The position numbers and the translations under genes are program-made. DNA of 64,000 nucleotides. It comes from Salipiger profundus. GTDB taxonomy: Bacteria > Pseudomonadota > Alphaproteobacteria > Rhodobacterales > Rhodobacteraceae. Numbering within the stretch: the stretch's first letter is position 1; each line of letters opens with the position of its first letter. Of the stretch, positions 1 through 64,000 are shown piece after piece. The stretch spans positions 2,683,501 to 2,747,500 of the forward strand of contig NZ_CP014796.1 of NCBI RefSeq assembly GCF_001969385.1. The letters run 5' to 3'. The notes under the pieces are model-generated. The model worked only from the letters and a program-made list of their open reading frames with translations, did not search any database and was not told the DNA's origin.

Positions 1-605
1 ACGAGCGTATCGGCTCCGCCCGCGTTCAGGCCCGCAACTGGCGCTACATGGCCTTTGGCAGCCTGATCCTGGCGGCGGGATTTGCTGGCGCCCTGGTCTG
101 GCAATCTGCGCGTGGTACCGTCGTGCCCTGGGTCGTTCAGGTCGACGCGCTCGGCGAGGCCCAGGCTGTCGCGCCGGCCTCCGCCGATTACGAACCAACC
201 GATCCGCAGATCGCTTTCCATCTTGGTCGCTTCATCGAGCAGGTTCGTTCCATCCCTGCCGACCCGATCATTGTGCGGCAGAACTGGCTGCGCGCCTATG
301 AGTTCACCACGGACCGTGGCGCGGCCGCACTTAACGACTTCGCTCGCGCCAACGACCCGTTCACCCGCGTCGGTCGTCAACAGATCGCTGTCGAGGTGTC
401 CTCGGTCATCCGGGCCTCGCCGGGATCGTTCCGCGTTGCTTGGACCGAGCGTCACTACGAGAACGGCCAGCTTTCCACGACCGAGCGCTGGACCGCGATC
501 CTGACCGTCGTGATCCAGACCCCGCGCAGCGCCGAGCGCCTGCGCGCCAATCCCCTCGGAATCTATGTCAATGCGATCTCCTGGTCGCGGGAGATGAGCC
601 AATGA
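1..605 (+). CDS. trbF: Conjugal transfer protein TrbF (5' end missing)
   Basis: A VirB8-like inner-membrane component of the Trb type IV secretion channel. The open frame runs in from the left edge (codons from position 3, reading E-R-I-G-S-A-R-V-Q-A-R-N-W-R-Y before the first Met at 48), so the N-terminus is cut. About 200 residues are visible. A membrane segment lies at the visible N-terminus (FGSLILAAGFAGALVW), followed by a periplasmic domain with the family patterns VVPWVVQVDALG and ERWTAILTVVIQTP. The stop overlaps the trbG start as ATGA, so the two are translationally coupled. Family membership is secure; the true start is not in the window. Confidence 0.93.
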   Translation, partial: ERIGSARVQARNWRYMAFGSLILAAGFAGALVWQSARGTVVPWVVQVDALGEAQAVAPASADYEPTDPQIAFHLGRFIEQVRSIPADPIIVRQNWLRAYEFTTDRGAAALNDFARANDPFTRVGRQQIAVEVSSVIRASPGSFRVAWTERHYENGQLSTTERWTAILTVVIQTPRSAERLRANPLGIYVNAISWSREMSQ

Positions 606-1630
606 CTGAAACGCATGTTCGTGCAATCAGGTCTTCGAGCGTCAACAAGCCCAACTTGGTGGCCTTGCTGCTGTGCTCGTCCTTTCTGGCGGGGTGTGCC
701 AGTAACCGGGTGCCGGAATTCAGTTACGACGAGTCTGTGCCGCCGCTGCCCACTCCGCCCGCCTCGGCTGCCGAGGAACGTCCTCGGCCCCTGCACACGC
801 CGCCGGTCTGGACAGTGGCGCATGGCGGAGCGGCGGCAGGCACACCGACCGGCCGTATCGAAAACGCCAATGCCGCCGCCCGGGTCGAACCGCGCCGCGA
901 GGGCTATTTCAATGCGATCCAGATCTATCCCTGGTCGGAAGGAGCCCTCTATCAGGTCTATGCCGCGCCGGGTCAGATCACCAACATCGCACTCGAGCCG
1001 GGCGAGCGTCTGACCGGCGCGGGGCCGATCGCCGCAGGGGATACCACGCGCTGGATCATCGGCGACACGGAGAGCGGGTCCGGATCAACCGCCCGCGTCC
1101 ACATCCTCGTCAAACCGACGCGGGACGACATCTCGACCAATCTGGTGATCAGCACTGACAGGCGGGTGTATACGATCGAGTTGCGTGCGCGCGAGGCGCT
1201 CTACATGCCCTCCGTTGCCTGGGCTTATCCGGCTGCGCCCCGTGGTGGGCGACAGGCTGTGGCGACCGCGCCGACCATCCCGGCGCCGTCGGCCCGTAAT
1301 CATCGTTACGGCTTGCAGATCCGGGGTGAGAGTCCGCCCTGGCGCCCGGTTTCCGTCTTCGATGATGGCCGCCGCGTCTATGTCGTCTTCCCGGCTGGCA
1401 TCGCCCAGGGCGAAATGCCGCCGCTCTTCGTGCTCGGTTCGGACGGGGAGCCCGAGATCGTGAACAGCCGCATTCACCGGAACGTGCTGATCGTGGATCG
1501 CCTCTTCGGCGCCGCCGAGCTCCGGCTGGGCGCAGGAGACCGCCAGCAGGTGGTCCGGATCGTGCGCATGGAGGAGCGCGAGGCGGATGCGCGGACGGCG
1601 GGGGATGCGCGAAGGGGAGGGGCGTCATGA
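602..1630 (+). CDS. trbG: P-type conjugative transfer protein TrbG (VirB9-like lipoprotein)
   Basis: Outer-membrane core-complex subunit of the Trb mating channel, 342 residues. The start at 602 is chosen because it overlaps the trbF stop (ATGA). It gives a signal peptide ending in the lipobox LAGC at Cys32, so the protein is probably lipidated. The VirB9-like body is visible: YFNAIQIYPWSEGALYQVYAAPGQITNIALEPGE, and later HILVKPTRDDISTNLVI, both read here in short pieces of the family pattern. The C-terminal part carries VFDDGRRVYVVFP. The stop overlaps trbI by ATGA. It would act with TrbI and TrbF in one envelope-spanning complex. Confidence 0.93.
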   Translation: MTETHVRAIRSSSVNKPNLVALLLCSSFLAGCASNRVPEFSYDESVPPLPTPPASAAEERPRPLHTPPVWTVAHGGAAAGTPTGRIENANAAARVEPRREGYFNAIQIYPWSEGALYQVYAAPGQITNIALEPGERLTGAGPIAAGDTTRWIIGDTESGSGSTARVHILVKPTRDDISTNLVISTDRRVYTIELRAREALYMPSVAWAYPAAPRGGRQAVATAPTIPAPSARNHRYGLQIRGESPPWRPVSVFDDGRRVYVVFPAGIAQGEMPPLFVLGSDGEPEIVNSRIHRNVLIVDRLFGAAELRLGAGDRQQVVRIVRMEEREADARTAGDARRGGAS

Positions 1631-2748
1631 ATGACACAGATCCTGCAGCGCCGATGCGTCTGCGCCCCGATCCGCCGGGCGTGACGAGGCTGTCGCGCAA
1701 GGTTCTGGCCGGTGTCGGAGCGGTCGCCCTGTTCGGCATCGCCGGGGCGCTGATCTATGCGCTCCAGACCCGCGAAGCCGGGCCGGGAGGTGGAGAACTC
1801 TACTCCATCGACAATCGACCGGCCGCGGACGGCCTGGAAGGATTGCCGTCCGACTATACCGGGCCGGTTCTGGGACCTGCACTGCCCGGTGACCTCGGGC
1901 GGCCGATCCTAGATGCGCAGGAGCGCGGAGTGCCCGTGACCCCTCCGCCGATTGTGGGCCCGACCGTCGATCCGGAAGCGGAGCGCCGCAGGGCAGAGGA
2001 GGAAACCGCGCGTCTGAGCGGTGTCTTCTTCCAGACGGCATCTGGCAGGGCGACGACGGCCGGGGTCGGCGTGAACCTTCCGGGCCTAGGGGACTCCGAG
2101 CAACCTCAGGGGAGCCGGCATACGGCTTTCCTCAACGGTCCGGTGGACCGGCAAACCGTCGCATCGGATCGCATTCAGCCGCCAGCCTCGCCGTACATCC
2201 TTCAGGCGGGAGCGGTGATACCCGCCGCGCTCATCACCGGCATTCGCTCCGATCTCCCGGGCCAAATCACCGCGCAAGTCACCGAGAATGTCTATGACAG
2301 CCCGACCGGATCGCTGCTGTTGATCCCACAAGGAACCCGCATCATCGGTCAATACGATGACGGCGTGACGTTCGGCCAGCGACGGGTGCTGCTGGTCTGG
2401 AACCGCCTGATCCTTCCCGGCGGTCGATCCATTGTTCTCGAACGTCTGCCGGGGGCGGATGCGAGCGGCTATGCCGGCCTCGAAGATGGCGTCGACTATC
2501 ACTGGTGGGATCTGATGCGCGCGGCGGGTCTGTCCACGCTGCTCGCGATCGGCGCGGACCTCGCCACCGATGACGAAGACCGCCTGATCCAGGCGATCCG
2601 CGATGGAGCGGTGGACACAATCAACCAGGCCGGCCAGCAGATCGTCCAGCGTCAGTTGCAGGTCGCGCCGACACTGACCATCCGCCCGGGGTTCCCGGTC
2701 AGGATCATCGTCACCCGCGATCTGGTATTCGAACCGGCAGGAGGTTGA
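1627..2748 (+). CDS. trbI: Conjugal transfer protein TrbI (VirB10-like)
   Basis: Energy-sensing channel scaffold joining the inner and outer membranes in the Trb type IV system, 373 residues. One membrane helix lies at about residues 26-46 (VLAGVGAVALFGIAGALIYAL) after a short cytoplasmic tail. A proline-rich linker follows. The C-terminal VirB10 domain holds YILQAGAVIPAALITGI, GQITAQVTENVYDS and LLIPQGTRIIGQYD, the most conserved family stretches. Length is in the family's usual range. The gene starts inside the trbG stop and ends just before the DUF2274 gene, so it belongs to one polycistronic unit. Confidence 0.94.
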   Translation: MNDTDPAAPMRLRPDPPGVTRLSRKVLAGVGAVALFGIAGALIYALQTREAGPGGGELYSIDNRPAADGLEGLPSDYTGPVLGPALPGDLGRPILDAQERGVPVTPPPIVGPTVDPEAERRRAEEETARLSGVFFQTASGRATTAGVGVNLPGLGDSEQPQGSRHTAFLNGPVDRQTVASDRIQPPASPYILQAGAVIPAALITGIRSDLPGQITAQVTENVYDSPTGSLLLIPQGTRIIGQYDDGVTFGQRRVLLVWNRLILPGGRSIVLERLPGADASGYAGLEDGVDYHWWDLMRAAGLSTLLAIGADLATDDEDRLIQAIRDGAVDTINQAGQQIVQRQLQVAPTLTIRPGFPVRIIVTRDLVFEPAGG

Positions 2749-2750
2749 TC

Positions 2751-2990
2751 ATGTCTAAACTGAAGCTTGGGCCCTTGCCCGATGACAAGCCGGTTAAGGT
2801 GACGGTGGAATTGCCCGCGTCCGTTCATCGCGATCTGGTCGCCTATGGAGACGTCCTTGGCCGGGAGACAGGCCAGCCTGTCGCTGATCCTGTCCGGCTG
2901 ATCGTGCCGATGTTAGAGCGCTTCATGGCGACGGATCGAGCGTTTGCGAAGGCTAGGCGTTCTGCTCAAATCCACAGAGATGCTCACTGA
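2751..2990 (+). CDS. DUF2274 protein of the trb cluster
   Basis: Small protein of 79 residues, recognised as the DUF2274 family that habitually follows trbI in alphaproteobacterial conjugative elements. Its function is unknown. The N-terminal half (KLKLGPLPDDKPVKVTVELP, then SVHRDLVAYGDVL) looks like a ribbon-helix-helix type fold, so DNA binding or regulation is possible but unproven. Start: ATG 2751 is preferred over the in-frame TTG at 2745 because a GGCAGGAGG ribosome site lies 6 bases upstream. The 3' end overlaps the convergent LysR gene by 38 bases. Confidence 0.88.
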   Translation: MSKLKLGPLPDDKPVKVTVELPASVHRDLVAYGDVLGRETGQPVADPVRLIVPMLERFMATDRAFAKARRSAQIHRDAH

Positions 2991-3903
2991 TCGCCGGGCT
3001 TCTCTCCGATCCTGCCTTTGTCGTCGCCATGCTCAGAAGACGCCTGAACGCAGGGTTGTCGTTATTCGGTGACCAGATTGCAGAAAATGGAAGGCGCTCG
3101 CCCTTGATCGGTCGAAAGACCACTCCCGGATGGTTCGTGGCCGTCATCGCTTCGCTGACCACGGTCAAACCTCGCCCAATGGCAACCAATGACAGCAGGT
3201 TATCTCGACCTACGGATTGCACATGTATGTCAGGGTGCCAACTGAGGTCTGCCAGCTTCCTCACCAGATAGTCATAGATCTCTTGGCCCGGCGCTGTTTC
3301 GCTGACCATGAAGGCCTCGCCGCTAAGCTCGCGCCAGTCGACTGCTGTCCGGATGGCTAGCTCATGACGTTCAGGCAGGACAACGAAAACACCTTCTGAC
3401 CACATAAATGCGCTATCGCAATCTTGCCACGCTCTGGTTCCGGTTAGGAAAGCGACGTCGAGTTCCAACTGACGGATGGCAGCAAGGTGTTCTTCAGGGT
3501 TTCCATCGATCAGTTGGATCTGTACGTCATTGTGCTGATCCCCGAAGGAGCGGAGCAGTTCGGCTAGAAAGCCCGACGCAATCGATGAATAAATACCGAT
3601 CTTTATACGACCGTTTTCTGATCTGCCAAGTAATGCAATTGCGTGCAGGCTCTCATCTAGCCCGCGAATTGTCTGACGTGCGCGAGGTAGAAACTGGTGC
3701 CCGGCGCGGTTTAGGCTCACGCCGCTTCGATGACGGTGAAACAATGATGTTCCGAGTCGATCCTCAAGGTCGCGGATGCAACGGCTGACTGAGGACTGTC
3801 GGATACGCATAACGCTACCAGCCTTTCGGAAACTGCCATGATCAGCAGCGTTGACGAAGCATCGAAGGTGTCGAATCTCAATTTCACGTTTTCTCCTTTC
3901 CAC
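2953..3903 (-). CDS. LysR-family transcriptional regulator
   Basis: A 316-residue LysR-type regulator. The N-terminal winged helix (about residues 8-68) shows the family signature IRHLRCFVNAADHGSFRKAG, then SSVSRCIRDLEDRLGTSLFHR. The rest is a periplasmic-binding-like effector domain beginning at GRIKIGIYSSIASGFL. The effector is unknown. A LysR gene convergent with the trb/DUF2274 end is a common arrangement in this class of element, so it may govern conjugation or cargo. No obvious divergent partner exists, as the gene upstream (zntA-like) runs on the same strand and has its own promoter. Confidence 0.9.
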   Translation of the reverse strand: MERRKREIEIRHLRCFVNAADHGSFRKAGSVMRIRQSSVSRCIRDLEDRLGTSLFHRHRSGVSLNRAGHQFLPRARQTIRGLDESLHAIALLGRSENGRIKIGIYSSIASGFLAELLRSFGDQHNDVQIQLIDGNPEEHLAAIRQLELDVAFLTGTRAWQDCDSAFMWSEGVFVVLPERHELAIRTAVDWRELSGEAFMVSETAPGQEIYDYLVRKLADLSWHPDIHVQSVGRDNLLSLVAIGRGLTVVSEAMTATNHPGVVFRPIKGERLPFSAIWSPNNDNPAFRRLLSMATTKAGSERSPAISEHLCGFEQNA

Positions 3904-4026
3904 TGTCCGACATCCTCTCGCACCTCGTGTTCAGGTCCTTTTCTGTGGAGCCTACACTGACGAGCCGAACCTCAATCCAAGTCTTCAAACCTTGTTTCAA
4001 GGCGGCGTATGCTCTGCGTGGAAATG

Positions 4027-6321
4027 CTAGCGATTGTCAGACGGATTGACGCGCAACAGTCGCAGGGCATTGAGCGTGACCAGCACCGTGGCCCCGGTAT
4101 CGGCCAGGATGGCGATCCAGAGCCCGGTCAGCCCCAGCACGGACGTCGCTAGGAACACGGCTTTAAGACCCAGCGCCAGGGCCACGTTCTGACGGATGTT
4201 GGCCATGGCGGCCCGTGCAAGCCGGATCAGGGCCGGTACGTCCACCACCCTGTCGCGCAGGATCGCCGCATCGGCGGTTTCCAGTGCCACGTCGGTGCCC
4301 GAGCCCATCGCCACACCTACGTTCGCCTGCTTTAGCGCCGGTGCGTCGTTGATGCCGTCGCCAATCATCATGACGCCGCCGGCTGCGCCCATCTCGCGGA
4401 TCAGCCTCAGCTTGTCCTCGGGCATCATGCTGGCGTGGAATTCCATGCCGAGCTGCCCGGCGATGGCTTCGGCCGTGCGGGGATTATCGCCGGTCAGGAT
4501 CACCGGCGCGATGTCCATCGCCCGCAACTGGGCCATGGCCTCGGCGGCGTCGTTGCGCGGCTCGTCGCGCAGGGCGACGAGGCCGAGGGGCTGGCCTGTG
4601 CGGAACACCGCGACCACCGTCTTGCCCTCGGTCTCCAGCCGCGCCGCGATCTCGGACTGGTCGTCGGCGATGCCCCCGGACTCCTCGGCGTGGCGAGGCG
4701 AGGACACCCAGGCCTTCGCGCCGCCCACCAGTGCCTCGACGCCCTTGCCGACGATGGCGCGTGCGTCGGTCGCGGGCAGGGCCTCGATCCCCGCCTCCTC
4801 TGCCCGACGCAGGATGGCCTGGGCCAGCGGGTGCGACGATCCGGTCTCGACCCCGGCCGCGACGGCCAGCAGGTCGCTTTCAGACACGCCGGGCGCGGGC
4901 ACGATGTCGGTCACCTTCGGTTTGCCGTGGGTCAGTGTGCCGGTCTTGTCGAAAGCGATCGCCGAAACCTTGGCGGCGGCCTCGATGACCGCGCCGCCCT
5001 TCATCAGAAGGCCCTTCCGGGCGCCCGAGGAGAGGGTGGAGGCGATCGAGGCCGGAACCGAGATCACCAGGGCGCAGGGGCAGCCGATCAGCAGCAGCGC
5101 GAGGCCGCGATAGATCCAGGTGTTCCAGTCGGCCCCGGTAGCGAGCGGCGGGATCAAGATGATCAGCGCCGCCAGCACGACGATGGCGGGCATGTACCAG
5201 CGGCTGAACCGGTCGATGAACCGCTCAGTCGGCGCGCGGGCGTTCTCGGCCTCCTCGACCAGCTGAATGATGCGCGCAATCGTGTTGTCCGCTGCGGTTT
5301 TCGTCACCGTCACGCGAAGCGCGGCCTCGGTATTGATCGATCCCGCGAAGACCGATTCTCCCGGCCCCCGGGTAACAGGGACGCTTTCACCGGTCACGGG
5401 ACTTTCGTCGATACCGCTGGTGCCCTCGGCAATCTCGCCATCGGCCGGGATGCGGTCCCCGGGGCGCACCAGAACGCGCTGGCCGACCTCGAGCTGGTCG
5501 GCCGGGACTTCGCGGGTCTTGCCGTCGATTTCCAGAAGTGCGGTCTTGGGCACCAGATTGGCCAGCGCCCTGATGCCGTCGCGCGCCTTGCCGGCGGCCA
5601 CACCTTCAAGCACCTCGCCCACGGCAAAGAGGAACACCACAAGCGCCGCTTCCTCGGCTGCACCGATGAACAGGGCGCCGATGGCGGCGATGGTCATCAG
5701 GCTTTCGATGGTGAAGGGCTGCCCGAGGCGAACGGCCTCGAAGGCGCGCTTCGCCACCGGGGCGACGCCGATCACGCAGGCGAAGGTAAAGGCCCAGTAA
5801 CCGTAGTCCGCCGAGGTCAGAAGCTCGAAACCCCATGCAAGGACAAGCAAGGCCCCCGTGAAGATCACCAGCCGTCCCTTGTTGGTCTGATACCACGCCT
5901 TGCCGCGATCGGCGGGGTCATCATGCACATGACCGGGGCTGCCATGCCCGGCATCGGCCTTTGCAGACGACGGCCCTTTGTCACCGCCTTTGGCGTGGTC
6001 ATGGCCGTGGTCGGCGTGATCGTGATCGTAGCCTTCGCAGTCAGCGCCATGAGTGTGAGCCTTTTTCGGGGCGTCGAGCGTATTCTCCGGCGACGACGCG
6101 CCACGCTGCGCAATCCCGTATCCGAGGCGCTTCACGATGGCCTCGATCTCGGCAGGGTCCGTACTGGCAGGCTCCAGATCCAGCGAAAGGCGCTCACTCA
6201 TCAGCGCTACCTTTACGCCGCTGACACCCGGAAGGCGCTCGACGGCCTTCGTCACTTTTAACGTGCAGGCGGCACAATCCATGCCGCTGACAGTCCAGTC
6301 TCGGCGCTCGGCTCCACTCAT
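4027..6321 (-). CDS. zntA: Heavy-metal P1B-type ATPase (Zn/Cd/Pb exporter)
   Basis: Integral-membrane ATP-driven exporter of divalent soft metals, 764 residues. An HMA domain with GMDCAAC (Cys16, Cys19) is followed by a His/Asp-rich linker at about residues 89-142 (several HDH and HGHD runs), which suits zinc or cadmium. The membrane metal site CPC lies near residue 415 (GCPCALVIS), the phosphorylation motif DKTGTLT near 459, then SSHPLA and GDGINDAPALK. The last helix reads ILADTGATVLVTLNALRLL. An Asp in this place marks Zn/Cd/Pb ATPases, whereas copper pumps carry MxxSS. A MerR-type promoter sits about 55-80 bases upstream. No merR lies next to it, so control must come from elsewhere in the cell. 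Confidence 0.94.
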   Translation of the reverse strand: MSGAERRDWTVSGMDCAACTLKVTKAVERLPGVSGVKVALMSERLSLDLEPASTDPAEIEAIVKRLGYGIAQRGASSPENTLDAPKKAHTHGADCEGYDHDHADHGHDHAKGGDKGPSSAKADAGHGSPGHVHDDPADRGKAWYQTNKGRLVIFTGALLVLAWGFELLTSADYGYWAFTFACVIGVAPVAKRAFEAVRLGQPFTIESLMTIAAIGALFIGAAEEAALVVFLFAVGEVLEGVAAGKARDGIRALANLVPKTALLEIDGKTREVPADQLEVGQRVLVRPGDRIPADGEIAEGTSGIDESPVTGESVPVTRGPGESVFAGSINTEAALRVTVTKTAADNTIARIIQLVEEAENARAPTERFIDRFSRWYMPAIVVLAALIILIPPLATGADWNTWIYRGLALLLIGCPCALVISVPASIASTLSSGARKGLLMKGGAVIEAAAKVSAIAFDKTGTLTHGKPKVTDIVPAPGVSESDLLAVAAGVETGSSHPLAQAILRRAEEAGIEALPATDARAIVGKGVEALVGGAKAWVSSPRHAEESGGIADDQSEIAARLETEGKTVVAVFRTGQPLGLVALRDEPRNDAAEAMAQLRAMDIAPVILTGDNPRTAEAIAGQLGMEFHASMMPEDKLRLIREMGAAGGVMMIGDGINDAPALKQANVGVAMGSGTDVALETADAAILRDRVVDVPALIRLARAAMANIRQNVALALGLKAVFLATSVLGLTGLWIAILADTGATVLVTLNALRLLRVNPSDNR

Positions 6322-6373
6322 TTTCTTTGCTCCTGGCCCGGCAACTGGCCGGGGCTATCTTTGACCGAGTCGG

Positions 6374-6404
6374 TTCTTACAGGCTATAGTAACTGTAGCT
6401 TCAA
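6374..6404 (-). promoter_or_regulatory. MerR-type promoter/operator of the zntA-like gene
   Basis: Reading the minus strand: -35 TTGAAG (6404-6399), a 19-base spacer, then -10 TAAGAA (6379-6374). The spacer is filled by the dyad GCTACAG-TTA-CTATAGC. The over-long spacer with a central dyad is the defining geometry of promoters that MerR-family activators untwist. The dyad resembles the CTATAG-N3-CTAGAG sites of PbrR/CadR. The zntA-like start codon is about 50 bases downstream. Confidence 0.72.
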
Positions 6405-6588
6405 GTCCTTTTCGTTGCTGCGACGATTGCTTCGCCCACATTGTTCTCTGATCGATGTCGGTATCAGCGAACGGCTGCAATCTATTGGGAGTCTTCGCCT
6501 AGCTGATCGGGTTCTGTCGCGACCAGAGCTGCAGGAGATTCACTTCTGGCGGATGGGATGCTTTCCGCAACAAAATCCGGGACACCCC

Positions 6589-6619
6589 TTGATGCTATAG
6601 GGGCTGGAGGTTTTATACC
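6589..6619 (+). promoter_or_regulatory. MerR-type promoter/operator of the L,D-transpeptidase gene
   Basis: -35 TTGATG (6589-6594), a 19-base spacer, and -10 TATACC (6614-6619). The spacer begins with the dyad-like GCTATAG-GGG-CTGGAGG, the same family of site as the one before the zntA-like gene. The transpeptidase ATG is at 6676. Confidence 0.62.
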
Positions 6620-6675
6620 GCATCCATCGCGTACAAGCGATCGAACCGGTTCACTGTGCATTTGGGAAACTTGAG

Positions 6676-7338
6676 ATGCTGACGAGACGACACTTTATCC
6701 AGACAACTGCAGCGCTGCTCCCGTCGTCGGTCCCGACGCTTTCGTTTGCCAATAACTGGCCCAGCGAACAACAGAAAGCCGCTTGGGACGCAGAGGTCAC
6801 CCCATTTGGCTATGATCCCGCGACCACGAACCCTTGGGGGCTGCATCCCAGGTTCCTTCCTCAACGGGTATTGGCGAACGACGAACTGCGTCCCGGAGAT
6901 ATCCATGTCGATGCCGTGGCAAGGTACCTCTACCACATAGAGGAAGGCGGTACCGCCATGCGTTATGGTGTAGCCATTGCCCAGGGGGATCTCTACGAGC
7001 CAGGTACGTACACGATCAAGCGCAAGGTCGAATGGCCCCACTGGCGGCCGACACAGAACATGATCGAACGGGATCCCCAGAATGCTCAGTATGCAGATGG
7101 CGTGGAGCCCGGCCCCGCCAATGCGCTCGGTTCAAGAGCTCTTTACCTGTACGTCGGCGACAGGGATACATATCTGCGGATTCATGGCACGCCGTATCCC
7201 GAAAGCATTGGCGGGCGGGCAAGCTCAGGCTGCGTTCGAATGGTGATGGCTCATATCAACGATCTGTTCGAAAATGTTGAGATCGGCTCGACAGCTTATC
7301 TTTACTCAGCAGAAGACAGCCTCGTGAGGCCGGGGTGA
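6676..7338 (+). CDS. L,D-transpeptidase (YkuD family), exported
   Basis: Periplasmic enzyme of the ErfK/YbiS/YkuD family, 220 residues. It probably makes 3-3 peptidoglycan crosslinks or anchors lipoproteins to peptidoglycan. The N-terminus LTRRHFIQTTAALLPSS resembles a twin-arginine signal. The catalytic signature is intact: His170 in RIHGTPYPESIGG and Cys186 in ASSGCVRM. The gene has its own MerR-type promoter and converges on a small lipoprotein gene with which it shares a strong hairpin. Placing a wall-crosslinking enzyme under metal control suggests an envelope response to metal stress; this is inference from the promoter. Confidence 0.92.
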   Translation: MLTRRHFIQTTAALLPSSVPTLSFANNWPSEQQKAAWDAEVTPFGYDPATTNPWGLHPRFLPQRVLANDELRPGDIHVDAVARYLYHIEEGGTAMRYGVAIAQGDLYEPGTYTIKRKVEWPHWRPTQNMIERDPQNAQYADGVEPGPANALGSRALYLYVGDRDTYLRIHGTPYPESIGGRASSGCVRMVMAHINDLFENVEIGSTAYLYSAEDSLVRPG

Positions 7339-7343
7339 CCTCT

Positions 7344-7370
7344 GGCCTTCCACCTGAGGCGTGGAAGGCC
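7344..7370. terminator. Bidirectional hairpin between convergent genes
   Basis: Perfect 10-base stem GGCCTTCCAC / GTGGAAGGCC with a 7-base loop (ctgaggc). It lies between the stop of the L,D-transpeptidase gene (7338) and the stop of the lipoprotein gene (7380, minus strand). No long T-run follows on either side, but position and stem strength suit a shared terminator. Confidence 0.7.
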
Positions 7371-7379
7371 GGAAATCGC

Positions 7380-7667
7380 TTAAGATACCGGCTGCTGCAC
7401 CACGCATATCGGGCGGCCGCCAGTTGCGCGAAGCGGCACGAGAGTGGTTTCCACTGGGCCGGCATGCATATACCAGTAACAATCGTCTTCGCTTTGCAGG
7501 CGAGCCGTCGACAAATCCTGATCGGGAGCAGCCATGGCAACAACATTCTCTGGAATATTGCCGATTTCATATCGATCGTTCTGGCCTTCCGTGTTTGTGA
7601 TCCCGCAGCTGGCAAGCAGAGCGGAGGCGATAATCACCAGGGAACAGTTTCTGTACTTTGTTTGCAT
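7380..7667 (-). CDS. Small lipoprotein of unknown function
   Basis: 95 residues from the ATG at 7667. That start gives a textbook lipoprotein signal (CSLVIIASALLASC, lipobox Cys21); the longer frame from 7754 would bury it and overlap the promoter. The mature part has a DDCYWYMHAGPVETT stretch and ends GRPICVVQQPVS, leaving two cysteines that could form a disulfide. I do not recognise a family. It converges on the L,D-transpeptidase gene, and its upstream region holds a MerR-type dyad, so it is probably part of the same metal-responsive set. It may be a substrate of the island's own LspA and Lnt. Confidence 0.75.
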   Translation of the reverse strand: MQTKYRNCSLVIIASALLASCGITNTEGQNDRYEIGNIPENVVAMAAPDQDLSTARLQSEDDCYWYMHAGPVETTLVPLRATGGRPICVVQQPVS

Positions 7668-7766
7668 GGCTGCCTCTCTTGCCTCGTTTGCGCGCGGCTT
7701 GGTATGTTGCCAGGTCAAGGCGCTGTTCACTGCGCTCGCATCGATTGGATGCATGTTTCGTGAGAA

Positions 7767-7798
7767 TCTATAGCTCTAGTATCTATAGATTTTGTCTA
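7767..7798 (-). promoter_or_regulatory. MerR-type promoter/operator of the lipoprotein gene
   Basis: Minus strand: -35-like TAGACA (7798-7793), then a spacer containing CTATAG-ATA-CTAGAG (7788-7774), then -10-like TATAGA (7772-7767). The dyad matches the PbrR-type operator pattern CTATAG-N3-CTAGAG closely. The spacer is 20 bases. The lipoprotein start codon is 100 bases downstream. Confidence 0.6.
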
Positions 7799-8014
7799 TC
7801 TTTACGGCAACTCTGGCTGAGGTCAATCAAGTTTTCCGGACTATTGTGAGACGCGACGCCTCCCTGTCTGCGAACTGCGGCATCGCAGCCCGGCGAAGGT
7901 GTTACTTGGTAGGTGATGGACAAATAGCTCCAACTGCACCGCTCCTGGCCATAGACTGACATAAGGCATCCGAGTTAATTCTATACCCTCAGTGTTTTAT
8001 AAGCTGTGTCAGGC
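7799..8014. other. Intergenic stretch between the lipoprotein promoter and the IS3 remnant
   Basis: About 216 bases in which I see no gene, repeat or clear promoter beyond the flanking MerR-type site. Confidence 0.5.
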
Positions 8015-8315
8015 GATCGATTAAGATGTTGTGGCGGCAGCCCCCGTTTGCCCTCTATCTAGATCCTGGGGCCGATCCGCTTCACCCGGTCCATTCGGCG
8101 TAAGACGCAAACTGCTTACCCTGATCGCTGTTCATGATCTCAGATGGATGGAAGCGGCGGAACGCCTTGTGTGGTGCTCCGACACAGAAGCTGGTCCCGA
8201 GCAGTGCCTGCTTCCGATGATGGATCATCGTCGGATGCATACGGTACTCCGCGGCACATGCGTCACGGTGAGCTCACCCTTCACGGTCTCCAGCGCCAAT
8301 GGAACCTGAAAGCCT
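8015..8315 (-). pseudogene. Decayed IS3-family transposase fragment
   Basis: Read on the minus strand in shifting frames, the remnant begins with OrfA-like LALETVKGELTVTHV, then (after a frameshift) YRMHPTMIHHRKQALLG. It jumps directly to an OrfB-like end: FRRFHPSEIMNSDQG, KQFASYAEWT, then after another shift DRVKRIGPRI-stop-IEGK. These match the IS3 patterns HPTMIxxWKRALLEG, PPEIMNTDQGSQFTS and ISMDGKGR. Frameshifts, a stop and loss of the middle of OrfB show it is dead. No terminal inverted repeats were found. Confidence 0.6.
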
Positions 8316-8587
8316 GCTTCACGGTTCCTGCGTTTGGAGGTGTCCCGATCTCTGCTTCTTGGGTGGCCGCAGAGGTGAGATACTTGATTCCCTCGCCGTC
8401 CGGTCTTCCGGGAGTAACTAGCACCATTATTGAAGTCCTCAGGAAAGAAAACTCCAGAAACCCCCTTGAATCTACAGCCACTAGAGGAAGTATGTGCAGG
8501 ACAGACGAGACCTAGAGGGATTCTCCATGTCCAGCCAGCCGAATTCCAACGACGAGCATGACAGCCGCGCCCAACACTGTGGCGGGC

Positions 8588-8875
8588 GCATCGGATACCA
8601 CATCCACGACCTCGGGTCCGTCAATGATTAAGATCAAGCGTGCCACAGCGTCGATGCGGGGACTAAGCCACCGGCGCCTTCTGGCAAAGGCCACAGTTTC
8701 CTGGTGCACGGCTTCGACGACGCTGAAGGAGCCGCGCTTTTTCGCGGGCACTAACGCGTCCGGCGGCTTTACCGCGTTCGGCACGGCTACGATGTTGGGT
8801 GCCATCGCGTCCGGCGTCGGCGCGTCGTTGCTGGTCGTTAGCAACGCGCTGCGGTTTTGGAAGATGAGGGAAGAA
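8588..8875 (+). pseudogene. Possible remnant of a heavy-metal P-type ATPase C-terminus
   Basis: One plus-strand frame ends in AIASGVGASLLVVSNALRFW, which resembles the last helix of Zn/Cd P1B ATPases (pattern A-D-x-G-A-S-L-L-V-V-x-N-x-L-R). Upstream nucleotides (CTGAAGGAGCCGCGCTTTTT) resemble the preceding helix but are out of frame, as expected of a decayed gene. The frame could alternatively be a coincidental open reading frame. It lies beside the IS3 remnant in a stretch that otherwise looks like debris, and no catalytic motifs are present. Confidence 0.4.
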
Positions 8876-8933
8876 TCGTCTCCCCACAGCGGCGGTGCGG
8901 CTGTCTATGGCACCGGAAAGGTAGGGTTGGCAC

Positions 8934-9278
8934 ATGGTCATTGAACTGAAAGAGCCGGGGCGGGAGCCTGAACGGCGTCAGAAGGAAGCGAAAGAGAACG
9001 GAATGAACGCCAGAGGCGGAATGAGGTGCCCGGTCTGTGACGTGCCGCTGAGCATGTCGGAACGGCAGGGAGTCGAGGTAGACTTTTGCATGGAATGCCG
9101 TGGGGTCTGGCTGGACCGCGGCGAACTGGACAAGATCGTCGAGCGCAGCTCGCGCGAGTTCGCGGTCGGCAACGCCCCCGGATATGACAACACAATGCCC
9201 AGGGACTACGGCGGGCACGGCAGTCACAAGCAGCGCGGCTACCGTCGCAAGTCCTGGCTGCATGAATTGTTCGACTGA
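8934..9278 (+). CDS. zf-TFIIB-like zinc ribbon protein
   Basis: 114 residues with a TFIIB-type zinc ribbon: MRCPVCDVPLSMSERQGVEV, then DFCMECRGVWLDRGELDKI. The pairs CPVC and CMEC would bind one zinc. The C-terminus is basic and ends RRKSWLHELFD, a common ending for these small proteins. The ATG at 9004 would give a 91-residue form starting just before the ribbon; neither start has a strong ribosome site, so the N-terminal 23 residues are uncertain. The function of the family is unknown. It sits immediately upstream of the CtaG-like gene. Confidence 0.8.
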   Translation: MVIELKEPGREPERRQKEAKENGMNARGGMRCPVCDVPLSMSERQGVEVDFCMECRGVWLDRGELDKIVERSSREFAVGNAPGYDNTMPRDYGGHGSHKQRGYRRKSWLHELFD

Positions 9279-9325
9279 CCGCCGGAAGTGTTTCTGGCAG
9301 GATCTTCCCGGCGCGCGGCAGAGGG

Positions 9326-10252
9326 ATGAAAACCTCTGACGGAAGAACCGCCGCGGCCGTCAGCCGCGGCGACGTCCTGGCCCCGGGGCTTATCGCCGTC
9401 CTTGGCGCAGCCTTGTGGGCTGGCAGCACATTCGTGCCGACCAGCCTGCCATTCTTTCTGCCATACGAGTTCTCATGGCTCATTTACCTTGCCATCAGCG
9501 TGTCGGGATACTGGTTCCTCAGAGGGTTGCGCAGGATGCCGGCCGATGACCGGCCGCCGGTCTGGCGCCGAGCCGCGTTCTTCGCGGGTCTGGCGCTGCT
9601 CTGGACGGTGACGCAGACCCAGTTCGAATTTCTCGCGCAGAGGATGTTCTTCACCAACCGGCTTCAGCACGTCGCCATGCACCACGTCGGCGCGATGCTC
9701 GTCGCGCTTGGATGGGCCGGCCCCGCCATCCTGGCCGGCGGGCCGGACTGGCTGAGACGGATCGTCGGGAACCGATACCTGCGCTCGACGGTGTCCGTGG
9801 TGCAGCATCCGGCCGTCGCGGTGCTTCTCTTCGTTGGCCTGTTCTATTTCTGGCTGATACCGCCCGTGCACTTCCGCGCGATGCTGGATCCGGTCCTGTA
9901 TCAGGTGATGAACTGGTCGATGGTGGTCGACGGTATCCTGTTCTGGACGCTGGTGGTCGACCCCAGGCCCACAGGTGTCGCGCGGGTCAGCTACGGCGTT
10001 CGCGCCGCACTGGCGATCGGCGTCATGTTCCCGCAGATCGTTCTGGGCGCGCTCATCACCTTCGCGGAACGGGATCTTTTTCCGTATTACGCCTTCTGCG
10101 GCCGTTACTTTCCTTCGATCGGCGCGGTTGCCGATCAGCAGATAGGCGGAATCGTGATCTGGATCCCGCCGGCAATGATGAGCGTGATTGCTCTGCTGAT
10201 CGTCGTCAGAAACATGATGCGAGAACAGGACGCAAAGCATCTCAGCCGCTGA
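9326..10252 (+). CDS. Cytochrome c oxidase assembly factor, Caa3_CtaG family
   Basis: 308-residue polytopic membrane protein with about seven helices. It belongs to the CtaG (Bacillus-type, Caa3_CtaG) family linked to copper-centre assembly of terminal oxidases. Recognisable patterns are HVAMHHVGAMLVALGW, QHPAVAVLLFVGLFYFW and DQQIGGIVIWIPPAMM. It is not related to Cox11, which shares the name CtaG. Its 3' end overlaps the convergent Sco-like gene by 11 bases; a membrane copper-assembly factor beside a Sco protein is a sensible functional pair. A second, divergent paralogue lies at 19309-20322. The start is uncertain because GAGGG lies too close to the ATG. Confidence 0.87.
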   Translation: MKTSDGRTAAAVSRGDVLAPGLIAVLGAALWAGSTFVPTSLPFFLPYEFSWLIYLAISVSGYWFLRGLRRMPADDRPPVWRRAAFFAGLALLWTVTQTQFEFLAQRMFFTNRLQHVAMHHVGAMLVALGWAGPAILAGGPDWLRRIVGNRYLRSTVSVVQHPAVAVLLFVGLFYFWLIPPVHFRAMLDPVLYQVMNWSMVVDGILFWTLVVDPRPTGVARVSYGVRAALAIGVMFPQIVLGALITFAERDLFPYYAFCGRYFPSIGAVADQQIGGIVIWIPPAMMSVIALLIVVRNMMREQDAKHLSR

Positions 10253-10865
10253 GGAGACGTCTCAGATCGCGCGTGGCGGCGTCGATATCCGCATCGGTCG
10301 TGTCGAATTGCGGCCACATGACCCGTGCGGCGCCGGTGGCGTCGAAGATGTAGACCGATTTTCCGTGAGAGACGGCATAGTCGGGCTTGTCCGGACCCGG
10401 CCTGTCGACCCTGTACGTCACCTTCAGACGCCTCGCGAGGCGCGCGAGCTGATTGTCCGTTCCGCGCAGCCCCTGCGCCCGTGGCGTGAAGGCCGAAACA
10501 TAGTCCGCCATCGCGGGGAGCGTGTCCCGCAGGGGATCGACCGTGACGAAAAGCACGGTGATCGCCTCCGCATCGTCCCCGAGCCTGTCCAGGACGGCGC
10601 TCAGGTTTGCCAGCGTCATCGGGCATATGTCAGGGCAGAAGGTGAACCCGAAGAACATTGCGACAACCTGCCCGCGATAGTCCGCTTCGGTCACGGCCGC
10701 GCCGTCTCGGGCGCGGGTCATCGCAAAGGCCATCTCGGGCAACAGGCCGGTGACATCCTTGCCGTACCAGCCGCCATCGTCACAGGCCGACAGGGGCAAC
10801 AGTGCCCCGGCCAAGGCCAGGCGGAGGATGTCCCGGCGGGGCGCAAGCCGTTCAGAACGGGGCAT
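10242..10865 (-). CDS. Sco1/SenC-family copper chaperone (lipoprotein)
   Basis: Thioredoxin-fold copper metallochaperone for oxidase CuA assembly or periplasmic redox work, 207 residues. The ATG at 10865 gives a signal peptide with lipobox LSAC, so it is probably membrane-anchored. The copper-binding CPDIC lies in FFGFTFCPDICPMTLANLS, and the distal His in YAVSHGKSVYIFD. Its start lies 14 bases inside the upstream 51-residue membrane protein gene, implying coupling. It is one of three Sco paralogues on this island. Confidence 0.92.
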   Translation of the reverse strand: MPRSERLAPRRDILRLALAGALLPLSACDDGGWYGKDVTGLLPEMAFAMTRARDGAAVTEADYRGQVVAMFFGFTFCPDICPMTLANLSAVLDRLGDDAEAITVLFVTVDPLRDTLPAMADYVSAFTPRAQGLRGTDNQLARLARRLKVTYRVDRPGPDKPDYAVSHGKSVYIFDATGAARVMWPQFDTTDADIDAATRDLRRLLSG

Positions 10866-11007
10866 AGACGACAAAAAGCGCAACTGCGAACGCACCGCCC
10901 AGGAACAGGCAGCCGACGGCGGAGAGGATGAGGAGCATATTGCGGTTTTCACGTTTCTTCAGTGCGCGAAGTTGTTTTGCCGTGCCTGGGTTGGCGGCTT
11001 CGTTCAT
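10852..11007 (-). CDS. 51-residue single-pass membrane protein
   Basis: A short gene with start ATG at 11007 and stop at 10852-10854, preceded by GGAGG at good spacing. It encodes a 23-residue charged, cytoplasmic-looking N-terminus (AKQLRALKKRENRN) and one helix (MLLILSAVGCLFLGGAFAVA), ending YAPF. I do not recognise the family. It overlaps the start of the Sco-like gene by 14 bases in another frame, so the two are probably translationally coupled. It may be a small partner of Sco or the oxidase assembly machinery. Confidence 0.75.
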   Translation of the reverse strand: MNEAANPGTAKQLRALKKRENRNMLLILSAVGCLFLGGAFAVALFVVYAPF

Positions 11008-11062
11008 GCGGTCCTCCGGGACGGTTCTGATGTGCGTTCGGGACGCTGACCTTCAGGTGCCA

Positions 11063-13165
11063 TCATCGGTCAGCCGATCTCGGTTGCATTCCTAAATAGC
11101 TATCCAGAACAGATGGATAGACAGTAACGGCTGCCTCATCGAGGAGGCGGGCTTGAAGGCTCGCTGCGAGTTCGTCATGTCTCCTTTCGCGCAAAAGGTC
11201 TTCAATGTATGGCCGCGCTTCTTCGAGCGATACCGGCTGGGCTTCGGTGCGTTCCAGAACCTCGACGATGTAGAGACTGTCGCCGAGTTCGAAAGGCTTG
11301 CCGATCTCGCCCGGATCAAGTGCCATGACCGCCTGATGGAATGGGTGATCGAACATCTCTGACAGCGGGTCAGCACCCTCACCGACCCAGCTGCTCAGTT
11401 CTCCGCCCGTTCCCGCACTGTCGGAATCCTCGGAGTAGTCTCGCGCGACGATTGCGAATTCCTCGGCTTTGCCCAGGAAGCCGGGGACCAGCTTCGCGTA
11501 GGCTTCGTCCGCCCGTTCGCGCGCGCGAGCTTTTTCGTCCGCGGTACTGCCCAAACCGATGCGGACATAACGGACTCTGGCTTTTGGCGGGTAGGCAATC
11601 AGGTCGCTGTTTCGGCTATAGTAGTCCTGGATATCCGCGTCGCTCACCACGACCTGGTCGTCAACCTCTTCCTGCTCCATCATTTGTGCCATCAGTCGCA
11701 ACCTGGATTCGTCGGCCTGTGGGCGCGTCTTCACATCGAGAAGCTGATCGTAGGTGTCGCTGACCAGGAGCATTCTGTCGATCAGGTCGTCCGCGAGACG
11801 CTTCATACCGTCCGGGGCACTGTATTCGAGCCTTAACCCGCGGGGCAGTTCCCGGAACTCGTCGTAGAACTGCCCGAGGTTGTAACGCTCGCTCTTGATC
11901 GTGAACAGCGTCTTGTCGCCGTTCGCCGCGAACCAGGCCTCCTCCTTTCGCCGTGCGACGGCTTCGGCGACCTCCGCACGTACCTCGGAGAGCTCCCGTG
12001 ACCGGGCCGGCCTGGAATCGACGAGGCGCACGACATAAAACGCGTCTTCCGCTTGGAAGACGCTGGCGAGTTCGCCCGGCACCAGCGCGAATACGGCCGT
12101 CTCCCATTCAGGCGCCTCGGTGCCCTCCGCGACCTCGCGGCCCGACGCCATCCTGGTTCCCTCTTTGTCGGCAGAGGCTTCGCTGAATGTCGCTCCTCCG
12201 CGAATCCGCAAGAGGGCGTCGGCGGCTTTCTGGCGCGCCGCGTCCCCGAACGAGCCAATCGGAAACGCAAGTTCATCGACAATCACGCGCCGGGTCAGTT
12301 TGAAGCTGTCTCGGTTCTCATCGTAGTATCGTCGCAGTTCGTCGTCCGTGGGCGACGGCACTCGCAGAAGGTCGTAGTTCCTCGTGATAGAGGCGTTGGA
12401 CCTGAGGCGCTCGACATAGGACGCGACGTAGTCAGGTTCGCGCCGGGCCTTCAGCGTCCGGCTGATGCCTTCCCGCGCTTCCTCGAAGGTCTGGCCGGCA
12501 AGGGCGGCCCGGTTCGCATCATAATAGGCGCGAAGGTCGCTCTCGCTGACCGTGAGTTGTTCTTCATGGATCTGGTCGGACAATGCGGCAAGCGACAACT
12601 CTTCGTCGATGTGCTTCGCGGCATGACGGAACGATTCGTCGCCTTGCGGCTTTCGCTCGGCGGCCCATCGCAGGACGATCCGATCCGAGATCAGGTCCTC
12701 GACCACGCCGACGATGGCGTTCGGCGATCGCATCAACACATCGGCGTCCTCGCTTGACATCATCCTCATGTGCTCCGCGATGTCGTCCAGCGTGATCCTT
12801 CCCCCGTCGTATGTCGCGACCACATCCGGTGCCGGCGGATTGTCGGCCACCTGATCTCCGGATGCATAGTACCAGACCATCACGGTAACGGTGCCGATGG
12901 CCCCAACAAGTCCGCCCATCCGCCAGCGGCGTATCCCAGAGCCGCGCGATGGCCGGGTTTCGGGCGCGGGTCTGGCGCTGTCGCCGGGCGTGCCGCGGGT
13001 CGTTTCCCGATCCGCGCCGGCGTTGCCGTCAAGCGATGGCCGCGTGATTCCGGAACCGTGGGTTCCCGGTTCCTCCGAGGCGCTTTCTGCCTCCGGCTCC
13101 GAATCCGCCCGGCCGCGCAGGCTGGCGATCACGTCCTGCCAGTTTTGCTTCCAGCCCCCGGCCAT
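11063..13165 (-). CDS. Membrane-anchored peptidyl-prolyl isomerase with two parvulin-like domains
   Basis: 700 residues from ATG 13165, which lies just past the end of the upstream SPFH gene; a longer frame would run into that gene. A 75-residue cytoplasmic, Pro/Glu-rich segment is followed by one membrane helix (GLVGAIGTVTVMVWYYA). A SurA/PpiD-like periplasmic part starts at VVATYDGGRITLDDIAEHM. Two parvulin-type regions are visible: one around VIVDELAFPIG to AFYVVRLVDSRPA, and one around VRYVRIGLGS to SLYIVEVLERTEA. It resembles PpiD in topology but not closely in sequence. As the last gene of the SPFH operon it probably acts as a periplasmic folding factor with those proteins. Confidence 0.85.
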   Translation of the reverse strand: MAGGWKQNWQDVIASLRGRADSEPEAESASEEPGTHGSGITRPSLDGNAGADRETTRGTPGDSARPAPETRPSRGSGIRRWRMGGLVGAIGTVTVMVWYYASGDQVADNPPAPDVVATYDGGRITLDDIAEHMRMMSSEDADVLMRSPNAIVGVVEDLISDRIVLRWAAERKPQGDESFRHAAKHIDEELSLAALSDQIHEEQLTVSESDLRAYYDANRAALAGQTFEEAREGISRTLKARREPDYVASYVERLRSNASITRNYDLLRVPSPTDDELRRYYDENRDSFKLTRRVIVDELAFPIGSFGDAARQKAADALLRIRGGATFSEASADKEGTRMASGREVAEGTEAPEWETAVFALVPGELASVFQAEDAFYVVRLVDSRPARSRELSEVRAEVAEAVARRKEEAWFAANGDKTLFTIKSERYNLGQFYDEFRELPRGLRLEYSAPDGMKRLADDLIDRMLLVSDTYDQLLDVKTRPQADESRLRLMAQMMEQEEVDDQVVVSDADIQDYYSRNSDLIAYPPKARVRYVRIGLGSTADEKARARERADEAYAKLVPGFLGKAEEFAIVARDYSEDSDSAGTGGELSSWVGEGADPLSEMFDHPFHQAVMALDPGEIGKPFELGDSLYIVEVLERTEAQPVSLEEARPYIEDLLRERRHDELAASLQARLLDEAAVTVYPSVLDSYLGMQPRSADR

Positions 13166-13166
13166 G

Positions 13167-14297
13167 CTACCGAAGCCCAGTCGGCGAAAGGATCGGGCCA
13201 GAGGACTCCTCGCCGAAGAGCTTGAGGTTGAAGCGTCCTCCCCGTTCTGTATCAAGCGCATAGACTCGGACCCGGGGAAGGATCTTCTCGATGGTATCAA
13301 GAAACATGCGATACCGGGTCACGTCTTCGCCAAAGGAGACCGAGTTGCTGCGATATTCGGCCAGAAGATACTCGAAGGCCTGGGCCGCGCCGGTGGCAGA
13401 CGCCAGGACGCCGGACCTGTAGGCCTGCGCCTCGGCCGCCAGTCGCTGCGCCTCGCCACGGGCTTCGGGGATCAGGCTGTTCGCGTAACCGCGCGCTTCG
13501 TTTATCATCCTGGCCTTTTCTTCTCTGGCCGTGTTCACACCCGAAAAGGCATCGGCGACGTCCTGTGGCGGGAAGGCCTTCTGCAGGTCGATGCCCACGA
13601 TCGCCAGCCCGCTGCCGTAGGCATCGAGGCGCCGCTGGGCCTCGTCGCGGATCGACTGCTGAAGCGACTGGCGGCCGCTGGTGAGAAGCGCGTCCACGGG
13701 CAGTCCGGTCACGAGTTGCGTCACCGCGCCGCGAAGCGCGTCGCGCACGGTAAGATAGGGTGCATTGCCGATGTTCAGCAGATAGTCCGCCGGATCCCGA
13801 ACCTGATACTGCGCGATCACTTCGATATCCACGACATTGGTGTCGCCCGACAGCGCCTGAAGTTTCGACGGGGGCTCGGGGTGGCTGTGATCTTCCTCCT
13901 TCGCGTCGATGCCGACCTGTTCGCGGCGCACCGTGCTGACGTTGACGACATCCACACGGTCGACGGGCCAGGGCAGCCGATAGTGAAGCCCCGGCTGCAT
14001 ACGTGGTGCGACGACGGCGCCGAAACGCCGGACCACAGCGGCTTCTCCCGGTGCCACCGAGTAGACGCCCGTGGCGAGATAGACGGCCAGACCCGATGCG
14101 AGCAGACCCCAGACCAAATAGACCGGCCGGAAGTGGCCAAGCGCAACCCGCATGTCTGCGACGGGCGACTCGGCGCCGGTGGCAAGGCCGCGGGCTGCGT
14201 CCGCCGCGGCTTTCCGAACCCGTCGGGCGCGGCTCTTCCACCTGCCAGCCGGCCTGGGCGCTGAGTTGTCATGCGAGAGAGGGTTGTCGTCGCTCAT
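13167..14297 (-). CDS. HflK-like SPFH-domain membrane protein
   Basis: 376 residues. A basic cytoplasmic N-terminus precedes one helix (YLVWGLLASGLAVYLATG) and an SPFH/band-7 domain with YSVAPGEAAVVRRFGAVV, then GLHYRLPWPVDRVDVV. A long helical stretch follows (ARMINEARGYANSLIPEARG). In E. coli, HflK and HflC form a periplasmic cage around the FtsH protease. Here the gene overlaps the HflC-like gene (4 bases) and abuts the isomerase gene, so the set is translated together. It is a second HflK-type copy within the operon, distinct from the CDF fusion, and is unlikely to be the housekeeping hflK, which normally sits outside mobile elements. Confidence 0.88.
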   Translation of the reverse strand: MSDDNPLSHDNSAPRPAGRWKSRARRVRKAAADAARGLATGAESPVADMRVALGHFRPVYLVWGLLASGLAVYLATGVYSVAPGEAAVVRRFGAVVAPRMQPGLHYRLPWPVDRVDVVNVSTVRREQVGIDAKEEDHSHPEPPSKLQALSGDTNVVDIEVIAQYQVRDPADYLLNIGNAPYLTVRDALRGAVTQLVTGLPVDALLTSGRQSLQQSIRDEAQRRLDAYGSGLAIVGIDLQKAFPPQDVADAFSGVNTAREEKARMINEARGYANSLIPEARGEAQRLAAEAQAYRSGVLASATGAAQAFEYLLAEYRSNSVSFGEDVTRYRMFLDTIEKILPRVRVYALDTERGGRFNLKLFGEESSGPILSPTGLR

Positions 14298-15259
14298 GGC
14301 CGGACCCCCGGCACATTGATCCGGCCTGTATCCGCCTCGGCATCGGCAAGATTGCTCGAACCTGTGGAGGGGGGCGGTTGCAGCACGCTGCGCGGATCGA
14401 GATAGCGCAACAGTTCAGAGTCGGACGGCAGAATGAGGGTCGTGCCGTCGTCGATGAACTTGTCGTATGATTCGAGTGTCCGGGAAAACTGGTAGAACTC
14501 CTTGTCCTTGCCGAACGCCCCTGCGTAGATGGATACCGCATCCGCGTCGGCGCGGCCGCGCGTCTCGGTGGCGTCCTGGCTTGCCGCAGCCAGGATCGCT
14601 GCCTTCTCCGTATCGGCCTCCGCCCTGATCCGGGCTGCTTCCTCGGTCCCTTCGGAGCGAAACTGCCGCGCTATGGCTTCGCGCTCGGACCGCATCCTCT
14701 GGAATACGCTCGAAAGGTTAGCGGGCGGGAAGGTCAGTTCCTTGAGCTGCACGTCCGTTACGGTGAACCCGTAAGGCTCCGTCCGGGCCGCGGCGCGCTC
14801 GCGCACCGCCGCCAGGGTATCGGGAAGTTTGACGTTGGAGGTATCTACTGTAACGAGTTGACCCAGCTCGACCTGCCCCAGCGCCGCACCCAGTTCGGAG
14901 CGCACGATATCATTCAGCCGCAAGTCCGCGCCGCGCAAGTCGCGGACGTTCTTGACGAAGGCGAGCGCATCGGTCACGCGCCATGTCGCGTAGGCTTCCG
15001 CGACGATGTTCTTTTTGTCGCCGCTGAGAAACTCGGTTCGTGGCAGTGTGTAGACCTGTAACTGATTGCTGATCTTGACGACGCTCTGCACCGGATCGGG
15101 CAGCTTTGCATAAAGCCCGGGTTCGTTAATGATCCTCACGGGGTTGCCGAACTGGGTAACGATGGCATCCTCGGTGGTATCGACCTGAAAGTAGACCAGG
15201 CTGACGGCCAGGAACGCAAGCGCCAAAGCCCCGAAGCCAAGAAAGCGAAGGATTTTCAT
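14294..15259 (-). CDS. HflC-like SPFH-domain membrane protein
   Basis: 321 residues with an N-terminal helix (FLGFGALALAFLAVSLVYF) and an HflC-type SPFH domain beginning FQVDTTEDAIVTQFGNPV. It continues with GLYAKLPDPVQSVVKI and the RTEFLSGDKKNIVAEAYATW region. The later MRSEREAIARQFRSEGTEEA stretch is typical of HflC helices. It would pair with the adjacent HflK-like proteins to build a membrane ring facing the periplasm. It overlaps the downstream HflK-like gene by ATGA. The association with a CDF fusion and a PpiD-like protein suggests a specialised version rather than the housekeeping protease modulator. Confidence 0.9.
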   Translation of the reverse strand: MKILRFLGFGALALAFLAVSLVYFQVDTTEDAIVTQFGNPVRIINEPGLYAKLPDPVQSVVKISNQLQVYTLPRTEFLSGDKKNIVAEAYATWRVTDALAFVKNVRDLRGADLRLNDIVRSELGAALGQVELGQLVTVDTSNVKLPDTLAAVRERAAARTEPYGFTVTDVQLKELTFPPANLSSVFQRMRSEREAIARQFRSEGTEEAARIRAEADTEKAAILAAASQDATETRGRADADAVSIYAGAFGKDKEFYQFSRTLESYDKFIDDGTTLILPSDSELLRYLDPRSVLQPPPSTGSSNLADAEADTGRINVPGVRP

Positions 15260-15290
15260 TTTTGGGGTACCCCACGTGTTTTCTGATTGA

Positions 15291-16829
15291 TCAGGGCTGC
15301 AAGCGCCGGCTGGATGGCTGCGGGAGCCAGAGATCGGTTGTGTCCGGCGTGGTGGCCGGATCGACGATCAGTTTGCGAACGCCGTTCAGAGACCGCTCGA
15401 CAGCTTCCAGATACAGTCGCTGACGCGTGATCTCTGGTGCCTTCGAGTAAGCGGTCTGACGCGCAACGAAACTCGCGGCTTCCCCGGACGCCCGCGCGAG
15501 CCTCTCGGCTGCGTAGGCCTGCGCGGACTGACGCATTCGATCCGCATCGCCGCGGGCCACGGGCAACACTTCGTTTCGGTAGGCGGTCGCCTCGTTGACG
15601 AAAGTGTTGCGATCCTCGCGTGCGCTTGCAACATCGCGGAACGCCTCGGCGACTTCGCGCGGAGGCGCGCTCTCGAGGAGCTGTACGCCCGAGACGCGCA
15701 GCCCGCTTTCGTTCCGGTCAAGCGCGGCCTGCGCGGTGGCCATCGCTTTCTGCTCGATTTCGGTCTTGTCGACAGTCAGCAGCGCGTCCACGGATTCGCC
15801 GGCGACGACGCCGCGGAAAGCGGCGATCGACGTCTCCATCACCAACTCCTCGGGATCCGCGACATTGAGAAGATAGGCGGCAGGATCCTGTACCGTGTAA
15901 TGAACGCTTGCCCGCACCGAAATCAGGTTCTCGTCGCCGGTCAGCATCTGGGTTGGCGGTGTCTCGATCCGGCGCACCTGATCGGAGGCGACAACATCGA
16001 CGCGCTCGACAGGCGCTGGCCAACGGTAGTGCAGGCCGGGTCCGGTCCGGGCGACGACCGCGCCGAACCGTCGGACGACCGCCGTCTCGCCTGGCTGCAC
16101 GGTGTAAAAGCCGCTAACGAGAAACAGCCCCGCAATGAGAAAAGCACCGGCGGGAACGACCGCCCGAAGATTGACATGCTTCGGGGCGGTCACCCCGGTC
16201 TCGCCCTCCAGATCCAGGAGGCGCCGCTGTCGCAGAGCCGCGATGGCCGAGGCGGCGATCTGGAACCCCGACAGGAAGACCATCACGGCAACGATCGCCG
16301 CCGCCGCTAGATCGAGTTTCGACAACCCCAAAGCGGAGCCGGCCAGTCCAACGACGACAACGATGGAGGCATAAATGTCGACCTGAGAGTGGTAGCCGCT
16401 CGCGATCAGGGCCGGCGACCCCGTCTGGCGGCCAACGTAAAGTTTATAGCGGGCGATCACATAGGCCACTGCGACGGTGACGAGCGAGGCCAGCGTGATC
16501 GGGACCAGGTTCCGAAGTTCCGCGCTTGTCCCGGCCAGGACGTCGATAACGATCTCGATGCCGACATAGAAGATCGCTCCGGAAACGATCAGGGCTATGA
16601 GGTTTTCCAAGGCGCCTACGCCCTGCCGCACCGGATCAGAGCCGCGGATCCGGCGGCTGAGGTACAGCCCGGCAAGGACAAAAAGGCCGATAGCCAGGTC
16701 CGTCAGCGAATGCAGGGCGCTGGATCGCAAAGCAATGCTTCCGGATACGACCGAAAGCCAGAACTTGAACAAGATCAGCAGAACGTTGATCACGGCCGTG
16801 ATGAGTACTGTGCGTTCCTTGCGGTCCAT
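15291..16829 (-). CDS. Fusion of a CDF metal transporter with an HflK-like SPFH domain
   Basis: 512 residues from ATG 16829 (GAGAGAGG lies upstream; a GTG at 16886 would add 19 residues). Residues about 8-200 are a cation diffusion facilitator core of six helices. Both metal-site pairs of Zn/Cd transporters are intact: His40/Asp44 (LHSLTD) in helix 2 and His147/Asp151 (YHSQVD) in helix 5. The usual cytoplasmic CDF tail is absent. In its place a seventh helix (about 223-241) leads into an SPFH domain starting YTVQPGETAVVRRFGAVV. Six plus one helices put the SPFH part in the periplasm, exactly as in HflK. It heads the operon with HflC-like, HflK-like and isomerase genes. Confidence 0.88.
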   Translation of the reverse strand: MDRKERTVLITAVINVLLILFKFWLSVVSGSIALRSSALHSLTDLAIGLFVLAGLYLSRRIRGSDPVRQGVGALENLIALIVSGAIFYVGIEIVIDVLAGTSAELRNLVPITLASLVTVAVAYVIARYKLYVGRQTGSPALIASGYHSQVDIYASIVVVVGLAGSALGLSKLDLAAAAIVAVMVFLSGFQIAASAIAALRQRRLLDLEGETGVTAPKHVNLRAVVPAGAFLIAGLFLVSGFYTVQPGETAVVRRFGAVVARTGPGLHYRWPAPVERVDVVASDQVRRIETPPTQMLTGDENLISVRASVHYTVQDPAAYLLNVADPEELVMETSIAAFRGVVAGESVDALLTVDKTEIEQKAMATAQAALDRNESGLRVSGVQLLESAPPREVAEAFRDVASAREDRNTFVNEATAYRNEVLPVARGDADRMRQSAQAYAAERLARASGEAASFVARQTAYSKAPEITRQRLYLEAVERSLNGVRKLIVDPATTPDTTDLWLPQPSSRRLQP

Positions 16830-17058
16830 CGTTCGGAAGACCTCTCTCTCGTTTCCTTGACCGGCTTTGATAGACGAATGGCGCACTGAACATCGGTGAG
16901 GTTGCCATTCGCGCTGACAGTCCCTTTAGGAGAAGGTTGTTTCACTCCTTTGTCGCTAGGGTAGGATTTTCTGACGAACGTTATCGAACTGCCCAGTTGT
17001 AAAACCTTGACACATCTTTTTTCGGGACGCCTCGTCGTGTCGCGGGTATCAGGAGGTC
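16830..17058. promoter_or_regulatory. Divergent promoter region between the SPFH operon and the two-component system
   Basis: The region separates the CDF-SPFH fusion (minus strand) from the response regulator (plus strand). A TTGACA at 17007-17012 is a good -35 for the plus-strand genes, though no clear -10 follows at 17 bases. A ribosome site AGGAGG lies just before the ATG at 17059. The response regulator may bind here and control both directions; I could not define its repeats. Confidence 0.45.
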
Positions 17059-17781
17059 ATGACAGAGCATCAGGCACACATTCTAGTCGTCGATGACCAC
17101 CACGAGATCCGCGAGCTGGTTGCCGGACTTTTGTCTCGGGCCGGATACAGTGTGAGCAGCGTCGCGGACGGCGTCCAGATGCGCCGTCTTCTCAAAGTCC
17201 AACAGATTGACCTTGTCGTTCTCGACCTCATGCTTCCCGGCGATGACGGGCTGACGCTCTGCCGGGATCTTCGCGCCAAATCCGAGGTGCCCGTGATCAT
17301 GCTTACCGCAAGGGGAGAGGAGTTCGACCGGGTGCTCGGGCTTGAAATGGGAGCGGACGATTACCTGGCCAAGCCCTTTGGCGGCCGGGAACTGATCGCA
17401 CGGATCCGCGCCGTTCTAAGGCGGGCACGAGCACTTCCCGTGGGCGAAAGCAAATCTTCCGTCGCAGCGTGGCGTTTCGACCGTTGGATCTTTGATCTTT
17501 CCGCAAGGAGGCTAAGGTCCGTTTCCGATGTGGTCGTGCCCCTGAGCACGTCTGAATTCAATCTCCTGAGAGTCTTTATCGAAAGACCGGGAACGGTGCT
17601 GACCCGGGAACAGTTGCTCGATCTGACCCGCGGTCGAGATGCCGACTTTGTTGACCGGAGCATAGACACGAGAATCAGCCGCCTGCGCCGGAAGATTGAG
17701 CTAGACCCTCAAAATCCCGAAATCATCAAGACCGTATGGGGCGGCGGATACATCTTTTCAGCTGAGGTGGTCCGGGGATGA
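17059..17781 (+). CDS. OmpR-family response regulator
   Basis: 240 residues. The receiver domain has the acidic pocket VVDDH, the phosphoacceptor Asp in VVLDLMLPGDDG, and Lys in YLAKPFGGRE. The C-terminal winged helix is of OmpR/PhoB type, with LSTSEFNLLRVFIERPG, DRSIDTRISRLRRKI and TVWGGGYIFS. It overlaps the following histidine kinase by ATGA. Divergent transcription from the SPFH operon suggests that operon is its target, sensing envelope or metal stress; that is inference from layout. Base composition here is lower in GC than in the chromosomal genes. Confidence 0.93.
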   Translation: MTEHQAHILVVDDHHEIRELVAGLLSRAGYSVSSVADGVQMRRLLKVQQIDLVVLDLMLPGDDGLTLCRDLRAKSEVPVIMLTARGEEFDRVLGLEMGADDYLAKPFGGRELIARIRAVLRRARALPVGESKSSVAAWRFDRWIFDLSARRLRSVSDVVVPLSTSEFNLLRVFIERPGTVLTREQLLDLTRGRDADFVDRSIDTRISRLRRKIELDPQNPEIIKTVWGGGYIFSAEVVRG

Positions 17782-19202
17782 GGCGCCTCTTGCCGAAGAG
17801 TCTCGTCGGTCAAACAGCTGCCGTGTTAATACTCGGGCTGATCGCTACCCATTTGCTGACAATCATAATTTTCGAGGAACATCGCAGGGTCGTCCTAAAC
17901 GAGACCGAGCAACAACATATCGCACAACTCGTCGCGGCGATTTCCGACATCATTCTAAGTGTACCTGATGATGATCGCGAGTTGGTCGCGCGCGCCTCCG
18001 AAAGTCATAGCTTTCGAGTCTCCTTGGTGCCTATCACCCCTTCTTCGGTTAATGTGGTGGACGACCCGCAGTCTGCCCGCCTTGGCGAACTGCTCAAGCG
18101 TCGGATACAAACGGCCGTGGATGAGCCAATCCAAGTGGAAATCGGCGAGGCCAAGCCACGGGATGAACTGTCAGTCAACGCAACGATCGTTGAATGGCTT
18201 CAAACGCGATTGCTGCGCATGGCTACGGGACATGATCAGGATACTGCGCTCCTTGTTTCGGTGCCGCTACCGACGGGTGAACGGATTGATTTCACAACCA
18301 TGCTACCCCTAGCGGCGGCTCCCGGATGGCCAAAAGTGGTCGCAACGACGGGAATCTTTCTTTTCGCTGTCCTTCTGCTTTCCGTCTGGACAGTCAGACG
18401 GCTGCTCTTGCCGGTGCGGGTCTTTGCCGACGCGGCAACTTCATTCTCTCAAGACGTTCAGGCGCCGTCCCTGCCTCTGACCGGACCGTACGAACTTCGT
18501 GAGGCGATAGGAGCATTCAATGAGATGCAACTCCGTATCCGTTCACAATTCGAACAACGCACACAAATGCTTGCCGCCATCTCGCATGATCTGCGAACGC
18601 CGCTTACGGTCGCTCGGCTGAGGGCCGAGACAATTGACGAATCTGATGTCCGGGAGCGGATCGTCAGTTCGCTTGCCGAAATGGACCAGATGCTACAGAC
18701 CACTCTCGCCTTCGCTCGCGAGGGAACCGAAAGCGAATCGACTAGCATGACGAACCTTGGTGCCCTTGTTGAAGCGATTTGCGATGATTTGGCAGAGTTG
18801 GAGTATGATGTGACGGCGGCGATTCCGGACGGTATTATTTTGCCTTGCAGGCCCGTAGCCTTGAAGCGTGCTCTGACGAACCTGATTGAGAACGCGATAC
18901 GTTATGGCACTTGCGCAGTTGTCGATGTTCGGTCCGATGCCCAGGCAGCCGAAATTGTCATTGCCGACAGCGGCCCCGGTATCCCGGCCAAAGACTTGGA
19001 GCGAGTATTCCTTCCGTTTCATCGACTGGATGCTTCACGCAATCGAGAGACCGGAGGCCTGGGGTTGGGACTGGCAATAGCGAAGAGAATTGTAGAGTCT
19101 CACGGTGGCCAAATACGGCTCTCCAACCGAGATGTGGGCGGGCTGGAAGTCCGCGTCAGTTTGCCGGTGCATTTCACCAAAGAGCTTCAAGACGTCAAGT
19201 AG
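17778..19202 (+). CDS. Membrane sensor histidine kinase (EnvZ-like)
   Basis: 474 residues. Two membrane helices (TAAVLILGLIATHLLTIII near the N-terminus and VVATTGIFLFAVLLLSVW at about 190-207) bracket a periplasmic sensor domain. A HAMP linker follows, then the H-box AAISHDLRTPLTVARLRAE. The catalytic domain shows the N-box LTNLIENAIRYG, the G1 box DSGPGIP and GGLGLGLAIAKRIVESHGG. It is coupled to the response regulator by a 4-base overlap. The signal is unknown; the neighbouring SPFH/isomerase genes suggest periplasmic protein or metal stress. Confidence 0.93.
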   Translation: MRRLLPKSLVGQTAAVLILGLIATHLLTIIIFEEHRRVVLNETEQQHIAQLVAAISDIILSVPDDDRELVARASESHSFRVSLVPITPSSVNVVDDPQSARLGELLKRRIQTAVDEPIQVEIGEAKPRDELSVNATIVEWLQTRLLRMATGHDQDTALLVSVPLPTGERIDFTTMLPLAAAPGWPKVVATTGIFLFAVLLLSVWTVRRLLLPVRVFADAATSFSQDVQAPSLPLTGPYELREAIGAFNEMQLRIRSQFEQRTQMLAAISHDLRTPLTVARLRAETIDESDVRERIVSSLAEMDQMLQTTLAFAREGTESESTSMTNLGALVEAICDDLAELEYDVTAAIPDGIILPCRPVALKRALTNLIENAIRYGTCAVVDVRSDAQAAEIVIADSGPGIPAKDLERVFLPFHRLDASRNRETGGLGLGLAIAKRIVESHGGQIRLSNRDVGGLEVRVSLPVHFTKELQDVK

Positions 19203-19308
19203 CGAGCCGTCTGCATCTTCGGATCGGTCTGCTCGCCGAGAACTGCGCCGATCAGGTGGTTCCTCTCCGTCAAAACCTGGACCTGTGAAGACACTCGGTG
19301 CGCAATGC

Positions 19309-20322
19309 TTAGAATGCATAGACGATCGTCACCACTGTGGCCATTACGATCGTGAACATCGCAAAAGCGCACAGAGCGAGAGTCCGACCCATGTCTCTGT
19401 TCGGCCCATTCACTTTCAAACGCAACTCTGCGGCGGTTTCTGGAAACTCCAGTGCCGCAGAATTCGAATTACGCATCAAGTCGCCGCGGGAGTTCCAACG
19501 CCGCTCTTCCGCTGCGTTCCAGCCATTCATCACGAGAATGATCGCCACAATCAAGACCATCGAGGAGGGAATCCAAATCATGTATCCGCCGACCGTCTCG
19601 TCCACCAGGGAGCCAAGTCTGCCACTATGATATGGCGAAGATCGCAGAACATATAAGCTAACCTCCTTGAACGTTGTCAAAGAACCCAGGAAAATGTTTG
19701 AAACGATGACCACGAAACCCGAGATTAGCCGCGCCCCGCGCCGGGCTCCTTCCGGCGGGTCGCGGTGATCGAACATCATTGAAAAATACCAAAGTCCCGC
19801 CAGAGTCATCGACAGATGAGCCAGTATCTCTAAGAGCGCAATCTTCTGCGCGAGAGCGAATAGCTGCGGCACCTGCCAAATGAAGAGCGATCCGACAAGA
19901 CAAGCGGTGGCAATACCAGGGCGCGTCATGAACCTTGCAATGTGCCCGCCGCCAAGCTTTCTGAGACTTTTTCGCCATTGCCTGCTCGACCCGGCTTTCA
20001 AGATATGCCACGGCTGGGACACTGCGATGACAAGTGGTCCCACTAAGCGCAACAAAAGATGCTCGACCTGGTGTGCCGAAAATTGGCTGTGTCCCAAATG
20101 GGCAAGAGGCGCATTTGTCGCGACGAGGACGATGGCAAGGCCGGCAAAGAAGAGAGCACGACGCCAGATCGTTATCTTTCCGACAAAGCGAGCGGTTGTC
20201 TTGAGGCCACGAAGATACAAAGATGTTGCAAGGCCGATGAATGCGAATGAGATCGGCGAAATCATATAGCCGAATGGATCGTAAAAGATCAGACCGTTGA
20301 ACAACTGCTCACTCCTTGTCAT
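19309..20322 (-). CDS. Second Caa3_CtaG-family oxidase assembly protein
   Basis: 337 residues from ATG 20322 (a start at 20361 is possible but adds a non-conserved tail). About seven membrane helices with family patterns FSAHQVEHLLLRLVGPLV, LAHLSMTLAGLWYFSMMF and DETVGGYMIWIPSSMVL. It is clearly paralogous to the gene at 9326-10252 but divergent, and carries an extra C-terminal segment with one more helix (LALCAFAMFTIVMATVVTI). It converges on the histidine kinase gene. It may belong to the long sco/dsb/lsp operon upstream, but a 346-base gap separates it. Confidence 0.86.
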   Translation of the reverse strand: MTRSEQLFNGLIFYDPFGYMISPISFAFIGLATSLYLRGLKTTARFVGKITIWRRALFFAGLAIVLVATNAPLAHLGHSQFSAHQVEHLLLRLVGPLVIAVSQPWHILKAGSSRQWRKSLRKLGGGHIARFMTRPGIATACLVGSLFIWQVPQLFALAQKIALLEILAHLSMTLAGLWYFSMMFDHRDPPEGARRGARLISGFVVIVSNIFLGSLTTFKEVSLYVLRSSPYHSGRLGSLVDETVGGYMIWIPSSMVLIVAIILVMNGWNAAEERRWNSRGDLMRNSNSAALEFPETAAELRLKVNGPNRDMGRTLALCAFAMFTIVMATVVTIVYAF

Positions 20323-20668
20323 TGGTTTGGTGCCAGATGCGTCCGACCTGAGTAGGCACATCCCGCCCTCTCAACCCTAGGCCTGCCAAATCGGCCGGAG
20401 TTCCTCGCTACCCAAACAGAAAAAGGTTGGCACCGAGTTGGAAGAACGCATCGCCTTACCGCCCCCTGAATGTGGCTCTCCGCCGCGGCAGTGTATTCAA
20501 TGGTCGCGCTGTGTCTGCTGCCTTGAAGCCCCCAACAGCGGAGTTCGACGCGCTTATCGGCTGCTGGGTCAAGCCAGAAACAGCCAATTCCAATATGAAA
20601 ATGGCAGGGAAAGCCCGTGGCTGTAAGTTTATCTGACGTTCCAGTTCGCATCAGAAAGGGGAGGTCTC
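20323..20668. other. Gap between the second CtaG-like gene and the 55-residue membrane protein gene
   Basis: 346 bases with no gene I can support. A 110-codon minus-strand frame and shorter plus-strand frames exist, but none resembles a known family. No MerR-type dyad, clear promoter or strong hairpin was found. Confidence 0.5.
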
Positions 20669-20836
20669 TTATGAAGTAATACGCATTATGAACAGCGACA
20701 CGATGAATGCGAGAAGGCCGAAAGCGATACCCGAGCTGACCGCATATTGCATGATATCCAGCCGGTTTCCTTTACGGCGACGCGCCAGATACCCACCCCA
20801 AATTGCTCCTGCGAGGATACCCGCGATCGTCAACAT
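20669..20836 (-). CDS. 55-residue two-helix membrane protein associated with lnt
   Basis: Start ATG 20836 with GGAGG upstream. It overlaps the last bases of lnt. Two hydrophobic stretches, MLTIAGILAGAIWGGYLA and VSSGIAFGLLAFIVSLFIM, flank a basic loop (RRRKGNRLDIMQYA). This resembles a short conserved Rhodobacterales protein with a ARRRxGNRxDxxQY core, often labelled apolipoprotein acyltransferase in databases without evidence of such activity. Its position directly after lnt suggests a role in lipoprotein maturation, but it lacks any catalytic domain. Confidence 0.72.
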   Translation of the reverse strand: MLTIAGILAGAIWGGYLARRRKGNRLDIMQYAVSSGIAFGLLAFIVSLFIMRITS

Positions 20837-22413
20837 GACTTTGCCTCCGCTGATGCCTTTTGATTTCTTGCCCGATGCATGCCTGACAACCGTGTGCCAA
20901 GAAACAGGATCCAAGTGACGGCTGTTAACGCCAGGAGCATCCAGTCGCCGAACCGTGCATATGGCGTGGGTTCGAGGGCGCCGGGAAGTTCGGCATCGAT
21001 GACACCGGTCTCTTCGATGCCAAGCTTCACAATGAGCTCGCCCTTCGCGTCGATTACCGCTGAGATGCCGGTGTTCGCGGCCCTCACAATCGGAAGTCCT
21101 TCTTCGACGGCACGCATGCGGACCGCAGCAAGGTGCTGCTCGGGTCCAATACTGGTGCCGAACCAGGCATCGTTCGTGGCGTTGAATATCCAGTCGGGCC
21201 GATGCTGATCGTCGATGACGTCGCCTGGAAAGATGATCTCGTAGCAGATGGCCACGGCCAGCGGGGGAGCGCCGGGCAGGGTCAGCGTTCGCGGTCCTGC
21301 ACCGGGCGTAAAGTCTCCCAGGCCTTGGGTGATCCGGTCGAGCTTAAGCCAGCCGCGGAAGGGGACATACTCGCCGAATGGAACGAGATGGTGCTTTGCA
21401 TAGCCGGTCAGAATGTCTCCGGTTTGATTGTAAGCTTGGACGGTGTTGAAATAGAGCGTTTCTTGGTCCTTTCGCGTGCGGTCCGGGACGCCGGTCAGAA
21501 GCAAAGCGCCGTCCTGCAAGATGGCGGCAATGCGAGATCGCGCCCCCAGATCCTCATCGAGAAAGCCCGGAAAGGCGGTTTCCGGCCACAGGAGCACATC
21601 CACCTCGCCGGGACCGCTCGAGAGGGCCAGATAGCGCGTTAAGGTTTCGTCTCGCTGTTCGGGCGCCCACTTCTCCCTTTGCGGCACGTTGCCTTGAACT
21701 ATGCGCACATCGACTCCGGGCGCAGGTCTCGGCTCTAACCCGAGTCGGCCTTGGCCTACGGTCCATGTCGTCGCGATCACGGCCGCGAACAGACTAGCGG
21801 GGACCCAGCGCCGCCGTCTCTCCGTCACCAGGGCCGCGGCCGGCAGCGTTCCGGCCAGGACTAAAAGAAAGCCCAGCCCATAGCTGCCGATCCATGCGGC
21901 CGGCTGCCTCAGTGTCGGGTAGTCAACAAGGGCGTAGGCGGTGAGGTTCCAGGGAAATCCCGTGAAGACGTGCCCGCGCAGCCACTCTGCCGCCGTCCAG
22001 GAGGTTGCGAATAGCAGGCAGGTCGTTACGCCGGTGACCGCAAAGCGGGACTTAGTGCTGGAAAACAGCGCCGCCGCCAAGGCCGGAAAGGTGGCCAGAC
22101 CGGCGGCCAGTGCCGCAACGGCCGGGATCGCCAGCGCCCCAAATTTATCGGGGTCCACATAGAAGCTCTCGGAGATCCATGAGAGGCCAAAGCCGAACTG
22201 ACCGAGACCAAAGGCCCACCCGACCAGTGCGGCTGCCCCGACGGAGCCAGCGCGCAGCAGAAGAAGCAGCACTGAAAAGGATACGGGCACGAGCAGAATG
22301 ATCGAGAAGGGCGGAAGCGACAGAACGGTCATCGCTCCTGCTGCGGTCGCGACAATGGCGCGAGACGGCAAGGAAGTCACCCAGCCTCTGTAAAAAGGCA
22401 AAGGCGACCTCAT
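20830..22413 (-). CDS. lnt: Apolipoprotein N-acyltransferase
   Basis: Adds the third acyl chain to lipoproteins in the inner membrane. 527 residues from ATG 22413, which overlaps the lspA stop (ATGA); the frame upstream of this is inside lspA. An N-terminal multi-helix region is followed by the nitrilase-like catalytic domain: VDVLLWPETAFPGF (Glu), LVPFGEYVPF (with the Lys-containing region preceding) and LAVAICYEIIFPGD (Cys nucleophile). Length is typical. The housekeeping copy should lie elsewhere on the chromosome, so this is probably a second, mobile Lnt serving the island's metal-response lipoproteins. Confidence 0.94.
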   Translation of the reverse strand: MRSPLPFYRGWVTSLPSRAIVATAAGAMTVLSLPPFSIILLVPVSFSVLLLLLRAGSVGAAALVGWAFGLGQFGFGLSWISESFYVDPDKFGALAIPAVAALAAGLATFPALAAALFSSTKSRFAVTGVTTCLLFATSWTAAEWLRGHVFTGFPWNLTAYALVDYPTLRQPAAWIGSYGLGFLLVLAGTLPAAALVTERRRRWVPASLFAAVIATTWTVGQGRLGLEPRPAPGVDVRIVQGNVPQREKWAPEQRDETLTRYLALSSGPGEVDVLLWPETAFPGFLDEDLGARSRIAAILQDGALLLTGVPDRTRKDQETLYFNTVQAYNQTGDILTGYAKHHLVPFGEYVPFRGWLKLDRITQGLGDFTPGAGPRTLTLPGAPPLAVAICYEIIFPGDVIDDQHRPDWIFNATNDAWFGTSIGPEQHLAAVRMRAVEEGLPIVRAANTGISAVIDAKGELIVKLGIEETGVIDAELPGALEPTPYARFGDWMLLALTAVTWILFLGTRLSGMHRARNQKASAEAKSC

Positions 22414-22892
22414 GGACCAGTCCGGTGTGCTTGCTGGATCTTCGGCCCAACGAGGAGCAATCCGACGCCACATACCACAAACACATCGGCTATGTTGAAG
22501 GCGGGCCAATGGGCGGTGCTCACATAGAAATCGAGGAAATCCGTGACCCCCTGAAAACGCAGGCGATCCGTTACGTTGCCGAAAGCGCCTCCTATGATCG
22601 CGCCGTATGCGACGGCTTCGACTCTGTTGGCAGCTTGACACATCATGAACGTGAACCAGACGCAGACGGCAAAGGCCAGCGCCGCCAGGACCCACCATGG
22701 TGTGCCGCTGAGAAGGCCGAAGGTCACGCCGTCATTACGAAAGTACGTGAGATTGAACCCAGGTACGATCGGGAAGCCATTGCGCAGGGCTTCCGCATTG
22801 GCAACCACGATGGCTTTTGTGATCTGATCTACGGCGAAAGAAATGAATATGGCAAGCGTGCCGATTGCTAACGTTTTCATTTCGGCAGACAT
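22410..22892 (-). CDS. lspA: Lipoprotein signal peptidase (PbrC-like)
   Basis: Type II signal peptidase, 160 residues, four membrane helices. Conserved boxes: DQITKAIV, LTYFRNDGVTFGLL, the catalytic Asp regions GGAFGNVTDRLRFQGVTDFL, and AFNIADVFVVCGV. An LspA homologue inside a metal-resistance operon recalls PbrC/PbrBC of lead-resistance operons, where lspA-like genes accompany a Pb/Zn/Cd ATPase and a MerR-type regulator. It overlaps lnt and follows the ZIP gene by 4 bases, so all three are co-translated. Confidence 0.94.
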   Translation of the reverse strand: MSAEMKTLAIGTLAIFISFAVDQITKAIVVANAEALRNGFPIVPGFNLTYFRNDGVTFGLLSGTPWWVLAALAFAVCVWFTFMMCQAANRVEAVAYGAIIGGAFGNVTDRLRFQGVTDFLDFYVSTAHWPAFNIADVFVVCGVGLLLVGPKIQQAHRTGP

Positions 22893-22896
22893 CGCC

Positions 22897-23679
22897 TCAC
22901 CTTAGCCTAGCGTCGAGAAAAAGCATTATGACCAAGCCAATTGCCAGGCCGAGGACTGCTCTGTTTTGGCGCCCTTTTCGGTGGCTACTAGGGATGATCT
23001 CATGGCTGCTAACAAAGAGTGTTGCGCCCGCCGCGAGAGCCACGCCCCATTGAAGATAGCCTACCGAAGAATTAATCATGGCAGCACCAAAAAGGCCGCC
23101 AACCGGTTCGATGAGCCCGGTCAAAGCAGCGATTAACCAAGCGTGATGCTTAGAATACCCCTCTCCGAGGAGTGCGGCTGCCACCGCTAGCCCTTCAGCC
23201 GCGTTCTGCAATCCAATTCCAATACCGAGCGGTATACCGCCCGACATCCCATCGGCCGCAATCCCAATTCCCAATGCAAACCCTTCGGGGAAATTATGGA
23301 CTGTGATCGCGAAGATAAAGATCCAGACACGGCAAAGCGTTGCGCCATCAGATGTTTTGGAGTGCGGATTTAGCCGCTCGCTGGGTATCCTTTGGTTTAT
23401 CTGGGCTACTTCACTCAAGCCAAGAAAGACGGCGAAGCAGACTATAGCGGCAGGGGCAGCGCCATATTCGAACAATCCTTTGGCTCCGTCTAGGGCCAGA
23501 AAAGTCATGGATACTAGTAGGGTCGCGAGCATTACGCCTACTGAAACGCAGAGAACGGAGTCGCGCATCGATCTGGAAGGAATATGTCCGCACAGGACTG
23601 GAGCCGCCCCAAGGGCTGTCAGCATACAGGTGGCAAAGCTTCCGAGAAAGCTGAGCACTACCGGGGGAGACGTTTCCAT
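22897..23679 (-). CDS. ZIP-family metal transporter
   Basis: 260-residue membrane protein of the ZIP (ZupT-like) family. The two metal-site helices are intact: ITVHNFPEGFALGIGI in helix 4 and GLQNAAEGLAVAAALL in helix 5. The second has Asn-x-x-x-Glu-Gly where a classic site has His-x-x-x-Glu. GLIEPVGGLFGAAM follows, then a C-terminal SHEIIPSSHRKG. ZIP proteins normally bring divalent metals into the cytoplasm, odd next to an exporter; a role in metal exchange or delivery to periplasmic enzymes is possible. It is tightly packed between the DUF411 and lspA genes. Confidence 0.9.
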   Translation of the reverse strand: METSPPVVLSFLGSFATCMLTALGAAPVLCGHIPSRSMRDSVLCVSVGVMLATLLVSMTFLALDGAKGLFEYGAAPAAIVCFAVFLGLSEVAQINQRIPSERLNPHSKTSDGATLCRVWIFIFAITVHNFPEGFALGIGIAADGMSGGIPLGIGIGLQNAAEGLAVAAALLGEGYSKHHAWLIAALTGLIEPVGGLFGAAMINSSVGYLQWGVALAAGATLFVSSHEIIPSSHRKGRQNRAVLGLAIGLVIMLFLDARLR

Positions 23680-23691
23680 TTCGGAGCTTGC

Positions 23692-24147
23692 TCACCCTTC
23701 TGGATAACTCGCATAGATCTCGGTCGATCCGTCCTGCCGGATGAGAAAGACATCGTAGGCTTCCCGGTCTTCCTCGGGGCCCATGCCCGGTGAACCGTAA
23801 GGCATGCCGGGCACCGCAAGACCGATTGCATCAGGGCGTTCATCGAGAAGACGACGGATGTCGGAGGCCGGTACATGCCCTTCGATCACATAACCGTCCA
23901 CTAGGCCAGTATGGCAGGAGACCATGCGCTGCGGCACACCCATCTCGAGCTTGAAACGAACAAGCAGCCCGCCAAACACGTCCTCGCCGGTGGGCGCAAA
24001 ACCGTTCTCTTTGAGATGGTTCATCCACGACAGGCAGCAACCGCAGCCGTTCGTCTTGCGAACCTCGATTGGTGTAACTTCCGCGATCGCCTGGGCAGCC
24101 GGAAGCAGTGAGATTGCGAGAACAAGTGTATGTTTCAGTCGTTTCAT
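23692..24147 (-). CDS. DUF411 periplasmic metal-binding protein
   Basis: 151 residues with a signal peptide (LKHTLVLAISLLPAAQAIA) and the DUF411 core: VRKTNGCGCCLSWMNHLKENGF with a CGCC metal or thiol site. Family members occur in copper and other metal-resistance clusters, often called CopG-like; mature copies bind copper. Further conserved features are MVSCHTGLVDGYVIEGHVP and AVPGMPYGSPGM. It lies between the M23 peptidase and ZIP genes with gaps of 3 and 12 bases. I infer a periplasmic metal sink or chaperone. Confidence 0.9.
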   Translation of the reverse strand: MKRLKHTLVLAISLLPAAQAIAEVTPIEVRKTNGCGCCLSWMNHLKENGFAPTGEDVFGGLLVRFKLEMGVPQRMVSCHTGLVDGYVIEGHVPASDIRRLLDERPDAIGLAVPGMPYGSPGMGPEEDREAYDVFLIRQDGSTEIYASYPEG

Positions 24148-24150
24148 GGA

Positions 24151-25524
24151 TCATAGGCTTTCAGTTGTTTGCAGGGCGATCTCGCGGTCCAGGCTGGCGG
24201 CCATAAGGGCGCGTGCCTCAGCAAGTCGCGACAACGCGGTGTCATCCGTCTGGCGCTCTGTTGCACTGGCGAGACGTTCATCGGTGAGAGGATCTGTTGG
24301 GCGACCTTCGACGAGAACCTCGTAGTGAAGATTGGGCCCAGTTGCCGTACCCGTGGCGCCGACGCGACCAATCATGTCCCCCGCCGCCACGCGCTGGCCT
24401 TGAGTTAGCTCGTCGGGGGTCGAGCTGAGATGTGCGTATCTCGTCATGGTGTCCGAGCCGTGAGAGAGTTCGACGACGCGGCCGTACCCATTCCGCCAGC
24501 CGATGAAGCTGATTTGACCGGGGGCTGTCGCATGGACCGGAGTTCCACCCGCCGCCGCGAAGTCGACTCCAGTGTGCATTCGAACATTGCCATAGACCGG
24601 GTGTGTGCGACGTCCAAACACAGAACTGAGGCGCGCACCTTCGACCGGTTGTGCAAAGACCCGCAAGACCTCACCATCCACATAGATCGTCGCCTGACCG
24701 CTTCCGCTATCCGGCCAGACGATTTCGTAGAGGGCTCCGCCGATCTCCAGAGCAGCGAATGCCAGGTCAGGCTGCCCGATTCTTTCGTTTCCAAGCCGGG
24801 CCTCTCTCCAAAGAAGTTGCAGTTTTTCGCCGCCCGACATGTCACGACGGAAATCCACAGTTCCGCCTAGCATTTGCGCAAGGTCCACGGCAAACCGGGC
24901 GGGCATGTCGGCCTCTTCGAGGGCGGCGAAGAGTGAACTGCCGATCACCGCCTCACCCGCGAGGGTTACGATTTCGGGTTCAGGTGAAACGACTGATGTA
25001 GACAGCTCTTCACCGAAGGTGGCCTCAATCCGAACACCGTCTCCGACGGTAAGCGATACCGAGCGCGCAGCGCCATCTGCGGTCGAGATGAGGGTGATGG
25101 AATGTCCGGGCCGAAGGCGCCGCAGGTCATATTCAGCACCGATTGCCAGGGCGACTTCTGCCCGGGTGTTTGCCGCGAGGCCGGCCTCCGCCAGGATTGC
25201 ATCGAGGGTTTCGCCAGGCGCGATTTCGCGCGACCATCTCGTCAGAACGGGTTCAATCTCCGGCAATGCAGTGTCGCTGGCCGCGATCTCCTGCAGGAGC
25301 GGCAAGGGTTTGAATTCAGGAATTCTTTCGATACCTGGCTGTCCCTGTGTCGGAAAGGCGGCTTCCAAAACCATGGGAACTTGCAACGCCGGCGGAGACC
25401 ACGCGCTAGCTGCGGCGAGCGCCGGAGGAACCGGATCGCTCGGCCATTCCCAGGATAATGCAAGTCCCCCAGCGGACAATGCCGCTAAGCCTGTGAAACT
25501 TGCCGCGAATATTCCAAACTTCAT
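24151..25524 (-). CDS. M23-family (LytM-like) peptidoglycan endopeptidase
   Basis: 457 residues with an N-terminal signal or anchor (FGIFAASFTGLAALSAGGLAL). An OapA/LysM-like region (REIAPGETLDAILAEAGL) is followed by a C-terminal M23 domain. The zinc ligands are intact: His and Asp in RTHPVYGNVRMHTGVDF, and the HxH-type end in TGPNLHYEVLVEGRPTDPL. Such enzymes cut peptide crosslinks in peptidoglycan. It lies in the metal-responsive operon, and its presence alongside an L,D-transpeptidase under the same operator type points to wall remodelling. Confidence 0.92.
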   Translation of the reverse strand: MKFGIFAASFTGLAALSAGGLALSWEWPSDPVPPALAAASAWSPPALQVPMVLEAAFPTQGQPGIERIPEFKPLPLLQEIAASDTALPEIEPVLTRWSREIAPGETLDAILAEAGLAANTRAEVALAIGAEYDLRRLRPGHSITLISTADGAARSVSLTVGDGVRIEATFGEELSTSVVSPEPEIVTLAGEAVIGSSLFAALEEADMPARFAVDLAQMLGGTVDFRRDMSGGEKLQLLWREARLGNERIGQPDLAFAALEIGGALYEIVWPDSGSGQATIYVDGEVLRVFAQPVEGARLSSVFGRRTHPVYGNVRMHTGVDFAAAGGTPVHATAPGQISFIGWRNGYGRVVELSHGSDTMTRYAHLSSTPDELTQGQRVAAGDMIGRVGATGTATGPNLHYEVLVEGRPTDPLTDERLASATERQTDDTALSRLAEARALMAASLDREIALQTTESL

Positions 25525-25533
25525 GTTGTCCCC

Positions 25534-26148
25534 CTAAGTTTCTTCTTCAAGTGCACGCCGAATTTTCGGCACGGCGAATTCTCTTGGTTCGTGATTGTCG
25601 ATCATGGAGACGAACCGGCCCGAACGAGCGAACAGGTAGACACTCGCGGTGTGGTTCATCGTGTAATCGCCGCTTTCGGTCGGTACGCGCTCGTAACTTG
25701 CACGGAAACCGCGCACGACTTGTGCGATCTGCTCTTCGGACCCGGTCCATCCGCGGATAGCTGAATGGAAATAGCTGACATACTCTTCCATCGTTTCGAC
25801 AGTGTCTCGCGCAGGATCGACGGTGATAAAGACCACATTCATTTCCGTGGCGTCGTCGCCCAGGTCGTCCAGCCAGCCCGAGATGTCCGAAAGCGTGGTC
25901 GGGCAGACGTCCGGGCAGTAAGTAAAGCCGAAGAACACCATTGAAGGGCGCCCGATCAGGGTTTCCGGCCCGACCTCGTTGCCCTCGTGGTCGGTTAGGC
26001 GGAAGCTCATAGCGGACAGCGGCAGGGGAAGCGGACCCTCGGGCTCTGGTGCGCCTGGCCCGTCCACTCGCCACCAACCTACGAAAAGCGCGAGAACAAG
26101 TGCCCCAACGCCCGCAGTACAATAACTCAAGATTGCCCGTCGCCGCAT
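25534..26148 (-). CDS. Sco1/SenC-family copper chaperone
   Basis: 204 residues with one N-terminal helix (AGVGALVLALFVGWW). The thioredoxin fold has the copper site FFGFTYCPDVCPTTLSDIS and distal His in YTMNHTASVYLFA. It is the second Sco in the operon and resembles the one at 27726-28328 more than the lipoprotein form near 10.5 kb. Its start shares one base with the pcuC stop (TGATG), placing it directly after a PCuAC copper chaperone; in other bacteria these two proteins cooperate in CuA assembly. Confidence 0.93.
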   Translation of the reverse strand: MRRRAILSYCTAGVGALVLALFVGWWRVDGPGAPEPEGPLPLPLSAMSFRLTDHEGNEVGPETLIGRPSMVFFGFTYCPDVCPTTLSDISGWLDDLGDDATEMNVVFITVDPARDTVETMEEYVSYFHSAIRGWTGSEEQIAQVVRGFRASYERVPTESGDYTMNHTASVYLFARSGRFVSMIDNHEPREFAVPKIRRALEEET

Positions 26149-26615
26149 CAGCTTCGAGGACCGGTGGCCGCGATACCTCTTACACTTACAGCGACCGGAA
26201 TCCGACCGCCGTCGTCGAAGATTAATTCGAGCTTTATTCTGCTGCCTTCCAGCATCGGCTCTTTCAATCCCATCAGCATGATGTGCAAGCCACCCGGTTT
26301 CAGTTCGACCTCGCGACCTGGCGCAATGGAAAGGTCACCGACGTAGGCCATCGACGACACGCCATTTGCGTCGGTTGCGGTGCGGTGGACTTCCGCTCTA
26401 TCTGCTATCTGGGTTTCGATCCCAACCAACGTGACGACCTTGCCCCCCGTATTTCTGATGGTGAGGTAGACGGCCCCAGGTCGGCTCATGCCGATTGACG
26501 CTCGTGCCCAGACATCATCAACCAGAATCTCTTGGGAATCTGCTTGGCTGGGCGCTGAGAAACCTGCAAAAATCACGATAGGAATCAATGCTGCAATGAT
26601 AGTTCGTCTTTTCAT
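26148..26615 (-). CDS. pcuC: PCuAC-type periplasmic copper chaperone
   Basis: 155 residues from ATG 26615, giving a clean signal peptide (IIAALIPIVIFAGFSAPSQA). PCuAC family patterns: VDDVWARASIGMSRPGAVYLT, a His/Met copper motif HRTATDANGVSSM, and GGLHIMLMGLKEPM. These match the H(M)x10Mx21HxM copper-binding layout in spirit: His, Met, then HIMLM. The protein would deliver Cu(I) to Sco and the oxidase CuA site. An upstream extension of the frame into the dsbA region is not credible. It is coupled to sco downstream. Confidence 0.9.
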   Translation of the reverse strand: MKRRTIIAALIPIVIFAGFSAPSQADSQEILVDDVWARASIGMSRPGAVYLTIRNTGGKVVTLVGIETQIADRAEVHRTATDANGVSSMAYVGDLSIAPGREVELKPGGLHIMLMGLKEPMLEGSRIKLELIFDDGGRIPVAVSVRGIAATGPRS

Positions 26616-26641
26616 AAGCGCTTTCCGATCGTCATATGTAT

Positions 26642-27301
26642 TCAGCTCCGCGCGGCGGCCACTTCGGCCGCAACAACGCGTCGCAGTTCGGCCTCCCCGA
26701 ACGGGTTCAGCGGGCGGCCGTTCACGAAGAAGGTTGGTGTCTGGCTTACGCCCATGGCTTCGACATCCGCGCGATCTTGGTTGAGAACGGCCGTCGTCCC
26801 TGGAAAGAGCAACTGGTCGCGCGCCTCCTCGACGGCCAGTCCGGCGGAGGCGGCGATATCGAGGATCAGACCCGGTTCTGGCGCCCCATGAGAGGCCCAA
26901 CGCGGCTGCTCGCGCAGGACGGCTTCGAGCACGGGTTCGAAGACGTCCTGCATGCGAGCCGCCTCGAGCACCCGGATGGCCTCTTCTGACGCCTCACCAT
27001 GGAATGGCGTGTAACGGATCACCACGCGCACGGTGTCGCCGTGTTCGGACATGATGTTCTTGACCACCGGATAAAAGGCCCGACAAGCCTCGCAGGCCGG
27101 GTCGAAGAATTCGACAATCGTTACAGGTGCGGTTTCCGACCCGAGGATCGGCGAGTAGGACCGGATCAGCGCATCGGACAGTTCCGGCGCGACGGCCTCT
27201 CCCACGGGGGCCGGAGAAGGGCGGGTCACATACCAGGATGCTGCGCCAAACCCTGCTAGACCAAAGGTGAGCACGGAGAGGATCAGGGCACGTCTGTTCA
27301 T
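26642..27301 (-). CDS. DsbA-family thiol:disulfide oxidoreductase
   Basis: 219 residues with an N-terminal membrane anchor or signal (ALILSVLTFGLAGFGAASWYV). The thioredoxin-fold active site reads EFFDPACEACRAFYP, with the Cys-Glu-Ala-Cys pair, and the cis-proline loop is SQTPTFFVNGRPL. It overlaps the dsbB-like gene by 4 bases; the pair would oxidise periplasmic cysteines and pass electrons to quinone. Likely substrates within the operon are the Sco proteins, DUF411 protein and the two-cysteine lipoprotein, which need controlled thiol state. Confidence 0.92.
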   Translation of the reverse strand: MNRRALILSVLTFGLAGFGAASWYVTRPSPAPVGEAVAPELSDALIRSYSPILGSETAPVTIVEFFDPACEACRAFYPVVKNIMSEHGDTVRVVIRYTPFHGEASEEAIRVLEAARMQDVFEPVLEAVLREQPRWASHGAPEPGLILDIAASAGLAVEEARDQLLFPGTTAVLNQDRADVEAMGVSQTPTFFVNGRPLNPFGEAELRRVVAAEVAAARS

Positions 27302-27720
27302 TCTTGCGGTTCCTTCAGGGAGAGGGCGGAGAGCGCTCCAATCACGGTGAAGGCGACCAAAGCCATCAGCGGAATCGGAATTCCGAAGACCAGCTGGTTG
27401 TCGTCGGTGCAGGAGGGGCCGGTCGCGGTGCAGGGCTGAATTTGCTCGGGGACCAGGCCCGCATAGAGGCCCAAATGCCAGACCGCCACGGCCGCGCCGC
27501 CTAAGGCGAGCGCGATCCCGTAGCGCCCGACGCCATGGTCACTCCACCACAGCCCGAGCCCGAGGATGATCGCCAGCGGAAACATGAAGGCGCGTTGAAA
27601 CCAGCAGAGCAGACAGGGCGATTGGCCGAGCACTTCGCCGATGAAAAGAACCGCCAACGAGGCGGACGTGGCGACGGTCCAGGCCAGCCCGATGGCCATG
27701 TCTCCGGGAATGCGTTTCAT
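27298..27720 (-). CDS. DsbB/BdbC-type disulfide bond formation protein
   Basis: 140-residue, four-helix membrane protein that reoxidises DsbA. Both cysteine pairs are visible: CLLCW (about residues 36-39) and the periplasmic loop pair in IQPCTATGPSCTDDN (about 96 and 103). It is short, of the BdbC subtype rather than E. coli DsbB. It overlaps the dsbA gene by ATGA and follows the first sco gene by 5 bases, so the three are one translational block. Confidence 0.92.
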   Translation of the reverse strand: MKRIPGDMAIGLAWTVATSASLAVLFIGEVLGQSPCLLCWFQRAFMFPLAIILGLGLWWSDHGVGRYGIALALGGAAVAVWHLGLYAGLVPEQIQPCTATGPSCTDDNQLVFGIPIPLMALVAFTVIGALSALSLKEPQE

Positions 27721-27725
27721 GTCGG

Positions 27726-28328
27726 TCAGATCCTTTCCTGCAGATCAGCAAGGATCTCTTCAGCGGACGTGCCGTAGGGCCACGAGGTTGAGTAACCCGC
27801 CTGTGGGTCAAATAGGAACAAGTTCGAGGTATGGCTCATTGTGTAGCCCCCCGGAGCGGATGCCTCCTCGTTCCTTTCAAAAAATATGGGGAAGCTATCA
27901 GATATCGCAGCCATCTGGTTAGCCGTGCCAGTCAGACCAATTATACCTGCTTCGAATTGCTCCACGTATTGGGAGAGTACCATCGGACTATCACGTTCGG
28001 GGTCTATTGTAATGAAAATGGGCTGGACCTTTTCTGCCTCGCCGCGCAGTCCCTCCATTACGGCGGCGACCTCGGAGAGTGTTGTCGGACAAATGTCCGG
28101 GCAATTTGTGAATCCGAAGAAAATCAGCATCCAGCGGCCGGAAAAGTCACGCTGTGTTTGGACCATGCCACGATGATCCGTCAGCTCGAATTCCGCGAAA
28201 AACGGGCTATCGTTGGCAGTCCGCTCGTTTTCGGAGACAGCGTCAGGCCGCAGTAGCAAACCGATGTACAGAAGTGCTGCCGTGGCCGCCATCGCCCACA
28301 GTATTTTCTGGAAGTTGGAAAGATTCAC
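27726..28328 (-). CDS. Sco1/SenC-family protein, first gene of the metal-responsive operon
   Basis: 200 residues. One N-terminal helix (KILWAMAATAALLYIGLLL) precedes the Sco domain with IFFGFTNCPDICPTTLSEV and the distal His in YTMSHTSNLFLFD. It is the first gene after the MerR-type promoter at 28365-28395, with a leader of about 30 bases. It is followed within 5 bases by dsbB. Its divergent neighbour is the merR-like regulator. Confidence 0.93.
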   Translation of the reverse strand: MNLSNFQKILWAMAATAALLYIGLLLRPDAVSENERTANDSPFFAEFELTDHRGMVQTQRDFSGRWMLIFFGFTNCPDICPTTLSEVAAVMEGLRGEAEKVQPIFITIDPERDSPMVLSQYVEQFEAGIIGLTGTANQMAAISDSFPIFFERNEEASAPGGYTMSHTSNLFLFDPQAGYSTSWPYGTSAEEILADLQERI

Positions 28329-28364
28329 ACTGCTTCGCCCGATTCCGATTGTTTGCTCGGGCTT

Positions 28365-28395
28365 CGTGTACGACCTCTAGCAGCTATAGCTTCAA
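28365..28395 (-). promoter_or_regulatory. MerR-type promoter/operator of the eleven-gene sco-dsb-lsp operon
   Basis: Minus strand: -35 TTGAAG (28395-28390), a 19-base spacer, and a weak -10 TACACG (28370-28365). The spacer holds the dyad CTATAG-CTG-CTAGAG. The -35 hexamer is identical to that of the zntA-like promoter. It lies between the divergent merR gene and the operon it is proposed to control. Confidence 0.7.
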
Positions 28396-28462
28396 GCCAA
28401 GATGACGTCGAAAGGATCAGCTTCACTGAACTGTGAATGACGGTTCAGACTTGTCTTCGATC

Positions 28463-28494
28463 TGGCGCAAAGCTACACTGGCTGTAGGTATGAG
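28463..28494 (+). promoter_or_regulatory. Dyad in front of merR (probable autoregulatory site)
   Basis: The perfect inverted repeat CTACA-ctggc-TGTAG at 28473-28487 sits between a weak -35-like TGGCGC (28463-28468) and TATGAG (28489-28494). It resembles the dyads of the other MerR-type promoters here. If TATGAG is the -10, the transcript would begin only a few bases before the ATG at 28505 and be nearly leaderless. Confidence 0.5.
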
Positions 28495-28504
28495 GTCGGG
28501 TAAG

Positions 28505-28933
28505 ATGCTGACAATTGGAGCGATGGCGAGAAAAACCGGGACAAAGGTCCAGACGATCCGCTACTACGAGCAGATAGGGTTGATGCCCGAGCCAGGCAGA
28601 ACCGAAGGCGGTCAACGCCGCTACGGAGATGCTGAACTAGATAGGCTGTCATTTGTTCGACACGCTCGGCAACTGGGTTTCTCGCTTGACGCTATTCGTG
28701 AACTTCTGAATTTGAGCGACAATCCTGGGACATCCTGCGCCGACGCTGATGCCATTGCGCGTCGGCAGCTTAAGCAAGTGGAGCAACGGTTGAGCCGACT
28801 AGAGGCGCTCCGTACCGAGCTGGAACGAATGGTTCATGAGTGCAGTGGTGGACGAACCGCCGATTGCCGTGTCCTTGAGGTGTTGCGTGACCACTCCGAA
28901 TGCCTCACCGAGCACGACGAAGTTGGTCTTTGA
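28505..28933 (+). CDS. MerR-family metal-responsive regulator (CadR/PbrR/ZntR-like)
   Basis: 142 residues from ATG 28505, which gives the standard family N-terminus LTIGAMARKTGTKVQTIRYYE; a longer frame would cover the operator. The DNA-binding domain spans about 1-70 and a dimerisation helix 80-112. Metal-site cysteines are Cys78 (GTSCAD), Cys113 (HECSGG) and Cys121 (ADCRVL). A Cys at the 78-79 position marks divalent-metal sensors (Zn, Cd, Pb, Hg), while Cu(I) sensors of the CueR type have Ser there; the Cys113-Cys121 spacing of eight resembles CueR. It is divergent from the sco operon and probably acts on all the MerR-type promoters of the island. Confidence 0.88.
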   Translation: MLTIGAMARKTGTKVQTIRYYEQIGLMPEPGRTEGGQRRYGDAELDRLSFVRHARQLGFSLDAIRELLNLSDNPGTSCADADAIARRQLKQVEQRLSRLEALRTELERMVHECSGGRTADCRVLEVLRDHSECLTEHDEVGL

Positions 28934-29074
28934 ACGGCTCAAATCCGGCTTGTGATGAAGGCTTAGAAAGCTTGTCGGGATCGTTGGGCGTCAGTTCCGA
29001 TAATTCGGATCAGAGTCTAGGTCATAGACCGTAATCGCGAAGTTCTGGGCGAGAGCTAAGGACTGGTCGGTGGA

Positions 29075-30145
29075 TCATTCGTTGCCGATGGCGAGTTGAA
29101 TTCCAGGCCAGCTTGCATACTTGTCGCCGGTTTCGCGGATGTGTGTATAGCGTTTGAGGCTGACCCATGACCTGTGCCCACTGACAGCTGCGACGTGGGG
29201 AATGTTCCAACCCATCTCAAACAAGCGCGAGATGCCCTCATGGCGTAGATCGTGGAAATGCAGATCGTCGATCCCGAGCAGCTTGCAAGCGCGGGTAAAG
29301 TTGGCCGTGATTGCGTCCGGAGAGTAGGGGAAGATCTCAGCTTTGCTGTTGCGCATGCTGTCGATGATCCGAATGGCCTCCTCGGGCAAATCGACCCAGG
29401 TATCGTTTCCGAGCTTTTCGCCGGGATGCTTCATGTCACGGACCAGGATGCGCTTGTGCTCGTTCTGGAAGTCATCCCAGGTGAGCCGGGTGATCTCTGC
29501 CTGTCGGCGCGTCGAGAAGAGAGCGAAAACGATCACCTTGTGCATGGGCATGGCTTGAGGTGTTCTCTGGCGCCGATCAATGAAATGGGCCAGCAGCCGG
29601 TCGAGTTCATCGAGGGTGGGCCTGCGGTTACGCTGCGCGGAACGGGAGATGATCCCCATACGGCGCGCGACGGTGATCGCGTCTCTCATCTCCCGGTCAT
29701 CCAGTCGGAAATCCCACATCGGTCGAGCTATGGCGAATATCGAGGCGAGATGGCTCGCGTAGTTCCCGACGGTTTGCGGTTGTCCGGGCAGAGACTGAAG
29801 GAACTCGATGACATCCTTCGACTTGACGGTGGAGCAGGGCAGATCGGCGATCGGGTAGGTGACGATGGTCCTGAGGACCTGGGCTTTTGTGCGACCGATG
29901 TCCTTCACGGCTTCTTCAGTATAGCGCTCGATCGCTTTGGACAGCGGAGGGTCGCATACGCTCAACTCTTCCAGCGCACCAGGTTTTGCTAGCTCTTTCT
30001 CGCGTTTCTTTATCCAGGCGGCCGCAGCTGGGCGTCTGTCAAAAGTCTTCGTCTCGTGATAGACGGTGCCCTCGCGCATCACTCGTACACGTGCCCTGTA
30101 GCTGTGACTTCCATCCTTGCGTTTGCGTGTGGTGATCGAGCCCAT
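29075..30145 (-). CDS. int: Tyrosine-type site-specific recombinase (element integrase)
   Basis: 356 residues from ATG 30145; the frame extends further upstream but through the repeated TTTGGTCC sites, so the internal Met is preferred. The N-terminal SAM-like arm-binding part is followed by the catalytic domain with the first Arg in LFSTRRQAEITRL, the HxxR box HFHDLRHEGISRL, His in VSGHRSWVSLKRY, and the Tyr nucleophile in KRYTH. It lies 120 bases from dusA and points away from it, the arrangement seen in elements that use the dusA 5' end as attachment site. It should catalyse integration and excision of the ICE. Confidence 0.93.
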   Translation of the reverse strand: MGSITTRKRKDGSHSYRARVRVMREGTVYHETKTFDRRPAAAAWIKKREKELAKPGALEELSVCDPPLSKAIERYTEEAVKDIGRTKAQVLRTIVTYPIADLPCSTVKSKDVIEFLQSLPGQPQTVGNYASHLASIFAIARPMWDFRLDDREMRDAITVARRMGIISRSAQRNRRPTLDELDRLLAHFIDRRQRTPQAMPMHKVIVFALFSTRRQAEITRLTWDDFQNEHKRILVRDMKHPGEKLGNDTWVDLPEEAIRIIDSMRNSKAEIFPYSPDAITANFTRACKLLGIDDLHFHDLRHEGISRLFEMGWNIPHVAAVSGHRSWVSLKRYTHIRETGDKYASWPGIQLAIGNE

Positions 30146-30157
30146 GATGGTCTCCCC

Positions 30158-30226
30158 ATTTGGTCCACGAAATTGTATTTGGTCCACGGGACCAAATCCA
30201 GTGTCAAAATCGACGGGTTTGGTCCA
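30158..30226. repeat. Repeated TTTGGTCC sites with a palindrome upstream of int
   Basis: Three direct copies of TTTGGTCCA begin at 30159, 30178 and 30218. An inverted copy GGACCAAA pairs with the middle one to make TTTGGTCC-ACG-GGACCAAA (30178-30196), a perfect palindrome with 8-base arms. They lie between the integrase start and the dusA core, where recombinase arm sites or an excisionase/regulator operator would be expected. Confidence 0.7.
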
Positions 30227-30264
30227 TGATGAGCGGAAACGAGACGAACTGTAGGTGCCTGTAA

Positions 30265-31272
30265 GTGGCTGAAAAATATAAAAAGCAAGACATATCAAGA
30301 GCTTCGCGCCTGTCCGTTGCGCCGATGATGGATTGGACCGACCGGCACTGCCGATACCTGCATCGTCTGCTCTCGCGCGAGACGTTGCTCTTTACCGAGA
30401 TGGTCACGGCACCCGCGCTGGTGCGGGGCGGGGCGGTGCATCTGCTCGGCTACAACCCCGAGGAACACCCGGTTGCGTTGCAGCTCGGCGGCTCGGACCC
30501 GCAGGAGCTGGCCGAGGCCGCCCGGCTGGGCGCCGAGGCCGGCTATGACCAGATCGACCTCAACTGCGGCTGCCCGTCGGATCGTGTGCAATCCGGCACG
30601 TTCGGAGCGGTTCTGATGAAGAGTCCCGATCTCGTGGCCGACTGCGTTGCCGCCATGCGCGAGGCCGTCGATATCGAGGTGACGGTGAAATGCCGGCTCG
30701 GGGTCGACGAGCAGGAGCCTCGCGACACGCTGCCGGCCTTCCTCGAAAAGGTCTCGGCCACCGGCTGCCGGCGCGTGGTGATCCACGCCCGGAAGGCCTG
30801 GCTGCAGGGCCTCAGCCCCAAGGAAAACCGCGACATCCCGCCGCTCGACTACGATCTCGTACACCAGATGAAGGCGGCGTTTCCGCATCTGCACGTGTCG
30901 CTCAACGGCGGGGTCGAGACCCTTGCCGAGGCCGAGGCCCTGCTCGCGGCGGGGCTCGACGGCGTGATGATCGGCCGCGCCGCCTATCACCGGCCCTGGG
31001 AGATCCTTGCCGGGGCGGATGAACGGATTTACGGGCGCGCCGCCCCGGTGTCCGACCCCGAGGATATCGCGCGGGCGATGCTGCCCTACATCGAGCGCCA
31101 CCTGTCCGATGGCGGCAGGCTGCACCAGGTCACGCGGCACATGCTCGGGCTCTTCGCCGGGCGGCCTGGTGCCCGGGGCTGGCGCCGGGTGCTGTCGGAA
31201 CAGGCAACCCGCGACGGCGCCGGGCCGGAGGTCGTCGAGGCGGCGCTGGAGCGGCTCACCGAAGCGGCCTGA
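30265..31272 (+). CDS. dusA: tRNA-dihydrouridine synthase A
   Basis: FMN enzyme that reduces uridines 20/20a of tRNA, 335 residues from GTG 30265. Conserved features: APMMDWTDRHCRYLHRLL, the catalytic Cys in LNCGCPSDRVQSGTFGAVLM, VTVKCRLGVDE and VSLNGGVET. The first about 18 residues (MAEKYKKQDISRASRLSV) are unlike chromosomal dusA starts. They probably come from the inserted element, which has restored a start codon and promoter. An alternative start at ATG 30322 or 30325 would remove the N-terminal strand of the barrel, so the GTG is preferred. Confidence 0.93.
   Translation: MAEKYKKQDISRASRLSVAPMMDWTDRHCRYLHRLLSRETLLFTEMVTAPALVRGGAVHLLGYNPEEHPVALQLGGSDPQELAEAARLGAEAGYDQIDLNCGCPSDRVQSGTFGAVLMKSPDLVADCVAAMREAVDIEVTVKCRLGVDEQEPRDTLPAFLEKVSATGCRRVVIHARKAWLQGLSPKENRDIPPLDYDLVHQMKAAFPHLHVSLNGGVETLAEAEALLAAGLDGVMIGRAAYHRPWEILAGADERIYGRAAPVSDPEDIARAMLPYIERHLSDGGRLHQVTRHMLGLFAGRPGARGWRRVLSEQATRDGAGPEVVEAALERLTEAA
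30319..30345 (+). other. Probable attachment-site core (attR) inside dusA
   Basis: The bases encoding A-P-M-M-D-W-T-D of dusA (from about 30319) coincide with the conserved core used by known dusA-integrating elements. Sequence upstream (GAAAAATATAAAAAGCAAG) is AT-rich and element-like; sequence downstream is uniform high-GC chromosome. The matching copy at the other end of the element is outside the window. Confidence 0.55.
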
Positions 31273-31351
31273 GCCGACACGCGCAGGCCTCGGCCTTGCA
31301 CCCCGGTAGGTCCGGGTCTAAGCGGCAACCATACCCAGCCGAGGATGCCGC

Positions 31352-32173
31352 ATGTTCGATCTCGCCACGCTTCTGCCCCTCGTCGGGCTGCTCGTCGTCA
31401 CCAGCGCCTTTGCCGGGCTGATCGCGGGACTGCTCGGGGTGGGCGGCGGCATCGTGCTGGTGCCTGCCTTTCTCTTCACCTTCGAGACCCTCGGATACGA
31501 CAGCCCGCAGCTCATGCAGATCTGCCTTGCGACCTCGCTTGCGACCATCATCGTGACCTCGATCCGCTCCGTGCTGTCGCATCACCGCAAGGGCGCGGTG
31601 GAATGGCCGATCCTGAAAGCCTGGGCGCCGGGCATCGGGCTGGGCGCGCTGGTGGGCGTGCTCACGACCGCGCAGCTGCGCTCGGACTTCCTGCAGGCGC
31701 TCTTCGGCTGTATCGCGATCTTCATCGGGCTGTACTTCGCCTTCGGCAAGCGGTCGTGGCGGCTGGCCGATGCGATGCCGACCGGCTGGCTGCGCGCGGT
31801 CCTGTCCTCGCTGATCGGCTTCCTGTCGGTGCTGATGGGGATCGGGGGCGGCAGCTTCGCCGTGCCGCTGATGACGCTGAGTTCGGTGCCGATCCACCGC
31901 TCCGTGGCGACCGCTGCCGGGTTCGGCCTGCTGATCGCGCTGCCGTCGGTCGTGGCGTTCCTCTTCGTGCCGGTACCGCTCGAGGTCCGACCGCCGATGA
32001 CGCTGGGGTCGGTGAACCTCGGCGCCTTCGTGATCGCCATCTCGATGACGCTCATCACCGCGCCGCTGGGGGCGAAGCTGGCCCATTCGGTCGACGAGAA
32101 GACGCTGCGCCGGGCTTTCGCGCTCTTCATCCTCGTGGTCGCGACGAACATGCTGCGCAAATCGTTCTTCTGA
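31352..32173 (+). CDS. TauE/SafE (TSUP) family permease
   Basis: 273 residues, about eight membrane helices, with the duplicated family motif: GLIAGLLGVGGGIVLVPAFL in the first half and SVLMGIGGGSFAVPLMTL in the second. Family members export or import sulfite, sulfonates or related organosulfur anions; the substrate here cannot be told. It starts 79 bases after dusA and may be read from the same direction, but no shared function is evident. Confidence 0.92.
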   Translation: MFDLATLLPLVGLLVVTSAFAGLIAGLLGVGGGIVLVPAFLFTFETLGYDSPQLMQICLATSLATIIVTSIRSVLSHHRKGAVEWPILKAWAPGIGLGALVGVLTTAQLRSDFLQALFGCIAIFIGLYFAFGKRSWRLADAMPTGWLRAVLSSLIGFLSVLMGIGGGSFAVPLMTLSSVPIHRSVATAAGFGLLIALPSVVAFLFVPVPLEVRPPMTLGSVNLGAFVIAISMTLITAPLGAKLAHSVDEKTLRRAFALFILVVATNMLRKSFF

Positions 32174-32313
32174 GGAGATCGCCGCGCCATGATGCATATG
32201 ATCTGATGCTTTCGGCGGCATGGCAATCGGAAGAAAGCGACCTGCGGCGCCCGCAGAAGACATCGGCAGTCAGTGTAGCGAACCGGACCGGTCCTGAGTG
32301 CGTCAGGGCAACG

Positions 32314-32553
32314 TCAGTCCGGGCGGCGGGCTTGCCGACCCTGGCGTCCGCCGCGGCGCTTCCGGATCTGCGGCGCGCGCTCGGGGAGTTCGGCCATCAC
32401 GGCGCGGCGCTCCTCGGCACTCATGCGCGACCACTGGGTGATCTCGTCGATCGAGCGCAGGCAGCCGGTGCAGAGCCGCGCCTCGGGATGGATGACGCAG
32501 ATCTTGATGCAGGGGCTCTCGATCTCGTCGCGTTTCCAGATCTCGTCGGTCAT
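32314..32553 (-). CDS. DUF1289 protein
   Basis: 79 residues with the DUF1289 signature ESPCIKICVIHPEARLCTGC and the following LRSIDEITQWSRMSAEERR. The four cysteines would hold a metal or cluster; its function is unknown. The C-terminus is a basic, Arg/Gly-rich tail (RKRRGGRQGRQARR) that may be disordered. The gene follows ruvX by 2 bases, a frequent pairing in Rhodobacterales. Confidence 0.9.
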   Translation of the reverse strand: MTDEIWKRDEIESPCIKICVIHPEARLCTGCLRSIDEITQWSRMSAEERRAVMAELPERAPQIRKRRGGRQGRQARRPD

Positions 32554-32555
32554 GG

Positions 32556-33029
32556 TCAGGCGCCTTTCAGGTGGCGCAGCCGGTCGAGCGCCCCCTGCAG
32601 GATGTAGGATGCGGCCACGTGGTCGATCAGCTCGGCGCGTTTGGCGCGCGAGGTGTCGGCCTCGAGCAGGGCGCGCTCGGCGGCGACGGTCGAGAGCCGT
32701 TCGTCCCAGTAGGTGATCGGCCCGTCCCAGAGCCGCGAGAAGTTGCGGGCAAAGGCACGGGTGGATTGGCAGCGCGGGCCCTCGGAGCCGTCCATGTTGC
32801 GGGGCAGGCCGAGCACGATGCCGCCGATCTCGCGGTCCTTGAGGAGGGCCACGAGGCGCTCGGCGTCGGCGGTGAACTTCTTGCGCTTGATGGTTTCCGT
32901 GGGCGTCGCCACGGTGAGCATGCGGTCCGACAGGGCGACGCCGATGGTCTTGGTGCCGAGGTCGAGCCCGGCCAGCGCGGCCATGGGAGACAGCGCTGCG
33001 GCGAAGTCGGTGATGTTTTCATGGATCAT
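32556..33029 (-). CDS. ruvX: RuvX/YqgF family Holliday-junction resolvase-like nuclease
   Basis: 157 residues with an RNase H-like fold. Motifs: [17 protein letters not shown] (first catalytic Asp), [31 protein letters not shown] (catalytic Glu) and the last Asp in [15 protein letters not shown]. The protein acts in processing pre-16S rRNA ends in E. coli. It is followed by the DUF1289 gene and preceded, after a REP-like intergenic element, by ccmI on the same strand. Confidence 0.94.
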
Positions 33030-33049
33030 CGCGGGGCCTCCGGCGTGGT

Positions 33050-33118
33050 GGCGGGGGCTCTGCCCCCGTCCGCGCGGGGCGCGCGGACTCCCCCGCGGTA
33101 TTTTTCAAAGAGAAGAAG
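33050..33118. repeat. REP-like intergenic element, copy A
   Basis: Two adjoining hairpins: GGGGGC-tct-GCCCCC and GTCCGCGCG-gg-CGCGCGGAC, followed by cccccgcggtatttttcaaa. A related, inverted arrangement lies at 36828-36890 before soxA (tgaaaatatcctcggggg, then GC hairpins and a gccccc end). Both resemble a dispersed intergenic repeat of Rhodobacteraceae. Confidence 0.6.
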
Positions 33119-33141
33119 GGGCCTGCGTGGCGCGCCGGGGG

Positions 33142-34389
33142 TCATTCCGCGACCCCCGCGCGTTCGGCGCCGCCGCGGACCACCGCCAGCGCCTCGGCGT
33201 TGCCCTCGAAGACGCCCTGTGCCTCGGTCCAGATCTCTCGGGCGCGGTCGGTTTCGCCCAGCACGCCGAGCGCGCCGAGAAGCTGCGCCCATTCCTGCGG
33301 CGAGCCGCCCTCGGTCGCGAGCCGGTTGCCGAGGCGCTCGACCATGCCCTGGATCATCTGCTGGCGGTCGGCGTCGCTCATCTCGGAGGCGGCCTCGACG
33401 TCGGCGGCGTCCGGGCCCGCGAGGGGCGGGGCCGACGGCGACGTCAGCGCCTCGGGCAGGGCATAGTCGTTGACGCCGGCGGCGCGGGCGAGGTCGGGGA
33501 TCTGGTCGCGGATCGGCGCCACCCATAGGTCGGACGGGGCGCTTTCGCGCAGCAGCGTGTCCCAGATCCGGAAGCCGGCGTCGGGGCGGCCGGTCTGCGC
33601 CATCATCAGGCCGCCGTAGTAGCGGGCCACTCCGTTCGACGGATCGCGGGCCATGACCTCGTCGATGATGCGTTCGGCCTCGGGCGAGACATATCCGCCG
33701 GCGGCCAGCACCAGCATGTCGGCAAGGTCTGCGTAATCCTTCGCGGTGGCGGCGTCGCCCTTGAGCTCGATCAGCTTGCGCTGCGCCGCGTAGGCGGCGG
33801 GATAGTTGCCGAGCGCGGCCTCGGAACGGGCGAGCAGGATGTGCCCCTGCAGGTCGTCGGGGCGCTCGGTGACGGCGGTGCGCAGGCGCTCGACGAGGCT
33901 GAGGTAGTCGTCCGGCGCGTCCGTCGGCGGCTGTGCGGGCACCTGTGCCTCGACCTCGGCCTGCGAAGGGCGGTTGGCGCGCATGTCGCGCGCGGCGGCG
34001 ATACGGTCCTGCAGCCCGAGGTCGCCGTAGCCGGGCGCGCCGAGCGTGAGGTAGAGCCCGAAGGCACCGCCGAAGAGGACGAGGGCGATCAACCCGGCCA
34101 TGATCCCCGACGAGGTCCTGCCCTGGGTGCCGGCCGCGGCGTCGCCTTGCAGCTTGGCATCGGCGGCGAGAATGCGGCGCGACACCTCGGTCCGGAGCCT
34201 GTCTGCCTCTTCCGGAGGGATCGTGCCGCGCGTCGCGTCCCGGTCGATCTCGCGGAGCTGGTCGCGGTAGACCTTGAGGTCGTAGGCCTCGGCCGGGCCG
34301 GTTTCCCGCCTGCCGCGCATCAGTGCCAATACAAGAAGCGTCGTCACGACGAGCGCCGCCGCGCCCGCGATGATCCAGAAGAGGGTCAT
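33142..34389 (-). CDS. ccmI: Cytochrome c maturation protein CcmI
   Basis: Holder chaperone for apocytochrome c, 415 residues. Two N-terminal helices (FWIIAGAAALVVTTLLVLALM and GIMAGLIALVLFGGAFGLYL) bracket a cytoplasmic leucine-zipper loop (YDLKVYRDQLREIDRDATRG). The periplasmic TPR part includes GHILLARSEAALGNYPAAY and PSNGVARYYGGLMMAQTGR. The two-helix plus TPR layout is the alphaproteobacterial form. No other ccm gene is in the window. Confidence 0.92.
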   Translation of the reverse strand: MTLFWIIAGAAALVVTTLLVLALMRGRRETGPAEAYDLKVYRDQLREIDRDATRGTIPPEEADRLRTEVSRRILAADAKLQGDAAAGTQGRTSSGIMAGLIALVLFGGAFGLYLTLGAPGYGDLGLQDRIAAARDMRANRPSQAEVEAQVPAQPPTDAPDDYLSLVERLRTAVTERPDDLQGHILLARSEAALGNYPAAYAAQRKLIELKGDAATAKDYADLADMLVLAAGGYVSPEAERIIDEVMARDPSNGVARYYGGLMMAQTGRPDAGFRIWDTLLRESAPSDLWVAPIRDQIPDLARAAGVNDYALPEALTSPSAPPLAGPDAADVEAASEMSDADRQQMIQGMVERLGNRLATEGGSPQEWAQLLGALGVLGETDRAREIWTEAQGVFEGNAEALAVVRGGAERAGVAE

Positions 34390-34567
34390 GCTGTCTCCGT
34401 CCCTTTTGGCCCCATGTATAGGCGCGGGGCCGCGGAAAAAAGACCAAAGGGGCGCGACCGAATGGCCATGTCGTTTACGGGCCGAATTGTGACGGTTGCG
34501 GTCGCGGCGCGTTGCGTGTTCAGGTCCATGAGATTGAGGCAGATGCCTGTCCCGGATTCGAGGCCCG

Positions 34568-35812
34568 ATGAAACGTTATTCCGCTTTTGCCGTCGCCCGC
34601 GAGGCGTTCCGCTACCACACCGGCTGGGGCCGTGCCTGGGGGAAGCCGAAACCGAAATCACGCTATGACGTCGTCATCGTCGGCGCTGGCGGTCACGGGC
34701 TTGCCACGGCCTATTACCTTGGCAAGAACTTCGGCATCACCAATGTCGCGATCATCGAGAAGGGCTGGCTGGGCGGCGGCAACACCGGCCGCAACACCAC
34801 GATCATCCGCTCGAACTACCTGCAGGATCCCTCGGCGGCGCTCTACGAGAAGGCGCGCTCGCTATACGAAGACCTGAGCCAGGATCTCAACTACAACGTG
34901 ATGTTCTCGCCGCGCGGCGTGATGATGCTGGCGCAGACCGAGCACGAGCTGCGCGGCTACCAGCGCACGGTGCACGCCAACCGGCTTCAGGGGATCGACA
35001 CCGAGATGATCTCGCCGCGCGAGGTCAAGCGGCTCTGCCCGATCATGAACATCGACGGGCCGCGCTACCCGGTGCTGGGGGCGCTCTGGCAGGCGCGCGG
35101 TGGCACCGCGCGGCACGATGCCGTGGCCTGGGGCTACGCGCGGGCCTGCTCCGAGATGGGCATGGACATCATCCAGCAGTGCGAGGTCACCGCGGTGCGC
35201 CGCGAGGGCGGCCGGGTCACCGGCGTCGACACGACGCTGGGCGAGATCGCCTGCGACAAGCTGGGCATCGTTGTGGCGGGGCACTCGGGCGTCATGGCCG
35301 AGAAGGCAGGCTTCCGCCTGCCGCTGGAATCGGTGTCGCTGCAGGCGCTGGTGTCGGAGCCGATCAAGCCCTGCATGGACGTGGTCGTCATGGCCAACAC
35401 CGTGCACGGCTACATGAGCCAGTCCGACAAGGGCGAGATGGTGATCGGCGGCGGCACCGACGGCTACATCAACTATGCCCAGCGCGGCAGCTACCAGCAC
35501 ATCGAGGAAACCGTGCGTGCGCTGGTCGAGACCTTCCCGATGATCTCGCGGCTCAAGATGCTGCGGCAGTGGGCCGGCATCGTCGACGTGACGGGCGACC
35601 GCTCGCCGATCCTGTCGAAGACGCCGCTCGACGGCTGCTTCATCAACTGCGGATGGGGGACGGGGGGCTTCAAGGCCATCCCCGGCTCGGGCTGGGGCTT
35701 CGCCGAGCTCATGGCCAAGGGCTATTCGCCGCTCACCGAAGAGTTCGGCCTCAACCGCTTCCGCGAAGGCCGCTTCATCGACGAAAGCGTCGCGGCGGGG
35801 GTGGCGCATTGA
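34568..35812 (+). CDS. soxB: Sarcosine oxidase subunit beta
   Basis: FAD/FMN-carrying catalytic subunit of the four-subunit sarcosine oxidase, 414 residues, usual length. An N-terminal Rossmann motif VIVGAGGHGLATAYYLG follows a short lead. Then come GWLGGGNTGRNTTIIRSNYL (FAD/FMN region), LPLESVSLQALVSEPIKPC, and the C-terminal ILSKTPLDGCFINCGWGTGGFKA, all read in family order. The enzyme oxidatively demethylates sarcosine to glycine, passing the C1 unit to tetrahydrofolate on SoxA. soxD follows only after a 703-base gap with an opposite-strand gene. Confidence 0.95.
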   Translation: MKRYSAFAVAREAFRYHTGWGRAWGKPKPKSRYDVVIVGAGGHGLATAYYLGKNFGITNVAIIEKGWLGGGNTGRNTTIIRSNYLQDPSAALYEKARSLYEDLSQDLNYNVMFSPRGVMMLAQTEHELRGYQRTVHANRLQGIDTEMISPREVKRLCPIMNIDGPRYPVLGALWQARGGTARHDAVAWGYARACSEMGMDIIQQCEVTAVRREGGRVTGVDTTLGEIACDKLGIVVAGHSGVMAEKAGFRLPLESVSLQALVSEPIKPCMDVVVMANTVHGYMSQSDKGEMVIGGGTDGYINYAQRGSYQHIEETVRALVETFPMISRLKMLRQWAGIVDVTGDRSPILSKTPLDGCFINCGWGTGGFKAIPGSGWGFAELMAKGYSPLTEEFGLNRFREGRFIDESVAAGVAH

Positions 35813-35850
35813 GGCGCGCGCAGGTCAGTCGCGCGCCCGCTGCCCGGGGT

Positions 35851-36279
35851 TCACTTGCCGACCATCGCCCGCTTCATCAGGACGGGGGCAGGTGCGGCAA
35901 GGCCGATGAGCCCGGTCAGCGCGCCGTGGCACTCGTTGCAGGGCGGATGCCAGCTGTGGATGAACTCTGCCGCGATCATCGCCCGGTCCTCCGGGCGGGC
36001 GAGCGCCAGCCCGCCGATCGTGTCGCAGCCCATCGCCACGGCACGCTCCCAGGGGCCGCCGGGGCGCCGGTCTTCGGCCAGCTGCGTGCCGAGCGCGTCG
36101 GTCTCGCCGACGTAGAGCACCTGTGCCTGCAGCGAACGCCCCTCGGGCATCCGCAGGAACAGGTAGACCGCGCCGCTGTCGGTGAACGGCGTGTCCGGGG
36201 TGAACAGCTCGACCGGGTATGCCCGGCCGCGGTGGCTGGTCAGTGTGAGTGTCAGGAGCCTGCTCATGGCCTCGTTCAT
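35851..36279 (-). CDS. GIY-YIG-like protein lying antisense between soxB and soxD
   Basis: 142 residues of no firmly named family. The middle shows a degenerate GIY-YIG pattern: AVYLFLRMPEG, then QVLYVGETDALGTQLAEDRR. Later come the Glu-containing FIHSWHPPCNECHGALTGL end, where GIY-YIG domains have their metal Glu and a terminal P-x-N. The first GIY is VYL and the YIG is YVG; the usual Arg after this is Asp/Gln-rich, so nuclease activity is uncertain. RBS GAGAAGG lies very near ATG 36279. It interrupts the usual soxB-soxD succession. Confidence 0.7.
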   Translation of the reverse strand: MNEAMSRLLTLTLTSHRGRAYPVELFTPDTPFTDSGAVYLFLRMPEGRSLQAQVLYVGETDALGTQLAEDRRPGGPWERAVAMGCDTIGGLALARPEDRAMIAAEFIHSWHPPCNECHGALTGLIGLAAPAPVLMKRAMVGK

Positions 36280-36515
36280 CCTTCTCGTTGCCTTTCACCG
36301 AGGGTAGGGCCGTCGGGCGCATCGCCCGTTAACCGCCGTCACTCCGCGGCGAAATTCGCAGGCACCGCCGCCGTTTGCCGCAAATTTGCGCAGCTGCGTC
36401 CGCCCGTGAGCGCGGCGTCGGCAGCCGACGAACGGGATGCTGCAAATGCATCCTTCGCGCCCCCCCTCACGCCGGCCCGCGACGCGCGGGTCGCCCAGCC
36501 ACAAGGAGCCGCCTC
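36280..36515 (+). promoter_or_regulatory. Leader region of soxDAG
   Basis: Between the antisense GIY-YIG-like gene and soxD. It contains TTTGC-cg-CAAATTTGCGCA (about 36374-36391) and ATGCTGCAAATGCAT (36438-36452). These TTTGC/GCAAA repeats resemble those upstream of prpE. They may be regulator sites or curved promoter DNA. AAGGAG at 36503-36508 is the soxD ribosome site. Confidence 0.4.
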
Positions 36516-36821
36516 GTGCTGACCCTGCATTGTCCCTGCTGCGGCGCGGATGCCGCCGAGATCGAGCTTGCCCCGGGCGGCGAGGCCCACCTGAAACGCG
36601 AGGGCCCCGGCAGCGCCGACGCCGCGCTCGAGGACTACCTGTTCACGCGCGACAACCCCAAGGGTGTCGTGTTCGAGCGCTGGCGCCATGCCTACGGCTG
36701 CGGCAAGTGGTTCCTGGCGGCGCGCAACAGCGTCACGATGGAGGTCTACGGCACCTATTCCGCCCAGACCCTCGAGCCGCCGCAGGACCTTCGCGACCGC
36801 ATCGCGGCACGGGGCGCGTGA
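36516..36821 (+). CDS. soxD: Sarcosine oxidase subunit delta
   Basis: Small zinc-binding subunit, 101 residues from GTG 36516 with AAGGAG 8 bases upstream. The family start LTLHCPCCGADAAEIEL carries CPCC, and the second zinc half lies in HAYGCGKWFLAARN. Further pattern: YLFTRDNPKGVVFERWRHA. Longer frames upstream would run through the promoter-like leader and lack homology. soxA follows after 100 bases that contain a REP-like element. Confidence 0.92.
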   Translation: MLTLHCPCCGADAAEIELAPGGEAHLKREGPGSADAALEDYLFTRDNPKGVVFERWRHAYGCGKWFLAARNSVTMEVYGTYSAQTLEPPQDLRDRIAARGA

Positions 36822-36827
36822 TGCATC

Positions 36828-36890
36828 TTCTGGCTGAAAATATCCTCGGGGGAAGCGCGCCTCGGCGCGCGCGGGGCCAGACAGCCCCCG
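36828..36890. repeat. REP-like intergenic element, copy B
   Basis: Between soxD and soxA: tgaaaatatcctcggggg, then GCGCGCctcgGCGCGC and a gacagcccccg end. It is related in inverted orientation to the element at 33050-33118. Confidence 0.55.
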
Positions 36891-36921
36891 TCACCGCCAA
36901 CACCAAGACAAGAGGTTGGGC

Positions 36922-39900
36922 ATGAGCACGCGACTGGCCAAGGGTGGCCGCTTCACCGACCGCGACACGCAGATCGGCTTCACCTTCAACGGCAAGCGCT
37001 TCACCGGCCATGCCGGCGACACGCTGGCCTCGGCGCTGCTGGCCAATGACCAGGTTCTGCTCGGCCGCAGCTACAAGTTCCACCGCCCGCGCGGGCTTGT
37101 GGCCTCGGGGGCCGAAGAGCCCAACGCGCTCGTCGAGCTGGGGCAGGGCGCGCGCTTCGAGCCCGACCAGCGTGCGACCACGACCGAACTCTTCGACGGT
37201 CTCGTGGCGGACAGCCAGAACCACTGGCCGAGCCTCGAGCACGACGTCGGCGAAATCAACGCCAGGCTCGCACGGTTCCTCCCCGCGGGCTTCTACTACA
37301 AGACCTTCCTCTGGCCCCGGTCGTTCTGGAAGCACCTCTACGAGCCTGTGATCCGCAAGGCCGCCGGTCTCGGCAAGGCACCGCATCCCGAGACCCGCGA
37401 CGTCGACCGCTACGAGCACTTCCATGCGCATGTCGACCTGCTGGTCATCGGCGGCGGCGTGGCCGGCCTGCAGGCGGCGAAGGTCGCGGCAGAGGCCGGG
37501 GCGCAGGTGCTGCTGCTCGAACAGACCGCTCACTGGGGTGGCCGTGCGCCGGTCGACGGCGGCACGATCGAGGGCATGGAGCCCGAGGCCTGGATCGAAA
37601 GGACCGTGGCCGCGCTCGAGGCGATGGACAACGTCCGCCTGCGCCTGCGCTGCATGGGCGCCGGGGTCTACGACCACGGCTACGTGCTGGGCTACGAGCG
37701 CGTCACCGATCACCGGCCGGGCGCCAAGGGCCCGCGTCACCGCCTGTGGCGGATCCGCACGAAGCAGGTGGTCACGGCCACCGGCGCCATCGAGCGCCCG
37801 TTGAGCTTTGCCGGAAACGACGTGCCGGGCGTGATGCTCGCCTCGGCGGTGCGCGACTACGTGGTCAACTACGGCGTGGCGCCGGGCGCACGGACCGTGA
37901 TCGTCACCAACAACGACGATGCCTACCGCACGGCCATGATCCTCAAGGACGCCGGTCTCGAAGTGCCCGCGATCCTCGACGCGCGGCCCATGGGCGGCGG
38001 CGCGCTGATGCAGCAGGCCCGCGACATGGGCATCCGGGTCGAGCCCGGGCGCGCGGTGTCGAAGGTGCTGGGCAGGACCCGCGTCACCGGGGTTGCCACC
38101 TGCAACCAGGACGGCACGGGCGCCATGCTCGAGGAAATCCCCTGCGACGCGGTGGCGATGTCGGGCGGCTGGTCGCCGGTGGTGCACCTCTGGTCGCATT
38201 GCGGCGGCAAGCTGTCCTGGGACAACGATGGCGCCTTCTTCCGCCCCGACGCCGGCCGTGCGCCGACCGGGGCTGACGGCAAGCCCTTCGTGATCGCGGC
38301 AGGGGCCGCCAACGGCTTCCTGAAGCTGCCCGAGACGCTGGCCTGTGCCGACGGGGCCGGGAAGGCCGCCGCGCAGGCACTTGGACACGGTTTCGCCGAG
38401 ACCGCCGCGCCGGCCGCCGAGGTCACCGCCGAGACGCCGCTCGAGCCGGTCTGGATCATGCCGCGCAACGCGCGCCCCGATCTCAAGATGAAGGCGTTCC
38501 TCGACTACCAGAACGACGTGAAGGTGTCCGACGTGCAGCTCGCCGCCCAGGAGGGCTACGAGAGCGTCGAGCACACCAAGCGCTACACCACGCTCGGGAT
38601 GGCCACCGATCAGGGGAAGCTGTCGAACATCAACGGCCTCGCGATCCTGTCCGACGCGCTGGGCACGCCGATCCCGCAGGTGGGCACGACGACCTTCCGT
38701 CCGCCCTATACCCCGATCAGCTTCGGCGCCATCGCGGGCGAGGCGCGCGGCGAGATCTTCCAGCCGCTGCGGCAGACCCCGATGCACGCGTGGCACGCGG
38801 CGAACAACGCCGCGTGGGAGCCGGTCGGCCACTGGCGGCGGCCCTACTGCTATCCGCGCCCGGGCGAGAGCAAGCACGAGGCGGTCAACCGCGAGATCAA
38901 CGCGACCCGCGAGAGCCTCGGGATGCTCGACGCCTCGACGCTGGGCAAGATCCTCGTGAAGGGCCCCGACGCGGGCGCTTTCCTCGACATGCTCTATACG
39001 AACAAGATGTCGACGCTGAAGGTCGGGCGCTGCCGCTATGGCCTGATGTGCAACGAGAACGGCTTCCTGATGGATGACGGCGTCGTCGTGCGCCTGTCCG
39101 AGGACAGCTTCCTGTGCCACACGACCTCGGGCGGGGCGGACAACATCCATGCCCACATGGAGGACTGGCTGCAGTGCGAGTGGTGGGACTGGAAGGTCTA
39201 CACCGCGAACCTGACCGAGCAATACGCGCAGATCGCCGTCGTCGGTCCGAACGCGCGCAAGCTGCTCGAGAAGCTCGGCGGCATGGATGTCTCGAAGGAG
39301 ACGCTGCCGTTCATGGCCTGGGCCGATGGTACGCTCGCAGATACGCCGGTGCGGGTCTACCGCATCTCGTTCTCGGGCGAGCTCAGCTACGAGATCGCCG
39401 TGCCCGCCAACCGCGGCCGCGCGTTCTGGGGCAAGCTGCTCGACGCCGGGCGCGAGTGGAACATCACCCCCTACGGCACCGAGGCCCTGCACGTCATGCG
39501 CGCCGAGAAGGGTTTCATCATGATCGGCGTCGAGACCGACGGCACGGTGATCCCGCAGGATCTGGGGCTCGACTGGGCGATTTCGAAGAAGAAGGACGAC
39601 TTCCTCGGCAAGCGCGCGCAGGAGCGGCCCGACATGGCCCGCGACGACCGCTGGAAGCTCGTCGGGCTCGAGACGGTCGACGGTTCGGTGCTTCCCGACG
39701 GGGCCTATGCCATCGCACCGGGGCGCAACGCCAATGGCCAGCGCAACACCCAGGGCCGCGTGACCTCGACCTACTGGTCGCCCACGCTGAAGAAGGGCAT
39801 CGCCATGGGCCTCGTGAAGCACGGTCCCGACCGCATGGGCGAGGTGATTTCCTTCACCGCCGAGGAACAGGACCACACCAGCGAGACGCTGACGACCGTC

Positions 39901-39960
39901 GAGGCGCGCATCGTCAGCCCGGTCTTCTACGATCCGGAAGGAGAGAAACAGAATGTCTGA
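36922..39960 (+). CDS. soxA: Sarcosine oxidase subunit alpha
   Basis: 1012 residues from ATG 36922; the TTG six bases upstream is less likely. It has an N-terminal ferredoxin-like domain (FTFNGKRFTGHAGDTLASAL) and the NAD-binding motif VDLLVIGGGVAGLQAAKVAA at about 170-190. From about residue 610 a GcvT-like folate domain holds PYCYPRPGESKHEAVNREI, GLMCNENGFLMDDGVVVRL, RISFSGELSYEIAVP and HVMRAEKGFIMIGVETDG. This domain accepts formaldehyde-level carbon to give methylene-tetrahydrofolate. Full length, frame intact. soxG overlaps its end by 8 bases. Confidence 0.95.
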   Translation: MSTRLAKGGRFTDRDTQIGFTFNGKRFTGHAGDTLASALLANDQVLLGRSYKFHRPRGLVASGAEEPNALVELGQGARFEPDQRATTTELFDGLVADSQNHWPSLEHDVGEINARLARFLPAGFYYKTFLWPRSFWKHLYEPVIRKAAGLGKAPHPETRDVDRYEHFHAHVDLLVIGGGVAGLQAAKVAAEAGAQVLLLEQTAHWGGRAPVDGGTIEGMEPEAWIERTVAALEAMDNVRLRLRCMGAGVYDHGYVLGYERVTDHRPGAKGPRHRLWRIRTKQVVTATGAIERPLSFAGNDVPGVMLASAVRDYVVNYGVAPGARTVIVTNNDDAYRTAMILKDAGLEVPAILDARPMGGGALMQQARDMGIRVEPGRAVSKVLGRTRVTGVATCNQDGTGAMLEEIPCDAVAMSGGWSPVVHLWSHCGGKLSWDNDGAFFRPDAGRAPTGADGKPFVIAAGAANGFLKLPETLACADGAGKAAAQALGHGFAETAAPAAEVTAETPLEPVWIMPRNARPDLKMKAFLDYQNDVKVSDVQLAAQEGYESVEHTKRYTTLGMATDQGKLSNINGLAILSDALGTPIPQVGTTTFRPPYTPISFGAIAGEARGEIFQPLRQTPMHAWHAANNAAWEPVGHWRRPYCYPRPGESKHEAVNREINATRESLGMLDASTLGKILVKGPDAGAFLDMLYTNKMSTLKVGRCRYGLMCNENGFLMDDGVVVRLSEDSFLCHTTSGGADNIHAHMEDWLQCEWWDWKVYTANLTEQYAQIAVVGPNARKLLEKLGGMDVSKETLPFMAWADGTLADTPVRVYRISFSGELSYEIAVPANRGRAFWGKLLDAGREWNITPYGTEALHVMRAEKGFIMIGVETDGTVIPQDLGLDWAISKKKDDFLGKRAQERPDMARDDRWKLVGLETVDGSVLPDGAYAIAPGRNANGQRNTQGRVTSTYWSPTLKKGIAMGLVKHGPDRMGEVISFTAEEQDHTSETLTTVEARIVSPVFYDPEGEKQNV

Positions 39961-40522
39961 CGTCATGGCACCCATGGCCGGCGCGCGCAGCGAAGGCTTC
40001 TGCACCGTCGAGGCGCTGCCGCCGCAGGGCCAGATCAGCCTGCGCGGAGAGTTCTCCGACGCCTTCCGCGAGGCGGTCTGTGCCGTCACCGGCACCGGCT
40101 TCCCCGACATCCGCCGGTCCGCCGAGGCCGGGGATCGTGCGCTTCTGTGGATGTCGCCCGACGAGCTGCTGTTCCTGCTACCCTACGAGGCGGTGGCAGA
40201 GGCGCTCGCGCAGGTCGAAGAGCGTCTTGCCGGCCAGCATTTCGCCGCGACCGACGTCTCGGACGCCCGCGCCCAGTTCCGGGTGACGGGCCCCGCGCTT
40301 CGTGACGTGCTCGCCAAGGTCTGCCCAGCGGACGTCTCGCCCGAGGCCTTCGCCCCCGGAGACGTGCGCCGCTCGCGGCTTGCGCAGGTCGCGGCGGGCT
40401 ACTGGCTGCGCGATGCCGGGACCGCGCAGGTCTTCGTGTTCCGGTCGGTGGGCGACTATGCCTTCAAGGTGCTCGGCGTCTCGGCCGAGGGCGGCGGCGA
40501 GGTCGAATTCCACCCCATCTGA
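39953..40522 (+). CDS. soxG: Sarcosine oxidase subunit gamma
   Basis: 189 residues, a YgfZ/GcvT-like fold without catalytic function of its own that completes the heterotetramer. Family-typical stretches are LWMSPDELLFLLPYEAV, HFAATDVSDARAQFRVTG and RSRLAQVAAGYWLRDAG near the end. It overlaps the soxA end by 8 bases, the usual tight coupling of A and G. The set B-D-A-G is complete here, though interrupted once by an antisense gene. Confidence 0.93.
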   Translation: MSDVMAPMAGARSEGFCTVEALPPQGQISLRGEFSDAFREAVCAVTGTGFPDIRRSAEAGDRALLWMSPDELLFLLPYEAVAEALAQVEERLAGQHFAATDVSDARAQFRVTGPALRDVLAKVCPADVSPEAFAPGDVRRSRLAQVAAGYWLRDAGTAQVFVFRSVGDYAFKVLGVSAEGGGEVEFHPI

Positions 40523-40644
40523 GCGGGGGCGCACCGGGAACATCTTGCTTCGGCACACGTTTAAGCCATGACATCGCTTGACCTCGCGCCATGCGGGTCT
40601 AGGAATGATGAACAAATTCACTCTCGACCAAGAGGATATCCACT

Positions 40645-41244
40645 ATGGCTTTCGAACTTCCCGATCTTCCCTATGCGCACGACGCTCTCGCTTCGAAGGG
40701 CATGTCGCAGGAGACCCTCGAGTATCACCACGACATTCACCACAACACCTATGTCACCACGCTCAACAAGCTGATCGACGGCACCGAGTGGGCTGACAAG
40801 TCGCTCGAAGAGATCGTCAAGGGCACCTACGACTCCGGCGCCGTGGCGCAGTCGGGCCTGTTCAACAACGCATCGCAGCACTGGAACCACACCCAGTTCT
40901 GGGAAATGATGGGCGCCGGCGACAACGCCATGCCGTCCGAGCTTGAAGCGGCACTGAAAGAGAGCTTCGGCTCGATCGAGAAGTTCAAGGAAGACTTCTC
41001 GGCTGCCGGCGCAGGCCAGTTCGGCTCGGGCTGGGCATGGCTCGTCAAGGACAGCGACGGTTCGCTCAAGATCACCAAGACCGAGAACGGCGTGAACCCG
41101 CTGTGCTTCGGCCAGACCGCGCTGCTGGGTTGCGACGTGTGGGAGCACTCCTACTACATCGACTTCCGCAACAAGCGCCCGGCCTACCTGGCGAACTTCC
41201 TCGACAACCTGGTGAACTGGGAAAACGTCGCGTCGCGCATGTAA
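40645..41244 (+). CDS. sodB: Iron/manganese superoxide dismutase
   Basis: 199 residues, cytoplasmic dismutation of superoxide. Metal ligands lie in LEYHHDIHHNTYV (His28), in NNASQHWNHTQFWEMM (His in helix 3), and in CDVWEHSYYIDF (Asp and His). GAGQFGSGWAWL is the family middle motif. Gly77-type residues AQSG and NNASQHWNHT favour the iron form, but metal choice is not certain from sequence. It has its own strong hairpin terminator. Confidence 0.94.
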   Translation: MAFELPDLPYAHDALASKGMSQETLEYHHDIHHNTYVTTLNKLIDGTEWADKSLEEIVKGTYDSGAVAQSGLFNNASQHWNHTQFWEMMGAGDNAMPSELEAALKESFGSIEKFKEDFSAAGAGQFGSGWAWLVKDSDGSLKITKTENGVNPLCFGQTALLGCDVWEHSYYIDFRNKRPAYLANFLDNLVNWENVASRM

Positions 41245-41268
41245 TCGCGATCGACCTGTCTTACGGGA

Positions 41269-41298
41269 AACCCCGCGCCGTTGGCGCGGGGTTTTCTT
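41269..41298 (+). terminator. Terminator of sodB
   Basis: Stem AACCCCGCGCC / GGCGCGGGGTT (11 bases) with a 3-base loop, followed by TTCTTTT; a classic intrinsic terminator 25 bases after the sodB stop. Confidence 0.88.
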
Positions 41299-41547
41299 TT
41301 GCGCGGGTGCCGCTCAAAAGCGCTGACCTCCACCCGCCCCGACCGCGATCCCGCTGAACGGCGCGACATCCTCGTAGGGTGGGTTTTCAACCCACGCCCT
41401 GCCTGCATCACCTGCGCTGCGCGTTCCGGTGTCGAAAGGAGCGTGCCCGGAACGGGACCGCGCCCATGCCACGGTCTCTGCCGCCCGCGCTATCGAGCGT
41501 CGGTGCCGCGCGGGGCAGGGTGGGGGTGCAACCCGCCACGCCCTTGC
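41299..41547. other. Non-coding stretch between sodB and the DMT permease gene
   Basis: No gene seen. It contains the palindrome GTGGGTT-ttc-AACCCAC (41379-41395), a related copy of which lies at 44319-44337. Remaining sequence is high-GC and uninformative. Confidence 0.6.
41379..41395. repeat. Short dispersed palindrome GTGGGTTTTCAACCCAC
   Basis: Seven-base arms around TTC. A slightly diverged copy (GGCTGGTTTTCAACCCACC) lies at 44319-44337. Both are in spacers between genes, as expected for a REP-type repeat. Confidence 0.6.
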
Positions 41548-42414
41548 TCACGCCTTCTGCCGCGTCCGCCATAGCGTGAAGAGGCCGGCCGCCACGATGA
41601 TCGCGGCGCCGATGGCCACGTTCGGCCGCAGTGTCTCGCCGAAGACGGTCATCCCGAGCGTCGAGGCGAAGACGAGCTGCAGGTAGGCGAAGGGCTGCAC
41701 CGCCGAGGCCTCTGCGACCTCGTAGCACTTGATGAGCGTGAAGTGCCCGGCCGCGCCGGTGATGCACAGCAGGATCATCCAGACCCAGTCGGGGCCGGTC
41801 ATCGGCTCCCAGAACCACGCGCCCACCAGCGTCGCGGTGACGGCGCCCGAAACGCCGGTCCAGAAGAACGAGGTCGCGGCGCTGTCGCGACGGGCAGCGT
41901 AGCGGGTGAGCAGGCCATAGAGCGCGAACATCAGCGCTGCGGCCAGCGGCACGGCGGCCTTGGGCGAGAACACCCCGCCCGAGGGTTGCAGGATGATGAT
42001 GACACCGATGAAGCCGATGCCGATGGCCGTCCAGCGCCGCCAGCCGACCTTTTCGCCGAGGATCGGGCCGGAAAGCGCCGCCACCAGCAGCGGGTAGGCG
42101 GTGAAGACGGCGTGGCTCTCGGTCAGGCCCAGCAGCACGAAGGCGGTGATCATCACCCAGATCTCGCCCACCAGCAGCACGCCACGGAAGGCCTGCAGCA
42201 GCGGCTGGGTGGTCGCCGCGGCCGCCCGGAGCCCGCCGGCCTGCCGGCCCGCGAGGGCGATGACGAAAGCCGCGAAGAACCAGTAGCGGATCATCACCAC
42301 CATGTAGACATTGTACTCGGCCGAGAGGTGGCGCGAGATGCCGTCCTGCACCGCGAAGATGAAGGTGGTCAGCACCATCAGCCAGATGCCGAATCTCGTG
42401 TTCTGTTCCGCCAT
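41548..42414 (-). CDS. EamA/DMT-family permease
   Basis: 288 residues from ATG 42414, which overlaps the mnmD stop. Ten membrane helices in two EamA repeats: FGIWLMVLTTFIFAVQDGIS starts the first, and AAALMFALYGLLTRYAARR the second. SAVQPFAYLQLVFASTLGMTVFGE is the typical C-terminal loop. Substrate is unknown; DMT permeases export metabolites such as amino acids. The frame continues upstream through mnmD, but that extension is not part of this protein. Confidence 0.9.
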   Translation of the reverse strand: MAEQNTRFGIWLMVLTTFIFAVQDGISRHLSAEYNVYMVVMIRYWFFAAFVIALAGRQAGGLRAAAATTQPLLQAFRGVLLVGEIWVMITAFVLLGLTESHAVFTAYPLLVAALSGPILGEKVGWRRWTAIGIGFIGVIIILQPSGGVFSPKAAVPLAAALMFALYGLLTRYAARRDSAATSFFWTGVSGAVTATLVGAWFWEPMTGPDWVWMILLCITGAAGHFTLIKCYEVAEASAVQPFAYLQLVFASTLGMTVFGETLRPNVAIGAAIIVAAGLFTLWRTRQKA

Positions 42415-43091
42415 CAGCTGCGCTCCGCTATCGTCATGTGTCTCTTGCGGCCGAACCCGGGCGCCCGCGTCACCGCGAAGCCCGCGGCTTCGAGGGCGCG
42501 GCGCACGTGGCCTGCCGCGGTGTAGGTGGCGGCGGTGCCGCCGGGGGCCGTGTGCCGGGCGACCTCGGCCATGAGCCGCTCGCCCCAGAGCTCGGGGTTC
42601 TTGGCCGGCGAGAAGCCGTCGAGGAACCAGGCGTGCGCGGCACCGTCCCAGGCGGGCAGGGTCTTGCGGGCGTCGCCCTCGATCATTCGGAACCGCAGGT
42701 CGGGCAGCACGATCTCCTGTGCGCCGGACTGCCAGAAGGGGGCGAGTTCCGCCGCCACGCCGGCCAGCTCGGGAAAGGCGCCCTGCGCGCGGACCATGTC
42801 TGCGGCCGCCATCGGGAACGCCTCGAATGAGGTGAAGCGCAGCTGCCCCGCCTGGCCGCATTGTCGCCACAGGTGCAGCGTGGCGAGCAGGTTGAGACCG
42901 GTGCCGAAGCCCAGCTCGGCGACGTGGAAGCCGTCGCGGAAGCGGTCGGGCAAGCCGTTGCCGGCGAGGAAGGTGTGGCGCGTCTCGGCCAGCCCGTTCT
43001 CGAGCGAGTAATAGGGGTCGTCGAAGCGGGGCGACACGGGAACCCCGCCCTCGCGCCAATCCGGAGCGTCGGGCTCAATCGTCATCTGCAT
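42414..43091 (-). CDS. mnmD: tRNA U34 methyltransferase MnmD
   Basis: 225 residues corresponding to the N-terminal methyltransferase half of E. coli MnmC, which turns aminomethyl-(2-thio)uridine into the methylaminomethyl form at tRNA position 34. Visible patterns: PRFDDPYYSLENGLAETRH, the SAM site HVAELGFGTGLNLLATLHL, and the catalytic region AHAWFLDGFSPAKNPELW. TAPGGTAATYTAAGHVRRAL follows. The FAD oxidoreductase half is absent from this chain but a related protein is encoded divergently at 43243. An alternative start is the second Met, two codons in. Confidence 0.9.
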   Translation of the reverse strand: MQMTIEPDAPDWREGGVPVSPRFDDPYYSLENGLAETRHTFLAGNGLPDRFRDGFHVAELGFGTGLNLLATLHLWRQCGQAGQLRFTSFEAFPMAAADMVRAQGAFPELAGVAAELAPFWQSGAQEIVLPDLRFRMIEGDARKTLPAWDGAAHAWFLDGFSPAKNPELWGERLMAEVARHTAPGGTAATYTAAGHVRRALEAAGFAVTRAPGFGRKRHMTIAERS

Positions 43092-43242
43092 CTGTCCTGG
43101 AACGTCACGGGCCGCCTTGGCGCGCTCGGAGAGTCCGTTTGAAGGTCGAGTGGTCGGGGCCCGCGCACCCGGTCGGGAAACCGGTTCCCGTCACCGGGTT
43201 GGGGCTGTAGAACGGGCGCGACCATGAAGGGGAGGCGCGCGA

Positions 43243-44283
43243 ATGGCAAGTGTGGACGTGACAGTGCGCGGTGCGGGCATCTTCGGCCTGTCGATCGCCT
43301 GGGCCTGTGTGCGCCGTGGTGCATCGGTGCGGGTCGTCGACCCTGCCGGGCCGGGTGCCGGCTCGAGCGGCGGGATCGTCGGTGCGCTGGCGCCGCATGT
43401 TCCCGAGAACTGGAACGAGAAAAAGGCGTTCCAGCTCGAAAGCCTGCTCATGGCGCAGGACTTCTGGGCCGAGGTCGAGGCCACGGGCGGGGTGTCTCCC
43501 GATTACGCGCGGAGCGGGCGCCTTCAGCCGGTGGCCGATGCGCGCGGGCTCGAGCTGGCGCGGGCGCGCGAGGGCACGGCACGGGCGCTCTGGAAGGACG
43601 CGGCGGTCTGGGAGGTGATTCCGGTCGCGCAGGCCGGCGCCTGGGCGCCGATCACCGAGACCGGCTGGCTGATCCGCGACACGCTCAGCGCGCGCATGTC
43701 ACCGCGCCGCGCGGTGGCGTCGCTGGAAGCGGCCTTGCGGGCCATGGGCGTCGAGATCGTGATCGAGGCCCCCGACGCGGGCCGCGTGCTCTGGGCGACC
43801 GGCTGGCGGGGGCTGACGGAACTGTCCGAGACCTTCGGACGCAACGTCGGCGGCGGTGTGAAGGGGCAGTCGGTGCTGCTGCGCCATGACGCCGGAGAGG
43901 TGCCGCAGATCTTCGCGGGCGGGCTGCACATCATCCCGCATCACGACGGTACGGTGGCGCTCGGCTCGACCTCGGAGCGGGAGTTCGACGACCCCGCCGC
44001 CTGCGACGCGCAATGCGATGCGCTGGTCGAGCGCGCGGTGGCGGCGCTGCCGCTGCTGCACGGGGCCGAGGTGGTCGAACGCTGGGCCGGGGTGCGCCCG
44101 CGCGCCAAGAGCCGCGCGCCGATGCTGGGCGCCTGGCCCGACCGGGCGGGGCACTACATCGCCAACGGCGGCTTCAAGATCGGCTTCGGCATGGCGCCCA
44201 AGGTGGCGCAGGTCATGGCCGAGCTTCTGCTCGAGGACCGCGACGCCATCCCCGAGGGCTTCCGCGTCGAGGATTCGCTGTAG
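43243..44283 (+). CDS. FAD-dependent oxidoreductase (DAO family; MnmC C-domain-like)
   Basis: 346 residues. The N-terminal FAD site reads VTVRGAGIFGLSIAWACVRRG; then GGIVGALAPHVPENWNEKK, GGLHIIPHHDGTVALGSTSE and GVRPRAKSRAPMLGAW follow. The order and the NWNEKKAFQLESL stretch resemble MnmC oxidoreductase domains and ThiO/DadA-type amine oxidases. Being divergent from mnmD with 151 bases between supports the idea that it supplies the carboxymethyl-removing step of tRNA modification. A general glycine or D-amino acid oxidase is the alternative. Confidence 0.85.
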   Translation: MASVDVTVRGAGIFGLSIAWACVRRGASVRVVDPAGPGAGSSGGIVGALAPHVPENWNEKKAFQLESLLMAQDFWAEVEATGGVSPDYARSGRLQPVADARGLELARAREGTARALWKDAAVWEVIPVAQAGAWAPITETGWLIRDTLSARMSPRRAVASLEAALRAMGVEIVIEAPDAGRVLWATGWRGLTELSETFGRNVGGGVKGQSVLLRHDAGEVPQIFAGGLHIIPHHDGTVALGSTSEREFDDPAACDAQCDALVERAVAALPLLHGAEVVERWAGVRPRAKSRAPMLGAWPDRAGHYIANGGFKIGFGMAPKVAQVMAELLLEDRDAIPEGFRVEDSL

Positions 44284-44318
44284 GCTGGGCGATGCGCCCA
44301 CCCGGCGCAGACCCAAGG

Positions 44319-44337
44319 GGCTGGTTTTCAACCCACC
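44319..44337. repeat. Short dispersed palindrome, second copy
   Basis: GGCTGGTTTTCAACCCACC; near-palindrome related to 41379-41395, lying in the 61-base gap between two convergent genes, where it may help end transcription. Confidence 0.5.
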
Positions 44338-44344
44338 ATGGGCG

Positions 44345-44788
44345 TCAGTCGAACTTGCGCGACGGCGCGAGCACCTTGGCCTCTCCGACGACGACCTTCT
44401 TGCCGTCGACCGAGCAGTGGCATTCCAGCGTGACCCGCCGCTTGGCGTGTTCGATATCGACGACCTTCACCTCGGCATAGACGACATCACCCGGGCGCAC
44501 CGGGGCGAGGAACTTCAGCGTCTGGCCAAGGTAGATCGTGCCGTGGCCGGGCAGCTGCTCGCCGATCACCGCAGAGATCAGCCCGGCCGTCAGCATGCCG
44601 TGCGCGATGCGGCCCTCGAAGATCGTGTCGTGGGCGTAGGCGTCGTCGAGATGCACCGGGTTCCGGTCGGTCGAGACCTCGGCGAAAAGCTCGATGTCGC
44701 GATCCGTCACCTCTTTGCGCAGGTGGCGGGTCATCCCCATCTCGATGTCCTCGATGCAGATCGTGCCGCGCGGGAAGTTGTCCAACAT
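44345..44788 (-). CDS. MaoC-family hot-dog hydratase
   Basis: 147 residues from ATG 44788, preceded by GGAGG; an upstream ATG at 44800 lacks such a site. Hydratase motif: FAEVSTDRNPVHLDDAYA (Asp and His), then GRIAHGMLTAGLISAVIGEQ. These give the catalytic Asp/His of R-specific enoyl-CoA hydratases. The partner pathway is not shown by neighbours; fatty-acid or polyhydroxyalkanoate metabolism is usual. The long frame upstream belongs to an antisense shadow, not this gene. Confidence 0.9.
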   Translation of the reverse strand: MLDNFPRGTICIEDIEMGMTRHLRKEVTDRDIELFAEVSTDRNPVHLDDAYAHDTIFEGRIAHGMLTAGLISAVIGEQLPGHGTIYLGQTLKFLAPVRPGDVVYAEVKVVDIEHAKRRVTLECHCSVDGKKVVVGEAKVLAPSRKFD

Positions 44789-44934
44789 CTCAGCCTCCAT
44801 GGCTTTCGCCTCGTAATAAATACGCGACGAATGCCGCGATTTCGGTAACTTTATTACTTCGCGGGCGCAGAAAATCAAGGGTGTTTTCCGGATCCGAGAC
44901 GAAAGAACCGGGGGGCGGCAGTGTGGCGGGGGGC

Positions 44935-45783
44935 TCAGAGCCCGCCCGCGAGCGCCGGGGCGAGCAGCCAGAGACCGGCCAGCACGAGCGCAATGCCCGC
45001 GCCCCGGCTCAGGGCGCGGGGCCAGGGCAGCAGCTTCTCGGCCAGCACGAACAGCGCCAGCCCGACGATCCACCACAGGTTCATGATGCCACCGACAAAG
45101 AGCAGCGCCATCAGCGCCCAGCAGCACCCGAGGCAGTAGCTCCCGTGGTCGAGCCCCATCCTGAGCGCGCCGCCCATGCCCGGGCGTCTGTGGGCGGCAA
45201 GGAAATGCGCGGGGCTGCGGCAATGCGCGAGGCAGGCGTCCTTCAGAGGCGTGAACTGGAAAATCCCGGCGGCGATCATCACGAGGCCCGAGAAGCCCGC
45301 GGATTTCACCGTCATCATCGCGCCATCGACAAGCCCGGCGCCTTCCAGCAGCCATTGCGCCGCGGCGGCCCCGGCCGAGAACAGGGCCCAGCACAGCAGG
45401 TAGCCCGCGAGGAAAGTCAGCCCCAGCAGGTGCGCCCGATCCCGCTCCGTGCCCCCCTTCTTGACCGCGACGAAAAGCAGGAGCATCGGCGCGGCGCTGG
45501 GGGTCATCATCGCGATCATCATGATCCACCACATGAGGAAGATCAGAAGCGCGTAGCCGGGGCTCCAGGCCGGGGCCATGCCCATCGACATGGGGGGCTG
45601 CCCGACCGGAGGCGCCATGCGCGTCATGTCCAGCGCGGTCATGCTCATGCCGACACCGAAGACGGTGTAGAGCCCCGCGAGCAGCACGATCACGGCCACC
45701 GCGAAGACGACGACAAGCGTGTCGCGCCGGGCCAGCGTCTCGGCCAGTCCGGCGCCGGGCGGTCGGTTCGACATCCCGGTCAT
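44935..45783 (-). CDS. DUF2182 membrane protein
   Basis: 282 residues, about seven membrane helices. The DUF2182 family is described as a predicted metal-binding membrane protein. Features are Met-rich stretches near the N-terminus (TALDMTRMAPPVGQPPMSM), GYLLCWALFSAGAAAAQW, and C-terminal HGSYCLGCCWALMALLFVGG. The last one has a CLGCC cluster. It follows the DUF1326 gene by 12 bases; the two families occur as a pair. Function is unknown. Confidence 0.9.
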   Translation of the reverse strand: MTGMSNRPPGAGLAETLARRDTLVVVFAVAVIVLLAGLYTVFGVGMSMTALDMTRMAPPVGQPPMSMGMAPAWSPGYALLIFLMWWIMMIAMMTPSAAPMLLLFVAVKKGGTERDRAHLLGLTFLAGYLLCWALFSAGAAAAQWLLEGAGLVDGAMMTVKSAGFSGLVMIAAGIFQFTPLKDACLAHCRSPAHFLAAHRRPGMGGALRMGLDHGSYCLGCCWALMALLFVGGIMNLWWIVGLALFVLAEKLLPWPRALSRGAGIALVLAGLWLLAPALAGGL

Positions 45784-45795
45784 CTCCCGCCCCCG

Positions 45796-46434
45796 TCAGG
45801 CGTGAACGACGCCTGCACCGGTCAGGTGCAGGTGCGCGATATGTGCGTGGCTCGCGGAATTCTTCAGCAGTTCGATCGCGGCATCGCCGGTTTCGGTCGA
45901 GCCGCAGGCAAAGGCGGCGCTGCTGAACTCGAACCCGTGGGGCAGGTTGACCCGTACGTGATGCGGCTCGCCGCTGACGATGTTGGGGATCGGCTTGATG
46001 TCGGTCGAGAACGCCGAGGCGGCCTTGATCGAGCCGATGCCGGTCTCCTCGTCATAGCTCATCTCGATGGTGCCGGTGAGCGTGGGGTGACGGTTCGGGG
46101 ACATCGCGCCGAAGACGAACCACATGGTGGCCATCTCCTCGGTGTCCTCACCGGTCATGATCTTCTCGAGGGCCTCGCGCTGCGCAGGCGTTGCAGATTC
46201 GTCGATGATGAGCTGCATCTGGCCGTTGCCCTCGTGCACGGCACCGGGCCACTTGTAGAGCGTCGCGGCCTTGAGACCGCTCAGGTCGATGTCACCGTAG
46301 TGCCCCTCGGTGATGTCGAAGGCGACGGCGGCCTCGCAGGTGCCGTCACTGGGGGGCTGGCTGAACTGGCACGGGCAGCCGAACGCGCAGTTGCAGTTGG
46401 CAAGCTCGAGCGCCTTGATACTCCAATCGGTCAT
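45796..46434 (-). CDS. DUF1326 protein
   Basis: 212 residues from ATG 46434, which starts the family-typical MTDWSIKALELANCNCAFG. Four cysteines in NCNCAFGCPCQF form a striking N-terminal cluster. Later: DGTCEAAVAFDITEGHYGDI, and the C-terminal ACGSTETGDAAI and ASHAHIAHLHLTG with several His. Metal or cofactor binding is suggested but not proven. Operon with DUF2182; the upstream region contains a striking pair of inverted operators. Confidence 0.9.
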   Translation of the reverse strand: MTDWSIKALELANCNCAFGCPCQFSQPPSDGTCEAAVAFDITEGHYGDIDLSGLKAATLYKWPGAVHEGNGQMQLIIDESATPAQREALEKIMTGEDTEEMATMWFVFGAMSPNRHPTLTGTIEMSYDEETGIGSIKAASAFSTDIKPIPNIVSGEPHHVRVNLPHGFEFSSAAFACGSTETGDAAIELLKNSASHAHIAHLHLTGAGVVHA

Positions 46435-46506
46435 GTCGAAAATCTCCTGGCAACAGGTTGGCATTTGCAATGCAGGCCGTGGCCGGGAAATTGACTGGGA
46501 CTCGAA

Positions 46507-46547
46507 CGGTTACGCTACGTTTGGCCACGCCGTTTACGTAGCGTAAC
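46507..46547 (-). promoter_or_regulatory. Double palindromic operator upstream of DUF1326/DUF2182
   Basis: Arms GGTTACGCTACGT (46507-46519) and ACGTAGCGTAACC (46535-46547) are perfect 13-base inverted repeats, 15 bases apart. Each arm is also internally symmetric (TTACG-N3-CGTAA; the left arm ends CGTTT), so two operator sites face each other. This suits binding of two dimers of a TetR- or similar-type repressor. The DUF1326 start is about 73 bases downstream. No cognate regulator gene is adjacent. Confidence 0.75.
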
Positions 46548-46638
46548 CCATTTCAAATGAGTTTCAAAACTCGGCATGTGTCCCGCCGCGCGTTCGCGGC
46601 GGGACCCGGTGGCGATCAGGGTCCGCTCGGGAAAAGGT

Positions 46639-47511
46639 TCAGCGCAGGAAACCAATGGAGTAGGTCGCGCCCACGCCTTCCTTTTCGAGGAAGTCGAGCA
46701 GAGCCTTCTCGTGCGGCTGCCGGTCGGTGCGGGTCTCTTCGGCAGCAAGCCCACCGGTCACGAACAGCGAATCGATGTCCTCTCCCTGTGCCCCCTGGAT
46801 GTCGGTGCGCACGCCGTCCCCGATGGCGAGAATGGTCGGGTCCGACAGGTCGGGGGCAACCTCGGCCAGCCGGCGGCGGGCAAGGTCATAGATGGGCGGA
46901 TGCGGCTTGCCGAAGTAGAGGCTCTCGCCGCCCATCTCGGAGTAGAGCGCCGCGAGGGCGCCCGCGCACCATTCGCGGTGATCGCCGCGGTCGACGACAA
47001 CGTCGGGATTGGCACAGAGCAGCTTCAGCCCCTTCTGCTTGGCGAGCAGGAATTGCGGGCGCATCTCGGCGGGGTCGGCCTTTGCGTCGAAGAGGCCGGT
47101 GCAGACGATGCCCTCGGCCTCCTCGAGCGCCACGCGCTCGACCTCGACCGGGTTCTCGATCAGCTTCATCGGTTCGAAGAACGGCAGCTCGGCCTCGGTT
47201 CCGATGAAGTAGACCTTGCGGCCCACGGCGCCCTCGAACATCGCCGCGCGGGCGGAATCGCCCGAGCTCGCGATGTTGTCGAAGCAGTCGTCCGGAATGC
47301 CGAACCCCTCGAACTGCTTGTAGACCTCGGCGCGGCCGCGCGGCGAGTTGGTGACCAGCACCACGACGCCGCCCTGCTTGCGGTAGGCCCGCAGCGCCTC
47401 GACGGCCTCGGGATAGGCGGTGACGCCGTTGTGCAGGCACCCCCAGAGGTCGACGAACATGGCGTCATACTGGTGGGAGATGTCGGACAGGGCTTCGATA
47501 ATCTGCGTCAT
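46639..47511 (-). CDS. HAD-superfamily phosphatase (TIGR01459-type, NagD-like)
   Basis: 290 residues from ATG 47511. HAD motif I in AMFVDLWGCLHNGV (Asp-x-Trp variant), motif II in VVLVTNSPRGRAEVYKQF, and a NagD-type cap with FIGTEAELPFFE. Motif III/IV are GKPHPPIYDLARRRLAEV and LAIGDGVRTDIQGAQGED. The family is common in alphaproteobacteria and uncharacterised; small sugar or nucleotide phosphates are likely substrates. The gene has its own GAGG-type site and no obvious operon partner. Confidence 0.9.
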   Translation of the reverse strand: MTQIIEALSDISHQYDAMFVDLWGCLHNGVTAYPEAVEALRAYRKQGGVVVLVTNSPRGRAEVYKQFEGFGIPDDCFDNIASSGDSARAAMFEGAVGRKVYFIGTEAELPFFEPMKLIENPVEVERVALEEAEGIVCTGLFDAKADPAEMRPQFLLAKQKGLKLLCANPDVVVDRGDHREWCAGALAALYSEMGGESLYFGKPHPPIYDLARRRLAEVAPDLSDPTILAIGDGVRTDIQGAQGEDIDSLFVTGGLAAEETRTDRQPHEKALLDFLEKEGVGATYSIGFLR

Positions 47512-47584
47512 GGATACCTCGGGGGAGAGACTGGTCGCGCCGTTGTTACGGGGGCGGGCCGGGCTTGGCCAGCCCGGCGGCGCC

Positions 47585-48457
47585 TTAGAGATCGACCGTG
47601 ACCCGATAGCCGAAACGCACGCTGTCGCCGGGCGCGAGGGCAAGGCTGAACGGGCGTTCGGAGATCTGTGGCGAGGCACCGGTTTCGGCGGCCATGCCGT
47701 GCCACGGCTCGACGCAGAGATAGGGCGCGCCGGGAATAGTCCAGAGCGCGAGGTTGGGCAGGTTCTCGAAGCGGAAGGACAGCTGCGGGCCCTCCGGCAC
47801 GCCGTAGCGCAGCGTGTCGCCGGCGCCCTCGGGAAAGATCATCGCGTCGGCCTCGAACTGCGTGGGGTCGAGCACCAGCCGCCCCTCGTCGAAGGGCGAG
47901 GCATGGCGGTCGGGGGGCAGCAGCCCGTCGCTCAGCCGCGCCAGCGCGGGCTCGGCGCCGTTGGCAAGAAGCACCTCGTGCGGAAGCCCCTTCGCGCCGG
48001 GCAAGGGCCAGGCAAAGGCCGGGTGGAAGCCGAAGCCGAAGGGCATCTCGCGGTCGTCGTGGTTGGTGATCTCGACTCCCACCGCGAGCGTGTCGCCCTC
48101 GAGGCCATGCGTGACCGACAGCTCGAAGGCAAAGGGATAGAGCGTCCGGGTCTCCGCGTCATCGCGAAGGACATGCCGGCAGTGGTCCGGCCCGTGGTCG
48201 TCAATCGCAAAGGTCGCGCGCCGGGCAAAGCCGTGCTGGCGCATCTCGGCCTCGTGGTCGCCCACGGCGATGCGGTTGCCAGGCGCGCGCCCGACGATCG
48301 GAAAGAGGATCGGCGCCCGGCCGCTCCACCAGGTCGGATCGCCGTGCCACAGCAGGTCGTCTCCGGCGGCGGTGCGCAAGGTCTGCATCTCGGCGCCGAG
48401 CGGCGCGATCGTTGCGGAAAGCGCATCGTTTGCGATGCGGATGGTGTCGTCGGTCAT
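47585..48457 (-). CDS. Aldose 1-epimerase family protein
   Basis: 290 residues with a galactose mutarotase-like fold: IAPLGAEMQTLRTAAGDDLL, LFPIVGRAPGNRI, then RQHGFARRATF (catalytic His region) and GFGFHPAFAWPLPG with the second His. The C-terminus has LCVEPWHGMAAETG, providing the catalytic Glu. It resembles LacX-like epimerases, which act on hexoses or hexose-phosphates; the sugar is not known. It lies between two other minus-strand genes without overlap. Confidence 0.9.
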   Translation of the reverse strand: MTDDTIRIANDALSATIAPLGAEMQTLRTAAGDDLLWHGDPTWWSGRAPILFPIVGRAPGNRIAVGDHEAEMRQHGFARRATFAIDDHGPDHCRHVLRDDAETRTLYPFAFELSVTHGLEGDTLAVGVEITNHDDREMPFGFGFHPAFAWPLPGAKGLPHEVLLANGAEPALARLSDGLLPPDRHASPFDEGRLVLDPTQFEADAMIFPEGAGDTLRYGVPEGPQLSFRFENLPNLALWTIPGAPYLCVEPWHGMAAETGASPQISERPFSLALAPGDSVRFGYRVTVDL

Positions 48458-48526
48458 CGGTGTCCTGGTCTCCTGCGCGTGGCCTCAGGGCCGCAGCTTG
48501 GCGCAGCGCCGGGGGGAAGGCCAGCG

Positions 48527-49789
48527 CTAGCGGTCGGGCGGGGTCCAGTCGGCGGGCGGCACCTCGCGCCGCCGCAGCCGCAGGGCAAGCCCGACGCTCA
48601 CCCCCATCCCGATGGCGATTGTCAGATCCGTGAAGATCGTCAGCACCAGCGTCATCGCCAGCAGACCCCGGTCGCTGAGATGGCCTTGTGTGGCATGGGC
48701 GCGCCAGTGCTGCGGTTCGCTCATGTTCCAGGCGGTCAGGAGCAGCAGCCCTGCCAGCGCCGGCATCGCCAGCGCCGAGGCGAGCGGCGCCGCGATGAGC
48801 ATCGCCAGCAGGATGGTGAGTGCATGCACGAGGCCGGCCACCGGCGTGCGCCCGCCGGCGCGGATGTTGGTCGCGGTGCGCGCGATGGCGCCGGTGGCGG
48901 GCAGCCCGCCGAACAGCGACGAGCCGAGATTGGCCGCCCCCTGCGCCAGCAACTCGGCGCCCGAGCGGTGCCGGTAGCCGGTCATGCGGTCGGCCACCAT
49001 CGCCGAGAGCAGCGACTCGACCCCGGCGAGGAAGGCGATGATCAGCGCCGAGGGCAGCAGCTCGCGCAGGGTGCCGGGCGACAGGTCGGGCAGGGCGGGC
49101 ATGGGCAGCCCGCGCGGCAGCGTGCCGAAGCGGTCCCCCAGCGTCTCGACCGGCAGGTCGAAGAGCGCCACGGCCCCCGAGGTCAGCGCCACCGCGACGA
49201 TCAGCCCGGGCCACGCCGGGGCGAGCCGGCGGAACAGCGTGATCAGCGCAATGGTGGCGATGCCGATGCCGAGCGGCCATGCGGCGACCTCGCCCCGTGC
49301 GTCCCAGAGTGCCGCGAGTTTCTCGAGCGCGTCGGCGGGCATGGGGGCCGAGATGCCCAGCAGGTCCTTGAGCTGGCTCAGCGCGATGATGGCGGCGATG
49401 CCGATGGTGAACCCGTTGATCACCGGCTCGGGCACGTAGCGGATGAGCCGCCCCGCCCGCAGCGCACCGGCGGCCAGCAGGATCAGCCCGGCCATGAAGG
49501 TGGCGGTGACGAGGCCGGAAAAGCCGTGCTGGTCGATGACCCCGGCCACGACGACGATGAAGGCTCCCGTGGGGCCGCCGATCTGCACCCGGCTTCCCCC
49601 CAGCGCCGAGATCAGGAAGCCCGCGACGATTGCCGTCACCAGCCCGGTTTCGGGCCCCGCGCCCGAGGCGATGGCGATGGCAAGGCTGAGCGGCAGCGCC
49701 ACCATCGCCACGGTCACGCCGGCCCAGAGGTCGGCGCGGAGGCTCTCGGCTGAGTAGTCGCGCAGGGTTGTCAGGAGCTTGGGTGTCAT
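48527..49789 (-). CDS. SulP-family anion permease lacking a STAS domain
   Basis: 420 residues, 10-12 membrane helices. SulP signature: WAGVTVAMVALPLSLAIAIA, then GSRVQIGGPTGAFIVVV, and ESLLSAMVADRMTGYRHRS. GLPATGAIARTATNIRAGGR follows. The chain ends at TPPDR right after the last helix, without the cytoplasmic STAS domain most SulP proteins carry. The short form occurs in bacterial bicarbonate or sulfate permease relatives. Substrate is not determinable here. Confidence 0.91.
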   Translation of the reverse strand: MTPKLLTTLRDYSAESLRADLWAGVTVAMVALPLSLAIAIASGAGPETGLVTAIVAGFLISALGGSRVQIGGPTGAFIVVVAGVIDQHGFSGLVTATFMAGLILLAAGALRAGRLIRYVPEPVINGFTIGIAAIIALSQLKDLLGISAPMPADALEKLAALWDARGEVAAWPLGIGIATIALITLFRRLAPAWPGLIVAVALTSGAVALFDLPVETLGDRFGTLPRGLPMPALPDLSPGTLRELLPSALIIAFLAGVESLLSAMVADRMTGYRHRSGAELLAQGAANLGSSLFGGLPATGAIARTATNIRAGGRTPVAGLVHALTILLAMLIAAPLASALAMPALAGLLLLTAWNMSEPQHWRAHATQGHLSDRGLLAMTLVLTIFTDLTIAIGMGVSVGLALRLRRREVPPADWTPPDR

Positions 49790-49879
49790 GCCTATCGCTA
49801 CGCCCGGCGCGCGTTCCGGCGCAAGCGCCTTGCGGGCCGTGCGGCCGCGACACGGTGACCTGCCCGCGCCCCACGAACG

Positions 49880-49910
49880 AAAAAGGCGCCCCCGGACGGG
49901 AGCGCCTTTC
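49880..49910 (-). terminator. Terminator of the pyrophosphatase gene
   Basis: On the minus strand: GGCGCTCCCgtccGGGGGCGCC followed by TTTTTC, 20 bases past the stop of the gene at 49932. Confidence 0.85.
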
Positions 49911-49931
49911 GCATCTGTATGCGCTGGCGGA

Positions 49932-50852
49932 TCAGACCTTGAGGTTCGGAATGATCTGCTTCTTGCGGCTCATCACGCCGGGCAGCACCACGGTGTCGCC
50001 ATCGACGGAAACGTTGAAGCTCTTCTCGGCCACGCCCTTCACGGTGTCGTTCGGCACGAGGAGGGTCGCCTCTTCCTTGAGGATGTCGACGATGAACAGC
50101 AGCACCTCGTCGACGCCGTCCTCGGAGGCGACGGTCTTGAAGGTCTCCATCAGGCTGTCCTTGCGGCCGAGCGGGATCTCGGGCGCGGTGGTCTCGAGCA
50201 CGGAGACGCGGAACTTGGTGCCGTCGACCGCATACTCCTTCGAGTCCATGCGGATCAGCTCGGCGTCGGAGAAGGCCGAGACATCGGACTTCGCGGCGAA
50301 CATCTTCTCGGAAAGATCGCCGATCTCGATGCCGAGGTCGGAGGCGAGCTTGGCCGCGACTTCCTTGTCATGCCCGGTCGTGGTGGGCGACCGGAACTCC
50401 AGCGTGTCCGACAGGATGCAGGTCAGCGCCGCGCCCTTGATCGCGTCGGGCATCTTCGCCGCGTCGTCGCCCATCAGGTCGTAGAGAAGGGTCGCGGTGC
50501 AGGCGAGCGGGCGCACGGTGATGTCGATCGGACCCTTGGTCTCGAGACCGCCGACCAGCTTGTGGTGGTCGATGATGCCGCGGATGTCGGCCTTGTTGAT
50601 CGACGCCGGAAGCTCGGCGGGGTTGTTGGTGTCGACGATGACGACGGGCGCGTCCTCGGCGACGTCACCGATGATCTCGGGCTTCTCAAGGCCGAAGTGC
50701 TCGAGCATGAAGGCGGCCTCGGTGTTGGGCTCGCCGAGCAGCACGGGCTTGGCGGCCTCGCCCTTCACCTCGTTGAGGTACCATGCCCAGACGATCGGGC
50801 TGCCGGTGCTGTCGGTGTCGGGGGATTTGTGGCCGAAAACCAGGGTGGACAT
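49932..50852 (-). CDS. ppaC: Manganese-dependent inorganic pyrophosphatase (DHH family II)
   Basis: 306 residues. N-terminal metal sites: FGHKSPDTDSTGSPI (His and two Asp) and VVIVDTNNPAEL; the DHH motif is GIIDHHKLVGG. The C-terminal DHHA2 domain contains SRKKQIIP (Arg and Lys that hold pyrophosphate). Length fits family II enzymes. It hydrolyses pyrophosphate in the cytoplasm. It stands alone between a terminator and a divergent DUF3072 gene. Confidence 0.94.
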   Translation of the reverse strand: MSTLVFGHKSPDTDSTGSPIVWAWYLNEVKGEAAKPVLLGEPNTEAAFMLEHFGLEKPEIIGDVAEDAPVVIVDTNNPAELPASINKADIRGIIDHHKLVGGLETKGPIDITVRPLACTATLLYDLMGDDAAKMPDAIKGAALTCILSDTLEFRSPTTTGHDKEVAAKLASDLGIEIGDLSEKMFAAKSDVSAFSDAELIRMDSKEYAVDGTKFRVSVLETTAPEIPLGRKDSLMETFKTVASEDGVDEVLLFIVDILKEEATLLVPNDTVKGVAEKSFNVSVDGDTVVLPGVMSRKKQIIPNLKV

Positions 50853-51029
50853 CGCGGAAAAACTCCTTGGGTTCTGATCTCGATTTCGCGCGGGTTATAG
50901 GAGCGGGGCGGGTGGTTGTCACCCGCCGAAATGGGCCCCATGTGGCGGTGAGCGCAAACGTAGGACCCGCCGAATGGAACTCGCCCGAAAACCATGCGTT
51001 CGTATTCGGTAACGAAAGGATATTGTGAA

Positions 51030-51224
51030 ATGAATACAGCCGCCAATGCCGCGCGCCTCGACCCCGCACTGGACGTTCCGCCGGAGCCGCGCCAGCCGAT
51101 GACCGCAGAGCAGGAAGCGGACCTGCGTGCCCTCTCCGAGCGGGCGGGCGAGCCCTTCGATCCGGACCTGACCCAGCAGGAAGCAGACCAGCGCATCGAG
51201 CTGTTGCGGGCCGTCGTCTACTGA
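51030..51224 (+). CDS. DUF3072 protein
   Basis: 64 residues from ATG 51030, with AAAGGA 9 bases upstream. Core PMTAEQEADLRALSERAGEP and DLTQQEADQRIELLR match DUF3072, a short helical family of unknown function. An in-frame start 36 bases earlier lacks a ribosome site. It resembles a SAP-like fold, so nucleic-acid binding is conceivable. Standalone gene between ppaC and maeB. Confidence 0.85.
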   Translation: MNTAANAARLDPALDVPPEPRQPMTAEQEADLRALSERAGEPFDPDLTQQEADQRIELLRAVVY

Positions 51225-51328
51225 CGGCTTGCGCCGGCGCCCCCAGTCTTTACGCATGAGGGGCTTCCTGCTATTCCGCTCCCACTAGATTGTTCAGCGT
51301 TGAACTATTATCGGGAGCGCAGCCTGTC

Positions 51329-53608
51329 ATGTCGGACACTGCCCAGGAAAGCCTGCGCCAGGCGGCGCTGTTCTACCACGAAAATCCGAAGCCCGGAAAA
51401 CTCGAGATCCGTGCCACGAAGCCGCTGGCGAACGGTCGCGACCTGAGTCGCGCCTATTCGCCCGGCGTCGCCGAGGCCTGCACCGAGATACAGGCCGATC
51501 CCAAGGCTGCTGCCCGCTACACCGCACGCGGCAACCTCGTGGCCGTGGTTTCGAACGGCACCGCGGTGCTGGGGCTCGGCAACATCGGCCCGCTCGCATC
51601 GAAGCCGGTGATGGAGGGCAAGGCGGTCCTCTTCAAGAAGTTCGCCAACATCGACTGTTTCGACATCGAGCTGAACGAGCCCGACCCCGAGAAGCTCGCC
51701 GATATCGTCTGCGCGATGGAGCCCACCTTCGGCGCCATCAATCTCGAGGACATCAAGGCCCCCGACTGCTTCATCGTCGAGAAGATCTGCCGCGAGCGGA
51801 TGAACATCCCGGTCTTCCACGACGATCAGCACGGCACCGCCATCGTGGTCGGCGCCGCAGCTCTCAACGCACTGCACGTTGCCGGCAAGAGCTTCGAGGA
51901 CATCAAGGTCGTCTCGACCGGGGGCGGTGCCGCCGGGATTGCCTGCCTCAACATGCTGCTGAAGCTTGGCGTGAAACGCGAGAACGTCTGGCTCTGCGAC
52001 ATTCATGGCCTCGTCCACGAGGGCCGCGAAGAGGACATGACCCCGCAAAAGGCCGCCTTTGCCCAGAAGAGCGAGCTGCGCACTCTCGACGAGGTGATCG
52101 AAGGGGCCGACCTGTTCCTCGGGCTGTCGGGCCCGGGGGTCCTGAAGCCCGAACAGGTCGCACGCATGAGCGATGCGCCGATCGTCTTCGCGCTTGCCAA
52201 CCCCACGCCCGAGATCATGCCCGACGCGGTCCGCAGCGTCGCGCCCGACGCGATCATTGCGACCGGGCGGTCGGATTTCCCGAACCAGGTCAACAACGTC
52301 CTGTGCTTTCCCTTCATCTTCCGCGGCGCGCTCGACGTTGGGGCCACCGAGATCAACGACGACATGGCCGTGGCCTGCGTCGAGGGTATCGCGGCGCTGG
52401 CACGTGCGACCACCAGTGCCGAGGCCGCCGCCGCCTACCACGGCGAGCAGCTGACCTTCGGCCGCGACTACCTGATCCCCAAGCCCTTCGACCCGCGCCT
52501 GTCGGCGGTGGTGTCCTCGGCCGTGGCGAAGGCCGCGATGGACTCCGGGGTGGCGGAACGCCCGCTCGATGACATCCAGGCCTACAAGGAGCGGCTCAAC
52601 CAGAGCGTCTTCAAGTCGGCGCTGCTGATGCGCCCGGTGTTCGAGGCCGCCCGGACCGCGTCGCGCCGCATCGTCTTTTCCGAGGGCGAGGACGAGCGCG
52701 TGCTGCGCTCGGCACAGGCGATCCTCGAGGAGACGACCGAGCATCCGATCCTGATCGGCCGTCCCGAAGTGATCGAGGCCCGCTGCGAGCGCATGGGGCT
52801 CGAGATCCGGCCGGGGCGCGACTTCCACGTGGTCAACCCGCAGGACGACCCGCGCTACCGCGACTACTGGGAAACCTACCACAGGCTCATGGCGCGCCGT
52901 GGCGTGACGCCGGACCTCGCCCGCGCGATCCTGCGCACCAACACCACCGCCATCGCGGCGATCATGGTGCACCGCGAAGAGGCCGACAGCATGATCTGCG
53001 GCACCTTCGGCGAGTATCGCTGGCACCTCAACTATATCACGCAGGTGCTGGGCAACGAGGGGCTGCGCCCGCAGGGCGCGCTGTCGCTGATGATCCTCGA
53101 GGACGGGCCGCTGTTCCTTGCGGACACGCAGGTCTGGACCGAGCCGAGCCCCGAGCAGATCGCCGAGACGGTGATCGGCGCGGCCCGCCACGTGCGTCGC
53201 TTCGGCCTGCTGCCCAAGATCGCGCTCTGCTCGCGCTCGCAATTCGGCAACCAGGCCGATGGCTCGGGGCCGCGCATCCGCGCCGCGCTCGAGATCCTCG
53301 ACAGCCAGCCGCGCGACTTCATCTACGAGGGCGAGATGCACGTGGACAGCGCGCTCGACCCCGAGCTGCGCGAGCGGCTGATGCCCGAGAACCGCATGGA
53401 AGGCGCCGCGAACGTGCTGATCTTCGCGCAGGCCGATGCGGCGAGCGGGGTGCGGAACATCCTGCGCCTGAAGGCCGGTGCGCTCGAGGTCGGGCCGATC
53501 CTGATGGGGCTCGGCAACCGCGCGCATATCGTGACGCCATCGATCACCTCGCGCGGCCTGCTCAACATGGCAGCGGTCGCGGGCACCCCGGTCGCCAGCT
53601 ACGGCTGA
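51329..53608 (+). CDS. maeB: NADP-dependent malic enzyme, MaeB type (malic enzyme-phosphotransacetylase fusion)
   Basis: 759 residues from ATG 51329 (GGGAG upstream). Residues 1 to about 420 are malic enzyme: [67 protein letters not shown] and [19 protein letters not shown]. From about 430 a phosphotransacetylase-like domain ([19 protein letters not shown], to [15 protein letters not shown]) serves a regulatory role in this subclass. It decarboxylates malate to pyruvate with NADPH. Confidence 0.95.
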
Positions 53609-53943
53609 CCTTTCGGCGCCGCCCGGGGCAGGGCGGCGCCCGACCGATCTGCGCGGTTTTCCCGCGATCCTCTCACCGGCCAGGGCAGGGCGTCACCGTT
53701 GGCGATCCGCGACGTGACTCGCTTGCGCGGATTTGCAGAACGCCTCTCACGCAAACTTTGCAAACCGTGCGAACCTTCGCAGGAACACGGCAAATTCCAG
53801 CGGTCTTTGCAAATGTTTGCAGGCCGTCCGGCTCGATTCCAGCAAAATTCTGCGGTGAAATGTCCTGCTATGCGGTAACATACTTGCTCAGCCATAGGCG
53901 CTTGCCTAAGCAAGTTACCCATAGGTGAGAGGAGGTGACCCCC
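53609..53943 (+). promoter_or_regulatory. Upstream region of prpE with TTTGCAAA motifs
   Basis: 335 bases without a gene. TTTGCAAA occurs at 53757-53764 and 53806-53813, the latter followed at 53816 by TTTGCAGG. ATTTGCAGAA lies at 53731-53740 and TGCGAACC/TTCGCAGG variants lie between. Such sites are recognised by the ScfR/RamB family (PccR-type) in acetate and propionate metabolism. A strong ribosome site GAGGAGGTGA precedes the prpE ATG. A short stem CTTGC-ctaa-GCAAG lies at 53901-53914. Confidence 0.6.
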
Positions 53944-55845
53944 ATGGGCTACAACGATGTTTACGAAGCCTGGAAATCCGACCCCGAGGGCTTCTGGATG
54001 GAGGCCGCTCAGGCGATCGACTGGCACGAGGCCCCGTCGAAGGCGCTCTTCGACAAGGGCGGCGACATGTACGAATGGTTCGCCGACGGCATGGTCAACA
54101 CCTGCTGGAACGCGGTGGACCGTCACGTCGAGGCCGGCCGGGGCGACGAGATCGCCATCATGCACGAGAGCCCGATCACCCATTCGAGCAAGGGCATCAC
54201 CTATTCCGAGCTGCGTGACCGGGTCGCGAGCCTTGCCGGCGCGCTCAAGATGCGCGGCGTGGAAAAGGGCGACCGGGTCATCATCTACATGCCGATGATC
54301 CCCGAGGCGCTCGAGGCGATGCTCGCCTGTGCGCGCATCGGTGCCGTGCACTCGGTGGTCTTCGGCGGCTTTGCCGCGCACGAGCTGGCGGTGCGGATCG
54401 ACGACTGCACGCCCAAGGCGATCATCGCCTCGAGTTGCGGCCTCGAGCCGGGCCGTGTCGTGCATTACAAGCCGCTGCTGGACGAGGCCATCGAGCAGGC
54501 ATCGCACAAGCCCGAGTTCTGCGTGGTCTTCCAGCGCGAGCAGGAGGTCGCCAAGCTGATCGAGGGGCGCGACTTCTCGTGGCACGGCTTCCAGTACGGC
54601 GTTAAGCCCGCCGAGTGCGTGCCGGTCGAGGGCAACCATCCGGCCTATATCCTCTATACCTCGGGCACGACCGGTCAGCCCAAGGGCGTGGTGCGTTCGA
54701 CCGCCGGGCATCTGGTTGCGCTGCAATGGTCGATGAAGAACATCTACAACATCGAGGCCGGTGACCGCTTCTGGGCCGCCTCGGACGTGGGCTGGGTCGT
54801 CGGGCACTCCTACATCTGCTACGGTCCGCTGATCGCCGGGGCGCAGACCATCGTCTTCGAGGGCAAGCCCATCGGAACGCCGCACGCGGGCGTGTTCTGG
54901 CGGATCATCCAGAACCACCGGGTGAAGTCCTTCTTCACGGCACCCACCGCGCTGCGGGCGATCCGCCGCGCCGATCCTGACGGCGAGTGGATCAAGCGCT
55001 ACAAGCTGCATGACCTGCAGGCGCTCTTCCTCGCGGGCGAGCGCGCCGATCCCTCGACCATCGAGTGGGCGCAGAAGCACCTCGGCGTTCCGGTGATCGA
55101 CCACTGGTGGCAGACGGAAACCGGCTGGGGCATCGCCGCCAACCCGATCGGGATCGAGGAGCTGCCCGTGAAGCTGGGCAGCCCGTCGGTGCCGATGCCG
55201 GGCTACGACGTGCGCATCCTCGACGAGGGCGGCCACGAGATGCCGGCGGGCGAGCTCGGGGCCATCGCGATCAAGCTGCCGCTGCCCCCGGGCACGCTGC
55301 AGACGCTGTGGAATGCCGAGGAGCGGTTCCGCAAGTCCTACCTCACGCAGTTCCCCGGCTACTACGAGACCGGCGACGCCGGCATGAAGGACGAGGACGG
55401 CTACCTCTACATCATGTCGCGCACCGACGACGTCATCAACGTGGCGGGCCACCGCCTGTCGACCGGTGCGATGGAAGAAGTGCTGGCCTCGCATCCGGAT
55501 GTCGCGGAATGCGCGGTGATCGGCGTGGCGGACGAGCTGAAAGGGCAGATGCCGGTTGGCTTCATCTGCCTCAGCTCGGGCGTGGAGCGTGACCATGCCG
55601 AGGTCTGCAAGGAATGCGTGCGGATGGTGCGGGACCAGATCGGCCCCGTGGCGGCCTTCAAGCTCTGCGCCGTGGTCGAGCGCCTTCCCAAGACCCGCTC
55701 GGGCAAGATCCTGCGCGCGACCATGGTCAAGATCGCCGACGGCGAGAGCTTCAAGATGCCGGCGACCATCGACGATCCGGCGATCCTCGACGAGATCCGC
55801 GAGGCGCTGCAGGGTCTCGGTTACGGGAAGAAGGTGCCTGCCTGA
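53944..55845 (+). CDS. prpE: Propionyl-CoA synthetase (PrpE-type acyl-CoA ligase)
   Basis: 633 residues, an AMP-forming short-chain acyl-CoA synthetase. N-terminal GYNDVYEAWKSDPEGFW and TCWNAVDRHVEAGRG; the ATP-binding P-loop YILYTSGTTGQPKGVVRSTA; ASDVGWVVGHSYICYGPL; the DHWWQTETGWGIAANP acyl-pocket region; GYYETGDAGMKDEDGYLYIM; and catalytic Lys in KTRSGKILRATM. The pattern and length match PrpE/ACSS3 rather than AcsA, although acetate use cannot be excluded. It is followed by an intrinsic terminator. Confidence 0.92.
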   Translation: MGYNDVYEAWKSDPEGFWMEAAQAIDWHEAPSKALFDKGGDMYEWFADGMVNTCWNAVDRHVEAGRGDEIAIMHESPITHSSKGITYSELRDRVASLAGALKMRGVEKGDRVIIYMPMIPEALEAMLACARIGAVHSVVFGGFAAHELAVRIDDCTPKAIIASSCGLEPGRVVHYKPLLDEAIEQASHKPEFCVVFQREQEVAKLIEGRDFSWHGFQYGVKPAECVPVEGNHPAYILYTSGTTGQPKGVVRSTAGHLVALQWSMKNIYNIEAGDRFWAASDVGWVVGHSYICYGPLIAGAQTIVFEGKPIGTPHAGVFWRIIQNHRVKSFFTAPTALRAIRRADPDGEWIKRYKLHDLQALFLAGERADPSTIEWAQKHLGVPVIDHWWQTETGWGIAANPIGIEELPVKLGSPSVPMPGYDVRILDEGGHEMPAGELGAIAIKLPLPPGTLQTLWNAEERFRKSYLTQFPGYYETGDAGMKDEDGYLYIMSRTDDVINVAGHRLSTGAMEEVLASHPDVAECAVIGVADELKGQMPVGFICLSSGVERDHAEVCKECVRMVRDQIGPVAAFKLCAVVERLPKTRSGKILRATMVKIADGESFKMPATIDDPAILDEIREALQGLGYGKKVPA

Positions 55846-55870
55846 ACCTGACCCGTGAGACCATGAAGTG

Positions 55871-55905
55871 AACGCGCCGCAGGGAGACCCGTGGCGCGTT
55901 TTCCG
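55871..55905 (+). terminator. Terminator of prpE
   Basis: AACGCGCC / GGCGCGTT stem (8 bases) with a 14-base loop, followed by TTCC; 25 bases past the prpE stop. Confidence 0.75.
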
Positions 55906-55914
55906 TTTCCCAGA

Positions 55915-56649
55915 TCAATGAGCGTGGTGGGCGTGATGCTCGTGCTCGTGCTCGTGCCCGTCGTGGTCGTCGCCACCGCCGTGATCATGTCCGGAATGAT
56001 CCGTCATGCGCGGGTCCATCATGCCTTCCTTCACGCCGAAGCGGATGAGCAGAACGTTGACCGGATAGGCGGCGAACAGGCCGCAACTCAGCGACACGAT
56101 CAGCGACGACCAGAACCGGATATCGCCCAACCCGGCGTCGCCCGCGAGCGTCAGATCGACCGTGATGGCAACGATCTCCATCACCGCGATCGAGGGCGTC
56201 TCTGCAAGGAAGGTGTCCTTCAGGGCCTTGCGTTTCGGCACACCGTCCTGAATCAGCGGACCCAGGGTCAGCAGGAACCCGACACTGTAGGCGAAGAGAA
56301 AGGTCATCGCGACCGTGCCGAAGGTTTCGAGGCGCAGCAGGCCGACAGCCAGCGTGAGACCGACGATCTCGCCCAGCCCGCAGCCCGAGTAGCAGTGCGC
56401 GACCGAGCGGAAGCTGCGGCGCCAGAGACCGTCGTCGGAGATCTCCTTGCGGCCGCAAGAGAGGTAGACCCACAGGCCAAGCGGACCCGAGTAGAAAACG
56501 GTCAGCGCCCAGACCAGCTTCATCAGGCTCATCAGGTGACTGTTCTTCGTTGCCAGATCGCGCAGCAGCCAGATCTCGCAGGGGATCATCAGAAGGGCCC
56601 AGATGATCAGGAACCATGGGGAGGAGAGAACGCTTTCGACAAGGGGCAT
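55915..56649 (-). CDS. DUF4396 membrane protein with His-rich tail
   Basis: 244 residues, six to seven membrane helices. DUF4396-like stretches: PWFLIIWALLMIPCEIWLLR, FRSVAHCYSGCGLGEIVGLT (with Cys, Cys and Glu in a membrane helix) and FWSSLIVSLSCGLFAAYPVN. The C-terminal about 35 residues are a His/Asp tail (HDHGGGDDHDGHEHEHEHHA) that should bind divalent metals such as Cu, Ni or Zn. Standalone gene downstream of a hairpin and upstream of a VOC-family gene. Function is unknown; copper handling is a reasonable guess. Confidence 0.88.
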   Translation of the reverse strand: MPLVESVLSSPWFLIIWALLMIPCEIWLLRDLATKNSHLMSLMKLVWALTVFYSGPLGLWVYLSCGRKEISDDGLWRRSFRSVAHCYSGCGLGEIVGLTLAVGLLRLETFGTVAMTFLFAYSVGFLLTLGPLIQDGVPKRKALKDTFLAETPSIAVMEIVAITVDLTLAGDAGLGDIRFWSSLIVSLSCGLFAAYPVNVLLIRFGVKEGMMDPRMTDHSGHDHGGGDDHDGHEHEHEHHAHHAH

Positions 56650-56711
56650 GGAGACATCCTTTCTCCGTGACCAACGAGGCCGTCCGATACGAGTTCCCTC
56701 AAGCCAAGGCG

Positions 56712-57095
56712 TCAGGCTTCGTATAGTTCGAGCGGCAGCCCGTCCGGATCGGCGAAGAAGGTGAAGCGCTTGCCGGTAAGCGCGTCGGTGCGGATCGGCT
56801 CGACCGCAACGCCACCCGCCTCGAGCCGGGCCTTGGCCGCGGTCACGTCACCGACAGAAAAGGCGAGGTGGCGGAGGCCCCGCGCCTCGGGCCGGGTCGG
56901 TCGGCTCGGCGGTTCGGGGAAGCTGAAGAGCTCGAGCTGCCCGCCGCCCGGTATTGCCAGGTCGAGCTTCCAGCTCTGCCGCTCGGCGCGCCATGTTTCC
57001 GCGATGACCTCGAGACCGAGCGTGTCGGTATAGAAGGCCCGGCTCCGCGCGTAGTCGCTGCAGATCACGGCAACGTGGTGGAATCCTTCGATCAT
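56712..57095 (-). CDS. VOC (glyoxalase/bleomycin-resistance fold) family protein
   Basis: 127 residues from ATG 57095. FHHVAVICSDYARSRAFYTD opens the fold, with ligand His in the first strand. GLRHLAFSVGDVTAAKARLE then continues it, and FADPDGLPLELYE closes it with the C-terminal Glu. It resembles the small GloA2/YaeR-type proteins: a metal-dependent lyase or dioxygenase-like fold whose substrate is unknown. An upstream extension to 57161 is not conserved. No neighbour suggests a pathway. Confidence 0.88.
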   Translation of the reverse strand: MIEGFHHVAVICSDYARSRAFYTDTLGLEVIAETWRAERQSWKLDLAIPGGGQLELFSFPEPPSRPTRPEARGLRHLAFSVGDVTAAKARLEAGGVAVEPIRTDALTGKRFTFFADPDGLPLELYEA

Positions 57096-57200
57096 GTTGT
57101 TCCTCAGGTGCGGCGATCCGTGGGTATGGGCCACTGGACCGGATCCGGCACCGCGTCGCAAGCACTATGACCTGAAGCGTCGGCGGAAGCCTGACACGAA

Positions 57201-57230
57201 AAGACCCCGGGGAGGGAAACCCGGGGCCTT
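57201..57230 (-). terminator. Terminator of the CsbD gene
   Basis: Minus strand: GGCCCCGGGtttccctcCCCGGGGTC followed by TTTTCG, 25 bases past the CsbD stop at 57254. Confidence 0.8.
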
Positions 57231-57253
57231 TTGGCACGTGCCTGCACTGCGCG

Positions 57254-57457
57254 TCAGGCGGAGTGCTTGGCGGCGAACTCGTCCACCTGTCTTTCTGCGT
57301 CATCCTTTGCAAGGCCGTAACGTTCCTGAACGATGCCGACCAGCTTCTCGCGGTCGCCCGCAGCGCGGTCCACATCGTCGTCTGTCAGCTTGCCCCAGTA
57401 CGACTGGGTGTCGCCCTTGAGCTGCTTCCATTTGCCTTGAATCACATCCCAGTTCAT
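57254..57457 (-). CDS. CsbD-family stress protein
   Basis: 67 residues. The whole chain matches the CsbD family: MNWDVIQGKWKQLKGDTQSY, GKLTDDDVDRAAGDREKLVG and AERQVDEFAAKH. Such proteins are abundant under general stress and of unknown molecular function; in Rhodobacterales they tend to follow general-stress control. It has its own terminator and a separate leader, so it is probably monocistronic. Confidence 0.93.
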   Translation of the reverse strand: MNWDVIQGKWKQLKGDTQSYWGKLTDDDVDRAAGDREKLVGIVQERYGLAKDDAERQVDEFAAKHSA

Positions 57458-57543
57458 CGGGTTGCCTCCTTTTCTCGGCGTCGCCCGCCTCGTCGCGGGG
57501 TTTCAGTCTAGGAACGCCGGAGAAAGGCCGCCGGTTCCACCGG

Positions 57544-58305
57544 TCAGACGAACTGTTCGCGGATCAGCCGTTCCTCGAGACCGTGGCCCGGATCGAAGAG
57601 AACGCGGTGCGCAACCGAGGGTTCGGACCGGATGTCGACACGCACCACGTCGCGTACAGACTGGCTGTCGGCCTCGGCCATGACCGGGCGCTTTTCGGCC
57701 TCGAGCACCTCGAAGGTCACCTCGGCGGCCTTGGGCAGCAAGGCGCCCCGCCAGCGGCGCGGTCGGAAGGCGGCCACGGCGGTCAGCGCCAGCACCTCGG
57801 CACCGATTGGCAGGATCGGCCCGTGCGCCGAGTAGTTGTAGGCGGTCGAGCCTGCCGGTGTCGCCAGCAGGGCGCCGTCGCAGACCAGCTCGGGCATCCG
57901 CAGCTTGCCGTCGACATGGATCGCCAGCCGCGCGGCCTGCGGTCCGGCACGCAGCAGCGACACCTCGTTGATCGCCAGCGCCCGGTGGTCGCTGCCGTCG
58001 GCCCGGTGGGCGCGCATCGACAGCGGGTTGATGACCGCCTCCTCGGCGGCGGCCAGACGCTCTTCGAGCGCGTGCTCGGAATACTCGTTCATCAGGAAGC
58101 CGACGGTGCCGCGATTCATTCCGTAGACCGGGGCCGCCAGTTCCTCCGTGCGGTGCAGCGTGTGCAGCATGAAGCCGTCGCCTCCAAGCGCGACGATCAC
58201 GTCGGCGCCCTTTTCGGCGTGGTTCCCATAGCGCCGGGAGAGCCCGGCCAGCGCAGATTGCGCGATCGGGGCGTTGGAGGCGCAGAAGGCGATCTTGAGA
58301 GACAT
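57544..58305 (-). CDS. nadK: NAD kinase
   Basis: 253 residues from ATG 58305, the start that precedes [18 protein letters not shown]. Catalytic motif [15 protein letters not shown] (GGDG) and TVGFLMNEY are followed by [37 protein letters not shown] and the [16 protein letters not shown] stretch. The enzyme phosphorylates NAD to NADP. It is short, the typical alphaproteobacterial length. It is divergent from glyA across 169 bases. Confidence 0.93.
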
Positions 58306-58474
58306 GCAATTCCTCGGGCAGGGCCGCGTATTTCCGAAACAAGCACAAGTTCCACCGGGCTGCCAGACATGCCGCGGGATAATTCCGATATGCCGCTTTG
58401 CAGCCTTTGCGGCGGCGCCGGTTTCCTTTACGTAGGCGCACGTGACCAAACCATGACACCGGGAGACCCGCCTC

Positions 58475-59770
58475 ATGAACGCCCCGCACCGCGATGATGG
58501 ATTCTTCACCCAGTCGCTCGCCGAGCGCGACGCCGAGCTTTTCGCAGCCATTACCGGCGAGCTGGGTCGCCAGCGCGACGAGATCGAACTGATCGCCTCC
58601 GAGAACATCGTCTCCCGCGCCGTGATGGAGGCGCAGGGCTCGGTGATGACCAACAAGTACGCCGAGGGCTACCCGGGCCGCCGCTACTACGGTGGCTGCG
58701 ACTGGGTGGACGTGGCCGAGAACCTCGCCATCGACCGCGCCAAGCAGCTGTTCGGCTGCGAGTTCGCCAACGTGCAGCCGAACTCCGGCAGCCAGGCCAA
58801 CCAGGGTGTGTTCACCGCGCTGCTGCAGCCCGGCGACACGATTCTCGGCATGTCGCTCGATGCCGGTGGTCACCTGACCCACGGTGCCAAGCCCAACCAG
58901 TCGGGCAAGTGGTTCAACGCCGTGCAATACGGCGTGCGCCAGCAGGACAACATGCTGGATTACGACCAGGTGCAGGAGCTCGCCAACGAGCACAAGCCGA
59001 AGCTCATCATCGCCGGCGGCTCGGCCATCCCGCGCCAGATCGACTTCGCCAGGATGCGCGAAATCGCCGACAGCGTCGGCGCATGGCTGCATGTCGACAT
59101 GGCGCATTTTGCCGGGCTCGTGGCGGCGGGCGAGCATCCCTCGCCGTTCCCGCACGCGCATGTGGCGACCACCACCACCCACAAGACCCTGCGCGGCCCG
59201 CGCGGCGGCATGATCCTGACCAACGACGAGACCATCGCGAAGAAGGTGAACTCGGCGATCTTCCCCGGTATCCAGGGCGGCCCGCTGATGCATGTCATCG
59301 CGGCCAAGGCCGTCGCCTTCGGCGAGGCGCTGGAGCCGTCGTTCAAGACCTACGCGCAGCAGGTCATCAGGAACGCCCAGGCGCTGTCGGACCAGCTCAT
59401 CAAGGGCGGGCTCGACACCGTGACCCACGGCACCGACACCCACGTGGTGCTCGTCGACCTGCGCCCCAAGGGCGTGAAGGGCAACGCGACCGAGAAGGCG
59501 CTGGGCCGGGCGCACATCACCTGCAACAAGAACGGCGTGCCGTTCGACCCGGAAAAGCCGACCGTGACCTCGGGCATCCGCCTCGGCTCGCCTGCCGGCA
59601 CCACCCGCGGCTTCGGCGAGGACGAGTTCCGCCAGATCGCCGACTGGATCATCGAGGTGGTCGACGGGCTTGCCGCCAACGGTGAAGAGGGCAATGCAGA
59701 GGTCGAGGCCAAGGTGCGCGGCGAAGTCACCGCCTTCCTCGAGCGCTTCCCGATCTACCCGACGCTCTGA
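58475..59770 (+). CDS. glyA: Serine hydroxymethyltransferase
   Basis: 431 residues, a PLP enzyme interconverting serine and glycine with tetrahydrofolate. Patterns: [40 protein letters not shown], the PLP lysine in [20 protein letters not shown] and [20 protein letters not shown]. The full length is present. The housekeeping role links with soxBDAG at 34-40 kb, where sarcosine cleavage makes glycine and methylene-folate. Two near-identical palindromes and a terminator follow. Confidence 0.95.
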
Positions 59771-59778
59771 ACGGAGCC

Positions 59779-59848
59779 CCCAAGATTTTTCGTCCGAAAA
59801 ATCTTGGGCCCCGACACCGGCGTGAAGATTTTTCGTCCGAAAAATCTT
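59779..59848. repeat. Tandem pair of identical long palindromes after glyA
   Basis: AAGATTTTTCG-tc-CGAAAAATCTT (24 bases, perfect) occurs twice, at 59782-59805 and 59825-59848, 19 bases apart. The first is extended by CCC/GGG to 30 bases (59779-59808). AT-rich stems stand out in this GC-rich context. This may be a dispersed repeat of the group; the two could also act as glyA terminators. Confidence 0.85.
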
Positions 59849-59867
59849 CGGCACTGACCAGAAAAAA

Positions 59868-59893
59868 GCCCCGGATCATGCGATCCGGGGCTT
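59868..59893 (-). terminator. Terminator of the peroxiredoxin gene
   Basis: Stem GCCCCGGATC / GATCCGGGGC (10 bases, loop atgc), followed on the minus strand by TTTTTTC. It ends the gene at 59917-60570 and may also work for glyA from the other side. Confidence 0.9.
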
Positions 59894-59916
59894 TGCCGTT
59901 CCGGCTGCAGAGCCGA

Positions 59917-60570
59917 TCAGGACGGGTCCTTGGCGTAACGCAGGTAGGGCAGCTTGATGTCGAGCTCGCCGTATTTCTCCTTGGCGGCGGCGTCGTCGAG
60001 CGACAGCGCCACGATCACGTCCTTGCCGGTCTCCCAGTTGGCGGGCACGGCGAGCGGCTGCTCGTAGGTGCGCTGCAGGCCGTCGAGCGCGCGCAGCACC
60101 TCGGCGAAGTTGCGGCCCACCGACATCGGGTAGGTCATCATCAGCTGCACCTTCTTGTTGGGCGCGATGATGAACACCGAGCGCACGGTCGCGCTGTCGG
60201 CGGGCGTGCGGCCGTCGGGCAGGTAGGCATCGGCGGGCAGCATGTCGAGCGCCTTGGCCACCGCGAGATCCTCGTCGGCGATGATCGGGAAGCCGGCGTC
60301 GGCCCCCGCGGTGCTCTCGATGTCACCCTTCCACTTCTTGTGCTCGTCGACGCCGTCGACCGAGATGCCCATCACCTTGGTGCCGCGCTTGGCCCATTCG
60401 TCGGCCAGCTGTGCGACGGCGCCGAACTCGGTGGTGCAGACCGGGGTGAAATCCTTGGGGTGCGAGAACAGGATCGCCCAGCTGTCGCCGATCCAGTCGT
60501 GCAGGTCGTACTCGCCGAGGTCGGTGACGACGTGGAGGTTCGGAATCTCGTCGTTGATACGAAGTGCCAT
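59917..60570 (-). CDS. 1-Cys peroxiredoxin (Prx6 type)
   Basis: 217 residues. The peroxidatic Cys45 lies in PKDFTPVCTTEFGAVAQLA, with the conserved Pro and Thr, and the Arg in SATVRSVFIIAP. The C-terminal NWETGKDVIVALSLDDAAA and YLRYAKDPS ending is typical of Prx6. There is no resolving Cys. The protein reduces peroxides using an external thiol. It has its own terminator, so it appears to be a single gene. Confidence 0.94.
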   Translation of the reverse strand: MALRINDEIPNLHVVTDLGEYDLHDWIGDSWAILFSHPKDFTPVCTTEFGAVAQLADEWAKRGTKVMGISVDGVDEHKKWKGDIESTAGADAGFPIIADEDLAVAKALDMLPADAYLPDGRTPADSATVRSVFIIAPNKKVQLMMTYPMSVGRNFAEVLRALDGLQRTYEQPLAVPANWETGKDVIVALSLDDAAAKEKYGELDIKLPYLRYAKDPS

Positions 60571-60732
60571 TGAACTGTCCTTTCCTGTGCAATTCGGTCG
60601 GTAACCGGCCTTGCGGTTTTAGATACGGTCCAGACTGCCAGTGTAAAGACCCCGCTTGCAGCTTCGCGAGCTCAGTGACAGTGTGTCGCCTACCGGGGAA
60701 TTTGATCAAATTATGCATGACGGAGACGAAGC

Positions 60733-62172
60733 ATGATCGAGAAGCGGCAGTTCTACATTGACGGAGCCTGGGTGGACGCCCGCGACGGACGCGACCACGC
60801 GGTGATCGACCCGGCGACCGAAGAGCCCTGCGCCACCATTGCGCTTGGCGGTCAGGCCGACACCGACGCCGCCGTGGCGGCCGCGAAGAAGGCGTTGCCG
60901 GGCTGGATGGCGACGCCCGCCGCCGAGCGCATCGCGCTGGTCGAGAAGCTGCTCGAGGCCTACAAGGCGCGCAGCGAAGAGATGGCGCAGGCGATGTCGC
61001 TCGAGATGGGGGCACCGATCGCGCTGGCACGCGCGAACCAGGTGGGGGCGGGTGCCTTCCACCTGCAGAACTTCATCGACGCGGCGAAGACCTTCGACTT
61101 CGAGGCGCCGTTCTCCGACGCCTTCCCCGACACCCGCATGATCCACGAGGCGGTTGGCGTCTGCGCGCTTATCACGCCGTGGAACTGGCCGATGAACCAG
61201 ATCACCCTCAAGGTGGGCGCCGCTGCCGTCGCCGGCTGCACCATGGTGCTGAAGCCCTCGGAGGAAAGCCCGCTTTCGGCGCTGCTCTTCGCCGAGATGG
61301 TCGAGGCCGCCGGCTTCCCGAAGGGGGTCTTCAACCTCGTGAACGGTGACGGCGCAGGCGTGGGCTCGCAGCTCTCCAGCCATCCCGACGTCGACATGGT
61401 GAGCTTCACCGGCTCGACCCGCGCCGGCCGCGCCATCTCGAAGGCGGCGGCGGACACGCTCAAGCGCGTGCACCTCGAGCTTGGCGGCAAGGGCGCGAAC
61501 CTGATCTTCGCCGATGCCGACGACAAGGCGGTGCAGCGCGGCGTGCAGCACATGATGCAGAACAGCGGTCAGAGCTGCAACGCGCCCTCGCGCATGATGG
61601 TCGAGGCCTCGGTCTACGACAGCGTCGTGGAGAAGGCCGCCGAGGTGGCCAAGTCGGTCAAGGTCGGCGCGCCCTCCGAGGACGGCAAGCACATCGGTCC
61701 GGTGGTGAACGCCGTGCAATACGACAAGATCCAGGGCCTGATCGAGACGGGCATCTCCGAGGGCGCGCGTCTTGTCGCCGGGGGCCCCGGCCGTCCCGAG
61801 GGATTCAACAAGGGTTTCTACGTGCGGCCCACGGTGTTTGCCGACGTGACGCCGGACATGACCATCGCGCGGGAAGAGATCTTCGGGCCGGTGCTGTCGA
61901 TCATGAAGTTCGAGACCGAGGACGAGGCCGTCGCCGTCGCCAATGACACGCCCTACGGGCTGACCAACTACGTGCAGTCGCAGGACGTCGAGCGCCGTCA
62001 CCGGCTGGCCCGGCAGCTGCGCTCGGGTATGGTCGAAATGAACGGCAAGAGCCGCGCCCCCGGTGCGCCGTTCGGCGGCATGAAGCAGTCGGGTAACGGA
62101 CGCGAGGCGGGCATCCTCGGTATCCACGACTTCCTCGAGGTCAAGGCCGTGAGCGGCTGGGCGGCCGAGTAA
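60733..62172 (+). CDS. NAD(P)-dependent aldehyde dehydrogenase
   Basis: 479 residues of the ALDH superfamily. Conserved sites: TPWNWPMNQITLKVGAAAVA (oxyanion Asn), LKPSEESPLSALLFAEM (cofactor Lys), FTGSTRAGRAISKAA, catalytic Glu in HLELGGKGANLIFAD and catalytic Cys in NSGQSCNAPSRMM. EEIFGPVLSIMKFETEDEAV follows. The sequence resembles the general aldehyde dehydrogenases of the 3-succinoylsemialdehyde/betaine-type relatives, but the substrate cannot be assigned. Starts at ATG 60733 after a gap of 162 bases from the divergent peroxiredoxin gene. Confidence 0.92.
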   Translation: MIEKRQFYIDGAWVDARDGRDHAVIDPATEEPCATIALGGQADTDAAVAAAKKALPGWMATPAAERIALVEKLLEAYKARSEEMAQAMSLEMGAPIALARANQVGAGAFHLQNFIDAAKTFDFEAPFSDAFPDTRMIHEAVGVCALITPWNWPMNQITLKVGAAAVAGCTMVLKPSEESPLSALLFAEMVEAAGFPKGVFNLVNGDGAGVGSQLSSHPDVDMVSFTGSTRAGRAISKAAADTLKRVHLELGGKGANLIFADADDKAVQRGVQHMMQNSGQSCNAPSRMMVEASVYDSVVEKAAEVAKSVKVGAPSEDGKHIGPVVNAVQYDKIQGLIETGISEGARLVAGGPGRPEGFNKGFYVRPTVFADVTPDMTIAREEIFGPVLSIMKFETEDEAVAVANDTPYGLTNYVQSQDVERRHRLARQLRSGMVEMNGKSRAPGAPFGGMKQSGNGREAGILGIHDFLEVKAVSGWAAE

Positions 62173-62180
62173 GCAACGGA

Positions 62181-62210
62181 CGGGCAGGCGGCATTCAGGT
62201 TGCCTGCCCG
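62181..62210 (+). terminator. Probable terminator of the aldehyde dehydrogenase gene
   Basis: CGGGCAGGC / GCCTGCCCG stem (9 bases) with a 12-base loop, 9 bases past the stop. No T-run follows, so factor-dependent ending is possible. The remaining spacer to 62433 shows no gene. Confidence 0.5.
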
Positions 62211-62433
62211 ATCCCGGCGAGGGCACCGGATCTCGTGCCGGTTCGAGCGTATGGAAGGGGCGCGCCGGATCGACACAGCAGGCTCACAGAGCGCAGAAGC
62301 CGCGCTGGCGGTTTCGCCATTCACGCCGGTGACGCGTGTCAGCCGGATCATCGAAACGAGCGCGAGGTCGCTCGGACAGAGCGGCTGACCCAGACACGAT
62401 TCCGAAGCTGGGGAAGTCTGGCCCGTCCAGCTT

Positions 62434-63081
62434 TTAGAACGGTGCCTTGGAGCGGAATTTCACCCCGTTGTTGCCGTCGGGGTGCGAGAGCCGCAGCTCT
62501 TCGGCGTGCAGCATCATGCGCGGGAAATTTCCGGCGGTTTCGGGGGCGTAAAGCGGATCTCCGAGGATCGGGTGGCCGAGCGCCAGCATGTGCACCCGCA
62601 ACTGGTGGCTGCGCCCGGTGAGCGGATGCAGCCGCATCCGGCTCTCCTCGTCCGACGCCTTCAACACCCGGTAGTCAGTGACCGCAGGCTTGCCGGTCTC
62701 GTGGCAGACCTTCTGCAATGGGCGATTGGGCCAGTCGACGATGAGCGGCAGATCGACCGTCCCGGTCTTGCCCTCGACCCGGCCGGCGACCCGCGCGATG
62801 TAGGTCTTCTTGGTCTTGCGGGCCTCGAACTGCTGGCCGAGATGGCGCTGCGCGTGCGCGGTCAGGCCGAAGACCATCACCCCCGAGGTGTCGCGGTCGA
62901 GCCGGTGCACCAGCCGCACGGTCGGAAAGGCCTTCTCCAGCCGTGCGGTCAGGCAATCCGCCAGCTCGGGCCCCTTGCCGGGGACCGACAGCAGGCCGGC
63001 GGGCTTGTCGACCACGAGGATCTCGTGGTCGTGGTGCAGCACGGGAATCTCGCCCTGCGGCGGGGAATAGGTGGTGTCCAT
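62434..63081 (-). CDS. RluA-family pseudouridine synthase
   Basis: 215 residues from ATG 63081, the start that precedes DTTYSPPQGEIPVLHHDHEI. The catalytic Asp is in RLVHRLDRDTSGVMVFGLTA. ILVVDKPAGLLSVPGKG and PLTGRSHQLRVHMLALGHPI are RluA-family boxes. The length is short, without the S4 domain that RluC/D carry. It is similar to RluA/TruC, which modify 23S rRNA 746 and tRNA 32, but the target is not certain. Confidence 0.92.
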   Translation of the reverse strand: MDTTYSPPQGEIPVLHHDHEILVVDKPAGLLSVPGKGPELADCLTARLEKAFPTVRLVHRLDRDTSGVMVFGLTAHAQRHLGQQFEARKTKKTYIARVAGRVEGKTGTVDLPLIVDWPNRPLQKVCHETGKPAVTDYRVLKASDEESRMRLHPLTGRSHQLRVHMLALGHPILGDPLYAPETAGNFPRMMLHAEELRLSHPDGNNGVKFRSKAPF

Positions 63082-63141
63082 GCCGCTCCCTGTGGCAAAT
63101 GCCGGCCCGCTCCGCAAGCCGGCACCGAGGCGGGGCAGGGG

Positions 63142-64000
63142 CTACATGCGCTCGATGGCGATGGCCGTGCCCTCGCCGCCACCGATGCAGATCGCCGCGA
63201 CGCCGCGCTTCAGGCCGCGCGTCTCGAGGGCGTTCAGCAGGGTGACGATGATCCGCGCGCCGCTGGCGCCGATCGGGTGGCCGAGTGCGCAGGCGCCGCC
63301 GTTCACGTTCACGATGTCGCGCGGCAGCCCCATCTCGCGCATGAAGGCCATGGGCACCACGGCGAAGGCCTCGTTGACCTCCCAGAGATCGACGTCGGAC
63401 TTCTTCCAGCCGATGCGGTCGAGCAGCTTCTGCGCGGCGGGGATCGGCGCGGTGGGAAAGAGGTTCGGCGCCTGCGCGTGGCTTGCATGGCCGAGCACCC
63501 GGGCGCGGGGCGTGGCACCGCTGCGCTCGACCTCATCGAGCGTCGTCATTACCAGCGCCGCCGCGCCGTCGGAAATCGACGAGGAGTTCGCGGCGGTCAC
63601 CGTCCCGTCCTTGCGGAAGGCGGGCTTGAGGTGGGGGATCTTCTCGGGCCGTGCGCGGGCGGGCTGCTCGTCGCGGGTGATGACCTCTTCGCCGGTGCGG
63701 GCGTGCACCGTGACGGGCGTGATCTCGCGCGCGAAGGCGCCCGAGCGCTCGGCGTCGAGGGCATTGTCGAGCGAGGCGATGGCGTATTGATCCTGCGCGT
63801 CGCGGGTGAACTGGAAGGCCTCGGCGCAATCCTCGGCGAAGGTGCCCATCAGCCGCCCCTTGTCGTAGGCATCTTCGAGCCCGTCCAGGAACATGTGGTC
63901 GATCACCTGCTTGTGGCCGATCCGGGCGCCGTCTCGCATCGCGGGCAGCAGGTAGGGCGCATTGGTCATGCTCTCCATGCCACCGGCGATGATCGTTCCG
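63142..64000 (-). CDS. Thiolase / acetyl-CoA acetyltransferase (N-terminus beyond the right edge)
   Basis: 286 residues of the C-terminal two-thirds are visible. The frame continues past the right edge (codons before Met 63978 read I-I-A-G-G), so the start and the nucleophile Cys are missing. The C-terminal catalytic pair is present: VNGGACALGHPIGASGARII (His) and VAAICIGGGEGTAIAIE (Cys). SSISDGAAALVMTTLDEVE is also typical. It condenses acetyl-CoA or cleaves 3-ketoacyl-CoA, and may serve fatty-acid or PHB metabolism. It lies downstream on the minus strand from whatever follows the window. Confidence 0.93.
   Translation of the reverse strand, partial: GTIIAGGMESMTNAPYLLPAMRDGARIGHKQVIDHMFLDGLEDAYDKGRLMGTFAEDCAEAFQFTRDAQDQYAIASLDNALDAERSGAFAREITPVTVHARTGEEVITRDEQPARARPEKIPHLKPAFRKDGTVTAANSSSISDGAAALVMTTLDEVERSGATPRARVLGHASHAQAPNLFPTAPIPAAQKLLDRIGWKKSDVDLWEVNEAFAVVPMAFMREMGLPRDIVNVNGGACALGHPIGASGARIIVTLLNALETRGLKRGVAAICIGGGEGTAIAIERM

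Follow-up and report, generated by a model that had tools for sequence, protein, structure and literature searches.

What does a bacterium do with a CDF metal transporter that continues, in the same chain, into the body of an HflK-type SPFH protein? The question arises from one open reading frame in the window, the 64,000-nucleotide stretch of Salipiger profundus DNA analysed here. The sequence-only reading had seen a CDF core joined to an SPFH domain, and had proposed that the fusion could seat a metal exporter in an SPFH cage and couple metal export to membrane protein quality control.

A transporter and an HflK body in one chain

The gene and its parts are as follows.

15291–16829, minus strand: CDF–HflK fusion gene, 512 amino acids in one frame, first gene of the operon
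16233–16805, minus strand: CDF transporter core, residues 9–199, six helices, metal site H40/D44/H147/D151
16164–16232, minus strand: cytosolic linker, residues 200–222, where the CDF C-terminal domain would be
16107–16163, minus strand: seventh transmembrane helix, residues 223–241
15582–16103, minus strand: SPFH/Band_7 domain, residues 243–416, within the HflK-type C-terminal half (241–490)

Both halves of the fusion passed fold tests. The CDF half scored 97.1 bits against TIGR01297 (cut-off 82.35) and 96.2 bits against PF01545 (cut-off 26.6), and the HflK half scored 223.8 bits against the hflK equivalog model TIGR01933 (cut-off 159.4). The Cation_efflux match stops at residue 199 and is followed by the linker, the seventh helix and the SPFH domain; by domain matches, the cytosolic C-terminal ferredoxin-like domain of CDF proteins, which is usual in this family but not universal, is absent. 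One helix lies immediately ahead of the SPFH part and six further helices lie N-terminal to it. The positive loops inside, together with the seventh helix, support an SPFH part that lies outside, as had been claimed earlier, with the orientation read from charges only.

A protein search with the fusion returned 562 relatives, and both domains were present in all of the best 120 of these, the window's own included. When we searched with the most distant member, from a Eubacteriales metagenome-assembled genome (MAG; locus L034), 226 relatives were found at E ≤ 1e-60, and the best 120 again carried both domains; the matches listed included Lachnospiraceae, Oliverpabstia, Pygmaiobacter, Sedimentibacter, Desulfosporosinus and Synergistaceae. 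The earlier claim that CDF and SPFH form a true single chain was thereby borne out, all homologues listed having the same architecture. An assembly or frame artefact joining two genes near position 16,200, the outcome by which the sequence-only reading would have fallen, is refuted because the fusion recurs: the architecture is shared by all 120 + 120 homologues listed and by 26 further loci in public genomes, and the probability left to an artefact is close to nil.

We then combined the best 120 of the 562 and the best 120 of the 226 relatives into a set of 240 sequences, excluding the window's duplicate (P0002). In this alignment H40, D44, H147 and D151 were all kept in 236 homologues, the exceptions being a glutamine at position 40 in one and a glutamate at position 151 in three. 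Both HxxxD pairs are therefore as intact as first described, and the loss of the site in all homologues, which would have told against the idea, was not seen. Zn transporters such as ZitB, CzcD and the ZnTs likewise carry their HxxxD pairs on helices 2 and 5 (PMC10932157; PMC1868760). The linker carries an HxH motif in 210 of the 240 homologues (99/120 and 111/120 in the two sets); the window's own linker has a single histidine and no HxH. The fusion very probably contains a working transporter.

To place the fusion in its gene context we scanned loci with one genome per species, which gave 28 loci, of which 26 (L009–L034) were kept. One locus (L035) was excluded as it has no fusion, and another (L008, Carideicomes alvinocaridis SCR17) because its near-identity to the window, 99.995% over 21.5 kb, means that it is either a copy of the window's locus or that locus itself. 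A 16.5-kb contig of Allosediminivita pacifica (L009), from another genus, is 98.99% identical to window positions 5294–19389 over 14.1 kb; it was kept in the counts, though it is hardly independent of the window. This near-identity may reflect recent transfer or assembly cross-contamination. The 26 loci cover Alphaproteobacteria, Chloroflexota and one Bacillota MAG (L034), the one locus with gene context on the Clostridia side of the family.

The fusion is rare in the genomes surveyed. Our census figures for whole fusions (E ≤ 1e-90, or 1e-110 for the class of G676) are lower bounds, as the top candidates of each genome only were scored. Whole fusions were found in at least 1 of 292 genomes of the window's order and at least 1 of 385 of its class, its own genome only in both cases; in at least 6 of 297 in the family of an Aminobacter genome (G672), three of them already known; in at least 2 of 298 in the class of G676, both already known; and, for G680, in at least 1 of 291 genomes of its class and 1 of 63 of its family, namely G680 itself.

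Operon partners and conserved histidines

The genes that follow the fusion, and a divergent regulatory pair, are listed below with two stretches discussed in this section.

14294–15259, minus strand: HflC of the operon, 321 amino acids, TIGR01932 169.5 bits (cut-off 134.4), one clade
13167–14297, minus strand: second, unfused HflK of the operon, 376 amino acids, TIGR01933 209.7 bits (cut-off 159.4), one clade
13881–13889, minus strand: HSH motif of the second HflK, within its extracytoplasmic H-x-H-P-E-P insert
11063–13165, minus strand: membrane-anchored SurA/PpiD-like peptidyl-prolyl isomerase with PPIC domains, 700 amino acids
12566–12772, minus strand: conserved-histidine stretch of the isomerase
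17059–17781, plus strand: OmpR-type response regulator, divergent
17778–19202, plus strand: EnvZ-type sensor kinase, divergent

The isomerase start was set at M46 of a 745-residue open reading frame because homologues start there. Spacings between the four genes in the window are 31, −4 and 1 bases. An hflC gene comes after the fusion in all 26 other loci, and also in a plasmid locus (L043); in L031 it follows after about 640 bases. The second hflK is next in 23 of the 26, and the remaining three are cut by contig ends (the contigs of L016 and L021 end at or just past hflC, and that of L031 in a 106-residue piece of hflK). The isomerase gene was present in 20 of the 20 loci whose contig reaches it, and is located before the fusion in L033 and L034. 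Recurrence in distant genomes beside hflC, hflK and an isomerase gene, which the sequence-only reading had named as support, is thus what we observed. An OmpR/EnvZ-type pair is found at 19 of the 26 loci, divergent in the window and mostly upstream on the same strand elsewhere. Across 20 kinase sequences, the sensing part showed no conserved arrangement of His, Met or Cys that would point to a particular metal.

The second HflK carries an insert, H-x-H-P-E-P or near it, that precedes an LSGDTN strand. An H-x(1-2)-H insert was found in 24 of 25 operon HflK proteins, the exception being L033; no histidine pair stands at this position in any of eight canonical HflK proteins, nor in four fused HflK proteins aligned alongside. 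HxH is not rare in HflK per se, because five of the eight canonical proteins carry one of their own at another place (GLHFH or similar). The isomerase has four conserved histidines (745-residue numbering), H177 in 19 of 21 sequences, H226 in 21, H230 in 20 and H245 in 20; L034 has lost two of the four, and L033 and L013 one each. They sit in the chaperone part, beyond an anchor helix predicted with low confidence at residues 79–101 of 700; the structure model of the isomerase is of modest confidence (pLDDT 75.7, pTM 0.46). On sequence grounds, the insert and the isomerase histidines are candidate metal sites on the export side of the CDF core, and they are the main new support for a function beyond mere resistance.

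Metal-gene setting, descent and mobility

The wider window carries the following genes.

4027–6321, minus strand: P-type ATPase for heavy metals, closest to ZntA (Zn/Cd type)
10242–10952, minus strand: SCO1/SenC family protein
22897–23679, minus strand: ZupT-like ZIP metal transporter (103 bits, under the cut-off of 252)
25534–26900, minus strand: SCO1 and PCu(A)C copper chaperone genes
440–2748: trbG/trbI conjugation genes, on one side of the operon
29075–31272: tyrosine integrase abutting dusA, on the other side of the operon

The ATPase scored 862 bits against the ZntA-like model, whose cut-off of 1005 was not reached, versus 327 against CopA, and exceeded both subfamily cut-offs (Cd 542, cut-off 313.5; Cu 408, cut-off 397). 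The ATPase of L010 scores alike. ZntA-like was the top score for both of the two alphaproteobacterial neighbour ATPases tested, the ATPase of L034 scored higher on ZntA than on CopA, and an SPC motif was present in three of five Chloroflexota ATPases examined.

A set of 27 seed proteins was used to search the neighbourhoods of all loci; those scored as metal genes were PCu(A)C, SCO, heavy-metal ATPase, CtaG, DUF411, ZIP, CopC, CopD and Nramp. At least one was found at 18 of 26 fusion loci, and at 15 of the 18 with 20 kb or more of sequence; those without were L013, L016, L020, L021, L027, L028, L031 and L033, among which L013, L027 and L033 have 20 kb or more. Of the 26 loci, 16 have copper-type seeds (PCu(A)C, SCO, CtaG, CopC, CopD) nearby and 14 a heavy-metal ATPase, and thiol-disulfide genes recur. 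The same seeds found metal genes at none of eight canonical hflKC loci (20 kb each; seven taken from genomes that carry the fusion, the eighth from the L035 genome), a comparison biased towards the fusion loci because the seeds had been drawn from them and from the window. A DegP-like gene is present at seven of the eight canonical loci versus near 4 of the 26 fusions. From the ATPase scores and neighbour gene counts together, the neighbours handle both Zn/Cd-type metals and copper.

Several other genes were seen in these neighbourhoods. A MerR-family regulator (window 28433–28933; CueR 123 bits, ZntR 102–115 bits, all under the cut-offs) also occurs at seven further loci. Lnt lies in the region 20830–22892 of the window, with an LspA-like frame at 22410–22892 named by eye only, and Lgt occurs twice in L033 (14007–14858 and near 18161), so that widely different genomes have lipoprotein-maturation genes close to the operon. 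A HGSNAT-type acetyltransferase membrane protein stands beside the operon in L010 (20524–21258; Hyphomicrobiales) and in L034 (6548–7252; Bacillota MAG). Outside the operon, a 1125-residue frame on the minus strand of the window (36733–40110) has no Pfam match.

To study descent we built a tree of 85 SPFH parts that included the window and the plasmid locus and left out the truncated or broken loci L016, L020, L021, L024 and L031. Fused HflK (n = 23; support 99/94), operon HflK (n = 23; 100/99) and operon HflC (n = 23; 100/99) each form one clade, separate from canonical HflK and HflC. The fused and operon HflK clades are sisters at 90/86, which is under the star threshold, and long branches are flagged in the tree. 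Three single clades point to co-inheritance and probably to one fusion event; as the tree reads, a duplicated HflK probably acquired the CDF core once, and the gene set then moved as a unit. Chloroflexota copies are 44–63% identical to the window's (51–63% without L033), which indicates transfer between phyla. A predicted conjugative plasmid of Aquibium oceanicum carries the operon, the sole record from plasmid searches with two queries. The presence of TrbG/TrbI on one side and an integrase at dusA on the other suggests that the metal genes may lie in an integrative conjugative element; no direct repeats longer than 12 bases were found at the island ends when the dusA junction was compared with 60 kb upstream and 29 kb of the window.

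A proposed machine, its alternatives and known systems

Taken together, the fusion in its fixed gene set suggests an undescribed machine that links metal export to envelope protein care. Our preferred, tentative reading, to which we give slightly less than an even chance, is that the operon products build an SPFH cage of their own, whose wall includes a metal transporter that exports into the cage. HflC, the second HflK and the CDF–HflK fusion would co-assemble, with the fusion occupying some of the HflK places. The E. coli cage has 24 subunits, HflK and HflC alternating, in the part of the published account consulted (PMC12048511). That the fusion co-assembles with its own HflC and HflK is likely, and if it takes HflK places, the exporter would open under the SPFH wall. 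The SPFH assembly would stand in for the missing CDF C-terminal domain by bringing transporter units together. The CDF core would pick up a divalent metal in the cytosol, most likely Zn2+, and move it outward in exchange for protons, and in most homologues the metal may pass the HxH linker on its way to this core. With the exit fixed under the SPFH wall by the seventh helix, metal would be released within the cage or at its rim, and could be bound there by the HxH loop in the second HflK and by the isomerase histidines. During folding, envelope proteins held in the cage might then receive metal or be protected from it. Delivery or buffering of metal within the cage is possible, though we put it a little below the reading as a whole. 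Transport, the identity of the metal, cage assembly, hand-over and coupling to folding are steps that we infer.

In its strongest form the proposal is a metal-loading chamber: a proton-driven transporter would be one of the subunits in the wall of a three-component SPFH cage and would discharge into an enclosed folding space, and the cage HxH loop and isomerase histidines would pass metal to envelope proteins or keep it from them. We regard this form as somewhat unlikely.

One alternative is a plain metal-resistance exporter whose SPFH part is an oligomerisation platform or serves microdomain placement, with no cage delivery and no folding link. It draws on the missing CDF C-terminal domain, on the capacity of SPFH domains to oligomerise and on a setting rich in metal genes, the ZntA-like ATPase included, but leaves unexplained the strict company of hflC, second hflK and isomerase as well as the extracytoplasmic HxH insert and the isomerase histidines; we consider it unlikely. 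Copper delivery, meaning the maturation of copper proteins such as cytochrome oxidase with copper itself or a helper metal transported by the CDF part, was our first idea. The copper-type genes near 16 of 26 loci, the recurring thiol-disulfide genes and the window ATPase, which passes the Cu subfamily cut-off as well, would all fit. We demoted it to a rival because that ATPase is best matched as ZntA-like and the metal site is of the Zn type. The other ATPase results also speak against copper (the two alphaproteobacterial neighbours, L034, and the SPC motif in three of five from Chloroflexota), as do relatives in Clostridia, which mostly lack cytochrome-oxidase-type enzymes, and its probability is low.

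Slightly lower still is the probability that the CDF part is a metal sensor, whose binding alters the SPFH cage and hence the access of FtsH or another protease, with no net transport. A conserved metal site and an HflK body in a single chain, and the two-component system adjoining at 19 of 26 loci, are what a sensor might show, yet 236 of 240 homologues retain the four ligands and the helix framework that a working transporter has, and there is no linked FtsH gene: all 12 genomes searched encode FtsH (PF01434), but none has it on the contig of the fusion at a distance of 100 kb or less, the nearest lying about 102 kb away (G683). Of the sequence-only reading, the fusion, the intact site and the recurrence stand and the placement of the SPFH part outside is supported, whereas export, entry into a cage, a role for FtsH and coupling to quality control stay inferred. 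The present analysis adds the second HflK with its HxH insert, the isomerase histidines, the metal-gene setting, a probable single origin and mobility.

No description of a CDF–SPFH or CDF–HflK protein was found in full-text literature searches, as judged from titles and abstract starts among the matches listed, with most subscription papers outside their scope. Term searches within an SPFH evolution paper (PMC2636767) and within PMC13086221 gave no mention of cation or efflux. Among the matches listed, database names for the fusion, where given, are mostly HflK, or hypothetical or Band 7 protein, and the transporter half has been overlooked because of such names. A transporter-fused cage subunit offers a measurable substrate, a fixed set of partners and a metal site that a single-residue change can inactivate. 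It would show how a CDF exporter works without a cytosolic domain, and would tie metal export to protein folding in the envelope. Were the chamber form true, an SPFH cage would have a transport function of its own, and there would be a metallation compartment at the membrane without a lipid boundary.

Known systems share parts of this design. CDF transporters such as YiiP/FieF, ZitB/CzcD and ZnT differ from the fusion, which is without their cytosolic C-terminal domain and has instead a seventh helix and an extracytoplasmic SPFH body. Unlike SurA, PpiD and PrsA, the operon isomerase is fixed beside SPFH genes and has conserved histidines in its chaperone part, counted in operon isomerases only. 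Pseudomonas aeruginosa clone C reportedly has a laterally acquired second FtsH, likewise a transferred membrane protein-quality-control gene; the operon described here differs in being without FtsH and in having metal genes and a CDF–SPFH fusion. The closest likeness in the HflK half is to E. coli HflK/HflC (7vhp, 7wi3, 9cz2), whose HflK is matched by the fusion over residues 79–345 of the chain (profile A2, 241.7 bits; 35% identity over 261 aligned residues) and likewise has hflC adjacent. In the fusion a six-helix transporter replaces the N-terminal segment of HflK, the operon proteins form clades apart from canonical HflK and HflC, and the linked genes include an isomerase and a third SPFH gene bearing the HxH insert.
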